Source of the DNA: Sphingopyxis witflariensis
GTDB lineage: Bacteria > Pseudomonadota > Alphaproteobacteria > Sphingomonadales > Sphingomonadaceae
Reading direction: 5' to 3'
Length of the DNA stretch: 64,000 nucleotides
Assembly: GCF_002205635.1 (NCBI RefSeq)
Contig: NZ_NISJ01000004.1
Span: 1 to 64,000 of the forward strand
The position numbers and the translations under genes were made by a program. The notes under the pieces are model-generated. The model did no database searches and had not been told where the DNA came from. It saw nothing but the letters and a program-made list of their open reading frames with translations. Below, one piece after another: positions 1-64,000 of this stretch. Numbering within the stretch: position 1 is the stretch's first letter; the number at the start of each line of letters is the position of its first letter.

Positions 1-141
1 GGTCCGCGAACTCCCATACGGGCCCGCAGCCTCCGATGCTGCATCAGAGGCCGGACAGATGGCAGCATCCGACTACGTGCATTACCTCCAAAAAACCGCT
101 TGCGTCTTTTGGGGCGTCCACAGATGGAAAGCGGACGCTAT

Positions 142-405
142 TCAGGCGTCGTTTTCAGCGTAGTCAACTAGTCGCTGGCAACGATCGTCGGGGGAGCCGT
201 TGAGCCCTTCGAGCAAGTCGCGAGCGATGAACGTCTCCAGAAAGTAGTCATATTTGACCCCGTCTCGCTCAACAGGCTCTGTTGTATCGGGCGCGGGCGA
301 TACAACGATGGCGTCTGCATCGCCGCTCCAAGGCTTCGCAACGTAAATTGTGCTATCGTCATCCGTCCAGTCGGATGCTCTCGTGATCAGTTCGACAAGC
401 CTCAT
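142..405 (-). CDS. Small hypothetical protein (87 aa)
   Basis: I do not recognise this protein. It is short and acidic, with no signal peptide or membrane segment. The start at 405 is chosen because an AGGGAGAGG ribosome-binding sequence lies three bases before that ATG; the frame stays open upstream to 513 without a comparable site. The gene is divergent from the SUKH gene at 541 and has the same lower-GC codon use, unlike the core genes that follow. That suggests both arrived together as accessory DNA. It could be a partner or second immunity-type protein, but nothing in the sequence proves this. Confidence 0.55.
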   Translation of the reverse strand: MRLVELITRASDWTDDDSTIYVAKPWSGDADAIVVSPAPDTTEPVERDGVKYDYFLETFIARDLLEGLNGSPDDRCQRLVDYAENDA

Positions 406-540
406 TCGCCTCTCCCTCTGAAGGAGAGCGTATCGGCCAAGACCAACGTCTGCAATTGATATTGGGTTAGGCGACAGTCGGCTTTCGGTTGCGCACGAGC
501 GACAATCAGACAATCATAAGAGCGATGAGGGGGACTGCGG

Positions 541-951
541 ATGCTTGAAGGGCGAGACTGGTATGCGGCGAGTGCAGCGACGGCGGAGGAATTGGCGCAC
601 CTACGAACCGTCGCACCGCATGATCTGCCCACTCGGTATCTCGATCTGCTCGCTTTTAGCAATGGTGGTGAAGGCCCATTGGCTATCCAGCCTTACAACC
701 TCTGCTTGGACCCGGCGATGACTGTTGCGGATACAATCAATAGCAAGAACCACGGTCAATGCGACCTCCAAGGATTTCTCATTTTCGGCAGTAATGGTGG
801 CGGAGAGTATCTTGCATTCGACACCCGGCGCATAGCACCGTGGCCTGTCGTCGCGATCGACATGATTGCGGGCGGCAATAGCGCCGCGATTATCGCGCCT
901 GATTTCGAAGAGTTCTATGACCGAATTGGGATCGAGGCTCAGGCGGATTAG
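541..951 (+). CDS. SMI1/KNR4 (SUKH) family protein
   Basis: 136-aa soluble protein matching the SUKH fold. An early LPTRYLDLLAFSNGGEG segment (about residues 31-47) is the family's helix-plus-glycine signature, and a central FGSNGGGEYLAFD strand (about 82-94) and a C-terminal FEEFYDRIG helix follow. SUKH proteins are commonly immunity proteins against contact-dependent or polymorphic toxins, though some are housekeeping. No toxin gene lies beside it here, so it would be an orphan immunity gene. The start has an AGGGGG site seven bases upstream. The stop codon lies inside a perfect 21-bp tandem duplication (930-971). Confidence 0.8.
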   Translation: MLEGRDWYAASAATAEELAHLRTVAPHDLPTRYLDLLAFSNGGEGPLAIQPYNLCLDPAMTVADTINSKNHGQCDLQGFLIFGSNGGGEYLAFDTRRIAPWPVVAIDMIAGGNSAAIIAPDFEEFYDRIGIEAQAD

Positions 952-971
952 ATCGAGGCTCAGGCGGATTA
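930..971. repeat. Perfect 21-bp tandem duplication at the SUKH stop codon
   Basis: The unit gatcgaggctcaggcggatt plus a final a occurs twice in a row (930-950 and 951-971). The first copy encodes the last residues of the SUKH protein, and the copy junction supplies its TAG stop. Without the duplication the same residues would be followed by TAA, so the protein is unchanged. Confidence 0.95.
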
Positions 972-1008
972 AACGTCCACTTTCGGTCGTTTGCTGCCAT
1001 TCCCCTTT

Positions 1009-1082
1009 CGTCACCCCGGACTTGATCCGGGGTCCATGCGACAGGCGTGGCTATGGATGCCGGATCAAGTCCGGCATGACGA
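1009..1082. repeat. REP-like extragenic palindrome, copy 1
   Basis: Two inverted arms, cgtcaccccggacttgatcc and its near-complement ending ggcatgacg, are separated by about 15-20 bases. The same arms recur at 15953-16045. It lies between the SUKH gene and the convergent YggS gene and could fold as a transcript-end hairpin. Confidence 0.85.
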
Positions 1083-1118
1083 TAGTGGGAGCGTCATATT
1101 CGCCCTGTCGGTCGCCGG

Positions 1119-1781
1119 TTAGCGCGACCCGAACAGCGCTGTCCCGACACGCACATGCGTCGCGCCCATCGTGACCGCAGTCTCATAATCGCCGCTCATC
1201 CCCATCGACCGCAGCGGCAGGGCGTGGCGTTCCGCGAGTTCGTCGAGCAGCGCGAAATAGGGCGCGGGTTCGATGTCGGCGGGGGGGATTGCCATCAGTC
1301 CCGCGATCTCGAGTCCCGCATCCTTCGCTTCGGTGAGCAGCGCGGGCAGGTCGCGGACCGCGCAGCCGCCCTTTTGTTCCTCGTCGCCGATATTGACCTG
1401 CACGAACAGCTGCGGTTGTTTACCCGCCTTGTCGCAGGCGCGTGCGAGCGCCTGCACCAGCGACGAGCGGTCGACCGAATGGATTGCGTCGAACAGGCCG
1501 ACCGCCTCTTCGGCCTTGTTCGATTGCAGCTGGCCGATCAGGTGCAGCACGACGTCGGGAGTTTCGGCGCGCAGTGTCGGCCATTTGCCCTCGGCCTCCT
1601 GCACGCGATTCTCGCCGAAGTGCCGCTGGCCGGCGGCGATCAGCGGGCGGATCGCGTCGGCCTCGTGGGTCTTCGACACCGCGATCAGGCAGATATCGCC
1701 CGCGCGCCGCTGCGCGCGCTTCGCCGCGTCGGCAATCGCCGCCTGCACCTGTGCCAGCCTGTTCGCCGCGTCGCTCATCAT
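1119..1781 (-). CDS. YggS/PROSC family pyridoxal-phosphate homeostasis protein
   Basis: 220-aa single-domain protein with the alanine-racemase N-terminal TIM-barrel fold. The PLP-binding lysine is in IAVSKTHE (K37). Further family motifs are FGENRVQEAEGKW, HLIGQLQSNK and the C-terminal SMGMSGDYETAV and RVGTALFG segments, which bind the cofactor phosphate. The family stores and delivers PLP in the cytosol and has no known catalytic reaction. Length is normal. Two adjacent ATG codons (1781 and 1778) could each be the start. Confidence 0.93.
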   Translation of the reverse strand: MMSDAANRLAQVQAAIADAAKRAQRRAGDICLIAVSKTHEADAIRPLIAAGQRHFGENRVQEAEGKWPTLRAETPDVVLHLIGQLQSNKAEEAVGLFDAIHSVDRSSLVQALARACDKAGKQPQLFVQVNIGDEEQKGGCAVRDLPALLTEAKDAGLEIAGLMAIPPADIEPAPYFALLDELAERHALPLRSMGMSGDYETAVTMGATHVRVGTALFGSR

Positions 1782-1828
1782 ATGTTCCTGTCGTTGCGCC
1801 TGTTTGCAGCGCGCCTATAGGAAGGGCG

Positions 1829-2470
1829 ATGCCGCGACGCCACCCCCTGTCCCCTACCATCTCGTCCCCGCACATCTGGCTGTTCAGCGACGAGCGGTCG
1901 GCGATTGACGTCGTGACGCTCGCGGCGTTGCTCCCGCCGGGCAGCGGCATCGTCGTGCGCCATGACAGCCTAGCGCCCGCGGCGCGCTGGCGCCTTGCGC
2001 GGCGGCTGATCCATATTGCGCGAGCACGGCGGCTGGTGCTGCTGCTCGCCGACACCCCCGCGATTGCGCACCGCTGGGGCGCCGATGGCGTTCATTTGCG
2101 CCAGCATCATTTGGGCAAGGCGGGGCAGGCGCATCGGCTGGGGCTGATACTTACGATGCCGGTGCACGACCGGGCGGAGGCACGCCGGGCCCGGCGTGCC
2201 GGTACGCATGCTGCTTTCATCTCGCCGCTCCATCCGACACGTTCGCATCCCGGCGCTCCGGGGCTCGGCCGTGCGGCATGGCTGCGGCTCGCCCGACTCG
2301 CGGGCGCGCAGCCGATCGCGCTCGGCGGCATGTCTCCTGCGCGCGCGCGCGCGTTGCAGAAGGCGGCTATGGCCAGCGGGATCACCCCCGGCTGGGCGGC
2401 GATCGATGCGTGGGTGGAAAAGGCGGCGAAGCGCCGGGAGCGGGTTGTGTCGAGACTTGGCTCAGGGTGA
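1829..2470 (+). CDS. Thiamine phosphate synthase (ThiE/TenI)-like protein
   Basis: 213-aa protein of the TMP-TenI superfamily. Visible motifs are GADGVHLRQHH, the SPLHPTRSHPGAPGLG loop (the family SPvFpTxSK phosphate loop) and ALGGMSPARARAL near the end. The start at 1829 is set by a GGAAGGG site just upstream; the same frame is open further back, but that part is antisense to the YggS gene. ThiE joins HMP-PP and HET-P into thiamine phosphate; TenI-like relatives with a weak active site also exist. No other thiamine gene is nearby, so the exact activity is open. The arginine-rich sequence is unusual. Confidence 0.75.
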   Translation: MPRRHPLSPTISSPHIWLFSDERSAIDVVTLAALLPPGSGIVVRHDSLAPAARWRLARRLIHIARARRLVLLLADTPAIAHRWGADGVHLRQHHLGKAGQAHRLGLILTMPVHDRAEARRARRAGTHAAFISPLHPTRSHPGAPGLGRAAWLRLARLAGAQPIALGGMSPARARALQKAAMASGITPGWAAIDAWVEKAAKRRERVVSRLGSG

Positions 2471-2583
2471 GTCGAAAATGGTGATTTTTCGAGACACGGA
2501 GCGCAGCGTCGTTTTGTACGTGAGCACCGGAAGGTCGGGAAATTGCCATTTGCAGGCCACCATGGGCCGAATTTCGATACAGC

Positions 2584-3297
2584 CTAGAAGCGGAACGCGG
2601 TTCCGACATAGACAGCCTGGCTGTCGCGGCGCGCATCGGTCAGCGGCTCGACGCGCTCGTCGCTCCGGTAACGGACGCCGGCGGTGACGTCGATATTCTT
2701 GGTCACGCGATAGCTGCTGACGACATCGACGACCTGGTCTTCGCCCGGTGCGGTGACGCGATCGGTTGCGCCGCTCGGATCGCTGGGTCGCGCGATCATG
2801 CGCGTTGCGAAGCGCGATTTTCTTTCTTCCTGTTCGGGCGCTTTCGCGACCGGCAGGTTACGCAGGTCGACGCCGCGCGGCAACGACGGCGTCACGAATT
2901 TCTCAAACCCGACCGAGGCGCCCAGATTATAGGCGACGGGGGTGATGGCGACCGGTGCCTTGCGGCCCATGGCGAGAGCGGAGGTGCGCGATGCGCTCGA
3001 CGTGTCGTCGCGGGCGCGAATCACGACGGTGATCGCGCGGTTCTTGCGGTTTTCGTCGGTCATCGCGGGGGTAAAGCTGAACCCGCTGCGCGCATTGGCC
3101 GACATTTTGGTATAGCGTGCGATCAGGCGCGGATCGCCCGACGCCGGGGTGAATTGGCCGAGCAGGGTTTCGGACAAGGCGGTGTCGCGGATGCGATCGG
3201 TGCGGCTCATCGCGGCGAGGGCAGGCGGCAAGGCAAGCGAAATCGCCGCCAAAGCGACGATGCTGCCTTTCCAAAAATGTCGCGATTTGCGCGCCAT
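2584..3297 (-). CDS. Predicted outer-membrane beta-barrel protein
   Basis: 237 aa. A basic N-terminus and a hydrophobic stretch (about residues 12-28, ending PPALAAM) make a Sec signal peptide. The C-terminal part alternates polar and hydrophobic residues and ends in aromatic phenylalanine (VGTAFRF), the usual end signature for BAM-inserted barrels. I see no family-specific motif. The start at 3297 gives the signal peptide; an upstream extension to 3495 would bury it. The gene is transcribed away from the DUF3576 lipoprotein gene across a 276-bp gap that should hold both promoters. Confidence 0.65.
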   Translation of the reverse strand: MARKSRHFWKGSIVALAAISLALPPALAAMSRTDRIRDTALSETLLGQFTPASGDPRLIARYTKMSANARSGFSFTPAMTDENRKNRAITVVIRARDDTSSASRTSALAMGRKAPVAITPVAYNLGASVGFEKFVTPSLPRGVDLRNLPVAKAPEQEERKSRFATRMIARPSDPSGATDRVTAPGEDQVVDVVSSYRVTKNIDVTAGVRYRSDERVEPLTDARRDSQAVYVGTAFRF

Positions 3298-3573
3298 ATG
3301 CTCTGCGACTCCAACCCCTAGAGACTCGTCAAATAGGCCTTCCCTCGTAAGATTACCAGCGATTCGGAGGCAATTAATCTTACCATATTCGCTTTTCACC
3401 GAAACTTGTTGCGCAATGACAACAGTCGGGCGCCGCCTGAGCCGGGCATGAACGGCGGCAGAGCGGAAATTGCCGCGCTTGCCCGACGGCGGCAAGGGCG
3501 ATAGAGACGCTGAAAATTCTCAGCAGTGCGGCCCGGTTCCATGCCCGGCGCGCCCAAAATAAGGTGTTTCGGC

Positions 3574-4035
3574 ATGCCCAAGCTTAACCTTCTTGCCACG
3601 CTCGGTCGCCGTCCGGCCACGCTCGCGCTGCTCGGCGTCGCGGCGCTCGGCCTTTCGGCGTGCGGCGGCAAGGAACGGCCGCGCGCCGATCTGGCCGCCA
3701 GCCAGGTGACGACGATCGGCGTAAACAGCTATTTGTGGCGCGCTTCGCTCGACTCGCTTTCGTTCATGCCTTTGCTCCAGGCCGATTCGGCGGGCGGGGT
3801 CATCATCACCGACTGGTATGCCAATCCCGGCAACGCCAATGAACGGATGAAGGTGACGGTATCGATCCTCGACCGCGATCTGCGCGCCGACGCGCTGCGC
3901 GTCGCCGCCTCGCGCCAGGTCGCACAGGGCGGGACCTGGGTCGATGCGCCGGTGCAGGCGGCCACGGTGCAGAAGCTGGAGGAAATCATCCTTACCCGCG
4001 CCCGCGATCTGCGCCGCGGTGCCTTCCAGGGCTGA
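3574..4035 (+). CDS. DUF3576 domain lipoprotein
   Basis: 153 aa. A lipoprotein signal peptide ends in LGLSACGG with the lipidated cysteine at C30. The mature part (VNSYLWRASLDSLSFMPLLQ, then VIITDWYANP and a C-terminal VQKLEEIILTRARDLR helix) matches the alphaproteobacterial DUF3576 family, a predicted periplasmic lipoprotein usually next to leuS. The function is unknown; the link with leuS and lptE suggests an envelope role. The start at 3574 follows an AAGG site at 3561-3564. The next gene, leuS, begins 51 bases after the stop, so the two are probably cotranscribed. Confidence 0.85.
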   Translation: MPKLNLLATLGRRPATLALLGVAALGLSACGGKERPRADLAASQVTTIGVNSYLWRASLDSLSFMPLLQADSAGGVIITDWYANPGNANERMKVTVSILDRDLRADALRVAASRQVAQGGTWVDAPVQAATVQKLEEIILTRARDLRRGAFQG

Positions 4036-4086
4036 TCCACGGGCGCGCCTCGCGCCGAACCAGATAGACAACGGGAAGCTTAAGAC

Positions 4087-6651
4087 ATGACCCGCGAAAC
4101 GCGCTTTGGCGCCTTGGCCGCCGATGCCCGCTGGCAAGCGGCGTGGGAGGCGGCGAACAGCTTTGCCACCACCGACAGCAGCGATGCCGAGGGGGGAGAA
4201 AAGCCCAAGGCCTATATCCTCGAGATGTTCCCCTATCCCTCGGGGCGCATTCATATGGGCCATGTCCGCAACTATGCGATGGGCGACGTTCTCGCGCGGT
4301 TCAAGAAGATGACCGGCCACGACGTGCTCCACCCGATGGGCTGGGATGCGTTCGGCATGCCGGCCGAAAATGCCGCGATGGAAAAGGGCGTCCATCCCGG
4401 CGGCTGGACCCGCGACAATATCGCGTCGATGCGCGGTCAGCTGAAGCGACTCGGCCTCTCGATCGACTGGAGCCGCGAACTCGCGACGTGCGAGCCCGAT
4501 TATTATGGCCAGGAACAGGCGCTGTTCCTCGACCTGTTCGCCGCAGGCCTCGTCACGCGCAAGGAAAGCTACGTCAACTGGGACCCGGTCGATATGACCG
4601 TGCTCGCGAACGAACAGGTGATCGACGGCCGCGGCTGGCGCTCGGGCGCGCTGGTCGAGAAAAAGAAACTGTCGCAGTGGTTCCTGAAAATCACCGACTT
4701 TGCCGAGGAACTGCTCGAAGGGCTTGGCAGTCTCGACAGCTGGCCCGACAAGGTGCGGCTGATGCAGGAAAACTGGATCGGCAAGTCGCAGGGGCTGGAA
4801 TTCAGCTTCAAAATGGTCGGCGGCGCGCCGGGCTTCGACGTCTTTACGACGCGCCCCGACACGCTTTATGGCGCGAGCTTCGCGGCGATCTCGCCCGACC
4901 ATCCGCTTGCCGAGCGGTTGGCGCAGGACGCGCCCGCACTCGCCGAATTCATCGCCGAATGCCGCCGTCAGGGAACCTCGGCCGAGCAGATCGAGACCGG
5001 CGAGAAGCTCGGCTTCGACACCGGCCTGTCGGTCGAACATCCGCTCGATCCCGCGCTCCACCTGCCGGTCTGGGTCGTCAATTATGTGCTGATGGATTAT
5101 GGCACCGGCGCAATCTTTGGTTGCCCCGCGCACGACCAGCGCGATCTGGATTTCGCGCATAAATATGAACTTCCGGTCCATCGCGTGATCGCCGACGGCG
5201 ACGAAGTGGCGCTGCATTTCACCGGCAAGGAAGCCTACACCGGCACCGGCAAGCTGGTGAACAGCCACTTCCTCGACGGGATGAGCATCGACGAGGCGAA
5301 GGCCGCGATCGTCGCGCGCGCCGAACATGATGGCTGGGGCAAGGGCACCACCGTCTGGCGCCTGCGCGACTGGGGCGTCTCGCGCCAGCGCTATTGGGGG
5401 ACGCCGATCCCCTTCATCCACTGCGCCGCGTGCGGCACGGTGCCGGTGCCCAAGAGTCAGCTTCCCGTCGTGCTGCCCGAGGATGTCGATTTCTCGGTCC
5501 CCGGCAATCCGCTGGCGCGTCATCCGACGTGGAAGCATGTCCATTGCCCGAGCTGTGGCCAGGATGCGGTGCGCGAAACCGACACGCTCGACACATTCGT
5601 CGATTCGTCATGGTATTTCCTGCGCTTCGCGAGTTCGCCCGCCGACCGACCGTTCGATCCCGAGGTGATCCGCCGCTGGTTGCCCGTCGATCAGTATATC
5701 GGCGGTATCGAGCATGCGATTCTCCACCTGCTCTACGCGCGCTTCTGGACGCGCGCGCTCAACAAGATGGGGATTATCGACATCGTCGAGCCGTTCGCCA
5801 GCCTGTTCACACAGGGCATGGTGACGCACGAAACCTACAGCCGCGAACAGGGTGAAGGCTTGCCGCCGCTCTATTTCACCCCCGACGAGATCGAACGCAG
5901 CGCCGATGGCGCGACGCTGACTGCCGATGGTGCGCCGGTCGCGGTCGGCCGCGTGATCAAAATGTCGAAGTCGAAGAAGAATGTCGTCGATCCCGATGCC
6001 ATCCTCGACCAATATGGCGCCGACGCCGCGCGCTGGTTCATGCTGTCCGACAGCCCGCCCGAACGCGATCTGCCGTGGAGCGAGGCCGGGATCGAAGGCG
6101 CATGGCGCTTCGTTCAGCGCCTGTGGCGGATCTTCGGCGACACCGAAAATATCGGTGACGGCGGCGAAGACATGGCCCTCGCGCGCAAGCTGCATCAGAC
6201 GATCGCCGGAGTCGCGGCCGATATCGAAGCACTGGGCTTCAACAAGGCGGTGGCGAAAATCCACGCGCTTGCGAACGAGATTGAAAAGGCCAAGCCTTCG
6301 GCGACGCGCGCCGAAGCCTGCGCGACGCTGATCCTGCTCGTCGCGCCGATGATGCCGCATCTCGCCGAAGAGGCGTGGGCGGCGCTTCCCGCGAACCAGC
6401 GCATGACCGCGATGATTGCCGATGCCGCATGGCCCGCCGCGAATCCGGCACTGCTTGTCGACGACGAAGCGACCATCGCGATCCAGGTTGCGGGCAAGTT
6501 GCGCGATACGATGACGTTGCCCAAGGGGCTCGACAAGGATTCGGTCGAGGCCGCGGCGCTCGCGCGCCCGCGCATCGCCGAGCTGCTTGGCGGCGCCGCA
6601 CCGAAGAAGGTGATTGTGGTCCCCGACCGTTTGGTGAATATCGTACCGTAA
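4087..6651 (+). CDS. leuS: Leucyl-tRNA synthetase
   Basis: 854-aa class Ia aminoacyl-tRNA synthetase, full length. The HIGH signature appears as HMGH (residues 56-59, within [13 protein letters not shown]) and the KMSKS loop as K625-S629. A zinc-type CAACG...CPSCG segment and the CP1 editing domain (the [10 protein letters not shown] region) lie between them, and the [15 protein letters not shown] motif is present. It charges tRNA-Leu in the cytosol. The first gene-pair neighbour downstream is lptE, the usual alphaproteobacterial order leuS-lptE-holA. Confidence 0.98.
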
Positions 6652-6670
6652 GAAATGGCATCCTCATTTC

Positions 6671-6748
6671 CGTTCGCATCGAGCGAAGTCGAGATGCCCA
6701 TCGTCTGTGCGTGCCTTCGGGGTGTCTCGACTGCGCTCGACACGAACG
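6671..6748. repeat. Dispersed inverted repeat between leuS and lptE
   Basis: Left arm 6671-6694 and right arm 6725-6748 are inverted copies matching at 21 of 24 positions; the core is tcgagcg-agtcgaga. The sequence type (GTCGAG...CTCGAC) is common as an extragenic palindrome in sphingomonads. It would form a hairpin in the leuS-lptE transcript. Confidence 0.8.
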
Positions 6749-6763
6749 GGATAAGGGTCAATA

Positions 6764-7318
6764 TTGTCTAAGATGCGCACGCTCTTCATTTCCTGCCTCG
6801 CAGCCGCCTCGCTGACCATCGGCGGGTGCGGGCTGCGTCCGCTTTATGCGAACGGCAGCAAGGGCGCGGTGGCGATGGTGCTCGCCGACGTCGATGTTGC
6901 ACCGATCGAGGGCCATTCGGGCTGGCTCGTCCGCAACGCGCTGCGCGACCGCTTTCAGGCGACGCAGGCCGGGCATGGCGCGGGCAAGCGCCTGCGCCTC
7001 GACGTGCGGCTGGAAGATTCGATCACCGGCTTTGGCGTCCGCGCCGATGATGCGGTGACGCGTGAGCGGCGGACGCTGCGCGCGCGTTATCAGCTGGTCG
7101 ATGCGGCGTCGGGCGAAGTGCTGCTGGACGCGGTCGCAGCGCAGGACGCCGGGATTGACGTCGTCGGCAGCGAATATGCGACGATCGCCGCCGAATCGTC
7201 GGCGCTCGAACGGCTTGCCTCGGGCGTCGCCGATCAGATCGTCGCGCGGCTGGCGGTGTTCGCGAACCGCGGCGGCGGCCAGGTCCAGACAACCCCGGCG
7301 CCCGCGCCGGTCCCCTGA
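6764..7318 (+). CDS. lptE: LPS assembly lipoprotein LptE
   Basis: 184 aa. The lipoprotein signal ends IGGCGLRPLY with lipidated C22; GCGLRPLY is the hallmark of alphaproteobacterial LptE. The mature protein has the short alpha/beta fold expected for the plug of the outer-membrane LPS translocon LptD-LptE. A TTG start at 6764 is preferred because AAGGG lies six bases upstream; an ATG three codons later (6773) is 15 bases away from that site. holA starts five bases after the stop, so translation is probably coupled. Confidence 0.9.
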   Translation: MSKMRTLFISCLAAASLTIGGCGLRPLYANGSKGAVAMVLADVDVAPIEGHSGWLVRNALRDRFQATQAGHGAGKRLRLDVRLEDSITGFGVRADDAVTRERRTLRARYQLVDAASGEVLLDAVAAQDAGIDVVGSEYATIAAESSALERLASGVADQIVARLAVFANRGGGQVQTTPAPAPVP

Positions 7319-7323
7319 CCGGC

Positions 7324-8355
7324 ATGAAAACGGTCAAGCCCACCGACCTCGAACGCCAGTCGCGGCTCGACCCCGCAGTGCGTTTCACTTTGCTCACCGG
7401 TCCCGACGAAGCGACGATGGGCGCTCTCGCAGCGCGGCTGATCGGCCTCGCCGGCAAGGACGCCGAACGGCTCGACCTGACGGGGACGCAGCTTTCGCAC
7501 GACCCCTCGCTGCTCGCGGCCGAGGCGGCGTCGATGTCGCTCTTTGCCACCCAGCGGATCATCCGGCTCGAAATCGGCGGCAGCGGCGACGATTGCCTCG
7601 CGGCGGTCGAGGCGCTGATCAACGCCGACACCGCGATCAACCCGGTGGTCGCGACCGGTGCGTCGGTCACCGCCAAGTCGAAACTGATCAAGCTGGTCGA
7701 AGGCGCGGGCAACGCCATCGCCGCCATTTGTTACCAGCCCGATCGCCGCGCGCTCGTCGGCATCGCGATGGCGGCGGCGGAGGAACAGGGGTTGCGGCTC
7801 GCCAATGCCGAGGCGCAATTGCTCGTCGATCTGGTGTCGGGTGATCAGGCGCTGATGCGGCGCGAGATCGAGAAGATGGCGCTGTATCTTGACGCTGCGC
7901 CCGACCGGCAGCGGCAGGTCGCGGCTGCGGACATCACCGCGCTCGGCGCTGCGACGCATGAGGAAGATGTCAGCGAATGTATCAATGTCGCGCTTGGCGG
8001 CAAGGTGCGCGAGATGCCCGCGATGCTCGCAAAGGCGACTGCAGTCGGGGTCGCCGAGATCCGCATCATCCGTGCGCTCGCGATTCGCGCGATGGCGCTT
8101 GCGCGGCTGCGCGCCGAGGTCGACGCGGGCGCGCATCCCGCGACCGTCGTGTCGGCGCGGAGCAGCGGCATTTTCTGGAAAGAACGCGACGCGGTGACCG
8201 CGCAGCTTCACATCTGGGATTCGCTGCGCATTGCGCGGCTGATGAGCCGGCTGCTCGACTGCGAGCGCGCGCTCAAGGCATCGGGGACGGCGGGGGCGGT
8301 CCTGTTCCGCAAGCTGATGACCGACATCGCGCATCAGGCGGCGCGCGCGCGTTAA
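7324..8355 (+). CDS. holA: DNA polymerase III subunit delta
   Basis: 343 aa. The AAA+-like clamp-loader delta fold is visible: an N-terminal VRFTLLTGPDEATMGALAARL segment (about residues 19-39, replacing a functional P-loop), SLFATQRIIRLEIGGSG, and the middle SGDQALMRREIEKMALY (about 178-194) typical of HolA. The C-terminal helical collar region ends at the stop. It loads the beta sliding clamp in the replisome. It follows lptE by five bases in the conserved leuS-lptE-holA order. Confidence 0.93.
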   Translation: MKTVKPTDLERQSRLDPAVRFTLLTGPDEATMGALAARLIGLAGKDAERLDLTGTQLSHDPSLLAAEAASMSLFATQRIIRLEIGGSGDDCLAAVEALINADTAINPVVATGASVTAKSKLIKLVEGAGNAIAAICYQPDRRALVGIAMAAAEEQGLRLANAEAQLLVDLVSGDQALMRREIEKMALYLDAAPDRQRQVAAADITALGAATHEEDVSECINVALGGKVREMPAMLAKATAVGVAEIRIIRALAIRAMALARLRAEVDAGAHPATVVSARSSGIFWKERDAVTAQLHIWDSLRIARLMSRLLDCERALKASGTAGAVLFRKLMTDIAHQAARAR

Positions 8356-8363
8356 TGCCTTTT

Positions 8364-8435
8364 CCCTCCCGCTTGCGGGAAGGGAGACGCGGGCAAAAAG
8401 AAACCGCCCGCTCACCCAAGGGCAAGCGGGCGGTT
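8364..8435 (-). terminator. Hairpins between holA and the TonB receptor; terminator for the receptor
   Basis: An 11-bp perfect stem (8402-8412 with 8425-8435) is followed on the minus strand by a T-rich run (TTTCTTTTT), which fits a rho-independent terminator for the receptor gene ending at 8455. A second inverted repeat (8364-8385, ccctcccgc/gcgggaaggg) sits just after holA and may end transcription from the other side. Confidence 0.8.
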
Positions 8436-8454
8436 CCCGTTACCGTCTAACCTA

Positions 8455-11277
8455 TCAGAATTTGCCGCGCAGCGTCACGCCATAGGTCCTGGGTTCGGCC
8501 AGGAACTGCGAGAAGATCTGGCGGCCGCCCGGATATTGCGGGTCGGCGAAGGCTGCGGTCGCCGAGGTTGCGCCTTCCTGGAAGGGCGAGTTGAAGGCGA
8601 CCTGGGCATATTGCTTGTTGAAGATATTCTGCGCCCAAAGCTCGATGCCCCATTTCTCGTCGGGGCCGCGAACGCCCAGACGGGCGTTGAACAGGGCATA
8701 GCCATCCTGCGCCTTTTGCGGGAACAGGTCGGACCCGGTGTTGTAATCGCTGGTCATGCGACCATCGATGTAGACGAGCCCGGTCAGGCCGCTGTTGCCG
8801 ATTTCCGGGGTCCAGGTGACGCTGCCGGTTGCGACCAGTTCGGGGGCGTTCGACAGATTATTACCCGGCAGGTTGCGGAGCGCCTGATCGAGCGGACTAC
8901 CCGATTTGTTGCCGACCAGATTGCTGCGATATTTGGTCCGGGCGTAGGTCAGGCCCGCGGTCATGCGGAAATCGCGCATCGGAACGAGCGAGGTTTCGAG
9001 CTCGAAGCCCTCGGTCCGCACGCCATAGCCGACATCGTCCGCGGCGCAGGCGCCGGTCGTTGCCGCCGCCGGATTGTAATTCGGCGCCCCGGTGAACTTG
9101 CTCTGGTCGCGGTCGCCGCCCGCAAGGTCGGCCGAACAGCCGTTGACCGTCTGGACGATGAAGACGCTGCCGTTGAAGGTATTGAGCTGGAAGTTCTTGA
9201 AGTCCGACCGGAAGAAGGTCAGCCCGAGGCCGAACGGTCCGGTCGAATATTTCGCGCCCAATTCATAGCTGTTCACCAGTTCGGGGTCGAACTGGAGATT
9301 GCCGACCAGCGCCTGCGCCCCGCCGGCCGCCGCGAAGGTCGTCGTCGGAACGCCGCCCACGACCTGAATCGGGTTTTTGAGCGCCGAGCGGTCGAGATTG
9401 AAGCCGCCCGCCTTGTAACCGCGCGCGAAGCTTGCATAGACCATCAGGTCGTCGATCGGCTTGTACGACAGGATGGCGGTGCCGGTCCATTCATCCTCGC
9501 TCCGCTTGTCGTTGATCGACACGCCGTCGAGTTCCGCCGTCGAATTGCCCTGACAGCCAAGTCCGATCACGCCGCCCGCAACCGCCCTGATCGTGGCACT
9601 GGCGTTCAGCAGATCGTCGGACAGCAGGTTCTGGATCGTCTGGCAGGCGGTGTTGTCGTTGGTGAAGCTCGCGCTGAATTTCTTCCGGTCATTGGTGTAG
9701 CGAACGCCGAAAGTGAAATCGAGCTTGTCGGTGATGTGGAAGATATTGTGGGTGAACAACGCCCAGTTGCGGTCATTCTGGCGATAGACGTCGTTGATGC
9801 TGCCGCGATCGCTGATTCCGTCGAGCGCGGCGAGGCCCGCAACGACATCGTTGCCGACGGCTGCGCCCAGCGCCCCTACGATCGCCGCCGGACCGACGCC
9901 GGGGATGATGCACGAGGGGCTGTTCGGCGAATAGAGCGGCGAAAGCGGTGCGACACCGGTGATGAAGCGGCACGCGGCAATGCGGCCATAATCGTCGCCG
10001 AAGCGCAGATTGTCGCGAACGGTCAGCTTTTCATTCGCGTAGAAGCCGCCGACAAGCCAGTCGAGCTTGCCGTCGAACGCTTCGCCCTGCAGGCGCACTT
10101 CCTGGGTGAAGGTGTGGAACTGGCGGTAGGCATCCTTGCTCTCTGCACGATAGAGAATATCGACCGCGCCATAGTCGAGGTCGCCCGCCTGCCCCGAACG
10201 ATATTCGCGGTAACCGGTGATCGAGGTCAGCTTTGCGGCGCCCAGATCCCAGTCGATCTGGCCCGAAAAGCCATAATCCTTGGTCTGGCCGGCAAAGCTG
10301 CGCCCCGCGCTGACCGAAATGTCGCGGGCATAGCCCTGGCTGAATGCGCCAAGCGGCTGGCCCAGATCGGTGAGGACGCGAACGATATTGTTCGTCGTGC
10401 CGGTCGGTGGCGCGTTGGGTGCGCTGGGATTGTTCAGATTGCCGATGGTCGGATTGACGCTGTTGTCGATATAGGTTGCGGCGCAGCATTTTTCGTCGCG
10501 ATAGGTGTAATCCGCGATCAGTCGCACCGACAGCGCATCGCTGGGCTCGAACAAAATCTGTCCGCGCAGGAAATAACGGTCGCGGTTGTTGACGTCGGTG
10601 TTGTTGGTGGTGTCCTTATAAAAGCCGTTGCGCTTCACCCACACGCCGTCGAGGCGGGCGGCGATGGTGTCGGTGATCGGGCCGGTGACCCCGCCGGCGA
10701 TGCGCCAATAATCATAATTGCCATAGGTGACTTCGCCGTTGGCGCCGAACTGGAAATCGGGCTTTTTCGAATAGATGCTGATCAGGCCGGCCGACGAGTT
10801 GCGGCCGCCGAGCGTGCCCTGCGGACCGCGCTGGACCTCGACGCGTTCGATTTCGCCGAGTTCGTTGAGGCCGATGCCCGAACGCGAGCGATAGACGCCG
10901 TCGATGAACACCGGGACCGAGCTTTCGAGGCCGGGGTTGTCGCCCACGGTGCCGATGCCGCGAATACGCGCCGAACCATTGGCCTCTGACCCCGTCGAGG
11001 AGACGAGCAGCGAGGGGGCGACCTGGTTGAGCTGACGAATGTCATTGGCGCCGCTGTTCTGCAGCGTTTCGGCGCTGACCGCCGAAATCGCGACCGGAAC
11101 GTCGGACAAAAGCTGCGAACGGCCCTGCGCGGTGACGACGATTTCCGCGCTGCCGCTGTCGTCGGCAGTGGCGGTGTCCTGGGCGAAGGCCGGCGCCGAT
11201 ACGGCGGCGATGGCGATCGATACGCCCAATGCGCTGGTGCGCATCAGGCGGACGGCAAGACGGGATGATAGATTCAT
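8455..11277 (-). CDS. TonB-dependent receptor
   Basis: 940 aa. A signal peptide of about 30 residues ends PAFAQD. The plug begins with the TonB-box-like EIVVTAQGR and continues through QNSGANDIRQLNQVAPSL, IRGIGTVGDNPG, VERVEVQRGPQGTLGGRNS. A long 22-strand barrel follows and ends in RGKF with terminal Phe. AGGAG lies eight bases before the start at 11277. The family imports siderophores, glycans or aromatic and other hydrophobic substrates across the outer membrane; the ligand cannot be read here and no partner gene adjoins it. It has its own terminator. Confidence 0.95.
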   Translation of the reverse strand: MNLSSRLAVRLMRTSALGVSIAIAAVSAPAFAQDTATADDSGSAEIVVTAQGRSQLLSDVPVAISAVSAETLQNSGANDIRQLNQVAPSLLVSSTGSEANGSARIRGIGTVGDNPGLESSVPVFIDGVYRSRSGIGLNELGEIERVEVQRGPQGTLGGRNSSAGLISIYSKKPDFQFGANGEVTYGNYDYWRIAGGVTGPITDTIAARLDGVWVKRNGFYKDTTNNTDVNNRDRYFLRGQILFEPSDALSVRLIADYTYRDEKCCAATYIDNSVNPTIGNLNNPSAPNAPPTGTTNNIVRVLTDLGQPLGAFSQGYARDISVSAGRSFAGQTKDYGFSGQIDWDLGAAKLTSITGYREYRSGQAGDLDYGAVDILYRAESKDAYRQFHTFTQEVRLQGEAFDGKLDWLVGGFYANEKLTVRDNLRFGDDYGRIAACRFITGVAPLSPLYSPNSPSCIIPGVGPAAIVGALGAAVGNDVVAGLAALDGISDRGSINDVYRQNDRNWALFTHNIFHITDKLDFTFGVRYTNDRKKFSASFTNDNTACQTIQNLLSDDLLNASATIRAVAGGVIGLGCQGNSTAELDGVSINDKRSEDEWTGTAILSYKPIDDLMVYASFARGYKAGGFNLDRSALKNPIQVVGGVPTTTFAAAGGAQALVGNLQFDPELVNSYELGAKYSTGPFGLGLTFFRSDFKNFQLNTFNGSVFIVQTVNGCSADLAGGDRDQSKFTGAPNYNPAAATTGACAADDVGYGVRTEGFELETSLVPMRDFRMTAGLTYARTKYRSNLVGNKSGSPLDQALRNLPGNNLSNAPELVATGSVTWTPEIGNSGLTGLVYIDGRMTSDYNTGSDLFPQKAQDGYALFNARLGVRGPDEKWGIELWAQNIFNKQYAQVAFNSPFQEGATSATAAFADPQYPGGRQIFSQFLAEPRTYGVTLRGKF

Positions 11278-11436
11278 AGCGGGCACTCCTCTCTCGGTCA
11301 TTTTTATTGTTAGGGGGCGATCATAGCCAAAGCCGAAAGCCAATCCAGCGCCAGCCGCGCATTTGCGCGATTCTTTGGGCGGGTGATGTTTTTGCGCCAC
11401 AGGCGGGCGAGGAGTGATCGGGCCGCCTTTTGCCGC

Positions 11437-12150
11437 TCAACCCGAGGCCGCGCCATTTTCCGTAGCGTCATATCCTGTCTCGCGGCGGCACGGAAAGGAC
11501 AGGAGCCGCCCCTGCGCGACGAGCATCGCGCAATAATCGCCGGGGAAATTTCGGGCGATCGCCGGATCGCCGACATCGAGGCCGCCGGTCAGGCTGCCGA
11601 ACGCAGGCAGGATCAGCCGCCGGTCGTCGCCCGCGAAACAGGCGCGCGCGACGTTTCGCCCGCGCGCCGCCAGGCGCAATTTGGGGTGGAAGTGGCCCGA
11701 AATTTCCGGGCGTTGCTCGTCGGCGCGGCATTCGTGCCGCAGGACCACGCCGTCGACGACCAGTTCGTCGGCGACCGCGCCGCCCCATGCGCCGCCGCTC
11801 AGCCCGTCGTGATTGCCGGCGATCCACAGCAGCTGGGCCGATGCGGCGAGGCGGTGCAGCCGGTCGGCGATTGCGGGCGCGATACGGCTGGCGGCGTCCC
11901 GGTCGTGAAAGCTGTCGCCGAGGCACCAGATCGCGCGTGCGCCGGTTTCGGCGGTCAGCCGCGCCAGCCGGTCGAGCGTGTCGTGGCTGTCATAGGGCGG
12001 CAGCGGCTGGCCGTGCGCCGCATACCAGCTGCCCTTTTCCAGATGCAGGTCGGCGACAATCAGCGCCGCATGGCGTGGCCAGAACAGGGCGCGATCGGCC
12101 AGCGCGTGGAATGCGTGACCGGCAAATTGCAAGAGAGACCCGCCTGACAT
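11437..12150 (-). CDS. pdeM: Ligase-associated DNA damage response endonuclease PdeM
   Basis: 237-aa calcineurin-like metallophosphoesterase. The metal-ligand motifs are in order: VADLHLEKG (D34, H36), LGDSFHD (D79), GNHDG (N113, H114), and GHFHP toward the end. The YDSHDTLDRL segment is typical of PdeM. In the known LHR-Exo-PdeM-ligase set it acts in a DNA repair pathway with an Lhr helicase. Here the Lhr helicase gene is close and on the same strand, but an aspartic-protease gene sits between them, and the exonuclease and ligase are not in this window. Confidence 0.88.
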   Translation of the reverse strand: MSGGSLLQFAGHAFHALADRALFWPRHAALIVADLHLEKGSWYAAHGQPLPPYDSHDTLDRLARLTAETGARAIWCLGDSFHDRDAASRIAPAIADRLHRLAASAQLLWIAGNHDGLSGGAWGGAVADELVVDGVVLRHECRADEQRPEISGHFHPKLRLAARGRNVARACFAGDDRRLILPAFGSLTGGLDVGDPAIARNFPGDYCAMLVAQGRLLSFPCRRETGYDATENGAASG

Positions 12151-12190
12151 GCGCGCGCTATGCCAAGCGGCATGATGGCGGGCAAGGATG

Positions 12191-13264
12191 CTATCCGGTC
12201 GCGAGGCGTCCGGCAGGGGTTCCCGTGCGTATGATCGATTGCGATGCACTGGACGGCAGGTCAAAGACGACGCGCCTGTTCGGAAAATCAATTTCGATCC
12301 GGTCGAACGCCGCCAGCCCGTCCATGCCCAGCAGCAGCGCGGGGCGTTCCTGAAGGCCAAGCGCCCGGAACGCCTGTGAATCGGCGAACGAGACGCGCAG
12401 GTCGTTGACGTCGATCCCGTTGATCTGGATCGCCTTGAGCACCGTGCGCATCGCCGCGACCTCTTCGCCGGAGACCGCATTCAGGATCGTCGGAAACAGG
12501 GGCACGCGATTCTGGCGCCGTGCCATGACCAGGCGTTGCAGCGCGAGATTGCCGACGCTGGTCTGGGCGCCGGTGTCGACGATCACATCGACGCGCTGGC
12601 CGCCGATCCGCGCATCGGACAGGATCAGCCGTCCGGCGCTGTTGCGCGCGGTGACGACGATCGCGTCGGAGGTGTGGATGATCGGTCGCGCGCGATAGCG
12701 CGTTTCCAGTATCTGCATCGTTTCGTTGCGAAAATCGATCAGCACGCGCCGGTTTTCGAGCATATCGACCCCGATCAGCCCCGGCGCGCCGATGTGACGT
12801 CCGGCAAAGGCGGGGGCGTCGAACGGCAGCAGCCGCAAATTGGTCATCTCGAGCGAGGCGATCTGGAACGAGGGGACGATCGCCGAACTGCCGATCGTCG
12901 CCAGCCGCAGCTTGGCTCCCTTCGCCAGCCCCAGCCGATTGGCCAGCTCTTCGGCGATGACGGTCCGTTCAGCGCCGGTGTCGACGAGGAAGGAATAGGG
13001 GCCCTTTCCTTCGACCATGACCGGCACCGCCATCCGGCGGGTGGCGTCGAGGTCAAAGGGCTGGATGATCGGGACGATTTCTGCGCCGATATGCCCGGTC
13101 GGCGCGGGGTCGGCATCGGGTGCGATCGGCGGCGGGACGGCGGAGGGCGCGGCCATGGGGGCCGGGCTGGCGCCGATGGCCAGCGGTGCCAGCAGGATGG
13201 TGGCCCAGCGCAAGCGGGTATCGAGAGCGGCCCGCAGGCGGGCAGAGAAAACAGCATGCAGCAT
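12191..13264 (-). CDS. Two-domain retropepsin-like aspartic protease, secreted
   Basis: 357 aa. A signal peptide or anchor is followed by a proline-rich linker (about residues 34-58), then two retropepsin-like repeats in one chain. Repeat 1 has FLVDTGAERTV (D95) and LIGVDML (about 163-169). Repeat 2 has VIVDTGAQTSV (D230) and LLGMDGL (about 311-317). The paired DTG motifs allow an active dimer-like site within one chain. The start at 13264 has an AGAGAGG site eight to nine bases upstream; an ATG at 13273 overlaps that site. The role is unknown, probably periplasmic proteolysis. It lies between pdeM and lhr on the same strand. Confidence 0.82.
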   Translation of the reverse strand: MLHAVFSARLRAALDTRLRWATILLAPLAIGASPAPMAAPSAVPPPIAPDADPAPTGHIGAEIVPIIQPFDLDATRRMAVPVMVEGKGPYSFLVDTGAERTVIAEELANRLGLAKGAKLRLATIGSSAIVPSFQIASLEMTNLRLLPFDAPAFAGRHIGAPGLIGVDMLENRRVLIDFRNETMQILETRYRARPIIHTSDAIVVTARNSAGRLILSDARIGGQRVDVIVDTGAQTSVGNLALQRLVMARRQNRVPLFPTILNAVSGEEVAAMRTVLKAIQINGIDVNDLRVSFADSQAFRALGLQERPALLLGMDGLAAFDRIEIDFPNRRVVFDLPSSASQSIIRTGTPAGRLATG

Positions 13265-13323
13265 GATCGGCATCCTCTCTCGCCGCCATAATACACCCCG
13301 CGCGGGGCGGCGGCAAGCGAGGC

Positions 13324-15732
13324 TCAAACGGGCCGCATCGCCTTGTCCGCCAGCGTATCGGCAAGCTCGCCGAGCAGCGCGTCGTCGATGTCGTGGCCCG
13401 CGACGCTTTCGCGGCCGATCAATATCAGCACCGGGATGGCGAGCGGGCTGATGTGGCCGAGCGGCCGGTGGAGCATCGTCCCCGCGGCGCGGTCGAGCAG
13501 GTCGCCGAGCCGCGCGACATCGGTCAGTCGCTCGCGTGCATCGGCCCATGCTGCTTCCAGCAGCAGATGGTCCGGTTCATATTTGCGCAGCACGTCAAAG
13601 ATCAGATCGGTCGAGAAAGTGACCTGCTTTCCGGTCTTGCGCTTGCCCGGATGCTGGCGCTCGATCAGCCCGCCGATCACTGCGACCTCGCGGAAGGCGC
13701 GTTTCAGCAGATGCGATCCCTCAACCCATTCGGTGAATTCATCTTCCAATATCGCGGGGTCGAACAGCGCGGCGGGGTCGGCGACCGGGCGCAGCGACCA
13801 GATGGCGAGCGCATAGTCGGAGGCGACGAAGCCCAGCGGTTGCAACCCCGCGCGCTCCATTCGCTTGGTGATCAGCATCCCCAGCGACTGGTGCGCGTTC
13901 CAGCCCTCGAAGGGATAGGCGACCATGAAATGCGCGTCGTCGTGCGGGAAGGTCTCGACGAGCAGCTGATCGACGCGCGGCAGCACCGAGCGTTCGGCCT
14001 GCGCCTCGAGCCAGAAGCGGACATCTTCGGGAAAAGGCGCCCAGCTTGTGGAATCGGCAAGAAAGGCGCGCACCCGGTCGGCGAGCCGCGTCGTCAGCGC
14101 CATGCGCGCGCCCGTATAGCTGGGGATGCGGGCGGGGCGGGTGGTCGCGCGCACATAGAGGTCGGAGTCGCGGATCGACTCGACCTCGAGGCTGAGGCCC
14201 GCGAAAGCGAAGGTGTCGCCCGGCGTCAGCGTGCTCGCGAAATATTCTTCGACGCTGCCAAGGCGGCGGCCGTTTTTGAAGCGCACGTCAAAGGTCGGCG
14301 CATCGACGATGATCCCGGCATTGAGCCGGTGCCGCGCCGCCAGTTGGGGATGCGCGATGCGCCAGCCGCCGGCACCATCGGGGGCGAGGCGGCGGAAACG
14401 GTCATAGCTTTTGAGCGCATAGCCGCCGTCGCGGACGAAGCCGAGCAGCCGTCCGAACATATCGGCGTCGATCCACTGGTAGGGTGTGGCGCTTCGCACC
14501 TCGGCGAGCAGCGCATCCTCTTTGAACGGCGCGGCGCAGGCGAGCGCCATCACATGCTGCGCGAGCACGTCGAGCGCGCCGGGGCGGAAACGGTCGGCGT
14601 CGCGCTCGCCCGCTTCGACCGCATCCAAGGCCGCCTGTGCCTCAAGATATTCGAAGCGGTTGCCGGGTACGATCAGCGCGCGGCTCGGTTCGTCGAGGCG
14701 GTGGTTGGCGCGGCCGATGCGCTGGAGCAGCCGCGACGATCCCTTGGGCGCCCCCATCTGGATCACGCAATCGACATCGCCCCAGTCGAGCCCCAAGTCG
14801 AGGCTGGAGGTCGCGACGAGCGCGCGCAGCCGCCCTTCGGCCATCGCCGCCTCGGCGCGCTGGCGCGCTTCGCGGTCGAGGCTGCCGTGATGGATCGCGA
14901 TCGGCAGCCCGGCATCATTGACCTTCCACAGCTCCTGAAAGATCAGCTCGGCGAGCCCGCGGGTGTTGCAGAAGATGATCGTCGTGCGGTTCTTGGCGAC
15001 CTCGGCCATCACCTGATGCACCGCATAGCGCCCCGAATGGCCCGCCCATGGCACCGCGCCCTCGGGAAGCAAAATTTCGATATCGGGATCGGCACCCGCT
15101 TCGCCCTCGACCAGCGTCACCGTATCGGCATCGCCGCCGGGAGCGAGCCAGCTGCGATAGGCGGTGGTGTCGGCGATCGTCGCCGACAGGCCGACGCGGC
15201 GGAGGCCCTGAGCGATCATCTGCAGCCGCGCGAGCGCGAGGCTCAGCAAATCGCCGCGCTTGCCCGGCGCGAACGCATGAATCTCGTCGATCACCACCGT
15301 CTTGAGGTCGGAGAACATCAGGAAGCTGTCGGGATAGGAGATCAGCAGCGACAGCGATTCGGGGGTGGTGAGCAGGATGTTCGGCGGCCGGCTGCGCTGG
15401 CGCGCTTTCTTGTCCGACGAGGTATCGCCGCTGCGGCTTTCGACGCTGATATCGAGGCCGATGTCCGCGATCGGGGCACTAAGGTTGCGCTCGACGTCGG
15501 CGGCGAGTGCTTTGAGCGGCGACACATAAAGCGTGTGGAGCCGGTCGGTCGGATGCTGCGCCAGATCGACGAGGGTCGGCAGAAACCCCGCGAGCGTCTT
15601 GCCCGCCCCGGTCGCCGCGACGAGCAGCGCATGCTCACCGCGCTCCGCCGCCGCGAGCATATCGGCCTGATGCCGCCGCACCCGCCACCCGCGCGCGGCG
15701 AACCAGTCGGTGAAGGGGGTGGGGAGGGGCAT
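13324..15732 (-). CDS. lhr: Ligase-associated DEXH-box helicase (Lhr type)
   Basis: 802-aa superfamily 2 helicase. Walker A is ATGAGKT (T41-T46 region), the DEIH box is at 149-152 in VVIDEIHAFAP, motif III is GLSATIAD, and motifs V/VI lie in SSLDLGLDWGDVD and QRIGRANHR. The C-terminal half carries the Lhr winged-helix and beta-barrel region. Lhr proteins translocate 3' to 5' on single-stranded DNA. The start at 15732 (MPLPTPF) fits family length; the frame is open upstream through a repeat but without matching protein. It belongs to the ligase-associated repair set with pdeM. Confidence 0.92.
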   Translation of the reverse strand: MPLPTPFTDWFAARGWRVRRHQADMLAAAERGEHALLVAATGAGKTLAGFLPTLVDLAQHPTDRLHTLYVSPLKALAADVERNLSAPIADIGLDISVESRSGDTSSDKKARQRSRPPNILLTTPESLSLLISYPDSFLMFSDLKTVVIDEIHAFAPGKRGDLLSLALARLQMIAQGLRRVGLSATIADTTAYRSWLAPGGDADTVTLVEGEAGADPDIEILLPEGAVPWAGHSGRYAVHQVMAEVAKNRTTIIFCNTRGLAELIFQELWKVNDAGLPIAIHHGSLDREARQRAEAAMAEGRLRALVATSSLDLGLDWGDVDCVIQMGAPKGSSRLLQRIGRANHRLDEPSRALIVPGNRFEYLEAQAALDAVEAGERDADRFRPGALDVLAQHVMALACAAPFKEDALLAEVRSATPYQWIDADMFGRLLGFVRDGGYALKSYDRFRRLAPDGAGGWRIAHPQLAARHRLNAGIIVDAPTFDVRFKNGRRLGSVEEYFASTLTPGDTFAFAGLSLEVESIRDSDLYVRATTRPARIPSYTGARMALTTRLADRVRAFLADSTSWAPFPEDVRFWLEAQAERSVLPRVDQLLVETFPHDDAHFMVAYPFEGWNAHQSLGMLITKRMERAGLQPLGFVASDYALAIWSLRPVADPAALFDPAILEDEFTEWVEGSHLLKRAFREVAVIGGLIERQHPGKRKTGKQVTFSTDLIFDVLRKYEPDHLLLEAAWADARERLTDVARLGDLLDRAAGTMLHRPLGHISPLAIPVLILIGRESVAGHDIDDALLGELADTLADKAMRPV

Positions 15733-15779
15733 GGGTGCGAGCTTGGGGCGGCGCGGGGTGGGGGGCAAGCTTTTCTCCA

Positions 15780-15911
15780 GATCCTCCCTGTTGCGAAGCG
15801 ATGGGGAGGTGGCAGCGCGAAGCGCTGACGGAGGGGCCATGGCGCGACGGCCCCTCCACCACCGCCTTCGGCGGCGGTTCCCCTCCCCATCGCTTTGCGA
15901 CAGGGAGGATC
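15780..15911. repeat. Long palindromic repeat element, copy A (about 132 bp)
   Basis: It begins gatcctccctgttgcgaagc and ends with the inverse, cgacagggaggatc. Inside are the paired blocks ggaggggcc/ggcccctcc. Copies B (27191-27327) and C (57553-57690) share the outer arms and inner blocks. The gap 15733-16086 between lhr and the next gene holds only this element and REP copy 2; I see no gene in it. The frame upstream of lhr runs through this repeat and explains its apparent 5' extension. Confidence 0.9.
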
Positions 15912-15952
15912 GATCAAGTCCGGCACAGACCAAAAGGCGACCTGTCATTCCT

Positions 15953-16045
15953 CGTCACCCCGGACTTGATCCGGGGTCCATGACGGCGGGCGCGACGTTT
16001 TCGGGTGAGCGAGGCTATGGATCCCGGATCAAGTCCGGGATGACG
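15953..16045. repeat. REP-like extragenic palindrome, copy 2
   Basis: Same arms as at 1009-1082: cgtcaccccggacttgatcc on the left and cccggatcaagtccgggatg on the right, with a different, longer centre. It lies immediately before another low-GC orphan gene, as copy 1 lies immediately after one. Confidence 0.85.
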
Positions 16046-16086
16046 AACGGCTGGTGCGGACGCTCGCCATCGTGATAGACGGCCTT

Positions 16087-16605
16087 ATGGCAGCGACTTA
16101 CTATTTTCTTTCGGCTCCCAATGAGCGCGATGTGTTGGACTGGTTTAGGCGTCAACCCGAAGCGGCAGAACGACATTTGAACGAAGAGCGGATGCTACTC
16201 GCTGGCCCGTTGATTCAAAAGTCTGAGAGCAGCCTAGATGCGTCGGACTTTCCCCTGATTTCGATAATTATGCCGAAGGTTCGTAGAGGCGCACTTTGGA
16301 CCGTAGGTGAGGTCCATTTTCTCCATAAGCCGAAGGAATTTCCTGCGCTTGAGCGTCTTCGCAAGCGCTTCCAAGCCTGGATCAATGAGAACCCGAGGGT
16401 TTGGGAGCAGAAGCACGATGGTCGCGAAGGTTATGGTTATTACTTTGAGGGAACTGTCAGGAATATAGCCGATGCAGTCTTTGCTCTACCCTCAGGTTTG
16501 ACTGCCTTCGAAACGGGACAATATTTCGTTGCTGAGGACGACAACGATGGGGTGCTAGATCGCGTGTGCAGTACGCTTCGCCTTCGAGGTATCAATTGCG
16601 TTTAG
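16087..16605 (+). CDS. Hypothetical protein, lower-GC orphan (172 aa)
   Basis: I do not recognise this protein. It has no signal peptide or clear membrane span. It is rich in aromatic and charged residues (ATYYFLSAPNERDVLDW, then a basic RLRKRFQAWINENP helix and GYGYYFEGTV). Codon use is visibly less GC-rich than its neighbours, as for the genes at 142-951. The start at 16087 is the first ATG that gives a compact protein; an in-frame start at 16054 lies closer to the repeat. It could be an acquired immunity-type or phage-type gene, but no motif supports a function. Confidence 0.65.
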   Translation: MAATYYFLSAPNERDVLDWFRRQPEAAERHLNEERMLLAGPLIQKSESSLDASDFPLISIIMPKVRRGALWTVGEVHFLHKPKEFPALERLRKRFQAWINENPRVWEQKHDGREGYGYYFEGTVRNIADAVFALPSGLTAFETGQYFVAEDDNDGVLDRVCSTLRLRGINCV

Positions 16606-16640
16606 GGCCTGTCCGCTAACCACCCAACGTGGTCATCCAC

Positions 16641-17108
16641 CTAAATCCTCTCCGCCATCGCCTTCAACAACCCCCGCCAATGCTCGCCCAACCGCCGCTG
16701 GAACAGCATCAGTTCGAAGCCGTGCCGCGCGCCGTGGCTTTGCGGGATCGCATCCCAGCCGCGATGCTCGACCGTCACCCGCGTTTCGGCGCCGATGGCT
16801 TCGAAGCGCACATCGACTTCGGTCGTCTGACCAACGGCGAAGCTCGGCAGCCGCCACCCGAAAGCGAGCCGTTCTCCCGGCAACCGGTGGCGCACCAGCC
16901 CGATTTCCCACTCCGCCCCGTCGTCAAAGCGCGTGACGAGCCGACCGCCCGGCCCTTCGGGATCGAAGCGCAGCATCCCGTCACCCTTGCGCGTCAGCTG
17001 GAACAGCGGATGGCTTTGCCACCAGCGGCCGATATCGCGGGTGAAGGCCGTGAACGCCACTTGCGGTGTGACCGCGACGCGCAGCGCGACGATCACCGCG
17101 GCGCTCAT
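16641..17108 (-). CDS. SRPBCC (AHSA1-type) domain protein
   Basis: 155 aa. The START-like/AHSA1 fold is shown by the N-terminal VTPQVAFTAFTRDIGRWW helix, the ETRVTVEHRGWDAI strand-helix and a C-terminal amphipathic helix. The family binds hydrophobic ligands in a helix-grip cavity; function varies. The ATG at 17108 overlaps the TGA of the ArsR gene (ATGA), so it is the third gene of a VOC-ArsR-SRPBCC operon. This pairing of an ArsR repressor with an SRPBCC protein is common in proteobacteria. Confidence 0.82.
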   Translation of the reverse strand: MSAAVIVALRVAVTPQVAFTAFTRDIGRWWQSHPLFQLTRKGDGMLRFDPEGPGGRLVTRFDDGAEWEIGLVRHRLPGERLAFGWRLPSFAVGQTTEVDVRFEAIGAETRVTVEHRGWDAIPQSHGARHGFELMLFQRRLGEHWRGLLKAMAERI

Positions 17109-17431
17109 TCGCCGGCCTCGACATGCGCCTTGAAGCCCGCCAGCTGGTGCGTCCACAGCGCCTCGGTCTCGGCGAGCCACTGCTTAAGCTCGGCGGTCGC
17201 GCCATGCTTGAGGCTATAGATGCGAACGCGCGCGTCGAAGGCCGGATGCTGGTCCTCGATCAGCCCGCTCTCCTTGAGCGCGCGCAAATGGCGGCTCATC
17301 GCCGGGGCCGCGAGCCCGAGCGCGCCCGCGAGCTCGCCCGCGCTGTGCGGGCGCTGGCCGAGCAATTCGACCGCGCGCCGCCGGTTGGGATCGGCGAGCG
17401 CGGCGAATATGCGGTCGACCCCCGCGCTCAA
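17105..17431 (-). CDS. ArsR-family transcriptional regulator
   Basis: 108-aa winged-helix protein: DRIFAALADPNRRRAVELL (helix 1-2), then SAGELAGALGLAAPAMSRHL (recognition helix region) and ALKESGLIEDQ wing. No cysteine metal site is visible, so it is not a classic metal sensor. A TTG start at 17431 is proposed because it overlaps the TGA of the upstream VOC gene (TTGA), which fits the tight coupling on the other side (ATGA with SRPBCC). No ATG gives a sensible N-terminus. It probably represses its own operon. Confidence 0.85.
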   Translation of the reverse strand: MSAGVDRIFAALADPNRRRAVELLGQRPHSAGELAGALGLAAPAMSRHLRALKESGLIEDQHPAFDARVRIYSLKHGATAELKQWLAETEALWTHQLAGFKAHVEAGE

Positions 17432-17901
17432 TCGTCGAGCCGCGTCTTGGTTGTGAAGCCGCCCTCGGCGTCCCACTCTTCGGCGGTCTTTTCCTCGACG
17501 GTGACGCCAAAGGTCCAGATATGGCCTTCGGGGTCTTTCGCACGATAGCTGCGGTCGCCGTAAAATTGCGTCTCGGGTTCGGCGATGATGATGGCCCCCG
17601 CGGCGCGCGCGGTTTCGCAATGCGCGTCGATATCCTCGCCGACCGCCAGCTGGACATGCACCGATTGCGTATTCTTGCCGCCGATCGATTTCGGGCTCTT
17701 GTGATCGTCCGACCATTCATTGCCGACCATCACCACCGAATGGCCATAGCCCATTTCCGAATGGGCGAGATTGCCGTCGGCATCGAGCAGCACGAACAGC
17801 GGCTCGAACCCGAACGCCTCCTCGAGCCAGCGGAACGCCGCCTTGCTGTCCTGATAGCTGACGGCGCTTGAAAGCCCCTTACCGCGCGGATGATCGACCA
17901 T
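17428..17901 (-). CDS. VOC/glyoxalase-fold protein (PhnB-like)
   Basis: 157 aa. Vicinal-oxygen-chelate fold: SYQDSKAAFRWLEEAFGFE near the start, then NTQSVHVQLAVGEDIDAHC and AKDPEGHIWTFGV at the end of the second module. It resembles the PhnB-like branch. The metal-binding side chains are not complete enough to assign an enzyme. It is the first gene of a three-gene operon with ArsR and SRPBCC; the AT-rich stretch at 17930-17960 upstream probably contains the promoter. Confidence 0.85.
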   Translation of the reverse strand: MVDHPRGKGLSSAVSYQDSKAAFRWLEEAFGFEPLFVLLDADGNLAHSEMGYGHSVVMVGNEWSDDHKSPKSIGGKNTQSVHVQLAVGEDIDAHCETARAAGAIIIAEPETQFYGDRSYRAKDPEGHIWTFGVTVEEKTAEEWDAEGGFTTKTRLDD

Positions 17902-18001
17902 GGCATCTCTCCGATTCGCTGCAGATGATTTCGCATATATAGAATATTTTCGGGAAAATGAAAATACATGCGTTTGTACGTGAAGTTGCTAAGCTTCCGC
18001 C

Positions 18002-18931
18002 ATGACCGATGATCTGCGCATATATATCGACGAGGCGATGGCACTGGCCGCCGAACAACTCGGCAAGGGGCGCGTCGCCGATTATATTCCGGCGCTGGCG
18101 AAGGTCGAACCGAACAAGCTCGGCTTCGCGCTCGCGCTGCCCGACGGCACCGTCCATACATCGGGCGACGCCGACGAGGCCTTTTCGATCCAGTCGGTGT
18201 CGAAGGTCTTCACGCTGGCGATGGCGCTGCGGCGGGTCGGCAGTTCGCTATGGGACAGCGTCGGGCGCGAACCGTCGGGATCGGCGTTCAACTCGATCGT
18301 CCAGCTCGAAAGCGAGCATGGCATCCCGCGCAATCCGCTGATCAATGCGGGCGCGATCGCGACCACCGACCGGCTGATCGACGGGCGGAGCGTTGATGCG
18401 GTGGCCGAGGAGATCGTCGATTTCATGCGCACGCGCGCAGGTGACGATCGCGTTGCTATCGACCTCGACGTCGCCATGTCCGAATCCGAAACCGGCGCGC
18501 GCAACCGCAGCCTGTCGCATTTCATGGATGCGTTTGGAAATTTGAAGCATCCGGTCGAGACGGTGGTCGGCGTCTATTTCCGCCAATGCGCGATCGCAAT
18601 GTCGTGCCGTCAGCTGGCGAAGGCAGGGCTGTTTCTTGCAATGGAAGGACGCGATCCGCTGACCGGCGAGCAGCTGGTCGAACCGCATCGCGCGCGGCGC
18701 ATCAATGCGATCATGATGCTGTGCGGCCATTATGGCAATTCAGGCGAGTTCGCCTTTCGCGTCGGCCTGCCGGGGAAGAGCGGCGTCGGCGGCGGCATCT
18801 TGTGCATCGCGCCGGGGCAGGGATCGATCGCGGTCTGGTCGCCGGGGCTCAATGAGGCGGGGACGTCGCTGGCGGGCGCGGTCGCGCTCGAACATTTCGC
18901 CTATGCGGCGGGTTGGTCGGTGTTTGATTGA
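18002..18931 (+). CDS. glsA: Glutaminase A
   Basis: 309-aa serine-dependent beta-lactamase-fold glutaminase. The catalytic pair is in SIQSVSKVF (S65, K68). [26 protein letters not shown] and the C-terminal [20 protein letters not shown] are family motifs. It hydrolyses L-glutamine to glutamate and ammonia in the cytosol. Length is normal. It is transcribed alone, divergent from the VOC operon. Confidence 0.95.
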
Positions 18932-18963
18932 ATTCGTCCCTCCGCATACCGGAGGGGAAAGGC

Positions 18964-19377
18964 TCAGTCGTTGTCGAGCAGGGCCAGCTTCACGCGCGCG
19001 GTGCCGCTGCGGTGCATACCGATTTCGCGTGCTGCGGCGTGGCTGACGTCGATCACCCGCCCGTGCGAAAAGGGACCGCGATCGTTGATACGGACGACGA
19101 CGCTGTCGCCGTTGGAGGTGTTGGTGACGCGAACCAGGCTGCCAAAGGGAAGCGTGCGGTGCGCCGCGGTGAGTTCGCCGGGGTTGAAGCGCTCGCCGCT
19201 GGCGGTGCGGTTGCCGGCAAGTTCATTGCCATAATAGCTCGCCATTCCGCCGCCGATTGCGGTTTCTTCGTCGATCTGGACGGCGGCGTCGGCACTGTCA
19301 TTGGTGATTTCGGCATCCTGCGCCGCGGCCGAGACCGTGAGCAGAAGCGGCATCAGCATCGCTGAAAAAACCCGCAT
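18964..19377 (-). CDS. RlpA-like double-psi beta-barrel protein, secreted
   Basis: 137 aa. A signal peptide ends TVSAAAQD. The rest is an RlpA domain: [37 protein letters not shown] and [18 protein letters not shown]. The catalytic-type Asp of NDRGPF is present. RlpA proteins cleave denuded peptidoglycan glycan strands at the septum in some species. This copy lacks the SPOR domain and lipobox of full RlpA, so its targeting is different or absent. It ends facing glsA. Confidence 0.87.
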
Positions 19378-19543
19378 GGCAACATCCCCTTTCGGTGGAC
19401 GCGCCCAGAGCAGCGGCGGCCTGCCAAGGCAAGCCGCCGCGCGTTGAATGGAACCCTATTTACGTCAGGATGCGCCTTTTTGCGGATTCCACCGGCGTGG
19501 AGGCCGCAGTGGCCCGCTCGATTTCAACTATGCTGAAACGAAC

Positions 19544-22213
<2,670 letters not shown>

Positions 22214-22226
22214 CTAGTTTCGCGGC

Positions 22227-22673
22227 ATGAAACGCTCTCCATTCGCTCACCCCGCCCTTCCCCTCACCATGCTGCTGGCGCTCGCGCTTGCGGGTTGTTC
22301 GGAGGCCCCGCCGCCGGCCGACAATGGCCCCGTCGTCGCCGGCGAACCGCTCGCAACGCGCGCGGTGATGATCGGCACCGAAGGGCCGAGCCTGCCCGCC
22401 TGTTCGAGCATTTCGCGCGTCAAGGCCGGCGGCACCGACGTCTATTGGGCGCCCGGCGAAACGCGCGCGGTGAAGGCGAAGCTTGCGGGCGGCGAGAAGG
22501 TGTCGCTGTGCGAGGCGGCCGAGAATGATGCCTGGTTTGGCGTGGTGTTTGCCGCCCCCGGCACCGATCCCGACATGTGCGGCATCGGCAAGTCGGTGCC
22601 CAACGCGCGCGAATATCAGGGGCCGTGCCGCTGGGGCTGGATCAGGGGCGGCACGGTTCAGCTGGGCGCCTGA
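22227..22673 (+). CDS. Hypothetical lipoprotein with SH3-like C-terminal region
   Basis: 148 aa. Signal peptide ends LALAGCSE with lipidated C24. The mature part has a small beta-rich region (TDVYWAPGETRAVKAKL, then WFGVVFA and CRWGWIRGGTVQL) like the short SH3-type domains of periplasmic proteins; this likeness is by pattern only. Four cysteines in the mature part could form two disulfides. It is divergent from gyrB. Confidence 0.72.
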   Translation: MKRSPFAHPALPLTMLLALALAGCSEAPPPADNGPVVAGEPLATRAVMIGTEGPSLPACSSISRVKAGGTDVYWAPGETRAVKAKLAGGEKVSLCEAAENDAWFGVVFAAPGTDPDMCGIGKSVPNAREYQGPCRWGWIRGGTVQLGA

Positions 22674-22681
22674 GTTTGTCC

Positions 22682-22772
22682 CGTCGCCCCCGCGAAGGCG
22701 GGGGCCGCTGTCGTTTTACGCAGGCAAGCAGGTTTAAAGCCTCTAACGGCCCCCGCCTTCGCGGGGGCGACG
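22682..22772. repeat. Perfect 26-bp inverted repeat between convergent lipoprotein genes
   Basis: Left arm 22682-22707 and right arm 22747-22772 are exact reverse complements; the core is gcccccgcgaaggcgggggc. Each arm can also fold on itself. It lies between two convergent genes and is likely a bidirectional transcription-end structure as well as a dispersed repeat type. Confidence 0.9.
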
Positions 22773-22776
22773 CTCG

Positions 22777-23280
22777 CTACCGGCAATCCTCGATCACGCG
22801 GCCAATCTCCGATTGGACGGGCAGCGTGAGCGCGCCGCCGCTTGGCGTCTCGAGCGCGAAGCGGCCGCGGCTGAACGCGATCTTGTCGAGCCGGGGGTCG
22901 CGATTGCCGAGATTCGCGCTCCCATTGTCAAAGCGGATCTGGTCGGTTCCGGCGCTGGTGCGCAGGCTGACATTGCCCGCGAGCGTCGAGGTCAGCCGAA
23001 TGGCCTCGCCGCTGCATGCCATCGTCAGCAGCGGGTTTGCGCTGCCCGTCGGGACGAACGCAGCGGTCCGGCTGGCGGCATCATAGCGCCATGCGCCGCT
23101 GTCGACGGCGCGATCTTTCCAGCTTTTGGTGGGTGTGGGCAGTGGGGTGGGCGTCGGCGTGGGCGCGACCGGCCGCGGCGCAGGGGGCGCGACGGGTGCC
23201 GGAATCGCGGTGCAGCCCGCCAGTGCGAGGGCAAGCGCCCCCGTAATGGCATGACGAAATCCGGCGGTGCTGCTGGTCAT
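22777..23280 (-). CDS. Hypothetical lipoprotein
   Basis: 167 aa. Signal peptide ends ALAGCTAIP with lipidated C23, followed by a proline/threonine-rich linker (about residues 29-51). The folded part (from KSWKDRAVDSGAWRYDA to the end) is beta-rich with two cysteines. I do not recognise the family. The start sits one base after the stop of the nitroreductase gene, so it is the last gene of the DUF4129-to-nitroreductase transcription unit or is cotranscribed by read-through. Confidence 0.75.
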   Translation of the reverse strand: MTSSTAGFRHAITGALALALAGCTAIPAPVAPPAPRPVAPTPTPTPLPTPTKSWKDRAVDSGAWRYDAASRTAAFVPTGSANPLLTMACSGEAIRLTSTLAGNVSLRTSAGTDQIRFDNGSANLGNRDPRLDKIAFSRGRFALETPSGGALTLPVQSEIGRVIEDCR

Positions 23281-23281
23281 A

Positions 23282-23977
23282 CTAAAATCCCTGCCAATCG
23301 ATCACTTCATCCAGCGGCGCGCGCGGCACCGGCCACTGGTTCACCGCCGCATCCTCGTCAGCATAGCCGATCGCGAGGCCGGTGAACAAAATCTGGCCGT
23401 CGTCCAGCGCGAGGGTGCGGCGCACCGTGGCGCCGTACATCGCCCAGCATTCCTGCGGACAGCTGGCGAGGCCCGCTTCGACGAGTAGCAGCATAACCGA
23501 TTGCAGCCACATGCCCATGTCCGACCATTGCGGCGGGCCCATGATGCGCGAACAATGGAGGAAAAGCATCACCGGTGCGCCGAAACCCCGGTAATTTTCC
23601 ATGAACCGAGCGAGTCGCCCGGCTTTGTCTTCGCGCGGGATGCCGAGCGCGGCATAAAGCCCCTCGCCGACGCCGAAGCGGCGGGCTTCCCACGGCTCGG
23701 TCAGGCCCTTGGGGTAGATGTCATATTCGGGCTCATGGCCCTCACGCCCCATCGCGATGCGCGCGGCGACCGCGTCCTTCATCGCCTGCCACGGTTCGCC
23801 GGTCAGCACCGTCGCCTGCCAGGGCTGGAGGTTGCCGCCCGACGGCGCGCGCTGAGCGGCAGTAAAAATGTCGCGGAGTAGAGCGGGGTCGACTGCGCGG
23901 TCGGTGAAGGCGCGCACCGAGCGGCGGCGGTTCAGCGTTTCGGTAACCGAAAGGGAAAGCGTGTCAGTCACTGGCAT
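23282..23977 (-). CDS. Nitroreductase family flavoprotein
   Basis: 231 aa. The FMN-phosphate motif RRRSVRAFTD (about residues 17-26) and AAQRAPSGGNLQPWQ (about 41-55) are the family's N-terminal signature; the C-terminal GLAIGYADEDAAVNQW is the second one. It reduces nitro compounds or quinones with NAD(P)H; substrate unknown. Its start overlaps the RDD gene by 14 bases, so it is coupled to the MoxR cluster. Confidence 0.92.
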   Translation of the reverse strand: MPVTDTLSLSVTETLNRRRSVRAFTDRAVDPALLRDIFTAAQRAPSGGNLQPWQATVLTGEPWQAMKDAVAARIAMGREGHEPEYDIYPKGLTEPWEARRFGVGEGLYAALGIPREDKAGRLARFMENYRGFGAPVMLFLHCSRIMGPPQWSDMGMWLQSVMLLLVEAGLASCPQECWAMYGATVRRTLALDDGQILFTGLAIGYADEDAAVNQWPVPRAPLDEVIDWQGF

Positions 23978-24836
23978 ATTTATCCTCTCGACGCTTGCCG
24001 AACAGCAATTTGCGTTCGAGCCTGGTCTTTAACTGGCGATAATAGGAAAGCAGGAAGGCGTCATCCTCTTCGGCGACCGGTCGGCCGATCTTGGCCCGGA
24101 TCGTGTCGGCGACCTCGCGCATCGCGCGCGGATCACGAACGCGCAGCACACGTTCGAGCTCCTGTAGCTCGAAAATGCCGTATACGCCCAGCTCGGCGTC
24201 GCTGAAGCGGATTGCGTCGCCCTGATCGCTTCCCGCAGCGATATCGGCGTCGAGCTTGGCGCGCTTTGCCATCACCACCCAGGTGCCAGCGATCAGATCG
24301 CCCATCCGCATCCGGTCGCGGTTGAACAGCAGGAACAGGCTGAGCGTCAGCGACCAGGCGACCCCGGCGAGGATCGTCCAGCCCGACACCATATCCTCCG
24401 CCGCGCCGACGCCGAGCATCATCAGCGGCAGGAAAAGTTCGAGCTCGCGGATCAGGTTGCGCGCAACCACGGCGTCGGCGGTCAGGCGCCCGCCGTCGCG
24501 CGCGACAACGCGAATCCCCATCAGTCGCTTGCCCGGTGTCGCGGCGCGCTGACCCAGTTCGAAACCGATGAACCAGAAGGTGCGCAGGACAAAGGCACCG
24601 AGCATCCACACGACCACCATCATATCGGACCGCGATGCCATTCCCGCCCAGAGCATCGCCAGCGAGAAGAGGGTCAAAATGATCAGGATCAGGATGATGT
24701 CGATGATCAGCGCGCCGAGCCGCAACCCCGAACTCGCGATCTTGAGCTCCAGATCGACGCCCTCGGGCGTGATGAACTGCCGGATCTTCCGGCTCTCGGC
24801 GGTGCGGCGCTGGGCGTCGGCGACAGCGGCAGTCAT
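23964..24836 (-). CDS. RDD-family membrane protein
   Basis: 290 aa. The RDD domain shows the Arg/Asp pair in LRLGALIIDIILILIILTLF (first membrane helix), three or four further helices, and GQRAATPGKRLMGIRV, the family's second motif. A soluble C-terminal tail of about 100 residues follows. The function is unknown, possibly transport. The ATG at 24836 overlaps the SpoIIM stop (ATGA), making it part of the MoxR-DUF58 operon. Confidence 0.88.
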   Translation of the reverse strand: MTAAVADAQRRTAESRKIRQFITPEGVDLELKIASSGLRLGALIIDIILILIILTLFSLAMLWAGMASRSDMMVVVWMLGAFVLRTFWFIGFELGQRAATPGKRLMGIRVVARDGGRLTADAVVARNLIRELELFLPLMMLGVGAAEDMVSGWTILAGVAWSLTLSLFLLFNRDRMRMGDLIAGTWVVMAKRAKLDADIAAGSDQGDAIRFSDAELGVYGIFELQELERVLRVRDPRAMREVADTIRAKIGRPVAEEDDAFLLSYYRQLKTRLERKLLFGKRREDKYASD

Positions 24837-25870
24837 GCGACGTCCTCGCGCCGCGGGATGTAATAATAGGCCAGCCAGAACAATAGCATCAGCGTACCGA
24901 TGCCGTAGCGCAGCATCGTGTCGGTGATCAGCTGGCGCCCGAAACCCTCGAGCAACCCGGCGACGAGCAGCATCAATATGACGCCGACCATCACCTTGCC
25001 CGCGGTGCGCCCCGCATCCGACGCCGCCTGCAACCGCCCGCGTGCGCCGGGGAAGACAACCGCGGCGCCGATGCGAAGCCCCGCTGCACCCGACAAGGCG
25101 GCGGCGAATAGCTCGGTCGTGCCGTGGATGAACAGCCAGCCGCCAAATTCGAAACCCAGCCCCTTCGACGAAAACAGCGCCAGCATCGCGCCGAGCCCGA
25201 TGCCCTGATAAAATTCGAGCATCATCGTCGGCACGCCAAAGGCGAAGCCGAGCGCAAAGGACATGATCGACACCCGGCTGTTGTGGGTGAACAAATAGGT
25301 CGCAAAGACGTGGAGGCCATCCTCCTGCTCGCCGGCGGCCTTGCCATGGCCCAGCGTCGACTGGAGATATTCGACCGAAGCGCGCGGATCGCGCCCGCCT
25401 GCCATCTCCTCCTCGACGAAGTTGAAATACCATTGGGGGTCGCTGGCGACGAGCGATCCGCTGGTCAGTGCGCCGAGCAGGATGATCAGCGCGATGATGA
25501 CGGTTTCCTTCCACACCGCCCGCACCGCCGCGGGCCAGTCATAGAGGAAGAAGCGGCGCAGCCGACTGAGCCGCGTTTCGCGCACGCCATAGACGAGGAA
25601 ATAGCCGCGGATCGACAAGGCCTCGAGATGGTCGAGCAACGCCTTGTCGAGGCTGGTCGCGCGCGCGATCGACAGCGACGACAGGGTGGCGCGATAGAGC
25701 AGGGGCAGTTGCAACAGCTCGTCGCTGGTCAGCGCCTTGGCGCCCCGTTTCTCGAGCCTGGTCAGCAGCGCGTCGAAGGCGATCCAGTCGGCCTCGCGCT
25801 CGGCGCGAAAGCGGCTGGTCGAAAAGCTTGGCGCATCGATGGTGCGCGCGGCGGGGGCGGCGGGGATCAC
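24833..25870 (-). CDS. Stage II sporulation protein M (SpoIIM)-like membrane protein
   Basis: 345 aa. A soluble N-terminal region of about 115 residues is followed by six or so membrane spans (from VIIALIILLGALTSGSL to GTLMLLFWLAYYY). Motifs such as LFTHNSRVSIMSFALGF and WLFIHGTTELFAAALSGAAG are typical of the SpoIIM/DUF95 family in non-sporulating bacteria, always next to RDD and DUF58 genes. Start overlaps the DUF58 stop (ATGA). Confidence 0.88.
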   Translation of the reverse strand: MIPAAPAARTIDAPSFSTSRFRAEREADWIAFDALLTRLEKRGAKALTSDELLQLPLLYRATLSSLSIARATSLDKALLDHLEALSIRGYFLVYGVRETRLSRLRRFFLYDWPAAVRAVWKETVIIALIILLGALTSGSLVASDPQWYFNFVEEEMAGGRDPRASVEYLQSTLGHGKAAGEQEDGLHVFATYLFTHNSRVSIMSFALGFAFGVPTMMLEFYQGIGLGAMLALFSSKGLGFEFGGWLFIHGTTELFAAALSGAAGLRIGAAVVFPGARGRLQAASDAGRTAGKVMVGVILMLLVAGLLEGFGRQLITDTMLRYGIGTLMLLFWLAYYYIPRREDVA

Positions 25871-27183
25871 AGGCTACCCGCCCGCTTGATGCCCAGATAG
25901 GCCTCGACCGCGCTCGCGCCCATCGCATCGGCGGGCACTTCGATGACATCCGCCCCCAAACGCTGGAGCCGCGCGATCACCAGCTGCCGGTCGCGCAGCA
26001 TCGCGGCGGCGACATTCGATCGCGTGACGTCGGCGGCGCTTTCGGGGCGGCGACGCTCTTCGCTTTCGACTTCTTCATCCTTGATCACGACGAACAAAAG
26101 GCGGTGTTTCTTGACCAGCCGTCCGGCGGCGCGGATCATCAGGTCGGCGCTCGTCGCATCGGTGAATTCGGTGAACAGGATGATCAGCGAGCGGCGCGTG
26201 AGCTGCGCCGACAGCGTCGTCAGCGCGAGGGTGAAATTGCTTTCGACATGAGCATAGTCGATCAGGCTCGCGGCGCGTTGCAGCGCCGGGAAATCCTGCG
26301 TGTGCATATAGGCGGGGGTCAGCGCCTGCGGCTTGGCAGCGAAGGAGAAGAGACTGATCCGGTCGCCCAGTTTCAGCCCGACATAAGCGAGCAGCAGCGC
26401 CGCCGATACCGCGCGGTCGACGCGCGGCATGCCGCCGACGGGCTCGGCCATCGTCCGGCCGCCGTCGATCGCCAGCACGACACGATTGTCGCGCTCGACC
26501 CGATATTCCTTCGCGAGCAGTTTGACGTGACGCGCCGAGGCGTTCCAGTCGATCGCGCGCCGGTCCATCCCGGGCTGATATTCGGCGAGTGCTTCGAACT
26601 CGCTGCCTTCGCCGCGCAGCCGCTGTTGGCGCAGGCCGAACCAGCTGTTGCGCTGGAACAGGCGGCTGCCCTCTTCGGTCACCGCATGCAGGCTGGGGAC
26701 AACGCCGATGGCGCGGTCGATTGCGAAGCGCCGCTGTTTCCAGACGAGGCCTAGCGGCCCGGCCCAGCGGACCCACAATGCCTCGACCAGCGCCTGACCG
26801 CGCCGCGATGCCGAAAGCGACAGGGTGCGGGCCAGCGCGTCGGCGCCGCCGACTGCGGTCATGTCGCTCGCCAGCCGTCCGCCGGGTGCGATCCGTTCGT
26901 CCATCGCGATGGCGATTTCGGCGCGGCGCGGAACTGCGCGGCCCGTCGCGGATAGCGTCATGTCGAAAGGGTCGCCGACCCCGACCTGATGCGGAAAGCG
27001 CGCATCGAGCGCGAGATGGCGCGGGCTGGCGCCGGCAACCGCGTCGAGCAGCAGGCAGGCAAGGACGACGGCGATCCAGCCGGGCGCGACCAGCCACAGC
27101 TCTGGGCGGATCAGCCCGAGCGCGAGCGCCAGGGGCGCGCCCGCGAGTAGCAGATAGATCGCCCGCCGGGTTGGGTAGATCAT
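25867..27183 (-). CDS. DUF58 domain protein
   Basis: 438 aa. Two N-terminal membrane spans (AIYLLLAGAPLALALGL; VAPGWIAVVLACLLLDAV) and then the soluble DUF58 domain with the family motif YQPGMDRRAIDWNASARH. A vWA-like segment follows (VVLAIDGGRTM). DUF58 proteins work with a MoxR AAA+ ATPase, probably in envelope complex assembly. The start at 27183 sits just inside repeat copy B; the frame upstream is repeat, not protein. Confidence 0.9.
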   Translation of the reverse strand: MIYPTRRAIYLLLAGAPLALALGLIRPELWLVAPGWIAVVLACLLLDAVAGASPRHLALDARFPHQVGVGDPFDMTLSATGRAVPRRAEIAIAMDERIAPGGRLASDMTAVGGADALARTLSLSASRRGQALVEALWVRWAGPLGLVWKQRRFAIDRAIGVVPSLHAVTEEGSRLFQRNSWFGLRQQRLRGEGSEFEALAEYQPGMDRRAIDWNASARHVKLLAKEYRVERDNRVVLAIDGGRTMAEPVGGMPRVDRAVSAALLLAYVGLKLGDRISLFSFAAKPQALTPAYMHTQDFPALQRAASLIDYAHVESNFTLALTTLSAQLTRRSLIILFTEFTDATSADLMIRAAGRLVKKHRLLFVVIKDEEVESEERRRPESAADVTRSNVAAAMLRDRQLVIARLQRLGADVIEVPADAMGASAVEAYLGIKRAGSL

Positions 27184-27190
27184 CGCGAAA

Positions 27191-27327
27191 GATCCTCCCT
27201 GTCGCGAAGCGATGGGGAGGTGGCAGCGCGCAGCGCTGACGGAGGGGCCAATGGCGCGACCTCGCTGCCCCTCCACCATTCGCTTCGCGAACGGTCCCCC
27301 TCCCCATGGCTACGCCACAGGGAGGAT
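27191..27327. repeat. Long palindromic repeat element, copy B (about 137 bp), inside the MoxR operon
   Basis: Starts gatcctccctgtcgcgaagc and ends with the inverse ccacagggaggat. Related to copies A and C. It fills almost the whole 160-bp gap between the moxR stop and the DUF58 start, so the operon mRNA should contain a long hairpin here. It could act as a processing or attenuation site; this is inference. Confidence 0.9.
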
Positions 27328-27343
27328 AATGTGGAAATCCTGA

Positions 27344-28310
<967 letters not shown>

Positions 28311-28321
<11 letters not shown>

Positions 28322-29549
28322 GGAGTAGATCCTTCCTGATGGCGTGCAGCGCCTGCGCGTCTGCCAAAAACTCATGGGTGTTGCGCGCGAGCGGCAGGCG
28401 CCGGGCGAGCGCGGAGAACAGATCGCTGCCGGGCGGCAAATGCTTGTCGATCCATGCGTCGGTTGCGGCGGAATCGAGTCCCGCCGGGGCATGCAGCCGC
28501 CGGGCGATCGCACTACGCTGGCTGTGGACGAAAGCATCGGCGCCATCGAGTTCGCGCCGCGCCTGTTTGATCAGGTCGGCGCTGTTGGCGATCAGTGCTG
28601 CCTTTGACACCGGAATCGCGCGCTGGGGTTTCAGCGATGGGCCAAAACGTATCCACGCCTGCCACAATGCGAGCAGGCCCGCCGCGATCAGGCACAGGGT
28701 GATGCCGATGAAGGGCGGGACGAAGGCGAAGCGAAGCAGCGAGCGCCCGCCGCCAAAGCCGTTCAGGGTGAGGTCGAAGGCGAGGCCGTCGGCGGCGGCG
28801 TCCTCGGCTATCGCATCGATCAGCGACACCGCCGCGCGTGCCTTGTCGCGCGAGGCGAAGGCGAGATTGTTGATGAGGTCGGGGTCGGCGAGGATATAGA
28901 GGTCGCGCTCCTTGACCCGCGCGAGGATAGCGCCGCCCGCCGGATGCGCGATCAGCGTTTCGATTGCGTCGCCGGTCACCGTAATGCCGTTGGCGGGCAC
29001 CGCGACATCGACGGTCCGGCCGGCGAGATCGGCGCGCACCGAGCCCGGCTGGCTTCCCTCGTGGGTTTGCAGATCGACTTCGCCGAAAATGGCGGGCGGC
29101 AAAAGCCGGGAGGGCGGCATGCCGGGGATGCCCGGCCCGGCCCAGCCGGGCTTGGGCGCCTTGCCCGGGGTTGGCGGCGTATACCATTTGGGTAATATGA
29201 TGAGGACCGGCGCCTTTCCCTGCGCTTCGAGCAATTCCGTCATCTCTTCGGGTCGGGTGCGGACGGTCGGGGTCAGGATGGCGAGCTGCGTATAGTCGTC
29301 ATATTGCGGCGGCTCGACCTGCCGCCGCAGTTCGACATCGGCGCCTGCGCGCTCGAGCAGGTCGACGATAGCAGCATAGCCCGGTGCTGCCTTTGACAGT
29401 GCATGGCCGCCGCCGTCCTTTCCGGTCGAAAGCTGTGGGCCGAGCGCGATCAGCGCCCAGAGGGCGATGAAGGCGATGATGCCGATGACGATCACGCCGC
29501 CGATCAGGCGCGGGTTGAAGCCGGCGTCATGGGCTGTGGAGGCGCTCAT
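28311..29549 (-). CDS. DUF4350 domain membrane protein
   Basis: 412 aa. One membrane helix near the N-terminus (LIGGVIVIGIIAFIALWALI), a large periplasmic DUF4350 domain, and a second membrane helix (FIGITLCLIAAGLLALWQAW, about residue 290). The DUF4350 core follows the pattern of a Rossmann-like domain (YAAIVDLLERAGADVEL). The family is found only in MoxR clusters. Start overlaps the DUF4129 stop (ATGA). Confidence 0.85.
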
Positions 29550-30238
29550 GTGCGCGCCCAGTTTTTCGGCACGGTCAGCTCGGCATAGGCGTCGCGGCAT
29601 ATTTGCCAGGCGGCGGCATCGATCGACCGCCCGCCGAACAGGCTGATTTCGACGGCGCCTGCGATGCGGCTGAACGCGCCGCGCGCGACCGCGGGAAGAT
29701 CCTGCGTCTCGGCCAGATCGCGTGAGGTCATCGCCGGCCGGACGAGGCCGGGGCGGCGGCCCTCGATATCCTCGACGCTGCGATAGAGTAGCAGATGGGC
29801 GGCCTCGGCAAAGCGCCCCTCGGCGGCCAGCGCGTCGGCCTCGGCCAGCAGCGCGCGTGCTGCGCCGGCTTCGGCCTGACCGACAATTTCTTCGTCGGCC
29901 GCCCCATACTTGCGGCGAAAACGAATCTCATCGACCCACTGCGCGAAGGCCGGGACGAAATGATAGAGGATGAAAAGCAGCAGCAGGATCGCGCCGATCC
30001 ATAGTAGTGGCTTAAGAGCGGGGGCGCTCCACTGGAAAAAGTCGCCGAGCCCTTGGAGCAGCGATTTCAGCCATTCGGGCGTCGGAGGTGTCGGCGGCGG
30101 CGGCGGGAAGCTGGTCTGGATTTCACCGCCAGCCATCGTCTGGGCATAACCCGGATCGACGAGTTCGGGATCGATGAGCCACCCCTGACTCGATGGCGCG
30201 GCGGCGGCCGACGCCTGGACGATCCCCATCGATATCAT
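29546..30238 (-). CDS. DUF4129 domain protein
   Basis: 230 aa. A proline-rich periplasmic-side stretch (SFPPPPPTPPTPEW), one membrane helix (about residues 76-96), and a C-terminal DUF4129 domain with the ADALAAEGRFAEAAHLLLYRSV and TSRDLAET motifs. It is the first gene of the operon DUF4129-DUF4350-MoxR-DUF58-SpoIIM-RDD-nitroreductase. The gap to the divergent E1 gene (30239-30404) should hold the promoters. Confidence 0.85.
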   Translation of the reverse strand: MISMGIVQASAAAAPSSQGWLIDPELVDPGYAQTMAGGEIQTSFPPPPPTPPTPEWLKSLLQGLGDFFQWSAPALKPLLWIGAILLLLFILYHFVPAFAQWVDEIRFRRKYGAADEEIVGQAEAGAARALLAEADALAAEGRFAEAAHLLLYRSVEDIEGRRPGLVRPAMTSRDLAETQDLPAVARGAFSRIAGAVEISLFGGRSIDAAAWQICRDAYAELTVPKNWART

Positions 30239-30404
30239 ATTGAAATTATGGCCCCGCCCCGCTCCGTCATCGCAACAAGTGGTAGCGCGTCGCGGCGCGC
30301 CAAGGCAAGAGATGCTTGCGCGTTGCGGAGCGCCGTTCTAGCGCGCGAAAAAACAGGCCGGATGGTTGCATGTGTAACCGGTGGCGGTGAACAGGAGATC
30401 GGGA

Positions 30405-32612
30405 GTGGACGCGGCGCAGGCGGTACATGAAAAATTCCTTGCGGCGCTGGCGCAAGGGGCGTTGCCCGATCGCGGCGATGCGCCCGATCCTGCGGTGATT
30501 GGCCTGTCGCGCGGCGATGCGACCGATATTTTCCTTTCCCAGTTGACCAGCCGCCAGATGGACCGGTTGTCGCGGCACCTTCAGGCGCGCGGCGAGGGTT
30601 TCTATACGATCGGATCGTCGGGGCATGAGGGCAATGCCGCGGTCGCCGCCGCGTTGCGCGTCACCGACATGGCATTTCTTCACTATCGTTCAAATGCTTT
30701 CCAGCTTCACCGTGCGCGGCAGGTGCCGGGACAGACGCCGACGTGGGACATGCTGCTGAGCTTCGCCGCGTCGAGCGATGACCCGATTTCGGGCGGGCGG
30801 CACAAGGTGATCGGGTCGAAGCCGCTCAATATCCCGCCGCAAACCTCGACGATCGCCTCGCATCTTCCGAAGGCGGTCGGCGCGGCTTTCTCGATCGGGA
30901 TCGCGCGGCGGCTGGGCCGGACCGGGCTACCGCTTCCCGACGACGCGGTGGTGCTGACAAGCTTCGGCGATGCGTCGGCGAATCATTCGACTGCACAGGG
31001 CGCGTTCAATACCGCCGGCTGGGCAGCATTTCAGGGATCACCGATGCCGCTGATCTTCCTGTGCGAAGACAATGGCATCGGCATTTCGACCCGTACCCCG
31101 ACGGGGTGGATCGAGGCGCAGTTCCGCCACCGAGCGGGGCTGCACTATATCCGGTGCGACGGCACCGACCTCGCCTCGGCCTATGCCGGGGCGTGCGAGG
31201 CGGCCGATTATGCGCGGCGATATCGCAAGCCGGTGTTCCTCCACATGGCGACGGTGCGTCTTTATGGCCACGCCGGGTCGGACGTGCAGGGCGCCTATCT
31301 GCCAAAGGCCTTGATCGAGGCGGATGAGAGGCGCGACCCGCTGCTCGCCGGCGCAGCGCTGATGGCGCAGCAGGGCTGGATGACCCCCGCCGAAATCGCC
31401 GACGCCTATGAAGACATTGGCGCGACTCTGGCACGGCAGGCCGAGGCTGCGATCCTGCGGCCCAAGATCACGACGCCCGCGCATGTGATGGAAAGCCTGA
31501 TCCCGCCGAAGCGCGAGGTCGTGCGCGCCAACACCCCGTCGGCCGAGGATCGCAGTGCGATGTTCGGCAGCGATGCGGGGGCGATGGACAAGCCGCAGCA
31601 TATGGCGCGGTTGCTCTCCTGGGCGATCGCCGACCTGATGCTTGCCTATCCCGAGATCGTCGTCGCGGGCGAGGATGTCGGGCCGAAGGGCGGCGTCTAT
31701 AATGTCACCGCGAAGCTTCACCAGCGTTTCGGTTCGGCGCGCGTCGTCAACACGCTTCTCGACGAACAGGCGATCCTCGGGCTCGCGATCGGCATGGCGC
31801 ACAATGATTTTCTGCCGATGCCCGAGATCCAGTTCCTCGCCTATGTCCACAATGCCGAGGACCAGATTCGCGGTGAGGCGGCGACGCTCAGTTTCTTCTC
31901 CGACGGCCAATATACCAACCCGATGGTGCTGCGCATCGCGGGGCTCGGTTACCAGAAAGGCTTCGGCGGCCATTTCCACAATGATAACAGCCTCGCGGTC
32001 TTCCGCGACATTCCCGGAGTCATCCTCGCGGTGCCGTCGAACGGGCGCGATGCGGTGCATATGCTTCGCGAATGTGTGCGGCTGGCGCGCGAGGAGCAGC
32101 GGGTGGTCGTCTTCGTCGAACCGATCGCGCTCTATATGACCCGCGATCTCCACGAAGAGGGCGATGGGCTGTGGACAAGCAATTATGAAGCGCCAGGGGA
32201 GGGCGCACCGATCCGCCTCGGCGAAGTCGGCGTTCATGGCGACGGCAGCGACCTTGCGATCGTCACCTATGGCAATGGCTATTATCTCTCACGCCAGGCC
32301 GAAAAGCTGCTTGCCGCCGAGGGCGTGAAGGCGCGGGTGATCGATCTGCGCTGGCTGGGGCCGGTCGACGCCGACGCGCTGGTCGCAGCGGTCGGCGACG
32401 CCAAGCGCGTGCTGATCGTCGACGAATGCCGCATCACCGGGTCGCAGAGCGAGGCGCTGATGGCGCTGTTCGCCGAACGCACGCCCGACAAGAAGCTCGC
32501 GCGGATCGCCGCCGACGACAGTTTCATCCCGCTCGGCCGCGCGGCGACGCTGACGATGCCGAGCCGCGACAGCATCGCCGCGGCGGCGCGTGAGCTAATC
32601 GGCAAAGACTGA
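30405..32612 (+). CDS. Fused 2-oxoacid dehydrogenase E1 (alpha-beta), branched-chain type
   Basis: 735 aa. The alpha part (about 1-390) carries the thiamine-diphosphate motif from GDA (188-190) to the NGIGIST segment (about 223-229). The beta part (about 395-735) starts KPQHMARLLSWAIADLM and has VAGEDVGPKGGVYNVT and NTLLDEQAILGLAIGMA. Fusion of E1 alpha and beta is a known form in some bacteria. It decarboxylates a 2-oxo acid and passes the acyl group to an E2 lipoyl domain; no E2 or E3 gene is nearby. The GTG start at 30405 is set by AGGAG seven bases upstream; a start at 30381 is also open. Confidence 0.88.
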   Translation: MDAAQAVHEKFLAALAQGALPDRGDAPDPAVIGLSRGDATDIFLSQLTSRQMDRLSRHLQARGEGFYTIGSSGHEGNAAVAAALRVTDMAFLHYRSNAFQLHRARQVPGQTPTWDMLLSFAASSDDPISGGRHKVIGSKPLNIPPQTSTIASHLPKAVGAAFSIGIARRLGRTGLPLPDDAVVLTSFGDASANHSTAQGAFNTAGWAAFQGSPMPLIFLCEDNGIGISTRTPTGWIEAQFRHRAGLHYIRCDGTDLASAYAGACEAADYARRYRKPVFLHMATVRLYGHAGSDVQGAYLPKALIEADERRDPLLAGAALMAQQGWMTPAEIADAYEDIGATLARQAEAAILRPKITTPAHVMESLIPPKREVVRANTPSAEDRSAMFGSDAGAMDKPQHMARLLSWAIADLMLAYPEIVVAGEDVGPKGGVYNVTAKLHQRFGSARVVNTLLDEQAILGLAIGMAHNDFLPMPEIQFLAYVHNAEDQIRGEAATLSFFSDGQYTNPMVLRIAGLGYQKGFGGHFHNDNSLAVFRDIPGVILAVPSNGRDAVHMLRECVRLAREEQRVVVFVEPIALYMTRDLHEEGDGLWTSNYEAPGEGAPIRLGEVGVHGDGSDLAIVTYGNGYYLSRQAEKLLAAEGVKARVIDLRWLGPVDADALVAAVGDAKRVLIVDECRITGSQSEALMALFAERTPDKKLARIAADDSFIPLGRAATLTMPSRDSIAAAARELIGKD

Positions 32613-32620
32613 ATTTTGGT

Positions 32621-32706
32621 CCGTTCGCCCTGAGCTTGTCGAAGGGCCGTCCTTGTTTTTGACCAAAGAGAGAAGAACAGTGCTTCGACAAGCTCAGCAC
32701 AAACGG
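32621..32706. repeat. Dispersed inverted repeat between E1 and FabD-like genes
   Basis: Left arm around 32621-32648 contains cctgagcttgtcgaagg and right arm 32681-32706 contains cttcgacaagctcagc. This GAGCTTGTCGAAG palindrome type is widespread between genes in proteobacterial genomes. The FabD-like ribosome site lies right after it. Confidence 0.85.
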
Positions 32707-32720
32707 AAGAGGAATTGGTG

Positions 32721-33773
32721 ATGGCGGCGAGCAAAAAGACGGCCCTCGTCGTTGCGCCGGGGCGTGGCACATATGGAAAGGGCGAGCTTGGCAGCATCGC
32801 CCGGTTGCACGGAGAGCGTTTCGGTGAGCTGATCGCCCATTTCGATGCGCAGCGCCGCGAGCAGGGCCAGCCGACGGTCAGCGAACTCGACAGCGCCGAG
32901 CGTTTCAGCGTTGCGACCCATATGCGCGGCGATGTTGCGGCGCCGCTGATCTACACCGCGACGATCCTCGATTTCCTCAGTATCGACCGCGAGGCGTTCG
33001 ACATCGTTGCCGTCGCGGGCAACTCGATGGGCTGGTACAGCGCGCTCGCCTGCGGCGGGGCGGTGTCGGTCGAGGATGGTTTCCGCATCAGCAATGCAAT
33101 GGGGATGAACAGCCAGGCCCACGGCCCCGGCGGACAGGTCCTGCTGCAGGTCGTCGATGAGGATTGGCGGCCGGTGCCCGGCCTCCGCGAAACCCTGCTG
33201 GCGCTCGTCGCCGACATCGGCTCGCGACCCGGCCATGCGCTCGCGCTGTCGATCGACCTTGCCGGGATGCTCGTGCTCGCGGGCGATGAGGCCGGGCTTG
33301 CCGCCCTGCTCGCCGAAGCACCGCCGACCCCCGGTCGCGATCCGTTGCGCCTTGCGGGGCACGGTCCTTTCCACACCCCGCTGATGTTCGGCAGTTCGGA
33401 CAAGGCGAAGACCGAATTGCCGACCTCGCTGTTCGGCCGTCCGGCGCTGCCGCTGGTCGATGGGCGCGGCCAGATCTGGCGCCGCCTGTCGAGCGAGCCG
33501 GCGGCACTCTGGGCTTATAGCTTCGGCCACCAGATTCTCGCGCCCTATGACTTCGCGCGCTCGGTGCAGGTCGCGGTCCGGGAATATGCCCCCGACGTCA
33601 TCATCCTGCCCGGCCCCGGCGACACGCTGGGCGGCGCGATCGCGCAATCGCTGATCGGCATCGGCTGGCAGGGAATTGCAAGCAAGGCCGACTTCATGGC
33701 GCGACAGGCGGAGGAGCCGGTCCTGCTGTCGATGGGCCGCGCCGAACAGCGCGAGCATGTCGTGAAAGGCTGA
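32721..33773 (+). CDS. Malonyl-CoA:ACP transacylase (FabD)-like acyltransferase
   Basis: 350 aa. The acyltransferase nucleophile elbow is AVAGNSMGWYSAL (S102) and the catalytic His is in GHGPFHTPLM (H218), as in FabD. Start at 32721 follows AGAGGA by seven bases; weaker TTG and GTG starts lie at 32715 and 32718. FabD moves malonyl groups from CoA to acyl carrier protein. The sequence differs enough from housekeeping FabD to be a paralogue with another acyl substrate. Adjacent to the fused E1 gene on the same strand, it may use or make branched acyl groups; that is inference. Confidence 0.75.
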   Translation: MAASKKTALVVAPGRGTYGKGELGSIARLHGERFGELIAHFDAQRREQGQPTVSELDSAERFSVATHMRGDVAAPLIYTATILDFLSIDREAFDIVAVAGNSMGWYSALACGGAVSVEDGFRISNAMGMNSQAHGPGGQVLLQVVDEDWRPVPGLRETLLALVADIGSRPGHALALSIDLAGMLVLAGDEAGLAALLAEAPPTPGRDPLRLAGHGPFHTPLMFGSSDKAKTELPTSLFGRPALPLVDGRGQIWRRLSSEPAALWAYSFGHQILAPYDFARSVQVAVREYAPDVIILPGPGDTLGGAIAQSLIGIGWQGIASKADFMARQAEEPVLLSMGRAEQREHVVKG

Positions 33774-33823
33774 TAGCGCCAGCCGGAGCAGAAAATCCGC
33801 GCCACCGCCGGTGGTACGCGGCG

Positions 33824-35293
33824 CTATTCGGCTTCGGTGCTGACGCCGAGCGCAGGAATGCCGATCGAGCGTCGACCGCCGAAATCGGACCGCACGACGA
33901 TCGCGCCCTGCTTTTCCATATATTCGAGCAGGCGGCGGACGCGGCCCGACGAACTGGTGCCATAGGCGCGCGCGAGCGCGTCGTCGTCGGGGCAGGCGCT
34001 CCCCTCCATTGCTGCGCGCGCGATCAGGGTGAAGGGCGCGAGCATGTCGTCTGGAAGCCGCCCGGCGGCGCCGATCAGTTCCTGCCATTCGGGCTGGGCG
34101 GGCTCGAAGATGCCGCCCTTGGCAAAGGCGAAACGGCGGCGAAACTGGGTGAGGTCGAGTGGGACGCGGGCAAGCCGCTGCATCCGGCACCGCACCGAGA
34201 AATCCTGATAGAGGAAGGATTCGGGATGAAAGGCATTGCCGGGATCGGCGAGCATATCCTCGAGCACCGTGATGATCGCGCCATCGATGTCGGGCATATC
34301 GATTTCGGGCGTGTCGGCGTCGTTGTCGCTCGCGCCGTCGTCGCCATGATCCGTCGCGGCCTGCTCGGCAAAACGGCGGATCAGTTCATCGGGCGCGACC
34401 GGCGCCGGTGCGGGCGGCGGGGGCGGCTTCACCTGCGTTTCGAGCTCGGCGAAGAGCATCGTGCGCATATCCTGCGGCTCGGCGTCGGGCATCGGCATCA
34501 GGCCGTGGGTTCCCATTCGCGTCGCGGTCCGGGTCGCGCCGATCTTGACCGATATCGGCCGACGCGAAATCGCGGGGCCAAGGCCGAGGAAAGATCCGCG
34601 CTCGAGCTCACGGATCTGTTCGGCCTGCCGCCGTTCCATGCCCAGCAGGTCGGCGGCCCGCGCCATGTCGATGTCGAGGAAGGTGCGGCCCATCAGGAAA
34701 TTGCTCGCCTCGGCGGCGACATTCTTGGCGAGTTTTGCAAGCCGTTGGGTGGCGATGACCCCCGCGAGCCCGCGCTTGCGCCCGCGGCACATTAAATTGG
34801 TCATCGCGCTCAGGCTGGCGCGGCGCACCGCGTCGGACACGTCGCCCGACGCGCTCGGCGCGAACATCTGCGCTTCGTCGACGACGACCAGTGCAGGAAA
34901 CCAGTGTTCGCGCGGCGCGTCGAACAGCGCGTTCAGGAAAACCGCGGCACAGCCCATCTGCGCCTCGATATCGAGCGTGTCGAGGCTGAGCACGACCGAG
35001 GCGCGATGCTCGCGGATGCGCGCGCCCATCGCCGCAATCTCGCGCTCATTATAGTCGCCGGCGTTGACGACGACATGGCTGTAGGTGTCGGCGAGCGTGA
35101 CGAAATCGCCCTCGGGATCGATCACGACCTGCTGGACGAGTTCGGCGCTTTCCTCGAGCAGGCGGCGCAGGAGATGCGACTTGCCCGAACCCGAATTGCC
35201 CTGGACGAGCAGGCGTGTTGCGAGCAATTCCTGCACGTTGATATGGACGGCCCTGCCCGCTCCTTCGGTTCCGATTTCGATGCTGCTGTCCAC
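33824..35293 (-). CDS. HerA-like (FtsK-HerA superfamily) ATP-binding protein
   Basis: About 489 aa. The N-terminal HAS-barrel-like strand region is short. Walker A is GNSGSGKSHLL (about residues 32-42), Walker B is ALVVVDEAQMF, and ATQRLAKLAKNVAAEASNFLMGRT is the arginine-finger and sensor region. A long C-terminal helical part contains a proline-rich linker. HerA proteins are hexameric DNA translocases, usually with NurA nuclease; no nuclease gene is adjacent. The GTG at 35293 has AGGGG eight bases upstream; a TTG at 35329 is an alternative start. Confidence 0.82.
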   Translation of the reverse strand: MDSSIEIGTEGAGRAVHINVQELLATRLLVQGNSGSGKSHLLRRLLEESAELVQQVVIDPEGDFVTLADTYSHVVVNAGDYNEREIAAMGARIREHRASVVLSLDTLDIEAQMGCAAVFLNALFDAPREHWFPALVVVDEAQMFAPSASGDVSDAVRRASLSAMTNLMCRGRKRGLAGVIATQRLAKLAKNVAAEASNFLMGRTFLDIDMARAADLLGMERRQAEQIRELERGSFLGLGPAISRRPISVKIGATRTATRMGTHGLMPMPDAEPQDMRTMLFAELETQVKPPPPPAPAPVAPDELIRRFAEQAATDHGDDGASDNDADTPEIDMPDIDGAIITVLEDMLADPGNAFHPESFLYQDFSVRCRMQRLARVPLDLTQFRRRFAFAKGGIFEPAQPEWQELIGAAGRLPDDMLAPFTLIARAAMEGSACPDDDALARAYGTSSSGRVRRLLEYMEKQGAIVVRSDFGGRRSIGIPALGVSTEAE

Positions 35294-35356
35294 GCGCCTG
35301 CCCCTACCGGGACGCCGTTGGCTTGACAACGGCGAAGGCCAAAACGGACGGCCCCA

Positions 35357-36607
35357 TCAGGTCGGCGGCGACACCTCGCGCCAGTCGTCGCTGTGGCTGA
35401 CCATGCCTTCGAAAGTGAAGAGATCGGCGTTGCGCCAGCCCTTTTCAGGGGCCTCGCTGCCGGTGCCCTTCGCCTGCGCCAGCATGATCTTGCGGAATTC
35501 GAAGATCGCGCGGTCGCTCGATCCCAGCTTGTCATGGCTGCGGTCGGCGATCGGGCCCATCGATTCCCACATCGCCATATCCTGCGTGGGAATGCCCTTG
35601 ATGCCGGTGAAGTCGCCGGCCTTCATCGCCGCGCGGTCCTGCTGATAGTCGTTTTCGGCGTTGCGATATTTGCGGAAGGTGATGGGGTCGATGTCGATGC
35701 CGGGGGTCGCATCACAGAATTGGCGCCAGGCTTCGGTCGAAATCCCCTTCGTCTCGTGCCAGGCGATCCAGTAAAACATGCAGTTCACATCGTCGATCGG
35801 CACCAGCATCTGGATCAGGCGATAACGGTCGGTCGGCGGGATCATCACGGTGAAGGGCGCGGCGAACAGCGTCGTGCGGACGTAATCCTGCTTGTCGGCG
35901 TCGGCGATCGGGGTGCGGATCGCGGCATAGCGAAAGCCGTAAGGCGTGCGTTCGACCTGCAATCGCGGCGACTTGTCGGCCGAGGGGCGCAGCCACTGGC
36001 TGTCGGTCGCGGTCGATCCCGACACGTCGGTCGCGGTCGGCATGTTCGACGAATGGAGGCTGCTGCTGTGCGCCGAATCGATCGATCCTTCGAGCACCTG
36101 CGCCCAGTTGCACGCGGCGTGAATCTTGACGATCGCGATCTTGTCGTCGGGGGCCTTCGTCCAAACCGGCGGATCGAAGGGCGCGGGATTTTCAGGGTCG
36201 CCCATCCACGCCCAGACGAAACCGCCGGCCTCGCGCGCCGGATAGGCGCGGGTGCGCATCGATTCGCGCAGCTTGGCGTCGACGGGTTCGGACGACATGT
36301 CGACCGCCTGCCCGTTCACGTCGAATTTCCAGCCATGATAAAGGCAGCGCAGCCCGCATTCCTCGTTGCGGCCGAACACCAGCGAGGCGCGGCGGTGCGG
36401 GCATTGTTCGTCCAGCACGCCGACGCGGCCCTCGGTGTCGCGAAACACCACCATATCCTCGCCCAGCAGGCGGGCGCGGCGCGGCGGGCCGTCGCGCTCG
36501 GCGACTTCCTCGCTCATGCACACGGGCATCCAGTGGCGGCGCATCACTTTGCCCATCGGGGCATCGCCTTCGACGCGGCAGAGGAGGTCATTTTGCTGAG
36601 GAGTCAT
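35357..36607 (-). CDS. Rieske aromatic-ring-hydroxylating oxygenase, phthalate 4,5-dioxygenase type
   Basis: 416 aa. The Rieske [2Fe-2S] ligands are C69, H71, C88 and H91 (CPHRR ... CLYHGW). The mononuclear iron site is in GSIDSAHSSSLH (D177, H180, H185). The overall pattern and length match the oxygenase of phthalate 4,5-dioxygenases (Pht3-like), which use a fused flavin/ferredoxin reductase. No reductase gene is nearby. It would make a cis-dihydrodiol from an aromatic acid, the substrate of the Gfo/Idh/MocA enzyme across the shared promoter gap. Confidence 0.88.
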   Translation of the reverse strand: MTPQQNDLLCRVEGDAPMGKVMRRHWMPVCMSEEVAERDGPPRRARLLGEDMVVFRDTEGRVGVLDEQCPHRRASLVFGRNEECGLRCLYHGWKFDVNGQAVDMSSEPVDAKLRESMRTRAYPAREAGGFVWAWMGDPENPAPFDPPVWTKAPDDKIAIVKIHAACNWAQVLEGSIDSAHSSSLHSSNMPTATDVSGSTATDSQWLRPSADKSPRLQVERTPYGFRYAAIRTPIADADKQDYVRTTLFAAPFTVMIPPTDRYRLIQMLVPIDDVNCMFYWIAWHETKGISTEAWRQFCDATPGIDIDPITFRKYRNAENDYQQDRAAMKAGDFTGIKGIPTQDMAMWESMGPIADRSHDKLGSSDRAIFEFRKIMLAQAKGTGSEAPEKGWRNADLFTFEGMVSHSDDWREVSPPT

Positions 36608-36654
36608 GGTCTTTCCCGAAGTTGACAAGGGTGCCGTGCAGTGCGGCTTAAAAA

Positions 36655-36672
36655 TACTTCTATATAGAAGTA
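36655..36672. promoter_or_regulatory. Perfect 18-bp palindrome, likely operator
   Basis: tacttctatatagaagta reads the same on both strands. It lies between the divergent Rieske and Gfo/Idh/MocA genes, 48 bases from the first start and 59 from the second, so a bound regulator could control both. It shares the CTT-N8-AAG outer pattern with the operator family at 43.6-61.5 kb but has a different centre. The best local candidate regulator is the MarR protein at 38862. Confidence 0.75.
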
Positions 36673-36730
36673 ATTTGCTTTTCAAGGGGGCAGGCGCTAA
36701 ATGGGTCCGCAAGGGTTTCGGGAGCGGCGG

Positions 36731-37879
36731 ATGACGGTGCGATTGGCAGTGCTGGGATTGGGACGCGGCGCGGTGCTGACCGTGCCGGCGTTCGCTGCGC
36801 ATCCGCGGATCACGCTCGTTGCCGGATGCGATCCCAATGCCGATGCGCGCGCGGGGTTCGGGCTTCCCGCTTATGCCAGCGCCGAGGAGCTGTTCGCGCA
36901 TGGCGACGATTTCGACGCCGTCTATATTGCCTCACCGCACGAATTCCATGCGCGCCACGCGATCATGGCGGCCGAGGCGGGCAAGCATATATTGGTTGAA
37001 AAACCGATGGCGGTGACGCTGGCCGAGGCGGCGGCGATGGTTGCGGCGGCAGAAGCCGCCGGAACCGTGCTGATGGTCGGGCCAAGCCATGGCTATGACC
37101 CGCCGGTCGCGCTCGCGGCCGAGCTGATCGCGTCGGGCGAGGCGGGCGCGGTGCGGCTGATCCACGCCGCGAACTTCACCGATTTCCTCTATCGCCCGCG
37201 CCGCCCGGCCGAACTCGACACCGCGCAGGGCGGCGGCGTGGTGCTGAGTCAGGCGACGCACCAGATCGACATGATTCGCCGCCTCGCGGCCAGCCCGGTC
37301 GCGTCGGTCCGCGCATGGACCGGCGGCTGGGACGCGCGCGCGGCCGAAGGCGCGTTCACCGCGCTGCTGACGTTCGAGAATGGTGCCGCGGCGAACCTCA
37401 CCTATTCGGGCTATGCGCGCTACGACAGCGACGCGCTCGCGGGATGGGCGGGGGAGCTGGGCGGTGCCAAAGACCCCGCAGCCCATGGACGTGCGCGCGC
37501 GGTGCTGGCGGGGGCCGACGAACAGACGGCGAAAGCCGCGCGCACCTTTGCTGCGGGTGATCGGGTCAGCTCCGCGGTGCGCCACCACGAACGCTTCGGG
37601 ATGCTCGTCGCGCTATGCGAAAAGGCCGATCTCGAACTGACCCCGCAGGGGGTGAATCTTCACGGCGATGGCGGGATGCGCAGCATCGCGGCGCCCTTGC
37701 CGCCGGTGCAGCGCGCCGATGTCGCCGACGCCTTTGCCCGCGCCATCCTCGATGGCGAATCGCCCTTGTTCGACGGCCGCTGGGGTCTCGACAGCCTCGC
37801 GGTGTGCCACGCCATCCTGCGCTCGGCGCGCGAGCGCCGCGATATTTCGCCTTCCGACCTTCTTCCTTCCTCGCATTGA
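36731..37879 (+). CDS. Gfo/Idh/MocA-family dehydrogenase (dihydrodiol type)
   Basis: 382 aa. N-terminal Rossmann domain with LAVLGLGRGA and the catalytic lysine motif EKP (90-92). The C-terminal domain is the usual alpha/beta sheet. Its position opposite a phthalate-type Rieske oxygenase and next to a 4,5-dihydroxyphthalate-decarboxylase-like gene fits the Pht4 dehydrogenase, which would re-aromatise the dihydrodiol with NAD(P)+. Start at 36731 has GGAG six bases upstream. Confidence 0.87.
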   Translation: MTVRLAVLGLGRGAVLTVPAFAAHPRITLVAGCDPNADARAGFGLPAYASAEELFAHGDDFDAVYIASPHEFHARHAIMAAEAGKHILVEKPMAVTLAEAAAMVAAAEAAGTVLMVGPSHGYDPPVALAAELIASGEAGAVRLIHAANFTDFLYRPRRPAELDTAQGGGVVLSQATHQIDMIRRLAASPVASVRAWTGGWDARAAEGAFTALLTFENGAAANLTYSGYARYDSDALAGWAGELGGAKDPAAHGRARAVLAGADEQTAKAARTFAAGDRVSSAVRHHERFGMLVALCEKADLELTPQGVNLHGDGGMRSIAAPLPPVQRADVADAFARAILDGESPLFDGRWGLDSLAVCHAILRSARERRDISPSDLLPSSH

Positions 37880-37888
37880 AAGACACGC

Positions 37889-38881
37889 ATGACCCGCCTC
37901 CCCATTTCGCTCGCCTGCTGGAACTATGACCGCACCCAGGCGCTTGCCGACGGCAGCATCCGGCCCGACGGCATCGACCTCAACTTCCAGACGCTCGAGG
38001 TCGAGGAGACCTTCTTTCGCATGCTGCGGCACCGCGAATTCGACGCCGCCGAAATGTCGATGTCGTCATACTGCGTCACGCTGTCGCGCCCCGATCCGGC
38101 GTTCATCGCGATCCCGGTCTTCCCGTCGCGGCTGTTCCGCCACAGCTGCATTTTCGTCTCGGCGAAAAGCGGGATCGAAACCCCCGCCGATCTGGTCGGC
38201 AAGCGGATTGGCGTTCCCGAATATCAGATGACCGCGCCGGTCTGGATCCGCGGCATTCTTGCCGACGAATATGGCGTCGATCCGGCGAGCGTCACCTATT
38301 ATACCGGCGGCGAGGAGCAGCCTGGGCGCGACGAGAAGCTGAAGCTGACCCTGCCCGAAAAATTCAAACTTCAGCCGATCGGCCCCGACCAGACGCTGTC
38401 GCGGATGCTCGCGGATGGCGAAATCGACGCGCTCCACACCGCGCGTACGCCGAGCACCTTCTACAGCGAGCCCGACAAGGTCCGCCGCCTGTTCACAGAT
38501 TTCGTCCCCGTCGAGCAGGATTATTATAGCCGCACCGGCATCTTCCCGATCATGCACGTCGTCGCGATCCGCCGCGAAATCTATGAAAAGAACCGCTGGA
38601 TCGCGCGCTCGCTGCAAAAGGCGTTCGAGGCCGCGCAGGCGAAGGTTTATGAGGAATTGCTCGTCACCGCGTCGCTGAAGACGATGCTGCCCTGGCAGAT
38701 TGCGGCGGTCGAACAGGCGGTGAGCTTGCTTGGGCGCGACTGGTGGCCCTATGGCTTTGGTCCGAATCGCGCGGTGATCGACACCTTCCTGCGCTATCAT
38801 CACGAGCAGGGCCTGTCGTCGCGGCGGCTGCAACCCGAAGAGCTTTTTGCCGAGGAATGTTTTGAAGCCTTCAAAATCTGA
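37889..38881 (+). CDS. 4,5-dihydroxyphthalate decarboxylase-like protein
   Basis: 330 aa. It has the periplasmic-binding-protein-like fold of the Pht5/OphC decarboxylase family: ISLACWNYDRTQALADGSI near the start, FRMLRHREFDAAEMSMSSYC, and the C-terminal WWPYGFGPNRAVIDTFLRYHHEQGL. No signal peptide, so it is cytosolic. Known members remove one carboxylate from 4,5-dihydroxyphthalate to give protocatechuate. It follows the dehydrogenase by nine bases and overlaps the MarR gene. Confidence 0.85.
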   Translation: MTRLPISLACWNYDRTQALADGSIRPDGIDLNFQTLEVEETFFRMLRHREFDAAEMSMSSYCVTLSRPDPAFIAIPVFPSRLFRHSCIFVSAKSGIETPADLVGKRIGVPEYQMTAPVWIRGILADEYGVDPASVTYYTGGEEQPGRDEKLKLTLPEKFKLQPIGPDQTLSRMLADGEIDALHTARTPSTFYSEPDKVRRLFTDFVPVEQDYYSRTGIFPIMHVVAIRREIYEKNRWIARSLQKAFEAAQAKVYEELLVTASLKTMLPWQIAAVEQAVSLLGRDWWPYGFGPNRAVIDTFLRYHHEQGLSSRRLQPEELFAEECFEAFKI

Positions 38882-39317
38882 ATCGGGTCAGCATAGCTTC
38901 GGCTTTGCCATCCGCCGCGCGCACCGCGCCTTTGACCGCGCGCTGCAGCGGCGGCTGGCGCCGCACGGCATCGCGACGGGTTACTGGTATTATCTGCGCG
39001 CGCTGTGGGACGAGGACGGGCTGACGCAAAAGCAGTTGTCCGACCGCACAGGGGTCGCCGAAAATACGACGGCGGCGATGATCGCGGCGATGATGAAGGA
39101 CGGGCTCGTTACGCGCACCCGCGCGGCTGACGACAAGCGCAAATGGCGGATCGCGCTGACGCCGCATGCTGTGGCACTGCGCGCCGACCTCTTCCCTTAT
39201 GTTGCCGAGGTCAACGGACGCGCGGCGGTGGGGGTCAGCGCAAAGGAACGGGCGCTGTTCCTCGATGTGATCGAACGAATGACGCTCAATCTGGCGCAGG
39301 ACGAGGCCGGCGACTGA
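38862..39317 (+). CDS. MarR-family regulator 1
   Basis: About 151 aa. The winged helix-turn-helix is seen in DGLTQKQLSDRTGVAENTTAAMIAAMMKDGLV followed by the wing TRAADDKRKWRIAL. It overlaps the end of the decarboxylase gene, and a TTG at 38862 with AGGA five bases upstream is the proposed start (another TTG lies at 38847). Its cotranscription with the phthalate-type genes suggests it senses their substrate and binds the palindrome at 36655-36672. Confidence 0.87.
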   Translation: MKPSKSESGQHSFGFAIRRAHRAFDRALQRRLAPHGIATGYWYYLRALWDEDGLTQKQLSDRTGVAENTTAAMIAAMMKDGLVTRTRAADDKRKWRIALTPHAVALRADLFPYVAEVNGRAAVGVSAKERALFLDVIERMTLNLAQDEAGD

Positions 39318-39322
39318 GAAGG

Positions 39323-39357
39323 GGCCGGAAAACTGAGGAAACCCCGGCTTTCCGGCC
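39323..39357. terminator. Bidirectional hairpin between MarR 1 and sulfatase
   Basis: ggccggaaa (39323-39331) pairs with tttccggcc (39349-39357). It lies between two convergent genes and can end both transcripts; no long T-run follows on either side. Confidence 0.7.
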
Positions 39358-39363
39358 ACAGCC

Positions 39364-41079
39364 TCAGGCAGGCTGGTTGTACATTTCGGTCGGGCCCGGA
39401 TATTCGCGGCCATCGTCGAGACCGGGACCGATTTCGCGGTCCGACAGGGCGTTGACCATCTTGTTCAGCCGCATCACGGTTGCGCGGTGTCTCGGGTCGT
39501 TCGCGAGGTTGACGAGCTCGGTGGGGTCGGCGTGGGTGTCGTAAAGCTCGAGGTCGTTAAGCCGGTTCAGCGTTTTCCAGTCTTTCGGCATATGGTGGTG
39601 CGCCGGCGCGAAATAACGCGCGAACTTCCAGCGTCCGTCATGGACGCCGCGGTGCAGGCGCCGCTTCGAGAGGTCATAGATTTTGCTGTAATCGGGGATC
39701 GTCTCACCCGGCGGACGCGGTCCGACGCTCCGTTTCGACGCCGGTTCCCACATATGCGCGACGGCATAGTTGAAGAAATGGCCGCGCTTGTCGCGCTCGG
39801 TTGGTGTGGCCGGTGACGACAGCAGGCCCGAGACATCGACCCCGGGCAGCCCCGGGAATTTGCTGGCCGCATCGGTGGCGGAAAGGCCCGCGAGCGACAT
39901 GAGCGTCGGGGCGATGTCGATTGCGCCCATCAGCCCCTTGGTCGTGCGCCCGCCCGCGAAGTCGGGGTGGGCGATGATCATCGGGATATTGGTTTCCTCG
40001 CGGTACATCGTCCCGGCCTTTTGTCGCATGCGATGCGCGCCGGCGCGTTCGCCATGGTCGCTGGTGTAGACGATGATCGTGTTGTCGATCTGCCCGCTTT
40101 CCTTGAGAGCCCAGAGCAATTGGGCAAGGCGGCGGTCGACGTCGCGCAGGCAGTTGTAATAATAATTGTTGAAGCGGTGCCACGACGCCTCGTCTTCGTG
40201 CGGGATCGGGCCATAGAAAAGATCGTTGAGACGGACGATCGCGCGATGTGCCTCGGGCTTGGTGCTGAGGTCGTCCTTGTAGAAGCTTTCGGGGAGGTCG
40301 AACTTGTTGTCGACTTCGTAAATCGGGTCGCCGGGCTCGCGGCGCAGCGGGCCGAGGATATCGGGGTGGGTGCGGTGCTTCGCCTGTTCGCCCGTCGCGT
40401 CATAGAACATGATGTCGTGCGGGTTGATCAGGCCGACGACCATGAACCATGGCTTGCCGCCCGCCTTGTCGCGGCGGACGAAATCGAAAATGCTGCGCGA
40501 CGCGTCGCCCGCGACATACATGTCGGCGCGGTAACCGTCCCACGTCAGCCCCAGTTCTTCGCCGTCGAAGCCATAATCGTGGAAGCCGTATTTCTCCATG
40601 GCGTGTTCGGTGCTGGGATAAATGCCACCGGGAACGCGCGGCCAGTTGCGTTCATGGTTCAGGCGGCTGAGGTGCCACTTGCCCTTGTAGCTGGTGTAAT
40701 ATCCCGCTGCCTGCATCATATGGCCGAGCGTCGGCATATCGTCGGCCATGACCGGGTTGGGGGCGTTATCGCTGTTGAGGAACAGCCCGGTCTGCTGGGT
40801 GTGGTGGCCTGCGAAGATCGTCGAGCGCGACGGGGTGCAGGGTGTCGTGTGGACATGGTAATTTTCGACCAGCATCCCGCGCTCCATCAGTTCGCGGTGC
40901 GCGGGCAGTTTTTCGAGCAGGCCCTTGGGATAGCTGGCGACGCTCTGTTCCTGATCGGTGACGATCATCAGCACGTTGAGCTTCTTGCCGTTCTTCGCAT
41001 AGGTCGGCAGCGCGAGCCCGGCTGCCGCCAGCGCCCCCATGCCCCCGACGAACGTCCGGCGGTTCACATCCCAAGCCAT
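39364..41079 (-). CDS. Exported sulfatase (Tat type)
   Basis: 571 aa. A twin-arginine signal (NRRTFVGGMGALAAAGLALP) directs export by Tat. The formylglycine motif C-T-P-S-R is at C81-R85, so it is a type I sulfatase that needs an FGE or anSME maturase; none is in the window. The metal ligands VTDQEQ (about 41-46) and TSDHGERAGAHRMRQK follow family order. The start at 41079 has GGGAG eight bases upstream. It could release sulfate from an aromatic or alkyl sulfate ester taken up by the neighbouring TonB receptor. Confidence 0.9.
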   Translation of the reverse strand: MAWDVNRRTFVGGMGALAAAGLALPTYAKNGKKLNVLMIVTDQEQSVASYPKGLLEKLPAHRELMERGMLVENYHVHTTPCTPSRSTIFAGHHTQQTGLFLNSDNAPNPVMADDMPTLGHMMQAAGYYTSYKGKWHLSRLNHERNWPRVPGGIYPSTEHAMEKYGFHDYGFDGEELGLTWDGYRADMYVAGDASRSIFDFVRRDKAGGKPWFMVVGLINPHDIMFYDATGEQAKHRTHPDILGPLRREPGDPIYEVDNKFDLPESFYKDDLSTKPEAHRAIVRLNDLFYGPIPHEDEASWHRFNNYYYNCLRDVDRRLAQLLWALKESGQIDNTIIVYTSDHGERAGAHRMRQKAGTMYREETNIPMIIAHPDFAGGRTTKGLMGAIDIAPTLMSLAGLSATDAASKFPGLPGVDVSGLLSSPATPTERDKRGHFFNYAVAHMWEPASKRSVGPRPPGETIPDYSKIYDLSKRRLHRGVHDGRWKFARYFAPAHHHMPKDWKTLNRLNDLELYDTHADPTELVNLANDPRHRATVMRLNKMVNALSDREIGPGLDDGREYPGPTEMYNQPA

Positions 41080-41111
41080 CCCATATTCTCCCAATATCCT
41101 TTGACGCGATC

Positions 41112-41144
41112 GCCCCGCAGCGGCGCATGACGCCGCCGCGGGGC
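41112..41144 (-). terminator. Hairpin after the TonB receptor at 41153
   Basis: gccccgcagcggcg (41112-41125) pairs with cgccgccgcggggc (41131-41144) with few mismatches. On the minus strand it follows the receptor stop and precedes the sulfatase start. There is no strong T-run, so termination may be partial and the sulfatase may be read through. Confidence 0.6.
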
Positions 41145-41152
41145 TTTGATCG

Positions 41153-43429
41153 TCAGAATTTCACCGCAAAGTCGACGCCGAATTCGCGCGGCGGCTGGTA
41201 AAATTGCGAGATCGGGGTCGCGCCGGCGTTGGTCGCGCCCGAAATCACCTCCTGATCGGTGAGGTTCGAACCATAGAGGGTGACCTTCCACTTGTCGTCC
41301 TGACCCGCGACCGCGATGCTTGCGTTGAGCAGCACGACTTCGTCGCGATAATAGCCGGGAAGATTGCTGCGGCCCCAGGTGTTGAAGCGCGCCGAATAGC
41401 GCGCGTCGCTGTGCAGCTTGATCTCGCCGAAACCGGTCGGGATCGCATAGTCGACCGACAGGCTGCCGCTCCACTTCGGCGCATTGGCCAGATCGAGGCC
41501 CGACGAATCGGTCGGGACCGCGAAGGTGCCGTTGGGCACGCCGTTGATCAGGATCGGGGTGGCGGGGCCGCACTGGCCGACTTCGGGCGCGCCGTTGGTG
41601 AAGACGCCGTTCGTGTCGGCGCAGAAGTCGGTGTAGCGCGCGTGGAGATAGGCGACATTGGCGCCGATGGTCAGCCCGTCCATCGGACGCAGCAGGCTTT
41701 CGACTTCAAAGCCATAGATTTTGGCCGCCGCGACATTGGTCGTGATATTTTCGGCGCGGACGGCGCCCATCTTGGTCACCGAGCTTTGCAGGTCGCGGTA
41801 GTTGTTCACGAAGCCCGCGACGTTGACGCGCAGCAGGCGGTCGAACAGGTCGGTCTTGGCGCCGACCTCGAACGCATTGACGCGCTCGGGGTTATAGGGA
41901 CCGACATTTTCGGGGATGGTGCCGCGCGAATTATAGCCGCCGGCCTTATAGCCCTGCGAATAATTGGCGTAGAGCATCACGGCGGGCGAGAAGCGATATT
42001 CGGCGGTCAGGCGCGGGGTGAATTCGGCCCATGACGCCTCCAGGCTGCTCGCGAACGACGAAGTCTGGTTGCCGTTCACCCGCACCTGTGTCGCGATGTC
42101 ATATTTCTTGCGGTCGTGGCTGTAGCGGCCGCCGAGCGACAGCGTCAGCCCCTCGGCCGGATGCGCGTTGACCAGCGCGAACATCGCATAGCTTTCGGTG
42201 TCCTGGTGGAGCTGTGCCAGCGTCGTCGTGGTCGGCGTTGCGAGCACCGTGTTGAACTGGCGCCATTTGTCGGTCTGATAGTAAAGGCCGACGACGAAAT
42301 CGACCGGCTCGCCCGTCGGCGAGACATAGCGCAACTCGCCGCTCTTCGATTCGCCCTTGAAGTCGCGGGTCACGTCGAGCTGCGGCGCCGGGGTGATCAG
42401 CCCGTCAAAGTCGCCGCGCGTCAGATAGGTGAGGTGGCGATAGCCGAGCACCGAGGTGATCGTGCCGTAACCGACGTCGAGGTTCGAGGTCCACGACCCG
42501 CCATAGGTTTCGGTGTTGGCGATCGGATCGAACAGCACCGCCGATTTGCGGACATCGGTCTTCACTTCATTGGGCAGCAGGTCCCAGTTTGGGTCGCCAT
42601 TGTCGAGGACGTGCGGCGCGGGGCCGGTCGTCTTCTGCTTCAGCCAGTCGGCGACGATCGTCGTGTCGAACGCACCGCCGGCATCATAGGCGAGCGCGCC
42701 GCGCACCGATTTGACGTTGCTGCCGTTCAGGCGATTGCCCGTGATGACGTTGCGGCTGTAGCCGTCATAGTCGCGGAAATTGACCGCGACCTTCGCCGAC
42801 AGCGCGCCGTCGGCGAAATTGCCGGTGTTGACCTTGCCGCGAAACTGCTTGAGCCCGAACGAGCCGATGGTCAGACGCGCCTCGGCGCCGAAATCGTCGG
42901 TCGGGCGCGCGGTGATGACGTTGAGCGTGCCGGCGAGATTATTCTTGCCGAACAGCACGCCCTGCGGACCCTTCAATACTTCGACGCGCTCGACGTCGAA
43001 CAGGTCGAGCATCGTGCTGGAGACGAAGGGGATATAGACGCCGTCGATGATCGTGCTGACCTTGGGGTCGGCATTGGGATCGGGATCCGCCGTGCTCATG
43101 CCGCGGATCGAGATCATCGGCACGTTGGCGACGAGGCCCTGCGTCTGGAGGACGACGTTCGGCGCGAGGCCGTTGAGGCTGGTGATGTTGGTGCTGCCGC
43201 TGCCTTCGACCATTTCGGCGTTGAACGCCGAAATCGCGATGGGGACATTCTGGACGCTTTCGGACCGGCGCTGGGCGGTCACGAGAATCTCGCCATAGCT
43301 GTTGTCGGCGTTGGATGCCGTGTCACCCGATGTCGCCTGATCGGTTTGAGCGTCGCTGGTTTGCGCCTGAACGGGCATGGCGGCGAGCGCCGCAACCGCT
43401 GTCGAAATGAACAGAAAACCGGTCTTCAT
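41153..43429 (-). CDS. TonB-dependent receptor
   Basis: 758 aa. Signal peptide ends MPVQAQT. The plug has GEILVTAQRRSESVQNVPIA, ISIRGMSTADPDPN and VERVEVLKGPQGVLFGKNN, and the barrel ends FAVKF with terminal Phe. GGGAGGA is upstream of the ATG at 43429. It should import a substrate of the catabolic island; sulfatase downstream is probably cotranscribed. Confidence 0.95.
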   Translation of the reverse strand: MKTGFLFISTAVAALAAMPVQAQTSDAQTDQATSGDTASNADNSYGEILVTAQRRSESVQNVPIAISAFNAEMVEGSGSTNITSLNGLAPNVVLQTQGLVANVPMISIRGMSTADPDPNADPKVSTIIDGVYIPFVSSTMLDLFDVERVEVLKGPQGVLFGKNNLAGTLNVITARPTDDFGAEARLTIGSFGLKQFRGKVNTGNFADGALSAKVAVNFRDYDGYSRNVITGNRLNGSNVKSVRGALAYDAGGAFDTTIVADWLKQKTTGPAPHVLDNGDPNWDLLPNEVKTDVRKSAVLFDPIANTETYGGSWTSNLDVGYGTITSVLGYRHLTYLTRGDFDGLITPAPQLDVTRDFKGESKSGELRYVSPTGEPVDFVVGLYYQTDKWRQFNTVLATPTTTTLAQLHQDTESYAMFALVNAHPAEGLTLSLGGRYSHDRKKYDIATQVRVNGNQTSSFASSLEASWAEFTPRLTAEYRFSPAVMLYANYSQGYKAGGYNSRGTIPENVGPYNPERVNAFEVGAKTDLFDRLLRVNVAGFVNNYRDLQSSVTKMGAVRAENITTNVAAAKIYGFEVESLLRPMDGLTIGANVAYLHARYTDFCADTNGVFTNGAPEVGQCGPATPILINGVPNGTFAVPTDSSGLDLANAPKWSGSLSVDYAIPTGFGEIKLHSDARYSARFNTWGRSNLPGYYRDEVVLLNASIAVAGQDDKWKVTLYGSNLTDQEVISGATNAGATPISQFYQPPREFGVDFAVKF

Positions 43430-43650
43430 AAATCCTCCCACTTTGGCGGCCGTGTGCTTTCGTCGCCCGCACGCGTTGCCGCGGCGGAATGTGCCTTCAC
43501 ATCCGGCCTCTTCATTTCACAAGAACGGGAGCGGTTGTTGGCCGGGGCCGATATTTCTGTCGGCACAGAATGTCTTTGCATCCTCATCGCGTGCCGCCAG
43601 CTTGGTCGCTATCCTTCGTTCCAAGCCCGATGTAGCAGAGAGGAAAAATA

Positions 43651-43664
43651 CTTCAAGTGCTAAG
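43651..43664. promoter_or_regulatory. Weak member of the CTTAGnATnCTAAG operator family
   Basis: cttcaagtgctaag: the right half-site matches the family (gCTAAG) and the outer CTT-N8-AAG is kept, but the left inner bases differ. It is closer to the TonB receptor start than the strong site is. Confidence 0.4.
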
Positions 43665-43734
43665 CATTATGATGTTCGCATAACCGAAAACCCCTGAAAA
43701 CCGCTTGCTGGAGTGGGGTGCATTGGCTTATAGG

Positions 43735-43746
43735 TTAGATATCTAA
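43735..43746. promoter_or_regulatory. Operator-family palindrome, site upstream of leuC-like
   Basis: ttagatatctaa is a perfect 12-bp palindrome about 80 bases before the leuC-like start; with flanks it reads ggttagatatctaagtat. It matches the island-wide pattern CTTAGnATnCTAAG. Confidence 0.75.
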
Positions 43747-43825
43747 GTATTATGTCGCCGCCGTCGGGCGAGGGGCGAGTCAAGGCCGGGGGAGCGTGTC
43801 GCGTGCGAAGGAAGGTTGATCTGCG

Positions 43826-45259
43826 ATGGGCGTCCGGCGGATGAAAGCGTCGTCGCCGCGCACATTATACGACAAGATATGGGATGCCCACGCCGTCGCC
43901 GAGGATGATGGCGAGACCTTGCTCTATATCGACCTGCACCTGTTGCACGAGGTGACATCGCCGCAGGCTTTCGCCGCGCTTGCAGCGGCGGGGCGCCCGG
44001 TGCGGCGTCCGGCGCGGGCGCTCGCGCTGTGCGATCATAATGTACCGACCGAGGGGCAGGCCGCCGGGCCGTCGGGGGTCGCCGACGAGCAGGCGCGCGC
44101 GCAGATCGAGATGCTCGCCGCCAATACGGCGCGTTTCGGGATCGAGAATTTTCCGATGGGTGACCCGCGCGGCGGCATCGTCCATGTCGTCGGACCCGAA
44201 CAGGGGCGCTCGCAGCCGGGGATGACGATCGTCTGCGGCGACAGCCACACCTCGACCCACGGTGCCTTTGGCGCGCTGGCGTTCGGCATCGGCACGTCGG
44301 AGGTCGAACATGTGCTGGCGACCCAGACGATTCGCCAGCGCCGTTCGCGCAACATGCGGGTGCTGGTCGACGGCGAACTGGCGCCGCATGTCCATGCCAA
44401 GGATCTGGCGCTGCATCTGCTGCGCACCCTGGGCGTCGACGGGGCGACGGGGCATGTCATCGAATATGCGGGCGCGGCGATCCGTGCGCTGTCGATGGAG
44501 GCGCGCATGACCTTGTGCAATCTCAGCATCGAAATGGGCGCGCGCGCGGGGCTGGTCGCGCCCGACGACATCAGCTTTGCCTATCTGAAAGGCCGTCCGG
44601 CGGCACCGGCGGGGGGTGATTGGGACGCGGCCGTTATGCGCTGGCGTGTGCTGGCGACCGATGCTGGCGCGCTTTTCGACCGGGAGGTGCAGATCGATGC
44701 GGCCGACGTTGGGCCGATGGTCAGTTGGGGCACCAATCCGTCACAGGTGATCGGTATCGGCGAGTGCATCCCCGACCCCGCCGCGATGGCCGACGGCGAT
44801 GACCGGGCCACCGCCGAGCGTGCGCTTGCCTATATGGATTTGATGCCCGGTGCGGCGATTGCCGGACAGCGGCTCGACCGGGTGTTCATCGGCAGCTGCA
44901 CCAACAGCCGGATCGAGGATCTGCGCGTCGTCGCCGATATTGTGCGCGGCCGCCGCGTGGCGCCGCATATCCGCGCGATGGTCGTGCCGGGGTCAGGGCT
45001 GGTGAAACGGCAGGCCGAGGCCGAGGGAGTCGATGTGATCCTGCGCGACGCCGGGTTCGACTGGCGCGAACCGGGATGCTCGATGTGCGTGGGGATGAAC
45101 TCCGACAGGTTGCAGCCGGGCGAGCGCTGCGCCGCGACGTCGAACCGGAACTTTGAAAATCGGCAGGGGCGCGGCGGCCGGACGCATCTGATGAGCCCCG
45201 CGCTGGCGGCCGCGAGCGCTGTTGCGGGGTATATCGCCGACCCCCGGATGCTCGACTAG
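43826..45259 (+). CDS. LeuC-like aconitase-family large subunit
   Basis: 477 aa. It follows the 3-isopropylmalate dehydratase large subunit closely: [48 protein letters not shown]. The [4Fe-4S] cysteines are in IGSCTNSR and [10 protein letters not shown]. It would isomerise or hydrate a short branched dicarboxylate together with the LeuD-like subunit. Start at 43826 has AAGGAAGG about ten bases upstream; an ATG at 43841 is possible. Unlike normal leuCD operons, the leuD-like gene is convergent with it, and both genes have their own operator. A catabolic paralogue is likely. Confidence 0.88.
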
Positions 45260-45840
45260 GCGGCGTCTTCGAAGCGTGTGATCGCGTCGGCGTGGCGCAG
45301 CGTCCGGTCGATATCGTCGAGTCCCTCGATCAGGATGCGGCGATCGGCGGCGTCGACGTCGAACAGGATCGTTTCGCCCGACGCGAGCAGGATCTGCTGC
45401 TCCTCCAGATCGACCGTAACCGGCGCATATTGTGAAAGCCTGCTTTGTTCGCGCAGCCATGCGCAGGCCTCGTCGGGCAGGCGGATCAGCAGCAGGCCAT
45501 TCTTGCGTGCATTGTTCGAGAAAATATCGCCGAAGCTTGGCGCGATGACGCAGCGAATGCCAAAGCCGATGAGCGCCCACACCGCATGTTCGCGCGACGA
45601 GCCGCAGCCGAAATTGCGATCGGCGACCAATATCTGCGCGTGCCGGCAGGGACCGCGATTGAGGATGAAGTCGCTCTGTTCGCTGCCATCGGCGGCAAAG
45701 CGCATCTCCTGAAACAGATGGCTGCCCAGTCCGTCGCGGGTCAGCGCCTTCATGAAGCGCGCGGGGATAATCATGTCGGTGTCGACATTGGTCAGCGGCA
45801 GCGGTGCCGCAACGGCCGACAGCCGGGTGAATTTTTCCAT
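45256..45840 (-). CDS. LeuD-like aconitase-family small subunit
   Basis: 194 aa swivel-domain protein. [20 protein letters not shown] and [15 protein letters not shown] are the LeuD signatures, and [19 protein letters not shown] follows. It should pair with the LeuC-like protein. Its last four bases overlap the end of the leuC-like gene tail to tail, an unusual arrangement. An operator-family site lies 17 bases before its start. Confidence 0.9.
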
Positions 45841-45856
45841 AGCATTGCCTCAATAA

Positions 45857-45870
45857 CTTAGTATTCTAAG
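45857..45870. promoter_or_regulatory. Operator-family palindrome, site upstream of leuD-like
   Basis: cttagtattctaag matches the pattern CTTAGnATnCTAAG with one non-paired position. It is 17 bases before the leuD-like start and 162 before the MarR 2 start, so it could control both divergent genes. Confidence 0.78.
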
Positions 45871-46031
45871 CATAAGCCATTCGCGGCGTTGTGCAACGAA
45901 ATTGGCGCGATGGGCGGTTGCCGGCGGTCGATCGCCGCGCGTATCGAAGCATATTGCCGCCCAAATCTTCGCGGCCTAAGGTTCGATAGGCAACGACCAA
46001 GTTTGTGGACGGGAACGGCCGAAGGGGAAAT

Positions 46032-46541
46032 ATGTTGGCCAAGAAAAACAAAGCCTATCGGCATCCCGCCGAATATTACACCGATCTGGAAAACAGTATC
46101 GGCTATCTTTCGCGCATCGTTTTTCGGTCTTTTTCGCGGCTGCTCGAACGCGGGACGTTGACGCAGGATGTGTCGGCGGGTCAGTGGCGTTTTCTGCGGC
46201 AGTTGTGGCGCGAGGACGGCATTACCCAGCGCGAATTGAGCGAGCGGGTCGGGATGCGCGAACCGACGACCGTCGTCGCGCTGAAAGGGCTGGAAAAGGC
46301 CGGGCTGATCACGCGGACAAAGACCGATGCCGACCGTCGCAAGACCTTCATCTATCTGACCCCGCACGCCAAAAAGCTGGAGCTTGTGCTCGCACCGATG
46401 AATGCCGAGGTTCACGAGATTGCGACCCAGGGCATGACCGATGCCGAGGTCGAGCAATTGCAGTCGCTGCTGCGCCGCGTGATCGACAATCTGTCGGATG
46501 AAACCCGCAAGCTGTCGGTGCTGTCGGATATCAAAGCCTGA
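46032..46541 (+). CDS. MarR-family regulator 2
   Basis: 169 aa. Winged helix-turn-helix: EDGITQRELSERVGMREPTTVVALKGLEKAGLI with wing RTKTDADRRKTFIYL. AAGGGG lies five bases before the ATG at 46032. It is bracketed by two members of the shared operator family (45857-45870 and 46593-46604), which makes it the best candidate for the regulator of that family. Confidence 0.9.
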   Translation: MLAKKNKAYRHPAEYYTDLENSIGYLSRIVFRSFSRLLERGTLTQDVSAGQWRFLRQLWREDGITQRELSERVGMREPTTVVALKGLEKAGLITRTKTDADRRKTFIYLTPHAKKLELVLAPMNAEVHEIATQGMTDAEVEQLQSLLRRVIDNLSDETRKLSVLSDIKA

Positions 46542-46592
46542 TTTCAGGGTGCAGCGCGGGTGGAAAGGATTGCGGACCGGACGAAAAATAGG

Positions 46593-46604
46593 TTAGCATG
46601 CTAA
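46593..46604. promoter_or_regulatory. Operator-family palindrome, site upstream of FMN reductase
   Basis: ttagcatgctaa, a perfect 12-bp palindrome 22 bases before the FMN reductase ATG; with flanks ggttagcatgctaattat. Its closeness to the start suggests repression by blocking the promoter. Confidence 0.78.
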
Positions 46605-46625
46605 TTATTTTGTTCGGGAGGGAAA

Positions 46626-47201
46626 ATGACCAAAATCGCAGTCATCGTCGGCAGTACGCGCGACGGTTCGTTCAACAAAATGCTGGGTGAGCTTGCCGCC
46701 GCGAGCCTTGCCGCGCAGGGGGCCGATGTCACCCGGGTCGATCTTTCGACCTTCGACCTGCCGCTCTATTCGGCTGCGCTCGAGGCGGGTGCCTTTCCGC
46801 CCGATGCGCTGCGGCTGAAGACTCTTTTCGCCGGGCAGGCCGGGCTGTTGTTCGTGTCGCCCGAATATAATGGCTCGCTACCCCCGCTGCTCAAAAATGC
46901 CATCGACTGGGCCTCACGCCCCACCGGCGATGAAGGGCTGGTCGCGCTGACCGCCTATCGCGGCAAGGCGGCGGCGGTCATGTCGGCGTCGCTCAGCCCG
47001 TTCGGCGGGCTGCGCGGACTCACGCATTTGCGCCAGATATTGTCGACGATCCAGATGCTGGTGATCCCCGAACAGGTTGCCATCCCCGCCGCCTATGCTG
47101 CGTTCGACGAACAGGGGGCGCTCAAGGATGCGTTGCCCGCGTCGCTGGTCGACATGACCACGGGGCGTCTGATCGCGGTTGCGAAGGCGCTCGCGGCCTA
47201 G
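46626..47201 (+). CDS. NAD(P)H-dependent FMN reductase
   Basis: 191-aa flavodoxin-like protein. IAVIVGSTRDGSFNKMLGEL holds the FMN-phosphate loop and SPEYNGSLPPLLKNAIDW is the family signature. It supplies reduced flavin to a monooxygenase or reduces quinones. GGGAGG lies just before the start. Its last four bases overlap the end of MarR 3 tail to tail. Confidence 0.92.
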   Translation: MTKIAVIVGSTRDGSFNKMLGELAAASLAAQGADVTRVDLSTFDLPLYSAALEAGAFPPDALRLKTLFAGQAGLLFVSPEYNGSLPPLLKNAIDWASRPTGDEGLVALTAYRGKAAAVMSASLSPFGGLRGLTHLRQILSTIQMLVIPEQVAIPAAYAAFDEQGALKDALPASLVDMTTGRLIAVAKALAA

Positions 47202-47656
47202 GCGCTGCGCCGCCGTGGCGCCGAGGCGACGAGTTCGATATTGTCACCCCAATCGGCGTCGAGCGCGGCGAGCAGCGCATCGAACTGCGGTTGACCCAGT
47301 CGCGCTGCGATCTGGGTCGTCATCGCGTCCATCGCGCGCTGTGCATCCTGGCGCATCCGCGCGCCGAGGTCGGTCAGCGACACGATCATGTGGCGGCGGT
47401 CCGCTGGATCGGGTTCGAGCTGAACGATTCCCAGCGTCACCATCTGGCCGATCGTGCTGTGGATTGCCTGCCGTGAAACGCCGATGTTGCGGGCGATATC
47501 CGACGGGCGCACGATGCCGCTGACGACATTCGTCATCACCATCGACTGCGGCCGGCTGACGTCAGGCCAGCCATGGTCGTGGAGCCGCGATTGCAGTCCT
47601 TCGTCGAGCCAGCAGAAGCGCTGAAAAAGGGCGATGATCAGCTGGTTGGTGCGCAT
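47198..47656 (-). CDS. MarR-family regulator 3
   Basis: 152 aa. Winged helix-turn-helix: GIVRPSDIARNIGVSRQAIHSTIGQMVTLGIV, wing LEPDPADRRHMIVSL. Divergent from the acyl-CoA ligase at 47811; the operator-family site at 47761-47774 lies between them, so MarR 3 is a second candidate regulator of this motif. Confidence 0.88.
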   Translation of the reverse strand: MRTNQLIIALFQRFCWLDEGLQSRLHDHGWPDVSRPQSMVMTNVVSGIVRPSDIARNIGVSRQAIHSTIGQMVTLGIVQLEPDPADRRHMIVSLTDLGARMRQDAQRAMDAMTTQIAARLGQPQFDALLAALDADWGDNIELVASAPRRRSA

Positions 47657-47760
47657 AGGCGGCTGTGGTGTTTCCCTGTTGGCCGGCGAAGCGCCAACGG
47701 TATCACGCTAGAAGAAGCGCCGGGTCGAGGCAAGCAAAGCGGCGTTGCAAAGGCAAAATG

Positions 47761-47774
47761 CTTAGTATACTATC
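47761..47774. promoter_or_regulatory. Operator-family palindrome, site upstream of acyl-CoA ligase 1
   Basis: cttagtatactatc with the perfect core tagtatacta (47763-47772). It is 37 bases before the ligase start and 105 before the MarR 3 start. Confidence 0.75.
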
Positions 47775-47810
47775 TTTCATGATCGAGCATCCAAGGGAGA
47801 GACGGGGCGC

Positions 47811-49448
47811 ATGGACGGGTTGATGCAGAATGTGCCGCTGACGGTCGACCGGATCATCGACCATGCGGCGAGCTGGCACGGTGCGCGCGAGGTCGTGTCG
47901 CGCGATGCCGAGGGGCGCGTTACCCGGTCGACCTATGCCGATATTCATGCCGATGCGAAGCGCGTGTCGAACGCGCTCGCCGCCGAAGGCATTGCGCCGG
48001 GCGACCGCGTCGCGACGATGGGCTGGAACAGCGGCCGCCATCTCGCCGCCTGGTATGGCGCAGCGGGGATGGGAGCAGTGCTCCACACGCTCAACCCGCG
48101 GCTGTTCCTTGAGCAGATCGCCTATATCGCGAATCATGCCGGCGACCGGCTGCTGATCGCCGACCCGGCGACCGCCGAACTGGTCGAACAATTGCTGCCG
48201 CAGGTGCCGTCGATCGAAAAGGTGATCTTCTTTTGCGACCGCGCCGCGCTGCCTGAAACCAGCTTTGCCGCGACCGCATTCGACGACTGGATCGCGGGTC
48301 AGCCCGCCGAATATGTCTGGGGCGGGTTCGACGAGAATAGCGCCTGCGGGCTTTGCTATACGAGCGGTACGACAGGCAATCCCAAGGGCGTGCTTTATTC
48401 GCACCGGTCGAATTACATCCATGCGTTAATGACGCTCCAGCGCGACGCACTGGGGCTGTCGGCGCGCGATACCGTGCTGCTTGTCGTGCCGATGTATCAC
48501 GCCAATGCGTGGGGGGTCGTCTATTCGGCGCCCGCAGTTGGCGCGAAACTGGTACTGCCCGGGCAGCGGATGGACGGCGAATCCATCTATAATCTGATCG
48601 AGGAAGAGGGCGTCACATACTCGGCCGCAGTTCCGACGGTATGGCAGATGCTGCTCCAATATATGCAGGACAATGGCAAACGCTTCACGACGCTGGAGCG
48701 GGTGACGATTGGCGGCGCGGCGTGCCCCGAATCGATCGTCCGTACCTTCCGCGACGATTATGGCGTCGATGTCATCCAAGGCTGGGGGATGACCGAAACC
48801 TCGCCGCTCGGCACAGTCGCGGTACCCAATGCGGCGGTCGCCGCGATGCCCGACGCCGAGCAAATGGCGTATAAGCTCAAGCAAGGCCGGCTGCTCTGCG
48901 GGCTCGAGATGAAGCTGGTCGACGACGACGGCGCGCGCCTGCCCAACGATGGCAAGACCCCGGGGCGGCTGATGATCAAGGGGCCGACGATCGCGGGCGC
49001 CTATTATGGCGGCGACGGCGGCGATGTCCTCGATGCCGAGGGCTTTTTCGACACCGGCGACGTCAGCACGATCGACGCGCAGGGCTATATGCAGATCACC
49101 GATCGCGCCAAGGACGTGATCAAATCGGGTGGCGAGTGGATCAGCTCGATCGAGATTGAAAATATCGCACTGGGTTATAGCCCCGTCGCGGTCGCTGCGG
49201 TTGTCGGCGTCGCGCACCCCAAATGGGACGAGCGCCCGATCCTGCTGTGCCAGCTCAAGCCCGGCGCGAGTGCTGTCGCGAGTGACTTGATCGCCTATCT
49301 CGACGGCAAGATAGCCAAATGGTGGATGCCCGACGATGTGCTCTTCGTCGACGAAATCCCGCTGGGACCGACGGGCAAGATCGACAAGCGCGCGATCCGC
49401 GCCGGGCTCGATGGCTATGCGCTGCCGTTCGAGGTTTCTCGCGGATGA
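47811..49448 (+). CDS. Acyl-CoA ligase 1 (AMP-binding, fatty-acyl type)
   Basis: 545-aa ANL-superfamily enzyme. The AMP-binding P-loop is CYTSGTTGNPKGVLYSH; the A5 motif is QGWGMTETSPLG; FFDTGDVSTID and the C-terminal catalytic lysine in GPTGKIDKRA follow. Close in pattern to medium/long-chain and DmdB-type ligases. It activates a carboxylic acid with ATP and CoA. It is probably the first gene of the transcription unit led by the operator at 47761, but a long hairpin separates it from the next gene. Confidence 0.92.
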   Translation: MDGLMQNVPLTVDRIIDHAASWHGAREVVSRDAEGRVTRSTYADIHADAKRVSNALAAEGIAPGDRVATMGWNSGRHLAAWYGAAGMGAVLHTLNPRLFLEQIAYIANHAGDRLLIADPATAELVEQLLPQVPSIEKVIFFCDRAALPETSFAATAFDDWIAGQPAEYVWGGFDENSACGLCYTSGTTGNPKGVLYSHRSNYIHALMTLQRDALGLSARDTVLLVVPMYHANAWGVVYSAPAVGAKLVLPGQRMDGESIYNLIEEEGVTYSAAVPTVWQMLLQYMQDNGKRFTTLERVTIGGAACPESIVRTFRDDYGVDVIQGWGMTETSPLGTVAVPNAAVAAMPDAEQMAYKLKQGRLLCGLEMKLVDDDGARLPNDGKTPGRLMIKGPTIAGAYYGGDGGDVLDAEGFFDTGDVSTIDAQGYMQITDRAKDVIKSGGEWISSIEIENIALGYSPVAVAAVVGVAHPKWDERPILLCQLKPGASAVASDLIAYLDGKIAKWWMPDDVLFVDEIPLGPTGKIDKRAIRAGLDGYALPFEVSRG

Positions 49449-49494
49449 CAGGGCTGGGTTTCGAGCATCGCTCCCGCACGCGAAGCGTAAATAG

Positions 49495-49630
49495 GATTCG
49501 CGCAGAGGCGCAGAGATCGCAGAGATTCGGGTTTATGCGGAGGCGCGGAGGTGTGGAGCAGGCAAGAGATTGGCGGCTTCGCCGCTCCTATTCTCTCTTT
49601 CTCTGCGATCTCTGCGCCTCTGCGCGAATC
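49495..49630. repeat. Long hairpin with perfect 31-bp arms
   Basis: Left arm 49495-49525 and right arm 49600-49630 are exact reverse complements; the core is gcagaggcgcagagatcgca. The 74-base centre holds further small repeats. It lies between acyl-CoA ligase 1 and the alpha/beta hydrolase operon. The gap 49449-49691 has no gene; a ribosome site (AGGAGAG) for the next gene lies at its end. Confidence 0.92.
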
Positions 49631-49691
49631 TCTTTCGGAGCCGCCGCGCCCCGCAATCGCACAATTTGACAATCGATAATCAGGAGAGACG

Positions 49692-50822
49692 ATGATGGAC
49701 CCCAACGGGAACGAAGGACTGGACGCGCAATTTGTCGGACTGGTGTCGCCGACCGCGCCGCGCATTCAGGCGGGCGGGCATCCGTGCCAGGGCATTTACT
49801 GGACGAAATCGGGCACGCGGCCCAAGGTTGCGATCATCGCGACCCATTATAATGTCGATTTCTCCGAACATTATATCGCACCTTATTTTGCGCGGCAGGG
49901 CTTTGGTTTCCTCGGCTGGAACACCCGCTATCGCGGGGTCGAGGATCAGTTCCTGCTCGAACATGCGGTGCTCGACATCGGCGTCGGGATGAAGTGGCTC
50001 AAGGAAGTGGCCGGGGTCGAACAGATTGTCATCCTCGGCAATTCGGGCGGCGGGTCGCTGATGGGCGCCTATCAGGCCGAAGCGATCGCGCCAACGCTGA
50101 CCGACCGGCTGCCGTCGGTGGGTCAGGACGCGCTGGCGCAGCTGATCAAGGGCGACCTCTATATCTCGTTCAACGCGCATCAGGGTCGCCCCGAAGTGCT
50201 GACCGACTGGATGGACCCGTCGGTGATCGACGAGAATGATCCCACCCTGACCGACCCCGAACTCGACCCGTTCAACCCCGACAATGGCCCGCCCTATTCG
50301 GCTGCCTTCATCGAGAAATATCGCGCCGCGCAGCGCGCGCGCAACCAGCGCATCACCGATTGGGCAAAGGCCGAACTCGTGCGCCTCAACGACGCGGGCA
50401 TCCCCGACCGCATCTTCCCGATGTTCCGTTGCTGGGGCGATATTCGCTGCGTCGATCCGTCGATCGATCCGTCGGACCGCAAGCCCAACTGGTGCTATCG
50501 CGGCGACCCCGCGATCGCCAACCGCACGCCCAGCATCGGCCGCGCGAACACGATCAAGACCTGGCTCAACATGTGGAGTCTCGAAACCTCGCCGTGTCAG
50601 GGCGCGCCGCACCTCGCCAAGCAGAACACCCCGGCGCTGGTCGTTCAGGGCACCGCCGACACCGGCGTCTTCCCCAGCGATGCGCGCAAGATCTTCGACT
50701 TCCTGGGTACCCAGGACAAAAAGCTCGAACTGATCCCTGGCGCGCATTATTTCGAGGATTCGATCGAAGAGCGTCAGACCGCCGCCGATCTCGTCGGCAG
50801 CTGGATCCGGGAGAAGCTGTAA
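49692..50822 (+). CDS. Alpha/beta hydrolase 1
   Basis: 376 aa. Nucleophile elbow VILGNSGGGSLMG (S118) and C-terminal catalytic His in LIPGAHYFED. An N-terminal VAIIATHYNVDFSEHY strand region matches the alpha/beta hydrolase start. Probably an esterase or C-C hydrolase; the family has no fixed substrate. AGGAGAG is just upstream of tandem ATGs at 49692 and 49695. Its stop directly abuts the kinase start at 50823, so it is the first gene of a five-gene coupled run. Confidence 0.85.
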   Translation: MMDPNGNEGLDAQFVGLVSPTAPRIQAGGHPCQGIYWTKSGTRPKVAIIATHYNVDFSEHYIAPYFARQGFGFLGWNTRYRGVEDQFLLEHAVLDIGVGMKWLKEVAGVEQIVILGNSGGGSLMGAYQAEAIAPTLTDRLPSVGQDALAQLIKGDLYISFNAHQGRPEVLTDWMDPSVIDENDPTLTDPELDPFNPDNGPPYSAAFIEKYRAAQRARNQRITDWAKAELVRLNDAGIPDRIFPMFRCWGDIRCVDPSIDPSDRKPNWCYRGDPAIANRTPSIGRANTIKTWLNMWSLETSPCQGAPHLAKQNTPALVVQGTADTGVFPSDARKIFDFLGTQDKKLELIPGAHYFEDSIEERQTAADLVGSWIREKL

Positions 50823-51806
50823 ATGGAGCAGGCCGACGCCGATATCATCGCAGAATTGCGCGGCGCCGGCCTGATCGGTGAGGGCGATGTCGTCCTCGAG
50901 CCGCTGACCGGCGGCGTGTCGTGCGACGTGTGGAAGGTCGAGACGCCAACGGGACCGATCGTCGTCAAGCGGCCGCTGGCGCAATTGCGCGTCGCGGCCG
51001 AATGGCTCGCCCCGGTCGAGCGTGGGACAAGCGAAGTGCGCTGGCTCCGCCGCGCACGCGGGGTCGACGCACGGCTCGCGCCCGAAGTGCTCGCCGAGCT
51101 GCCGACCGGCCACGCCTTTGCGATGCGCTTCCTGCCCGGTTGTCCGGTGTGGAAGGACGAGCTGGTCGCGGGGCGCGTCGATGCCGGTTTCGCCGCCGCG
51201 GTGGGGAGCGGGATCGCCGCGGTCCACGCGGCGACGGCGCACAACGACGCCGACCGCGACGCCTTTCCCAACGACGACATGTTCCGCGCGCTACGCATCG
51301 ATCCCTTTCTGCTTTATGTCGCCGAGAATGACGCCGAACTTGCACCGCACCTGCGCGCGCTGGCGGGCGATCTCGCGGGGCGCAAGATCGCGCTCGTCCA
51401 TGGCGATGTCAGCCCCAAGAATATTCTCGTCAGCGCCGAAGGCCCGGTCATTCTCGACGCCGAATGCGCGGTTTATGGCGATCCGGCGTTCGACCTCGCT
51501 TTCTGTACCACGCATCTGCTGCTCAAGGCGGTGTGGCTGGACGACGCGCGCCTGACCGAGGCCGCGACTGCGCTCGTTGCCGCCTATCGCGCCGGAATCG
51601 ATTGGGAAGACCCCGCCGACCTGTTGCTCCGCGCGGGCCAGCTCACCGCCGCGCTGCTGCTCGCGCGCGTCGAGGGCAAGTCGCCCGCCCCCTATCTCAC
51701 CGACCCCGAACATCAGCGCATCGTGCGCGAACAGGCGCGCGCGCTGATTGCCGCGCCGTCGCCGATCGACGCGCTCGTCACCCATTGGAAAAGGATAGTT
51801 GCATGA
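50823..51806 (+). CDS. Aminoglycoside-phosphotransferase-fold kinase
   Basis: 327 aa. Choline/APH-type kinase fold: the ATP lysine is in IVVKRPL (K49), the catalytic loop is LVHGDVSPKNILV (H193, D195, N200) and the metal motif is LDAECAVYGDPAFDLAF (D212). APH-fold kinases phosphorylate small hydroxyl compounds, not only antibiotics. Its ATGA overlap with the enolase paralogue gene suggests it makes the phosphorylated substrate for that enzyme. That role is inference. Confidence 0.88.
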   Translation: MEQADADIIAELRGAGLIGEGDVVLEPLTGGVSCDVWKVETPTGPIVVKRPLAQLRVAAEWLAPVERGTSEVRWLRRARGVDARLAPEVLAELPTGHAFAMRFLPGCPVWKDELVAGRVDAGFAAAVGSGIAAVHAATAHNDADRDAFPNDDMFRALRIDPFLLYVAENDAELAPHLRALAGDLAGRKIALVHGDVSPKNILVSAEGPVILDAECAVYGDPAFDLAFCTTHLLLKAVWLDDARLTEAATALVAAYRAGIDWEDPADLLLRAGQLTAALLLARVEGKSPAPYLTDPEHQRIVREQARALIAAPSPIDALVTHWKRIVA

Positions 51807-53101
51807 CCTCGCGTATCGCCTCCGTCACCGGCCGCCAGCTTTGGGATTCGCGCGGGCGCCCGACGGTCGAGGCCGAGGTCATCCTCGAATCGGGCGCCGT
51901 CGGACGCGCCATCGCCCCCGCCGGCGCATCGCGCGGCGCGCATGAGGCGATCGACCTGCGCGATGGCGGCACGGCGTATGGCGGCTTCGGCGTCAACGGC
52001 GCGGTCGCGGGCATCGGTGCGGAGATCGCCCCGGCGCTCACCGGCATGGACGCGCGCGATCAAGCCGCGGTCGATGCCGCGCTGTGCGCGCTCGACGGCA
52101 CTCCGAACAAGGCGCGGCTCGGCGCCAATGCCGTCGTTGCAGTATCGATGGCGGTGCTCCACGCCGCTGCGGCGCATGCGCGCGAGCCGCTGTGGCGCTA
52201 TCTCGCGAACGGCGCCAAGGTGCGTATCCCGCTCCCCGAAATCCAGATTTTCGGCGGCGGCGCGCATGCCGGACGCCGCACCGATGTGCAGGACTTCATG
52301 GTCATGTGCCCGAAGGCGGGCAGCTTCCGCCGCGCGCTCGAAATCACCGACGATGTCTATCGCGCCGCGGGCAAGCTGATGGAAGCGAAGGGGCCGCTTA
52401 CCGGGGTTGCCGACGAGGGTGGCTGGTGGCCGAACTTCAGCTCGAACGAGGATGCGCTCGATACGCTGACCCGCGCGATCGAGGCGAGCGGGCACCGCGC
52501 GGGCGACGAAGTCTATATCTCGCTCGACATCGCCGCGAACGAACTTGGCGACGCGTCGGGCTACAGCCTGGCGCTCGACGACGGTCGTCTGACGAGCGAG
52601 GAAATGGCGGCGCGGATCGTCGAATGGGCGAAGCGCTATCCGATCCTGTCGATCGAGGATCCGGCGGGGCAGGACGACTGGGCGGCGATGGCGGCGGTGA
52701 CCGCAGCGATCGGCGACCGGGTCCAGATCATCGGCGACGATGTGCTGGTGACCAATGCCGATCGTGTCGAACGTGCGGCCGAAGCGGGCGCGTGCAACGC
52801 CGCGCTGATCAAGGTCAATCAGGTCGGCACGGTGACCGAAGCAAAAGCCGCGCTCGACGCCGCCGTGGCGCGCGGCTGGGGCGCAATCGTCTCGGCGCGT
52901 TCGGGCGAGAGCGAGGATGTCACCATCGCGCACCTCGCGACCGGCTGGAACGCCGGGCAGCTGAAGGTCGGCAGCTTCACGCGGTCCGAGCGCATGGCGA
53001 AGTGGAACGAGATGTTGCGGATCGAAGAATCGCTGGGCGCCGAAGCCGATTATGCCGGGGCCTCGGCCTTTGCCGCACCGATCGCGGCCACGCTCGCATG
53101 A
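51803..53101 (+). CDS. Enolase paralogue with altered active site
   Basis: 432 aa, enolase fold throughout. Kept: SRGRPTVEAEV start, GGAHA (H155), E205 in ADEGG, metal ligands D242 (SLD), E285 (SIED) and D312 (GDD), the base K337 (LIKVNQVGT) and K388 (GQLKVG). Changed: the usual Q-E-F-M Glu is Asp (D164 in DVQDFM), and the SHRSGETED His is Ala (A365 in SARSGESED). The substrate loop is GASRGAHE instead of GASTG(S/E)RE. It is therefore not a plain copy of glycolytic enolase. It is coupled by ATGA overlaps to the kinase before it and the dehydrogenase after it. It may eliminate water or phosphate from a phosphorylated hydroxy acid other than 2-phosphoglycerate. Confidence 0.85.
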   Translation: MTSRIASVTGRQLWDSRGRPTVEAEVILESGAVGRAIAPAGASRGAHEAIDLRDGGTAYGGFGVNGAVAGIGAEIAPALTGMDARDQAAVDAALCALDGTPNKARLGANAVVAVSMAVLHAAAAHAREPLWRYLANGAKVRIPLPEIQIFGGGAHAGRRTDVQDFMVMCPKAGSFRRALEITDDVYRAAGKLMEAKGPLTGVADEGGWWPNFSSNEDALDTLTRAIEASGHRAGDEVYISLDIAANELGDASGYSLALDDGRLTSEEMAARIVEWAKRYPILSIEDPAGQDDWAAMAAVTAAIGDRVQIIGDDVLVTNADRVERAAEAGACNAALIKVNQVGTVTEAKAALDAAVARGWGAIVSARSGESEDVTIAHLATGWNAGQLKVGSFTRSERMAKWNEMLRIEESLGAEADYAGASAFAAPIAATLA

Positions 53102-54018
53102 TCGTCCTCCACGCTCGCCCAAGCCCCGGTTTCTGCGCCGCAGTCGATGCCATTTTCGGCCCCGGCGTGGTGACGCATGTCGACGAGGCGGCGTCGCTCG
53201 ATGGTGTCGCGGGCGAGATCACCGCTTTGCTCCATGTGCTGACCCCGGTGACCGCCGACTTCATCGCCTCGGCGCCGAAGCTCAAACTGATCCAGAAACT
53301 CGGGGTCGGAGTGAACACGATCGCGCTCGACGCCGCACAGACGCACGGCGTCGCGGTGTGCAACATGCCCGGCACGAACAGCCAGGCGGTCGCCGAAATG
53401 GCGCTGTCGCTGATGATGGCGGTGCTGCGCCGGACCTGCTTCTTCGACGCGCGCACCCGCGCCGGAGAAGGCTGGACCGCCGATCCGTCCGAACTCGATA
53501 GCGTCGGCGAAATTGCCGGGCGCACCGTCGGCCTCGTCGGCTTCGGCCATTCGGCGCAGCTGCTCGCCCCCGTCCTCGCGGCGCTGGGCGCGAAGGTCGT
53601 TTACACCGCGCGCAGCGCGCGCGACGCGCCCTATGAATTTTGGCCGCTAGGTCGGCTGGTTGCCGAGGCCGATATCGTCTCGCTGCACATCCCGCTGACC
53701 GACGAGACACGCGGAACCATCGACCCGTTCGCGATGAAGCCCGGCGCGCTACTCGTGAACACCGCGCGCGGCGAGCTCGTTGACGAGGCGCGGCTGGTCG
53801 ATGCGCTGGCGTCGGGGCATTTGCGCGGCGCCGGGCTCGATGTGTTCGCCGCAGAACCGCTGCCGGCCGGCCATCCGCTGCTCGCGCAGCCCAATGCCGT
53901 TCTCGCGCCGCACATCGCGTGGCTCACGCCCGAAACGCTCGTGCGGAGCCTCAACGTCGCCCATGAAAATTGTCGCCGTCTCGCCGCGGGCGAGGCGCTC
54001 TTACATCAGGTGATCTAA
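53098..54018 (+). CDS. D-2-hydroxyacid dehydrogenase
   Basis: 306 aa. The NAD-binding loop GLVGFGHSA (148-150 area) and the catalytic triad R224 (NTARGELVDE), E253 (AAEPLP) and H272 (APHIAWLTP) match D-isomer-specific 2-hydroxyacid dehydrogenases. It reduces a 2-oxo acid to the D-hydroxy acid, or the reverse. Start overlaps the enolase stop (ATGA) and its TAA overlaps the next ATG (TAATG). Substrate unknown; the order kinase-enolase-dehydrogenase suggests interconversion of oxo and hydroxy forms in the same route. Confidence 0.9.
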   Translation: MIVLHARPSPGFCAAVDAIFGPGVVTHVDEAASLDGVAGEITALLHVLTPVTADFIASAPKLKLIQKLGVGVNTIALDAAQTHGVAVCNMPGTNSQAVAEMALSLMMAVLRRTCFFDARTRAGEGWTADPSELDSVGEIAGRTVGLVGFGHSAQLLAPVLAALGAKVVYTARSARDAPYEFWPLGRLVAEADIVSLHIPLTDETRGTIDPFAMKPGALLVNTARGELVDEARLVDALASGHLRGAGLDVFAAEPLPAGHPLLAQPNAVLAPHIAWLTPETLVRSLNVAHENCRRLAAGEALLHQVI

Positions 54019-54710
54019 TGTCGCTTCCCATCGTCCTCATCACCGGCCAGCTTCTGACCGACGCGGTGTGGCAGCCGCTGCTCGATATGTGGGCGGACCG
54101 CGAAGTGATTGTCGCCGATAACCGCAGCGACGATACGATCGAAGGTTTCGCACAGCGCCTGCTCGACAATGCGCCCCCGAAATTCGTCCTCGTCGGCCAT
54201 GCGCTGGGTGGCTTTGTCGCCTTCGAGGTGATGCGCCGCGCCCCCGAACGCGTCGCCAGGCTCGCGCTGATTTCGACGCTCGCGTCGGCCGATGGTCCGG
54301 CGCAGACTGCGCGGCGGCAGGGCTATATCGATCTTGTGACAAGCGGCCAGTTCGATCAGGTGGTCGAGGAACGCATCCCGATCCTCTTCCCCGAGCATAA
54401 GCGCAGCGACGCGCGCCTGCTCGGCATCGCGCGCCAGATGGCGGCCGATACCGGCGCCGAAACCTTCCTCGCGCAGCAGCGCGCGATCATGGCGCGGATC
54501 GACAGCCGGCCGCGGCTCGGCGAGATTGCGGTGCCGACCCTGCTGATCTGGGGCGAGCAGGACGGCATCACCAGCCGCGCGCATCATGACGAGATACTGG
54601 AAGCGATCCCCGGCGCGCGGCTCGAGGTCGTGCCGGGTGCGGGGCATTTGCCGACGGTCGAGGCGCCCGAGGTGGTGGCGGCGCTGCTGACCGAGTTTAT
54701 CGATAACTAA
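54018..54710 (+). CDS. Alpha/beta hydrolase 2 lacking the nucleophile serine
   Basis: 230 aa, close to short-chain esterase/MenH-type hydrolases. The nucleophile elbow reads LVGHALGGFVAFE, with Ala at position 62 where Ser is expected, while the acid (D182, WGEQDGIT) and His (H210, PGAGHLPTVEAPE) are kept. It is therefore likely not a normal serine esterase; it could be a lyase-type enzyme, a binding protein or inactive. The GCG codon is clear in the sequence, and the rest of the gene is intact. It is the last gene of the coupled run. Confidence 0.83.
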   Translation: MSLPIVLITGQLLTDAVWQPLLDMWADREVIVADNRSDDTIEGFAQRLLDNAPPKFVLVGHALGGFVAFEVMRRAPERVARLALISTLASADGPAQTARRQGYIDLVTSGQFDQVVEERIPILFPEHKRSDARLLGIARQMAADTGAETFLAQQRAIMARIDSRPRLGEIAVPTLLIWGEQDGITSRAHHDEILEAIPGARLEVVPGAGHLPTVEAPEVVAALLTEFIDN

Positions 54711-54711
54711 T

Positions 54712-54827
54712 CCCCTCCCGCTTGCGGGAGGGGCAGCGAGGCTTGCCAGCTTGCTGGCTAGCCGCAGCGGGGTGGGCAGATGCGACGTCGCTGGCCCACC
54801 CCCGACCCCTCCCGCAGGCGGGAGGGG
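54712..54827. repeat. Composite palindromic repeat between convergent genes
   Basis: Two small hairpin modules, cccctcccgc...gcgggagggg at 54712-54733 and again at 54806-54827, flank a GC-rich centre with paired ggtgggc/gcccacc blocks. It follows the alpha/beta hydrolase 2 stop and faces the MetE-like stop, so it likely ends both transcripts. Confidence 0.85.
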
Positions 54828-54831
54828 AGAA

Positions 54832-55884
54832 TTACTTCAGCTCCGCGCGCACCATCGCGGCGCCGTCGACCATCGCCTTCAGCTTGGCCTGCGAATGTTC
54901 GCGGCTGTGATATTTCATCCCGCAATCGGGGGCGATCCACAGGCGTTCGGCGTCGATATAGCGCAGCGCCTCGCGGATGCGGCCCGCGACGACTTCGGGG
55001 GTTTCGACTTCGGGGATCGACAGGTCGAGCACGCCGTACATGATCGTCTTGGTCGGCAGTTCGGCGAGGATCGCGGGGTCGAGCCCCGGCTGCGCCGCCT
55101 CGATCGAGATCACGTCGATCGCGGATGCTTCGAGTTCGGCGAGGAAGTCATAGGCCTTGGGCTTCGCCTTGGTCGAACCCGCGCCATGGTGCACCATCGC
55201 ATAGCCGAAGCAGATGTGGAGCGCGGTCGTGCCGTCGACGCCGTCGAGCGCGCGGTTGATCGCCTCGATCGCATAATATTCGGCCTCGTCGGCCCGCGCC
55301 TGCAAATAGGGTTCGTCGAGCTGGACGACATCGACCCCGGCGGCGAACAAATCCTTCACCTCGGCATTGACCGCGTCGGCATAATCCATCGCGAGCGATT
55401 TCGCGTCGGGATAATAGCCATTCTCGGCCTGCTGGGTCATCGTGAACGGGCCGGGCAGGGTGAGCTTCACCGGCTTGGTCGAATGGCGGCGCAGGAAGGC
55501 GGCGTCCTGCGCCTCGATCGGCGCGATGCGGCGGATCGGGCCTGAGACCAGCGGCACCGGGTTCGATTTGCCGGTGCGGTCGACCGCGCTGCCATGCTTG
55601 TCGGGATCGATCCCCGAAAGCGCGGTCGCGAGGCGGTTCGAATAGCTTTCGCGGCGCATTTCGCCGTCGCCGACGATGTCGATCCCCAGCTCCTCCTGAT
55701 CGCGTATCGCCATCAGCGTTGCCGCTTCCTGCGCATCGGCGAGCCAGGGCGCGGGGATGCGCCACAGCGTCTCGGCACGCACCCGCGGCGGCAGGCTGGC
55801 CTTCAACCGTTCGCGATCGATCAGCCAGTCGGGTTGGGGATAGCTTCCGACGATAGTCGTTGGCAGGATCGGGTGCTTAAACAA
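54832..55884 (-). CDS. MetE-like (cobalamin-independent methionine synthase C-terminal) zinc thiol transferase
   Basis: 350 aa, one-domain member of the MetE/UROD superfamily. Zinc-ligand pattern is H223-x-C225 (ALHICFG), E262 (ISIEAAQPG) and C321 (APDCGMKY), as in MetE and in epoxide:CoM transferases. VGSYPQPDWL start and LPGPFTMTQ are family motifs. The N-terminal MetE half is missing, which is normal for this group. It would move an alkyl group to or from a thiol. The GST gene in the same island fits thiol chemistry; true methionine synthesis is less likely. Confidence 0.85.
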   Translation of the reverse strand: MFKHPILPTTIVGSYPQPDWLIDRERLKASLPPRVRAETLWRIPAPWLADAQEAATLMAIRDQEELGIDIVGDGEMRRESYSNRLATALSGIDPDKHGSAVDRTGKSNPVPLVSGPIRRIAPIEAQDAAFLRRHSTKPVKLTLPGPFTMTQQAENGYYPDAKSLAMDYADAVNAEVKDLFAAGVDVVQLDEPYLQARADEAEYYAIEAINRALDGVDGTTALHICFGYAMVHHGAGSTKAKPKAYDFLAELEASAIDVISIEAAQPGLDPAILAELPTKTIMYGVLDLSIPEVETPEVVAGRIREALRYIDAERLWIAPDCGMKYHSREHSQAKLKAMVDGAAMVRAELK

Positions 55885-55922
55885 GGCTTGTCCTCTCGAT
55901 TTTTGGGCTGGCCAAACATTTG

Positions 55923-55936
55923 CTTAGTATTCTATC
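55923..55936. promoter_or_regulatory. Operator-family palindrome between MetE-like and acyl-CoA ligase 2
   Basis: cttagtattctatc, nearly identical to the sites at 45857 and 47761. It is 39 bases before the MetE-like start and 35 before the ligase start, so it can control both divergent genes. Confidence 0.77.
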
Positions 55937-55970
55937 TAATTCAAGTTGAAAACGAAGCTGGGAGAGCGAA

Positions 55971-57536
55971 ATGATCGATCTGGACGCCATTCGGATGTTG
56001 TCGGACATTCCGGCGGCGCAGGCGCGCGCGCGCGGTGACGCGATTGCCGTGAAGTTCGGCGCCCGCGAAACGAGCTTTTCCGCGCTCGATGCGCAGTCGA
56101 ACCGCGTCGCCAACGCGATGGTCGCGGCGGCCATCGTGCCCGGCGATCGGGTGTCGGTGCTCACCAAGAATCACGACGCCTGGTATCCTTTATTCTTTGG
56201 CACCGCGCTGGCCCGGGCCTGCCTCGCGCCGATCAACAATCGGCTGGCGGCGGGCGAAATCGGCTTCATCCTCGGCGATGCGGCACCCAAGCTATTGTTC
56301 GTCGGCGAAGATTTCTTCGACCTCGCGCTGGCGGCCGTCGCCGATCTGGACGCACCGCCGCGGCTGGTCGCGCTTTATGGCGAGCATCCGGCGTTCGAAG
56401 CGTTCGGGGCGTGGCTCGGCGATGCCGCCGCGACGCCGCTGGGCCAAAGCCCCGACCTCGAAGACGACGTCCTTCAGCTTTATACCAGCGGCACGACGGG
56501 GCGCCCCAAGGGGGTCGTTATTGCCAACCGCAACTATCGCGCCTTCATGGAGATGGCGACCCAGATCAATGGCTTTGGTTATGAGGTCGACGAGACGGTG
56601 ATGATCATCATGCCGCTGTTCCACGTCGCGGGCACCAACGTCAGCTTTTCGGGACTCGCGCAGGGCGGGCGGCTGGTGCTGGTCAAGGATTTCGCGGCCG
56701 ACGATGCGATCCGCATGATCGAGGAGGAAAAGGTCGCGCACGCCTTTCTTGCCCCCGCGATGATCCAGATGATGTTGCAGCAACCCGGTGTCGGCGAGCG
56801 CGATTATTCGGCGTTGCGCACGATCGCCTACGGATCGTCGCCGATCGCCGAGGATGTGCTGCGCCGCGCGCGTGCGACCTTTGGCTGCGGTTTCGTGCAA
56901 TTTTACGGGATGACCGAATCGGCGGGCGGGGGGACGTTTTTGTCGCCGTCGGCGCATGACTTGCCGGGCAAGCTGACCTCGTGCGGCAAGCCGTGGCCGG
57001 GGGTTGATGTCGCGATCCTCGATGCCGAGGGCCAGCCGCTGGGCGACGGCGCGATCGGTGAGATCGCGATCCGCGGCGGTATCGTGATGAAGCAATATTG
57101 GCAGCGCGATGCCGCGACCGCCGAAACGGTAGTAGGCGGCTGGCTGCTGACGGGCGACGTCGGCTTTCGCGACGCCGACGGCTATTATTTCGTCCACGAC
57201 CGGATCAAGGACATGATCGTGTCGGGGGCGGAGAATGTCTATCCGGCCGAGGTCGAAAGCGCGATCATGGGCTGCCCCGGGGTCGCCGATGTCGCGGTGA
57301 TCGGGATTCCCGACGACCGGTGGGGCGAGGCGGTGAAGGCGCTGATCGTGGCAGCGCCGGGCGAGAGGCCCGATCCCGCCGAGGTCATCGCGTGGGCGCG
57401 GGCGCGGATCGCGGCCTATAAGGTGCCGAAGAGCGTCGAGTTCATCGACGCATTGCCGCGCAATCCGTCGGGCAAGGTGCTGCGGCGCGAACTGCGCGCA
57501 CCCTATTGGGAAGGCCGCGATCGCGCGGTGGGGTAG
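55971..57536 (+). CDS. Acyl-CoA ligase 2 (AMP-binding, acyl/benzoate-type)
   Basis: 521-aa ANL-superfamily enzyme. P-loop LYTSGTTGRPKGVVIANRN, A5 YGMTESAGGG, WLLTGDVGFRDADGYYF and the catalytic lysine in NPSGKVLRREL. It forms an acyl-CoA from a carboxylic acid. GGGAG lies upstream of the ATG. It may activate the next intermediate after ligase 1 or an alternative substrate; the sequence alone does not say which. Confidence 0.92.
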   Translation: MIDLDAIRMLSDIPAAQARARGDAIAVKFGARETSFSALDAQSNRVANAMVAAAIVPGDRVSVLTKNHDAWYPLFFGTALARACLAPINNRLAAGEIGFILGDAAPKLLFVGEDFFDLALAAVADLDAPPRLVALYGEHPAFEAFGAWLGDAAATPLGQSPDLEDDVLQLYTSGTTGRPKGVVIANRNYRAFMEMATQINGFGYEVDETVMIIMPLFHVAGTNVSFSGLAQGGRLVLVKDFAADDAIRMIEEEKVAHAFLAPAMIQMMLQQPGVGERDYSALRTIAYGSSPIAEDVLRRARATFGCGFVQFYGMTESAGGGTFLSPSAHDLPGKLTSCGKPWPGVDVAILDAEGQPLGDGAIGEIAIRGGIVMKQYWQRDAATAETVVGGWLLTGDVGFRDADGYYFVHDRIKDMIVSGAENVYPAEVESAIMGCPGVADVAVIGIPDDRWGEAVKALIVAAPGERPDPAEVIAWARARIAAYKVPKSVEFIDALPRNPSGKVLRRELRAPYWEGRDRAVG

Positions 57537-57552
57537 AGGGCATTTGAGATCA

Positions 57553-57690
57553 GATCCTCCCTGTCGCGAAGCGATGGGGAGGTGGCAGTCGCCGCAGGCG
57601 GCTGACGGAGGGGCTTTGGCGCTGACGTTGCGGCCCCTCCACCACCGCTTCGCGGCGGTCCCCCTCCCCATCGCTTCGCGACAGGGAGGA
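57553..57690. repeat. Long palindromic repeat element, copy C (about 138 bp)
   Basis: Starts gatcctccctgtcgcgaagc and ends cgcttcgcgacagggagga, with internal ggaggggc/gcccctcc blocks. It lies after the acyl-CoA ligase 2 stop. Together with the terminator that follows it fills the 237-bp gap before the VOC gene end; I see no gene there. Confidence 0.9.
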
Positions 57691-57718
57691 AATGTCCGAG
57701 ACAGTCTATCCAGCGAGC

Positions 57719-57751
57719 AAAAAAAAGGGCCCGACGCGAACGCCGGGCCCG
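57719..57751 (-). terminator. Rho-independent terminator of the VOC-GST unit
   Basis: On the minus strand a GGGCCCG...CGGGCCC stem is followed directly by a run of eight T. It lies 23 bases after the VOC stop. Confidence 0.9.
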
Positions 57752-57773
57752 AGGAGTGTTCCTGGGGAAAAAG

Positions 57774-58367
57774 CTATTCGGCGGGAACGGGCGTCCGGCC
57801 GGTGATCATGCCTTCGGCCTTGGTGCCGTCGGCGCGGACCGGGTCGTGCGCGATGTCGCTTTCGTCGAACACCTTGGTCCATGCCGCGAATTCGAGGCAG
57901 ACGCCGTCGGGGTCGAAGAAATAGACCGAGCGGACATAGACGTCGTCGTTCATTTCGGCCGACGACTGGGTTTCCGAATTGTCATGGTTGAGGATCGGGG
58001 TGACCTCGACCCCCTTGTCGACCAGCCGCTGGTAATATTCGTCGAATTTGTCGGCGCGGACGTTGATAGCGATATGGTTCATCGACCCGTGCGCCGACAT
58101 GAAATTGCCGCGCGTCGGCAGCGCTTCGGGCGCCGAGATGCCGGGGACGGCTTCGGGCGCATTCGGGAACCAGAAAAAGGCGAGGCTGTCGCCATTGCCG
58201 ATGTCGAAGAAGAAATGCTGGCCGCGCCCGCCGGGCAGGTCGAGCGTTTTCAACAGCGGCATGCCGAGCGTGTCGCGGTAGAATTCAACCGTCCGTGCCA
58301 TATCCTTGCACACCAGCGCGAGGTGATTGACGCCGCAAAATTCAAATTCGCTATTTGTCGAAGCCAT
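57774..58367 (-). CDS. VOC-family enzyme (extradiol-dioxygenase-like)
   Basis: 197 aa, two-module VOC fold. Metal ligands appear as H15 (NHLALV), H98 (MNHIAIN) and E159 (CLEFAAW), the 2-His-1-Glu set of iron- or manganese-dependent extradiol dioxygenases and of glyoxalase-type enzymes. One VOC domain is shorter than the usual two-domain extradiol dioxygenases, so ring cleavage is possible but not certain. It is the last gene of a unit read after the GST gene, with a strong terminator. Confidence 0.85.
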   Translation of the reverse strand: MASTNSEFEFCGVNHLALVCKDMARTVEFYRDTLGMPLLKTLDLPGGRGQHFFFDIGNGDSLAFFWFPNAPEAVPGISAPEALPTRGNFMSAHGSMNHIAINVRADKFDEYYQRLVDKGVEVTPILNHDNSETQSSAEMNDDVYVRSVYFFDPDGVCLEFAAWTKVFDESDIAHDPVRADGTKAEGMITGRTPVPAE

Positions 58368-58377
58368 GATCCGTCTC

Positions 58378-59004
58378 CTATTCCGGTTTGGTGGGGTTGG
58401 CGCTGGGCCGGCTTTTCATCCGGTCGTACCAGCGGGCAATATGGGTGAGGGCGGGGTCGATCGGCTGACCAACGGTCGCCCCGAAATCGAGGAAAGCGAA
58501 AAGCAATATGTCGGCGAGCGTCAGTCGGTCGCCGGCGATAAAGTCGCGTCCGGCGATCAGCGGGTCCAGCCATTGCAGCCCGTCCTGCGCGATGGCCTTC
58601 AGTCCCGGCGCAGCGTCGGGCAGGCAGCGCATCCGCGGCGCGAACAGCGGCAGACCCTCGGCGTAGCGGAAGCCATTGGTCAGCGGCTCGCAAATTTTGA
58701 GGTCGATGCGGCGCGTCCACATGCGCGTGTTCGCGCGTTCTTCGGGTGTCGTGCCGATCAGCGATGGTTCGGGGTGCAATTCGTCGAGATATTCGCAGAT
58801 CGCCAAAATCTCGGTCAACACCGATCCGTCATCGAGTTCGAGCGCCGGGGTTTGCCCCGCCGGGTTGATGTTTTCGTTAAAGGGCGCGCGCCGATTCTCG
58901 CCGCCGCGCAGGTCGATTTCGACCTGCGGCAGCGTGATGCCCTTCTCCGCCATGAACATCGTCACGACGCGGGGGTTCGGGCCGACGCTATTATAAAGCT
59001 TCAT
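58378..59004 (-). CDS. Glutathione S-transferase family protein
   Basis: 208 aa. Thioredoxin-fold N-terminal domain with LYNSVGPNPRVVTMFMAEKG and NPAGQTPALELDDGSVLTE (glutathione gamma-glutamyl contact), then the all-helical domain with FIAGDRLTLADILLF. It conjugates glutathione to an electrophile or opens/isomerises a ring product. The start at 59004 has AGAGG six bases upstream; other in-frame ATGs up to 59052 reach into the long palindrome and are less likely. Confidence 0.9.
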   Translation of the reverse strand: MKLYNSVGPNPRVVTMFMAEKGITLPQVEIDLRGGENRRAPFNENINPAGQTPALELDDGSVLTEILAICEYLDELHPEPSLIGTTPEERANTRMWTRRIDLKICEPLTNGFRYAEGLPLFAPRMRCLPDAAPGLKAIAQDGLQWLDPLIAGRDFIAGDRLTLADILLFAFLDFGATVGQPIDPALTHIARWYDRMKSRPSANPTKPE

Positions 59005-59035
59005 GGCCATCCTCTCATTCTCATATCTACCACCC

Positions 59036-59074
59036 ATGAGCATAATCGTCAATTAAATTGACGGTTATGCTCAT
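59036..59074. promoter_or_regulatory. 39-bp near-perfect palindrome between CMD and GST genes
   Basis: Arms atgagcataa and cgtcaatt pair with aattgacg and ttatgctcat; 18 of 19 base pairs match around a single central base. It overlaps the CMD-gene stop codon. No T-run follows on the minus strand, so an operator (TetR/GntR-like in size) or an RNA processing hairpin is more likely than a terminator. Confidence 0.7.
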
Positions 59075-59715
59075 TCCTTCGGCCGCGGGGCGCTCAGGAA
59101 GTCGGCGGCGTTGAAGCCTTCGGGGGCCGCGACCTCGACGATCGGATCTTCGCGGGCGTCATATTCCATGCGCAGCGCACGGGTGATCACGGCGTGCATG
59201 TCGTAAAGGCAGGTAATGTAGGTGAATTCGAAAATCTGCTCGTCGTTCCAGAAGCTTTTGAGCTTTTCGAAGATCTCGAGCGGCACGCGCCCGCCGCCTT
59301 GGCTCAGGCAGTCGGCATAGGCGAGGACGGCGCGTTCCTGATCATTATAGCAGTCGGCGACCGCCCAATGCGCGATCGCGGCAATCTTCTCGTCGCTCAC
59401 GCCGAGGCCGCGCAGCGATTTGCAATGCTGCGAGAAAACAAACTGGCTGCCCTTGACCCAGCCGGCGCGGGTCTGGCCGAGTTCGCGCAGCACCGGGTCG
59501 ATCTTGCGCGCGGGGTGGCGATAGACGGCAAAGCCGTCAACGGCATGTTTGAAGATATCGGGCGCGAGCGCGAATACCGTCCACCAGTCGCCGGGGGTGC
59601 CGGTTGCGGTACCGGGCTCGGCGACGGGATCGCGTTCGCCAAACAGGCGGTTGTAATAGGCAAGAACGGTTTCGTCGGTGACTTCCGACCGGGGAACCTG
59701 ACGCAGGACGGGCAT
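59071..59715 (-). CDS. Carboxymuconolactone decarboxylase (CMD/AhpD)-fold protein
   Basis: 214 aa, helical CMD fold. In the region of the AhpD CxxC-xxxH redox motif it reads GSQFVFSQHCK: both cysteines are replaced (S90, V93) while the His (H97) is kept. It is therefore not a thiol peroxidase partner; a lactone decarboxylase- or hydrolase-type reaction remains possible. The start at 59715 fits the family; an extension to 59730 is open and overlaps the SnoaL stop. Confidence 0.78.
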   Translation of the reverse strand: MPVLRQVPRSEVTDETVLAYYNRLFGERDPVAEPGTATGTPGDWWTVFALAPDIFKHAVDGFAVYRHPARKIDPVLRELGQTRAGWVKGSQFVFSQHCKSLRGLGVSDEKIAAIAHWAVADCYNDQERAVLAYADCLSQGGGRVPLEIFEKLKSFWNDEQIFEFTYITCLYDMHAVITRALRMEYDAREDPIVEVAAPEGFNAADFLSAPRPKE

Positions 59716-59726
59716 GGGTTTACTCC

Positions 59727-60125
59727 TCAAACATTCGCAAATTTGCGGAATTCGGCGACGTGCGCCGAATCGAAATATTCGTCGAGGCGGGTGATCTTGC
59801 CGCCTTCGACCTTGCAGATAATCGCGCAGGGCAGGCGGACTTCGCCGTCGTCGTGGACGCGGCGGCCGGTCAGCACATGCTGCTGGACGAAGCCGCCGGG
59901 AAAGACCGTCAATCGGCGGTCGGCATATAGGCGGTCCTTGATCCGCGCGACCATGGCGGTCAGCGTCGCCGCGGTCTGGTCGCGGGTGCCGACCGCCTCG
60001 TCGGTGTTGTGCCAGATCTCGGCATCGGGGGTGAAGGTGGTGCGCATCGTCTCGATGTCACCGGCCTCGATCGCGTCGAAAAAGCGTGTCGCCATCGCGC
60101 GGATATCGACTTCGCTGTCCATCAT
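59727..60125 (-). CDS. SnoaL-like (NTF2-fold) protein
   Basis: 132 aa. NTF2-like cone fold: MATRFFDAIEAGDIETMRTTFTPDAEIWHN start, VQQHVLTGRRVHDDGEV strand, and KITRLDEYFDS end. The family includes ketosteroid isomerase-type and dehydratase enzymes. An aspartate and a histidine in the pocket could be catalytic. Cotranscribed with the MFS and CMD genes. Confidence 0.85.
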   Translation of the reverse strand: MMDSEVDIRAMATRFFDAIEAGDIETMRTTFTPDAEIWHNTDEAVGTRDQTAATLTAMVARIKDRLYADRRLTVFPGGFVQQHVLTGRRVHDDGEVRLPCAIICKVEGGKITRLDEYFDSAHVAEFRKFANV

Positions 60126-60155
60126 CCTCTCCTTTCGCTCATTCGGCGAAATCCC

Positions 60156-61451
60156 TCACTCGGCGAAGTCTTTGTCGAGGTGCCGCGTCATCGCATATTG
60201 CGCGACGCCGGCGGCAACCGCGAAGGGAATGATTGCCATCAAGGCCCAGCGCAGGCTTTCGTCGCCATATTCAGGTTTCAGCGCGTCGCTGATCATGCCG
60301 ACGAACAGCGGTCCGAGCCCGAGGCCGACGATGTTGAACATCAGCATCAGCACCGCTGACGCGGTGGCGCGCGAGCGCGGCGCGGTGAGGTTCTGGACCA
60401 AAGCCAGCGCCGGGGCGACATAGACGATGCACGCCGCCATCGGGATCAGCATCAGCGCGAGCGAAAGCTGCCAGCTGTCGACGAGCAGCGCGGCGATAAA
60501 GGTCGGGACCAGTACTGCGGCGGCGATCGCCGGGATGGTGCCATAGGCGCGCGGCGATGTGCGCGCCGCGCGGCTGACCAGCCAGCCGCCGCCCAAAATG
60601 CCGACGCCAAAGGTGATGCCGGCGGCGGGCGCGAACCAGGTCGACATCGCGGATAGCGGCATCCCCTGCACGCGCATCAGAAAGGCTGGAATCCAGTTGA
60701 GCATGCCATAGCTGACGAACGCCGCCATCCCGCTGCCGACCATCACCATGCGCAGCGAGCGGCGCTGCGCGAACATCGCGAGCGTCTGTCCGATCGGCAG
60801 CGGTGCATCGGCTTCCGCCCGTTTGTCCATCTGGCCTCGTGCGGGTTCACGCACCAGCCAGATGAGCAGCGGCGCAACAATGATGCCGACTGCGCCGATC
60901 ACCAGGAAGGCGCCGCGCCAGCCGATATGCGCCGCCGCCCACGCGCCGAAGGCCGCGCCGACGAAGACGCCGAAGGGGCCGTTGAGCGTGAACAGGCCGA
61001 TCACCAGCGGGCGCTGCGCGGGCGGATAATAATCGGCGAGCACCGACAGCGACGGCGCGGTGCCGCCGGCCTCGCCTGCGCCGACGCCAAAGCGCATCGC
61101 GGCGAGCTGCCAGAAATTGGAGACCATGCCGCAGGCGGCGGTGAAGCCGCTCCACACGACGCAGGCGATGCCGATCAGCTTGATCCGATTCCAGCGGTCG
61201 GCGACCATCGCCATGGGGATGCCCATCGCTGCATAGAAGAGCGCGAAGGCGAGGCCGGTGAGCAGCCCGAACTGGGTGTCGCTGAACTGCATGTCGGCGC
61301 GGATCGGTTCGACGAGGATCGACAGAAGCTGGCGATCGACGAAGTTGATCGTGCCGACGAGGAAGAGCATGGCCAGCGCAACATTGCGCCGCAGCGCAAG
61401 GCCGCTGTGCGACGGTGCGGCGGGTCCGGCGAGGACGGTGGCCTCAGTCAT
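60156..61451 (-). CDS. MFS transporter
   Basis: 431 aa with 12 predicted membrane spans. The family motif after helix 2 reads GIPMAMVADRWNRIKLIGI. This branch includes aromatic-acid and hexuronate-type proton symporters. It probably imports the island's substrate across the inner membrane. GGGGAG lies just before the ATG at 61451. It is the first gene of the unit MFS-SnoaL-CMD (and perhaps GST-VOC) and has an operator-family site 42 bases upstream. Confidence 0.92.
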   Translation of the reverse strand: MTEATVLAGPAAPSHSGLALRRNVALAMLFLVGTINFVDRQLLSILVEPIRADMQFSDTQFGLLTGLAFALFYAAMGIPMAMVADRWNRIKLIGIACVVWSGFTAACGMVSNFWQLAAMRFGVGAGEAGGTAPSLSVLADYYPPAQRPLVIGLFTLNGPFGVFVGAAFGAWAAAHIGWRGAFLVIGAVGIIVAPLLIWLVREPARGQMDKRAEADAPLPIGQTLAMFAQRRSLRMVMVGSGMAAFVSYGMLNWIPAFLMRVQGMPLSAMSTWFAPAAGITFGVGILGGGWLVSRAARTSPRAYGTIPAIAAAVLVPTFIAALLVDSWQLSLALMLIPMAACIVYVAPALALVQNLTAPRSRATASAVLMLMFNIVGLGLGPLFVGMISDALKPEYGDESLRWALMAIIPFAVAAGVAQYAMTRHLDKDFAE

Positions 61452-61492
61452 AACACTCCCCAAAATCAGCGATTCTTGTCGTTGGAAAAATA

Positions 61493-61506
61493 CTTAGATA
61501 TTTAAG
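61493..61506. promoter_or_regulatory. Operator-family palindrome upstream of MFS transporter
   Basis: cttagatatttaag matches CTTAGnATnCTAAG with one non-paired position. It is 42 bases before the MFS start. Confidence 0.72.
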
Positions 61507-61539
61507 CTTATCTGTCAATCAGCTTTACGATGGCCGGAA

Positions 61540-61575
61540 AAAAGCCCCCCTGTCCAGCAGGACAGGGGGGCTTTT
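61540..61575 (-). terminator. Strong rho-independent terminator of the last TonB receptor
   Basis: A perfect 16-bp stem (aaaagcccccctgtcc with its complement, loop agca). On the minus strand it ends in a run of T. It closes the receptor gene that ends at 61620. Confidence 0.95.
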
Positions 61576-61619
61576 GTTCAGGCATGCCGGCGCCGGACGT
61601 CAAGTCCGGCGGCAACGGA

Positions 61620-63974
61620 TCAGAAGCTGGCGCCGAGCGTCAGGCCAAAGGTCCGCGGCGCGCCATAGAAGCGCTGGTTGAAGAATTGCGCGGTCGGGGT
61701 GAAGGCCGACACATAGGTTTTGTTGGTCAGATTCTTGCCCCAGAGCATCGCCCGGAAACGCGCATCTTCGCTTTCCCAGCCGATCGAACCATCGACCAGC
61801 ACGAAATCGCCAGTGCGTCCGCCGGCCTCATTGGCGACCGACGAATAGAAGACGCTGCGATACAGCGCTGCCGCGCGGAACGACAGATTGCCAGCGCTGC
61901 CGAGCGGCACCGTATATTCGGCCGAGGCCTGCGTCTGCCATTTGGGGGCACGCACCAGTTTCAGGTCGGTGTGATCGACGTCGACCAGATAGGTGCCATT
62001 CGGCAGTGCGGTGACGTCGCCGCATGTGGACACCGGCGGTGTCGGAAAGGCTGATGGGCCGTCGATGTCGGCGCAGAAGTCGGTATATTTGGCGTCGAGA
62101 TAGCCAATATTGGCCGACAGGCGAAAATTCTGCGTCGGCTTCAGCGTCGCTTCCAGTTCCAGCCCCTTGGTCGTCGCCGCGCCGATGTTCAGCTGCGCCG
62201 TTTCCTGCCCCGATGCGACATTGGGGTTGGGGAAGAAGACGCCGAATTCCAGCTGCTTGAACTTGGTGACGAAGCCGGTGAGGTTGAGACGCAACAGATT
62301 ATCGAAGAAATCGCCCTTGAAACCGGCCTCGAACAGCTCCGATGTATTGTCTGCGGTCGGTCCGGCGGTCGACGGCGTCGCCGAACGGGCGCCGAAACCG
62401 CCGCCCTTATAACCCTGGCTATATCCCGCATAGACCATGACATCATCGGTCAGGCGATAGTCGACCCCGGCCTTGAACGACATGCGGTCGCGATTATAGC
62501 CGAGTTTAAATGCTTTGCCCGCCGCGAGGTTGGTGTTGGCGATCACTTCCATTTCGGCCAACGACTTGACCGTTTCACGCGTGGTGAAAAAGACGGGCGA
62601 CAACAGGGTTCCGGTCGGGTCGCGGAAATAATCCTTCGATTCCCAGCTTTGACGGATGCCGAAGGTCACGTTCAGCCGGTCGGTGATGCCATAGATGGCC
62701 TGCCCGAACAGCGCCTTCGCAGTATTGTCCTGCTCCACATAATCCTGGCTGCCAAAACGCAGCGTCGGAGCGAGCAGCACGGGGAGCGTCGGGAAGGCCT
62801 GCGCCAGTTCAAAGCTCTGCTTCAGATAATAGCCGCCCAAAACCAGGTTGAGGCGCGCCAGCGCATCGTCGCGGTCCGAAAAATCGGATTGCAGACGCAA
62901 TTCCTGACTGAACTGGCGGTGCGACTGGACGCGGAAGGTCGGGAAGAAGAATTTCTCCGACTGGTCGTAGTCGCTGTCGTTGAAATCGTCGGTTTCGATA
63001 TAACCGGTGACCGACTTGAGCTCAACCGAACCCAGGTCGAGTCCGACATTACCGATAAAGCCCAGTTGATCGGTATCATGATGGGCAGAAAAATCGCGAC
63101 CGATCGTGAAGGCACCGTCATCGGGCTCCTCGAAGCCGAAGGCCGTCCACAACAGCTTGTTGCGGTCGGGGCCCGAATCGCCGCCCGGCGCGCTCGACCG
63201 GTCGCGAACGAGAAAGGCCTTCAGGTTGATGTCGAGATTGTCGGTGGGGGTAAAGACAACCGTGCCGCGCAGCGTCAGCCTGTCCTGTCCGCCAATCTTC
63301 TTGCCGTTCAGGCGATTGGTGAAGAAGCCGTCATAGGTTTCCTTGTTCACGACGATCCGCGCTGCCAGCACATCCTCGATGATCGGCATGTTGACCGCGG
63401 CGCGCGCGTCCATGCGGCCATAATTGCCGACGGTGACTTCGGCCTGCACGCCCCAGTCGCGGCCCGGGTTTTTGGTATAGGCGGCGATGCCGCCGGCGAG
63501 CGAATTTTTGCCGAACGAGGTGCCCTGCGGCCCGCGCAGCACTTCGATCCGGTCGAGGTCGAAGGTGTCGAGCATTGTCGCCACCGGGCGCGTCACGAAC
63601 ACGCCGTCGATCGAGATGCCGACCGGGCTCTCCTCGGTCGATTCGATGCCCTGCGCGCCCAGGCCGCGGATGAAGATCGCGGCGGAGTTGGAGAAGGTCG
63701 CCACCGGCTGGATGCTGATGTTCGGGGTCGAGGGGGCAAGGTCGGTGATGTCGCGCGCCGCGATCTTGGTCAGCGCCTCTTCGCCGAAGGCAGAAATGGC
63801 CTGCGGGACATCCTGCAGCGATTCATTTTTGAAACGCGCGGTGACGATGATGTCGTTCGTGTCGCTGGCGGCGGTATCGGCCGGCGCGTCGCTCTGCGCC
63901 ATCGCTGGCGCGGCGCCTGCCATCATCGCGGCACAAGCCACGCCGGACAGCAGAATCTGGTCAAGAAGCTTCAT
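61620..63974 (-). CDS. TonB-dependent receptor
   Basis: 784 aa. Signal peptide ends APAMAQSD. The plug has NDIIVTARFKNESLQDVPQA, IFIRGLGAQGIESTEESP and DRIEVLRGPQGTSFGKNS; the barrel ends LGASF with terminal Phe. GGGAGGG lies five bases before the ATG at 63974. It is probably the outer-membrane importer for the catabolic island together with the receptor at 41153. Its promoter lies largely outside the window. Confidence 0.95.
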   Translation of the reverse strand: MKLLDQILLSGVACAAMMAGAAPAMAQSDAPADTAASDTNDIIVTARFKNESLQDVPQAISAFGEEALTKIAARDITDLAPSTPNISIQPVATFSNSAAIFIRGLGAQGIESTEESPVGISIDGVFVTRPVATMLDTFDLDRIEVLRGPQGTSFGKNSLAGGIAAYTKNPGRDWGVQAEVTVGNYGRMDARAAVNMPIIEDVLAARIVVNKETYDGFFTNRLNGKKIGGQDRLTLRGTVVFTPTDNLDINLKAFLVRDRSSAPGGDSGPDRNKLLWTAFGFEEPDDGAFTIGRDFSAHHDTDQLGFIGNVGLDLGSVELKSVTGYIETDDFNDSDYDQSEKFFFPTFRVQSHRQFSQELRLQSDFSDRDDALARLNLVLGGYYLKQSFELAQAFPTLPVLLAPTLRFGSQDYVEQDNTAKALFGQAIYGITDRLNVTFGIRQSWESKDYFRDPTGTLLSPVFFTTRETVKSLAEMEVIANTNLAAGKAFKLGYNRDRMSFKAGVDYRLTDDVMVYAGYSQGYKGGGFGARSATPSTAGPTADNTSELFEAGFKGDFFDNLLRLNLTGFVTKFKQLEFGVFFPNPNVASGQETAQLNIGAATTKGLELEATLKPTQNFRLSANIGYLDAKYTDFCADIDGPSAFPTPPVSTCGDVTALPNGTYLVDVDHTDLKLVRAPKWQTQASAEYTVPLGSAGNLSFRAAALYRSVFYSSVANEAGGRTGDFVLVDGSIGWESEDARFRAMLWGKNLTNKTYVSAFTPTAQFFNQRFYGAPRTFGLTLGASF

Positions 63975-64000
63975 ATACACCCTCCCAATGGTCCATCGTC

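What the first reader, a model, noticed from the sequence alone, without database searches (positions are those of the whole stretch)
49692..54710. Coupled hydrolase-kinase-enolase paralogue-dehydrogenase-hydrolase operon of unknown pathway
Five genes follow each other with no gap: stop abuts start at 50822/50823, then ATGA, ATGA and TAATG overlaps. An APH-fold kinase, an enolase paralogue and a D-2-hydroxyacid dehydrogenase in strict coupling suggest a route of the type oxo acid <-> hydroxy acid -> phospho-hydroxy acid -> enol product. I know no described pathway with this set. One simple reading is hydroxypyruvate/glycerate to a PEP-like product, but the altered enolase argues for another substrate.
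Basis: partly seen in the sequence, partly recalled or inferred. Interest (0 to 1): 0.8.

Follow-up and report, generated by a model that had tools for sequence, protein, structure and literature searches.

The report
Kinase paired with an altered enolase
A five-gene bacterial operon contains a two-gene core, a kinase and a relative of the glycolytic enzyme enolase with two changed active-site residues, that recurs in distant bacteria and in salt-loving archaea and probably turns an unidentified glycerate-like acid into phosphoenolpyruvate or a close relative.

Summary
The operon is real: hydrolase A, APH-fold kinase B, enolase paralogue C, D-2-hydroxyacid dehydrogenase D and hydrolase E run 49692-54710 (+) with the stop-start contacts described. 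The order A-E recurs in 22 of 23 loci found with the kinase. The main finding is the core. Of 110 distinct enolases compared, 82 have Ala/Asp at yeast positions 373/168, 26 housekeeping ones have His/Glu, 2 have Gly/Asp, none is mixed. All 37 other genomes first found through C-like enolases also hold the kinase, 31 of them within 2.5 kb; 0 of 23 canonical representatives has it alongside. The pair occurs in alpha- and betaproteobacteria, Rhodococcus, Bacteroidota and haloarchaea, often with D-2-hydroxyacid dehydrogenase, FAH hydrolase or sugar genes. Thirty of 30 module genomes keep a high-scoring second enolase and 22 of 30 a known glycerate 2-kinase, so ordinary D-glycerate is a poor fit for most. 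Best reading: hydroxy acid -> 2-phospho acid -> enol phosphate (PEP or analogue); substrate unidentified. Ten answered literature searches showed no such pair.

The parts
49692..50822 (+). Gene A: alpha/beta-hydrolase-fold protein, 376 aa; Ser118, Asp323 and His352 conserved
   Evidence: weak Peptidase_S9/Hydrolase_4; no PDB relative by sequence; Ser 32, Asp 32, His 31 of 32 matches, repeated stretches included; no other residue at the His
50823..51806 (+). Gene B: APH-fold small-molecule kinase, 327 aa; HGDxSPKN and D212/E214 invariant in 52 aligned members
   Evidence: PF01636, 67 bits; nearest solved: methylthioribose kinase 2olc, E 4.8e-18
51803..53101 (+). Gene C: divergent enolase, 432 aa; metal ligands, Lys337 and Glu205 kept; yeast H373 -> Ala365, yeast E168 -> Asp164
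   Evidence: (TIGR01060 481.9 bits, cut-off 300)
53098..54018 (+). Gene D: D-2-hydroxyacid dehydrogenase, 306 aa; catalytic Arg224/Glu253/His272 conserved
   Evidence: Arg 56, His 56, Glu 55 of 56 matches, repeated stretches included
54018..54710 (+). Gene E: alpha/beta hydrolase, 230 aa, nearest curated families PcaD-type; nucleophile Ser replaced by Ala62
   Evidence: Ala in 29 of 29 matches, repeated stretches included; His210 present in the window copy
47811..49448 (+). Associated acyl-CoA ligase upstream of A; found in 21 of the 22 five-gene loci, absent from L027, so not obligate

Best explanation
B and C are a dedicated two-enzyme dehydration unit for a small 2,3-dihydroxy (glycerate-type) acid that the housekeeping enzymes do not handle. 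In this operon D reduces a 3-hydroxy-2-oxo acid to the D-2-hydroxy acid; B transfers phosphate from ATP to the C2 hydroxyl; C, keeping the two-metal enolase site, Lys base and Glu acid but with a remodelled wall near C3, removes the 3-substituent and yields PEP or a PEP analogue that enters central metabolism (pyruvate kinase or PEP carboxylase). Hydrolase A (in other lineages FAH hydrolases, SDRs or aldehyde dehydrogenases) supplies the acid from a larger compound. Shown: gene order, conservation, the active-site changes, kinase-enolase linkage, metal/acid/base residues kept. Inferred: direction, phosphorylation site, product and class of substrate. Within this reading a 3-substituted glycerate or L-glycerate comes ahead of D-glycerate.
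For: Of 110 distinct enolases 82 are Ala/Asp, 26 His/Glu, 2 Gly/Asp, none mixed (the groups are defined by these two sites). All 37 other genomes first reached through a C-like enolase hold the kinase: 31 within about 2.5 kb, 2 within 10 kb, 4 elsewhere. Over all 56 non-redundant Ala/Asp enolases: 48 within 2.5 kb, 5 further along the stretch, 3 elsewhere (part of these were fetched through the kinase); canonical 0 of 23. Kinase and enolase overlap by 4 bases in 39 of 56 (my rule favoured the start nearest the kinase stop). Distance matrices correlate, r 0.76 over 51 loci, 0 of 5000 permutations. Metal ligands, Lys337, Glu205, Arg366, Ser367, Lys388 kept; they match 2-PGA contacts Glu206, Lys338, Arg367, Ser368 of Chloroflexus enolase, whose Glu165 (here Asp164) also contacts 2-PGA (PMC4450660, passages; alignment). 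Dehydrogenase in 18 and FAH in 11 of 39 stretches. PEP carboxylase beside dehydrogenase and kinase in the four annotated Rhizobium records read. Roseibium FAH nearest to 2,4-didehydro-3-deoxy-L-rhamnonate hydrolase (342 bits, cut-off 500). Thirty of 30 module genomes have a second enolase of 643 bits or more; 22 of 30 a DUF4147 glycerate kinase.
Against: No substrate, product or activity was measured. Eight of the 30 module genomes (G000, G122, G101, G150, G074, G807, G205, G771) have no DUF4147 match, and none of those eight a Gly_kinase match, so in the window's own genome B could simply be the D-glycerate kinase. G250 has a further enolase with Glu at position 373, 35 bases from a DUF4147 glycerate kinase: an altered enolase can go with a kinase of a family known for D-glycerate, which favours the D-glycerate rival. 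C scores above the phosphopyruvate hydratase cut-off. Two genomes (G085, G843) have the kinase but only a canonical enolase. Neighbourhoods are heterogeneous and isolated pairs have no obvious source of substrate. The permutation test does not correct for species relatedness.
Confidence: 0.58

Rival explanations
1. Plain hydroxypyruvate/D-glycerate salvage: D is hydroxypyruvate reductase, B a non-homologous D-glycerate 2-kinase, C a second phosphopyruvate hydratase giving PEP.
For: Eight of 30 module genomes, the window's among them, lack both glycerate kinase families searched. PEP carboxylase neighbours in Rhizobium. A BhcA-like aminotransferase near the module in L071 (415 bits, cut-off 650). 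In G250 another altered enolase (Glu at 373) stands next to a DUF4147 glycerate kinase.
Against: 22 of 30 module genomes already hold DUF4147 glycerate 2-kinase and 30 of 30 a second enolase scoring 643 bits or more (its residues were checked in G000, G277 and G493 only). The two replaced active-site residues are hard to explain for the same substrate. Class III glycerate kinase was not searched.
Confidence: 0.25
2. Different leaving group: B phosphorylates a 3-substituted lactate such as 3-sulfolactate, and C expels the substituent (sulfite) to give PEP.
For: The D enzyme class and an aldehyde dehydrogenase would serve sulfopyruvate/sulfolactaldehyde as well as glycerate analogues. A cluster that reads like sulfolactate degradation (UxaA-type protein, hydroxyacid and Ldh-type dehydrogenases, sulfate exporter) lies 14-20 kb from the pair in Paracoccus seriniphilus. 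Arg159 is near-invariant in the main group, 48 of 49.
Against: I saw no sulfite oxidase or exporter named next to the pair in the other annotated stretches read; no profile search was made for one. The seven divergent members lack Arg at position 159, though six have an Arg one or two places earlier. The general acid Glu205 is retained. One paper search gave no such link (listing).
Confidence: 0.08
3. The enolase paralogue is not a catalyst of elimination but a regulatory or scaffold relic, and the kinase acts alone.
For: Loss of the active-site His; kinase without the Ala/Asp enolase in G085 and G843.
Against: Metal ligands, base, acid and phosphate-binding residues are kept in all Ala/Asp rows listed, and none of the Ala/Asp enolases whose genome or stretch was searched stands without the kinase in it.
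Confidence: 0.07

Closest known systems
Housekeeping enolase / phosphopyruvate hydratase (TIGR01060, Eno)
   Same: Two-domain family, two-metal site, Lys base, Glu acid, Arg/Ser phosphate site; scores above the family cut-off
   Different: Ala and Asp at yeast 373 and 168; the 23 canonical representatives form one side of a 100/100 branch; scores 407-503 bits where the housekeeping copies score 643 or more; linked to a kinase
Lower branch of the serine cycle / glycerate assimilation (hydroxypyruvate reductase, glycerate 2-kinase, enolase, PEP carboxylase)
   Same: Same enzyme logic and, in Rhizobium, PEP carboxylase next door
   Different: Kinase is of the APH family, not class I or II glycerate kinase; enolase altered; the standard enzymes are usually present as well
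Methylthioribose kinase and other APH-fold small-molecule kinases
   Same: Fold family and catalytic motifs; nearest solved relatives
   Different: 45.6 bits against a cut-off of 275 for MTRK; linked to enolase and hydroxyacid dehydrogenase
2,4-diketo-3-deoxy acid (Route III) sugar pathways with FAH hydrolase (PMC6336799, passages seen)
   Same: FAH and SDR genes accompany the pair in Roseibium, Paracoccus, Sinorhizobium
   Different: The passages seen end in glycolate or lactate and name no kinase-enolase pair; the window has hydrolases A and E instead
Carboxyphosphonoenolpyruvate synthase (PhpH-type enolase homologue)
   Same: An enolase paralogue acting beyond glycolysis (recalled)
   Different: No comparison was run

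Membership tests
Phosphopyruvate hydratase (enolase) | Family profile above cut-off | tested here: met
   TIGR01060 481.9 bits, cut-off 300
Phosphopyruvate hydratase (enolase) | Metal ligands, Lys base, Glu acid, Arg-Ser phosphate site | tested here: met
   D242, E285, D312, K337, E205, R366, S367, K388 aligned
Phosphopyruvate hydratase (enolase) | Active-site His (yeast 373) and Glu (yeast 168) | tested here: not met
   Ala365 and Asp164 in C; 82 of 110 distinct enolases share this, 26 have His/Glu, 2 Gly/Asp
Phosphopyruvate hydratase (enolase) | Converts D-2-phosphoglycerate to PEP | not testable with these tools
   needs enzyme assay
APH phosphotransferase family | PF01636 profile and catalytic HGDxxxxN / DxE motifs | tested here: met
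   67 bits over 23.2; motifs invariant in 52 sequences
Glycerate kinase class I or II | Gly_kinase or DUF4147 domain | tested here: not met
   B has no such match in Pfam or NCBIfam; none in G000 at all
Methylthioribose kinase | TIGR01767 cut-off | tested here: not met
   45.6 bits, cut-off 275
D-2-hydroxyacid dehydrogenase | NAD-binding profile and Arg/Glu/His catalytic residues | tested here: met
   PF02826 161 bits; Arg 56, Glu 55, His 56 of 56 matches
Serine-type alpha/beta hydrolase (gene E) | Nucleophilic Ser | tested here: not met
   Ala in 29 of 29 matches
Carboxyphosphonoenolpyruvate synthase | Sequence relationship to PhpH | not tested
   no reference sequence fetched

The most novel reading that the evidence does not exclude
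A second enolase reaction: a widespread kinase-enolase pair, spread through bacteria and haloarchaea and annotated as ordinary phosphopyruvate hydratase, that dehydrates a non-standard glycerate (L-glycerate or a 3-substituted 2,3-dihydroxy acid) through its 2-phosphate to PEP or a new PEP analogue, serving as a plug-in exit of many sugar-acid and aromatic catabolic routes.
Probability: 0.43. Interest if true: 0.85.

Novelty: new variant of a known kind. Interest (0 to 1): 0.72.

Why it matters
Enolase is usually treated as a one-reaction enzyme. A group of enolases with two active-site residues replaced, most often encoded by the gene that overlaps a small-molecule kinase gene, in Alpha- and Betaproteobacteria, Actinomycetota, Bacteroidota and haloarchaea, points to an undescribed step of carbon catabolism. 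In annotated records read here these genes are called 'eno, phosphopyruvate hydratase', so the step is invisible to annotation pipelines. The question is directly testable because kinase, enolase and dehydrogenase can be assayed as one coupled chain on a short panel of hydroxy acids.

Tried and rejected
An aminoglycoside-resistance role for B was dropped because the kinase family keeps company with enolases and hydroxyacid dehydrogenases; no resistance profile was run. Strain-specific chance order was rejected. 'C is only a duplicated housekeeping gene' was rejected by the tree and the residue pattern, and separates the two kinds by score in 30 genomes. The tree is unrooted: the canonical enolases form a clade, but seven divergent Ala/Asp sequences sit nearer to them than to the other 49, so the Ala/Asp enolases may be a grade rather than one clade. 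Substrate identification from neighbours failed: FAH/SDR/sugar transport, extradiol dioxygenase/cupin/ADH, PhyH or TauD dioxygenases, aldehyde dehydrogenase and isolated pairs all occur. Literature: ten answered searches, read as listings; none showed this pair, but most subscription journals are not held. Papers opened: PMC2063504, PMC6336799, PMC12421959, PMC4450660, PMC12965863, passages only. Structure prediction was not obtained, so active-site geometry rests on sequence alignment and recall. In one search the offset for gene E's His was one residue short; one search shows His210 in the window copy only. In one search two stretches (L083, L085) got no gene calls and were re-called. Matches under 350 aligned residues were dropped before the counts.
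Full report
Observation. The genome has 4.3 Mb in 38 contigs; the nearest named relatives found are Sphingopyxis. A housekeeping enolase, 45% identical to C, lies on another contig.

Conservation of the operon. A search of named bacterial and archaeal genomes with B gave 23 loci. In 22 of 23 the five genes stand in the same order on one strand; L030, from an Acidimicrobiia MAG, has only the kinase. Of 199 genomes drawn from the family, 6 hold the kinase at E <= 1e-20, the window's included. G101, G122 and G150 have all five in order; G074 has B-C-D-E in order with A nearby on the other strand; G807, of another family, has B-C-D-E without A in the stretch read; G085 has the kinase but none of the other four in 19.5 kb. 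The D-E contact is open by about 100-170 bases in seven of these loci, so B-C-D is the tight part.

The altered enolases. Sites are given by yeast numbering, which I recall. The anchor is the alignment to the best PDB match, whose residue numbers agree with the Chloroflexus enolase paper: 2-PGA is contacted by Glu165, Glu206, Lys338, Arg367 and Ser368 (PMC4450660, passages). C keeps the equivalents of the last four but has Asp164 for Glu165, and Ala365 for the His next to the phosphate-binding Arg. Of 110 distinct enolase sequences of at least 350 aligned residues, 82 have Ala/Asp, 26 His/Glu and 2 (Enterobacter plasmids) Gly/Asp; no mixture was seen. The groups are defined by these sites, so '82 of 82' would say nothing; what counts is that no intermediate occurs and that the sequences sort by neighbourhood. 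The 26 come from one draw over the phylum; four further housekeeping copies are canonical by motif. A later fetch showed another kind: G250 has an enolase with Glu at position 373 next to a DUF4147 glycerate kinase. Among the 56 Ala/Asp representatives, G->A before DEGG is shared by 55, and V or I after the carboxylate-binding Lys and E in the R-S-E-R motif by all 56; the canonical ones have G, T and D there. I recall, without having seen it here, that the changed residues lie on the side where the 3-hydroxyl leaves and that changes of yeast His373 lower activity strongly. In a tree of 80 representatives the 23 canonical enolases form one side of a 100/100 branch. Seven divergent Ala/Asp members (Rhodococcus, Methylobacterium, Sphingobium, Persicobacter, haloarchaea) sit nearer to them than the other 49 do, so with no outgroup I cannot say whether the Ala/Asp enolases are one clade.

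The kinase partner. Searches searched with the enolase itself, so they do not favour kinase neighbours. They gave 37 genomes besides the window's with a C-like enolase (32 and 5 new). The kinase lies within 2.5 kb in 28 of 34 fetched loci and directly beside the enolase in the three hits not fetched (G272, G558, G481, residues of those enolases not checked). In G611 and G669 it is within 10 kb, in G483 on the same contig, and in G277, G493 and G353 on another contig. So 31 of 37 are close and 37 of 37 hold it. Over all 56 non-redundant Ala/Asp enolases, including those fetched through the kinase, 48 have it within 2.5 kb, 5 further along the stretch and 3 elsewhere; of 23 canonical representatives none has it in the 1.5 kb flanks. 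Kinase and enolase share a 4-base overlap in 39 of 56 (the rule favoured the start nearest the kinase stop, so this is an upper figure). Distances within kinases and enolases correlate with r 0.76 over 51 loci and 0.71 over 42 without the divergent members and the short L00x loci, with 0 of 5000 permutations as high (species relatedness not corrected). Kinase without such an enolase was found in G085 and G843. The kinase has the catalytic motifs of its fold; its nearest solved relative is methylthioribose kinase.

Distribution. At E <= 1e-125 a C-like enolase is present in 33 of 385 genomes drawn over the class and 7 of 299 drawn over the phylum, the window's counted in both. Plasmid records with the Ala/Asp form add Rhizobium, Pararhizobium, Sinorhizobium, Methylobacterium, Paracoccus, Roseibium, Azospirillum, Sphingobium, Paraburkholderia, Cupriavidus, Caballeronia, Rhodococcus, Persicobacter, Halomarina and Haladaptatus.

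Accompanying genes. In 39 stretches, family clustering found the enolase in 36, the kinase in 30, a D-2-hydroxyacid dehydrogenase in 18, an FAH hydrolase in 11 and a zinc alcohol dehydrogenase in 8 (two stretches without gene calls are among the 39). In the four annotated Rhizobium records read, kinase and dehydrogenase stand beside PEP carboxylase, with the enolase about 5 kb away. In Roseibium and Paracoccus kinase-enolase-FAH-SDR form one run with a sugar ABC transporter; the Roseibium FAH is nearest to 2,4-didehydro-3-deoxy-L-rhamnonate hydrolase and one SDR to D-xylose 1-dehydrogenase, both under the curated cut-offs. Haloarchaeal islands add dehydratases, aldolases and an IlvC-like protein. 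An aldehyde dehydrogenase stands next to the pair in Persicobacter and L118 and one gene away in L117. A pyruvate kinase lies a few genes from the pair in L079. Most of these partners could make, or use the product of, a 2-hydroxy acid with a 3-substituent; none fixes the substrate.

Is it D-glycerate? Every one of 30 module genomes has a second enolase scoring 643 bits or more against the family model, while the paralogues score 407-503. DUF4147 (class II glycerate kinase) is present in 22 of 30 and class I in 1 of 30, which also has class II. For those an extra pair for D-glycerate would be redundant. The other eight, the window's genome included, have neither, so there D-glycerate is not excluded; and the G250 enolase beside a glycerate kinase shows that position 373 can change in a glycerate setting. 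No class III search was made.

Mechanism. D: 3-hydroxy-2-oxo acid + NAD(P)H -> D-2,3-dihydroxy acid (inferred). B: + ATP -> 2-phospho acid (inferred). C: Lys337 takes the C2 proton, Glu205 helps the 3-group leave, two metals hold carboxylate and phosphate -> enol phosphate (residues shown, reaction inferred). Product to pyruvate kinase or PEP carboxylase (inferred from neighbours). A releases the acid from a larger catabolite (weak inference). E lacks the nucleophilic Ser in 29 of 29 matches and may be non-hydrolytic.

Novelty. Ten answered literature searches gave no description of such a kinase-enolase pair (listings). I file it as a new variant of a known kind: enolase chemistry, probably on another substrate.

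Noticed in passing
window 35357-38881: Rieske oxygenase with LigXa_C domain, Gfo/Idh/MocA oxidoreductase and an NMT1/periplasmic-binding-like protein; by recall the composition of a phthalate 4,5-dioxygenase, dihydrodiol dehydrogenase and decarboxylase set, though no NCBIfam model named them so. Relatives stand near the operon in L033 and L034 too.
   Followed up: partly
window 43826-45840: LeuC-like and LeuD-like genes face each other and overlap by four bases instead of standing in tandem; both, convergent, in 19 of the 22 five-gene loci.
   Followed up: partly
window 54832-55884 (-): MetE-C-terminal-like protein converging on the operon, 88-98% conserved where present but missing in L024, L027, L033 and L036.
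   Followed up: no
window about 49500-49640: Imperfect inverted repeat of 'cgcagaggcgcagagat' type between the CoA ligase and gene A, seen by eye.
   Followed up: no
L101 8265-14879; L106 8295-10834: Enterobacter plasmids carry a very divergent enolase-like gene (Gly/Asp) next to a member of the same kinase family. In L101 a 2-hydroxyacid dehydrogenase, an aminotransferase and iron-containing redox enzymes follow, which looks biosynthetic; in L106 an IS1 element follows the kinase.
   Followed up: partly
L164 7455-10123 (G250:C16): A further enolase variant with Glu at yeast position 373, 35 bases from a DUF4147 glycerate kinase, in a genome that also has the Ala/Asp module and a housekeeping enolase.
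   Followed up: partly
L126 1-12956: Paracoccus seriniphilus plasmid: UxaA-family protein, hydroxyacid and Ldh-family dehydrogenases, sulfate exporter, aldolase and semialdehyde dehydrogenase near the pair, resembling organosulfonate catabolism.
   Followed up: no
L030 (G843) and L032 (G085): Members of the kinase family in genomes whose only enolase found is canonical.
   Followed up: partly
window 54018-54710: Alpha/beta hydrolase E has Ala at the nucleophile position in all 29 matches, an unusual hydrolase without its serine.
   Followed up: partly
window 41153-43441 and 61620-63980: Two TonB-dependent receptors and an MFS transporter frame the neighbourhood, suggesting uptake of the substrate.
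   Followed up: no
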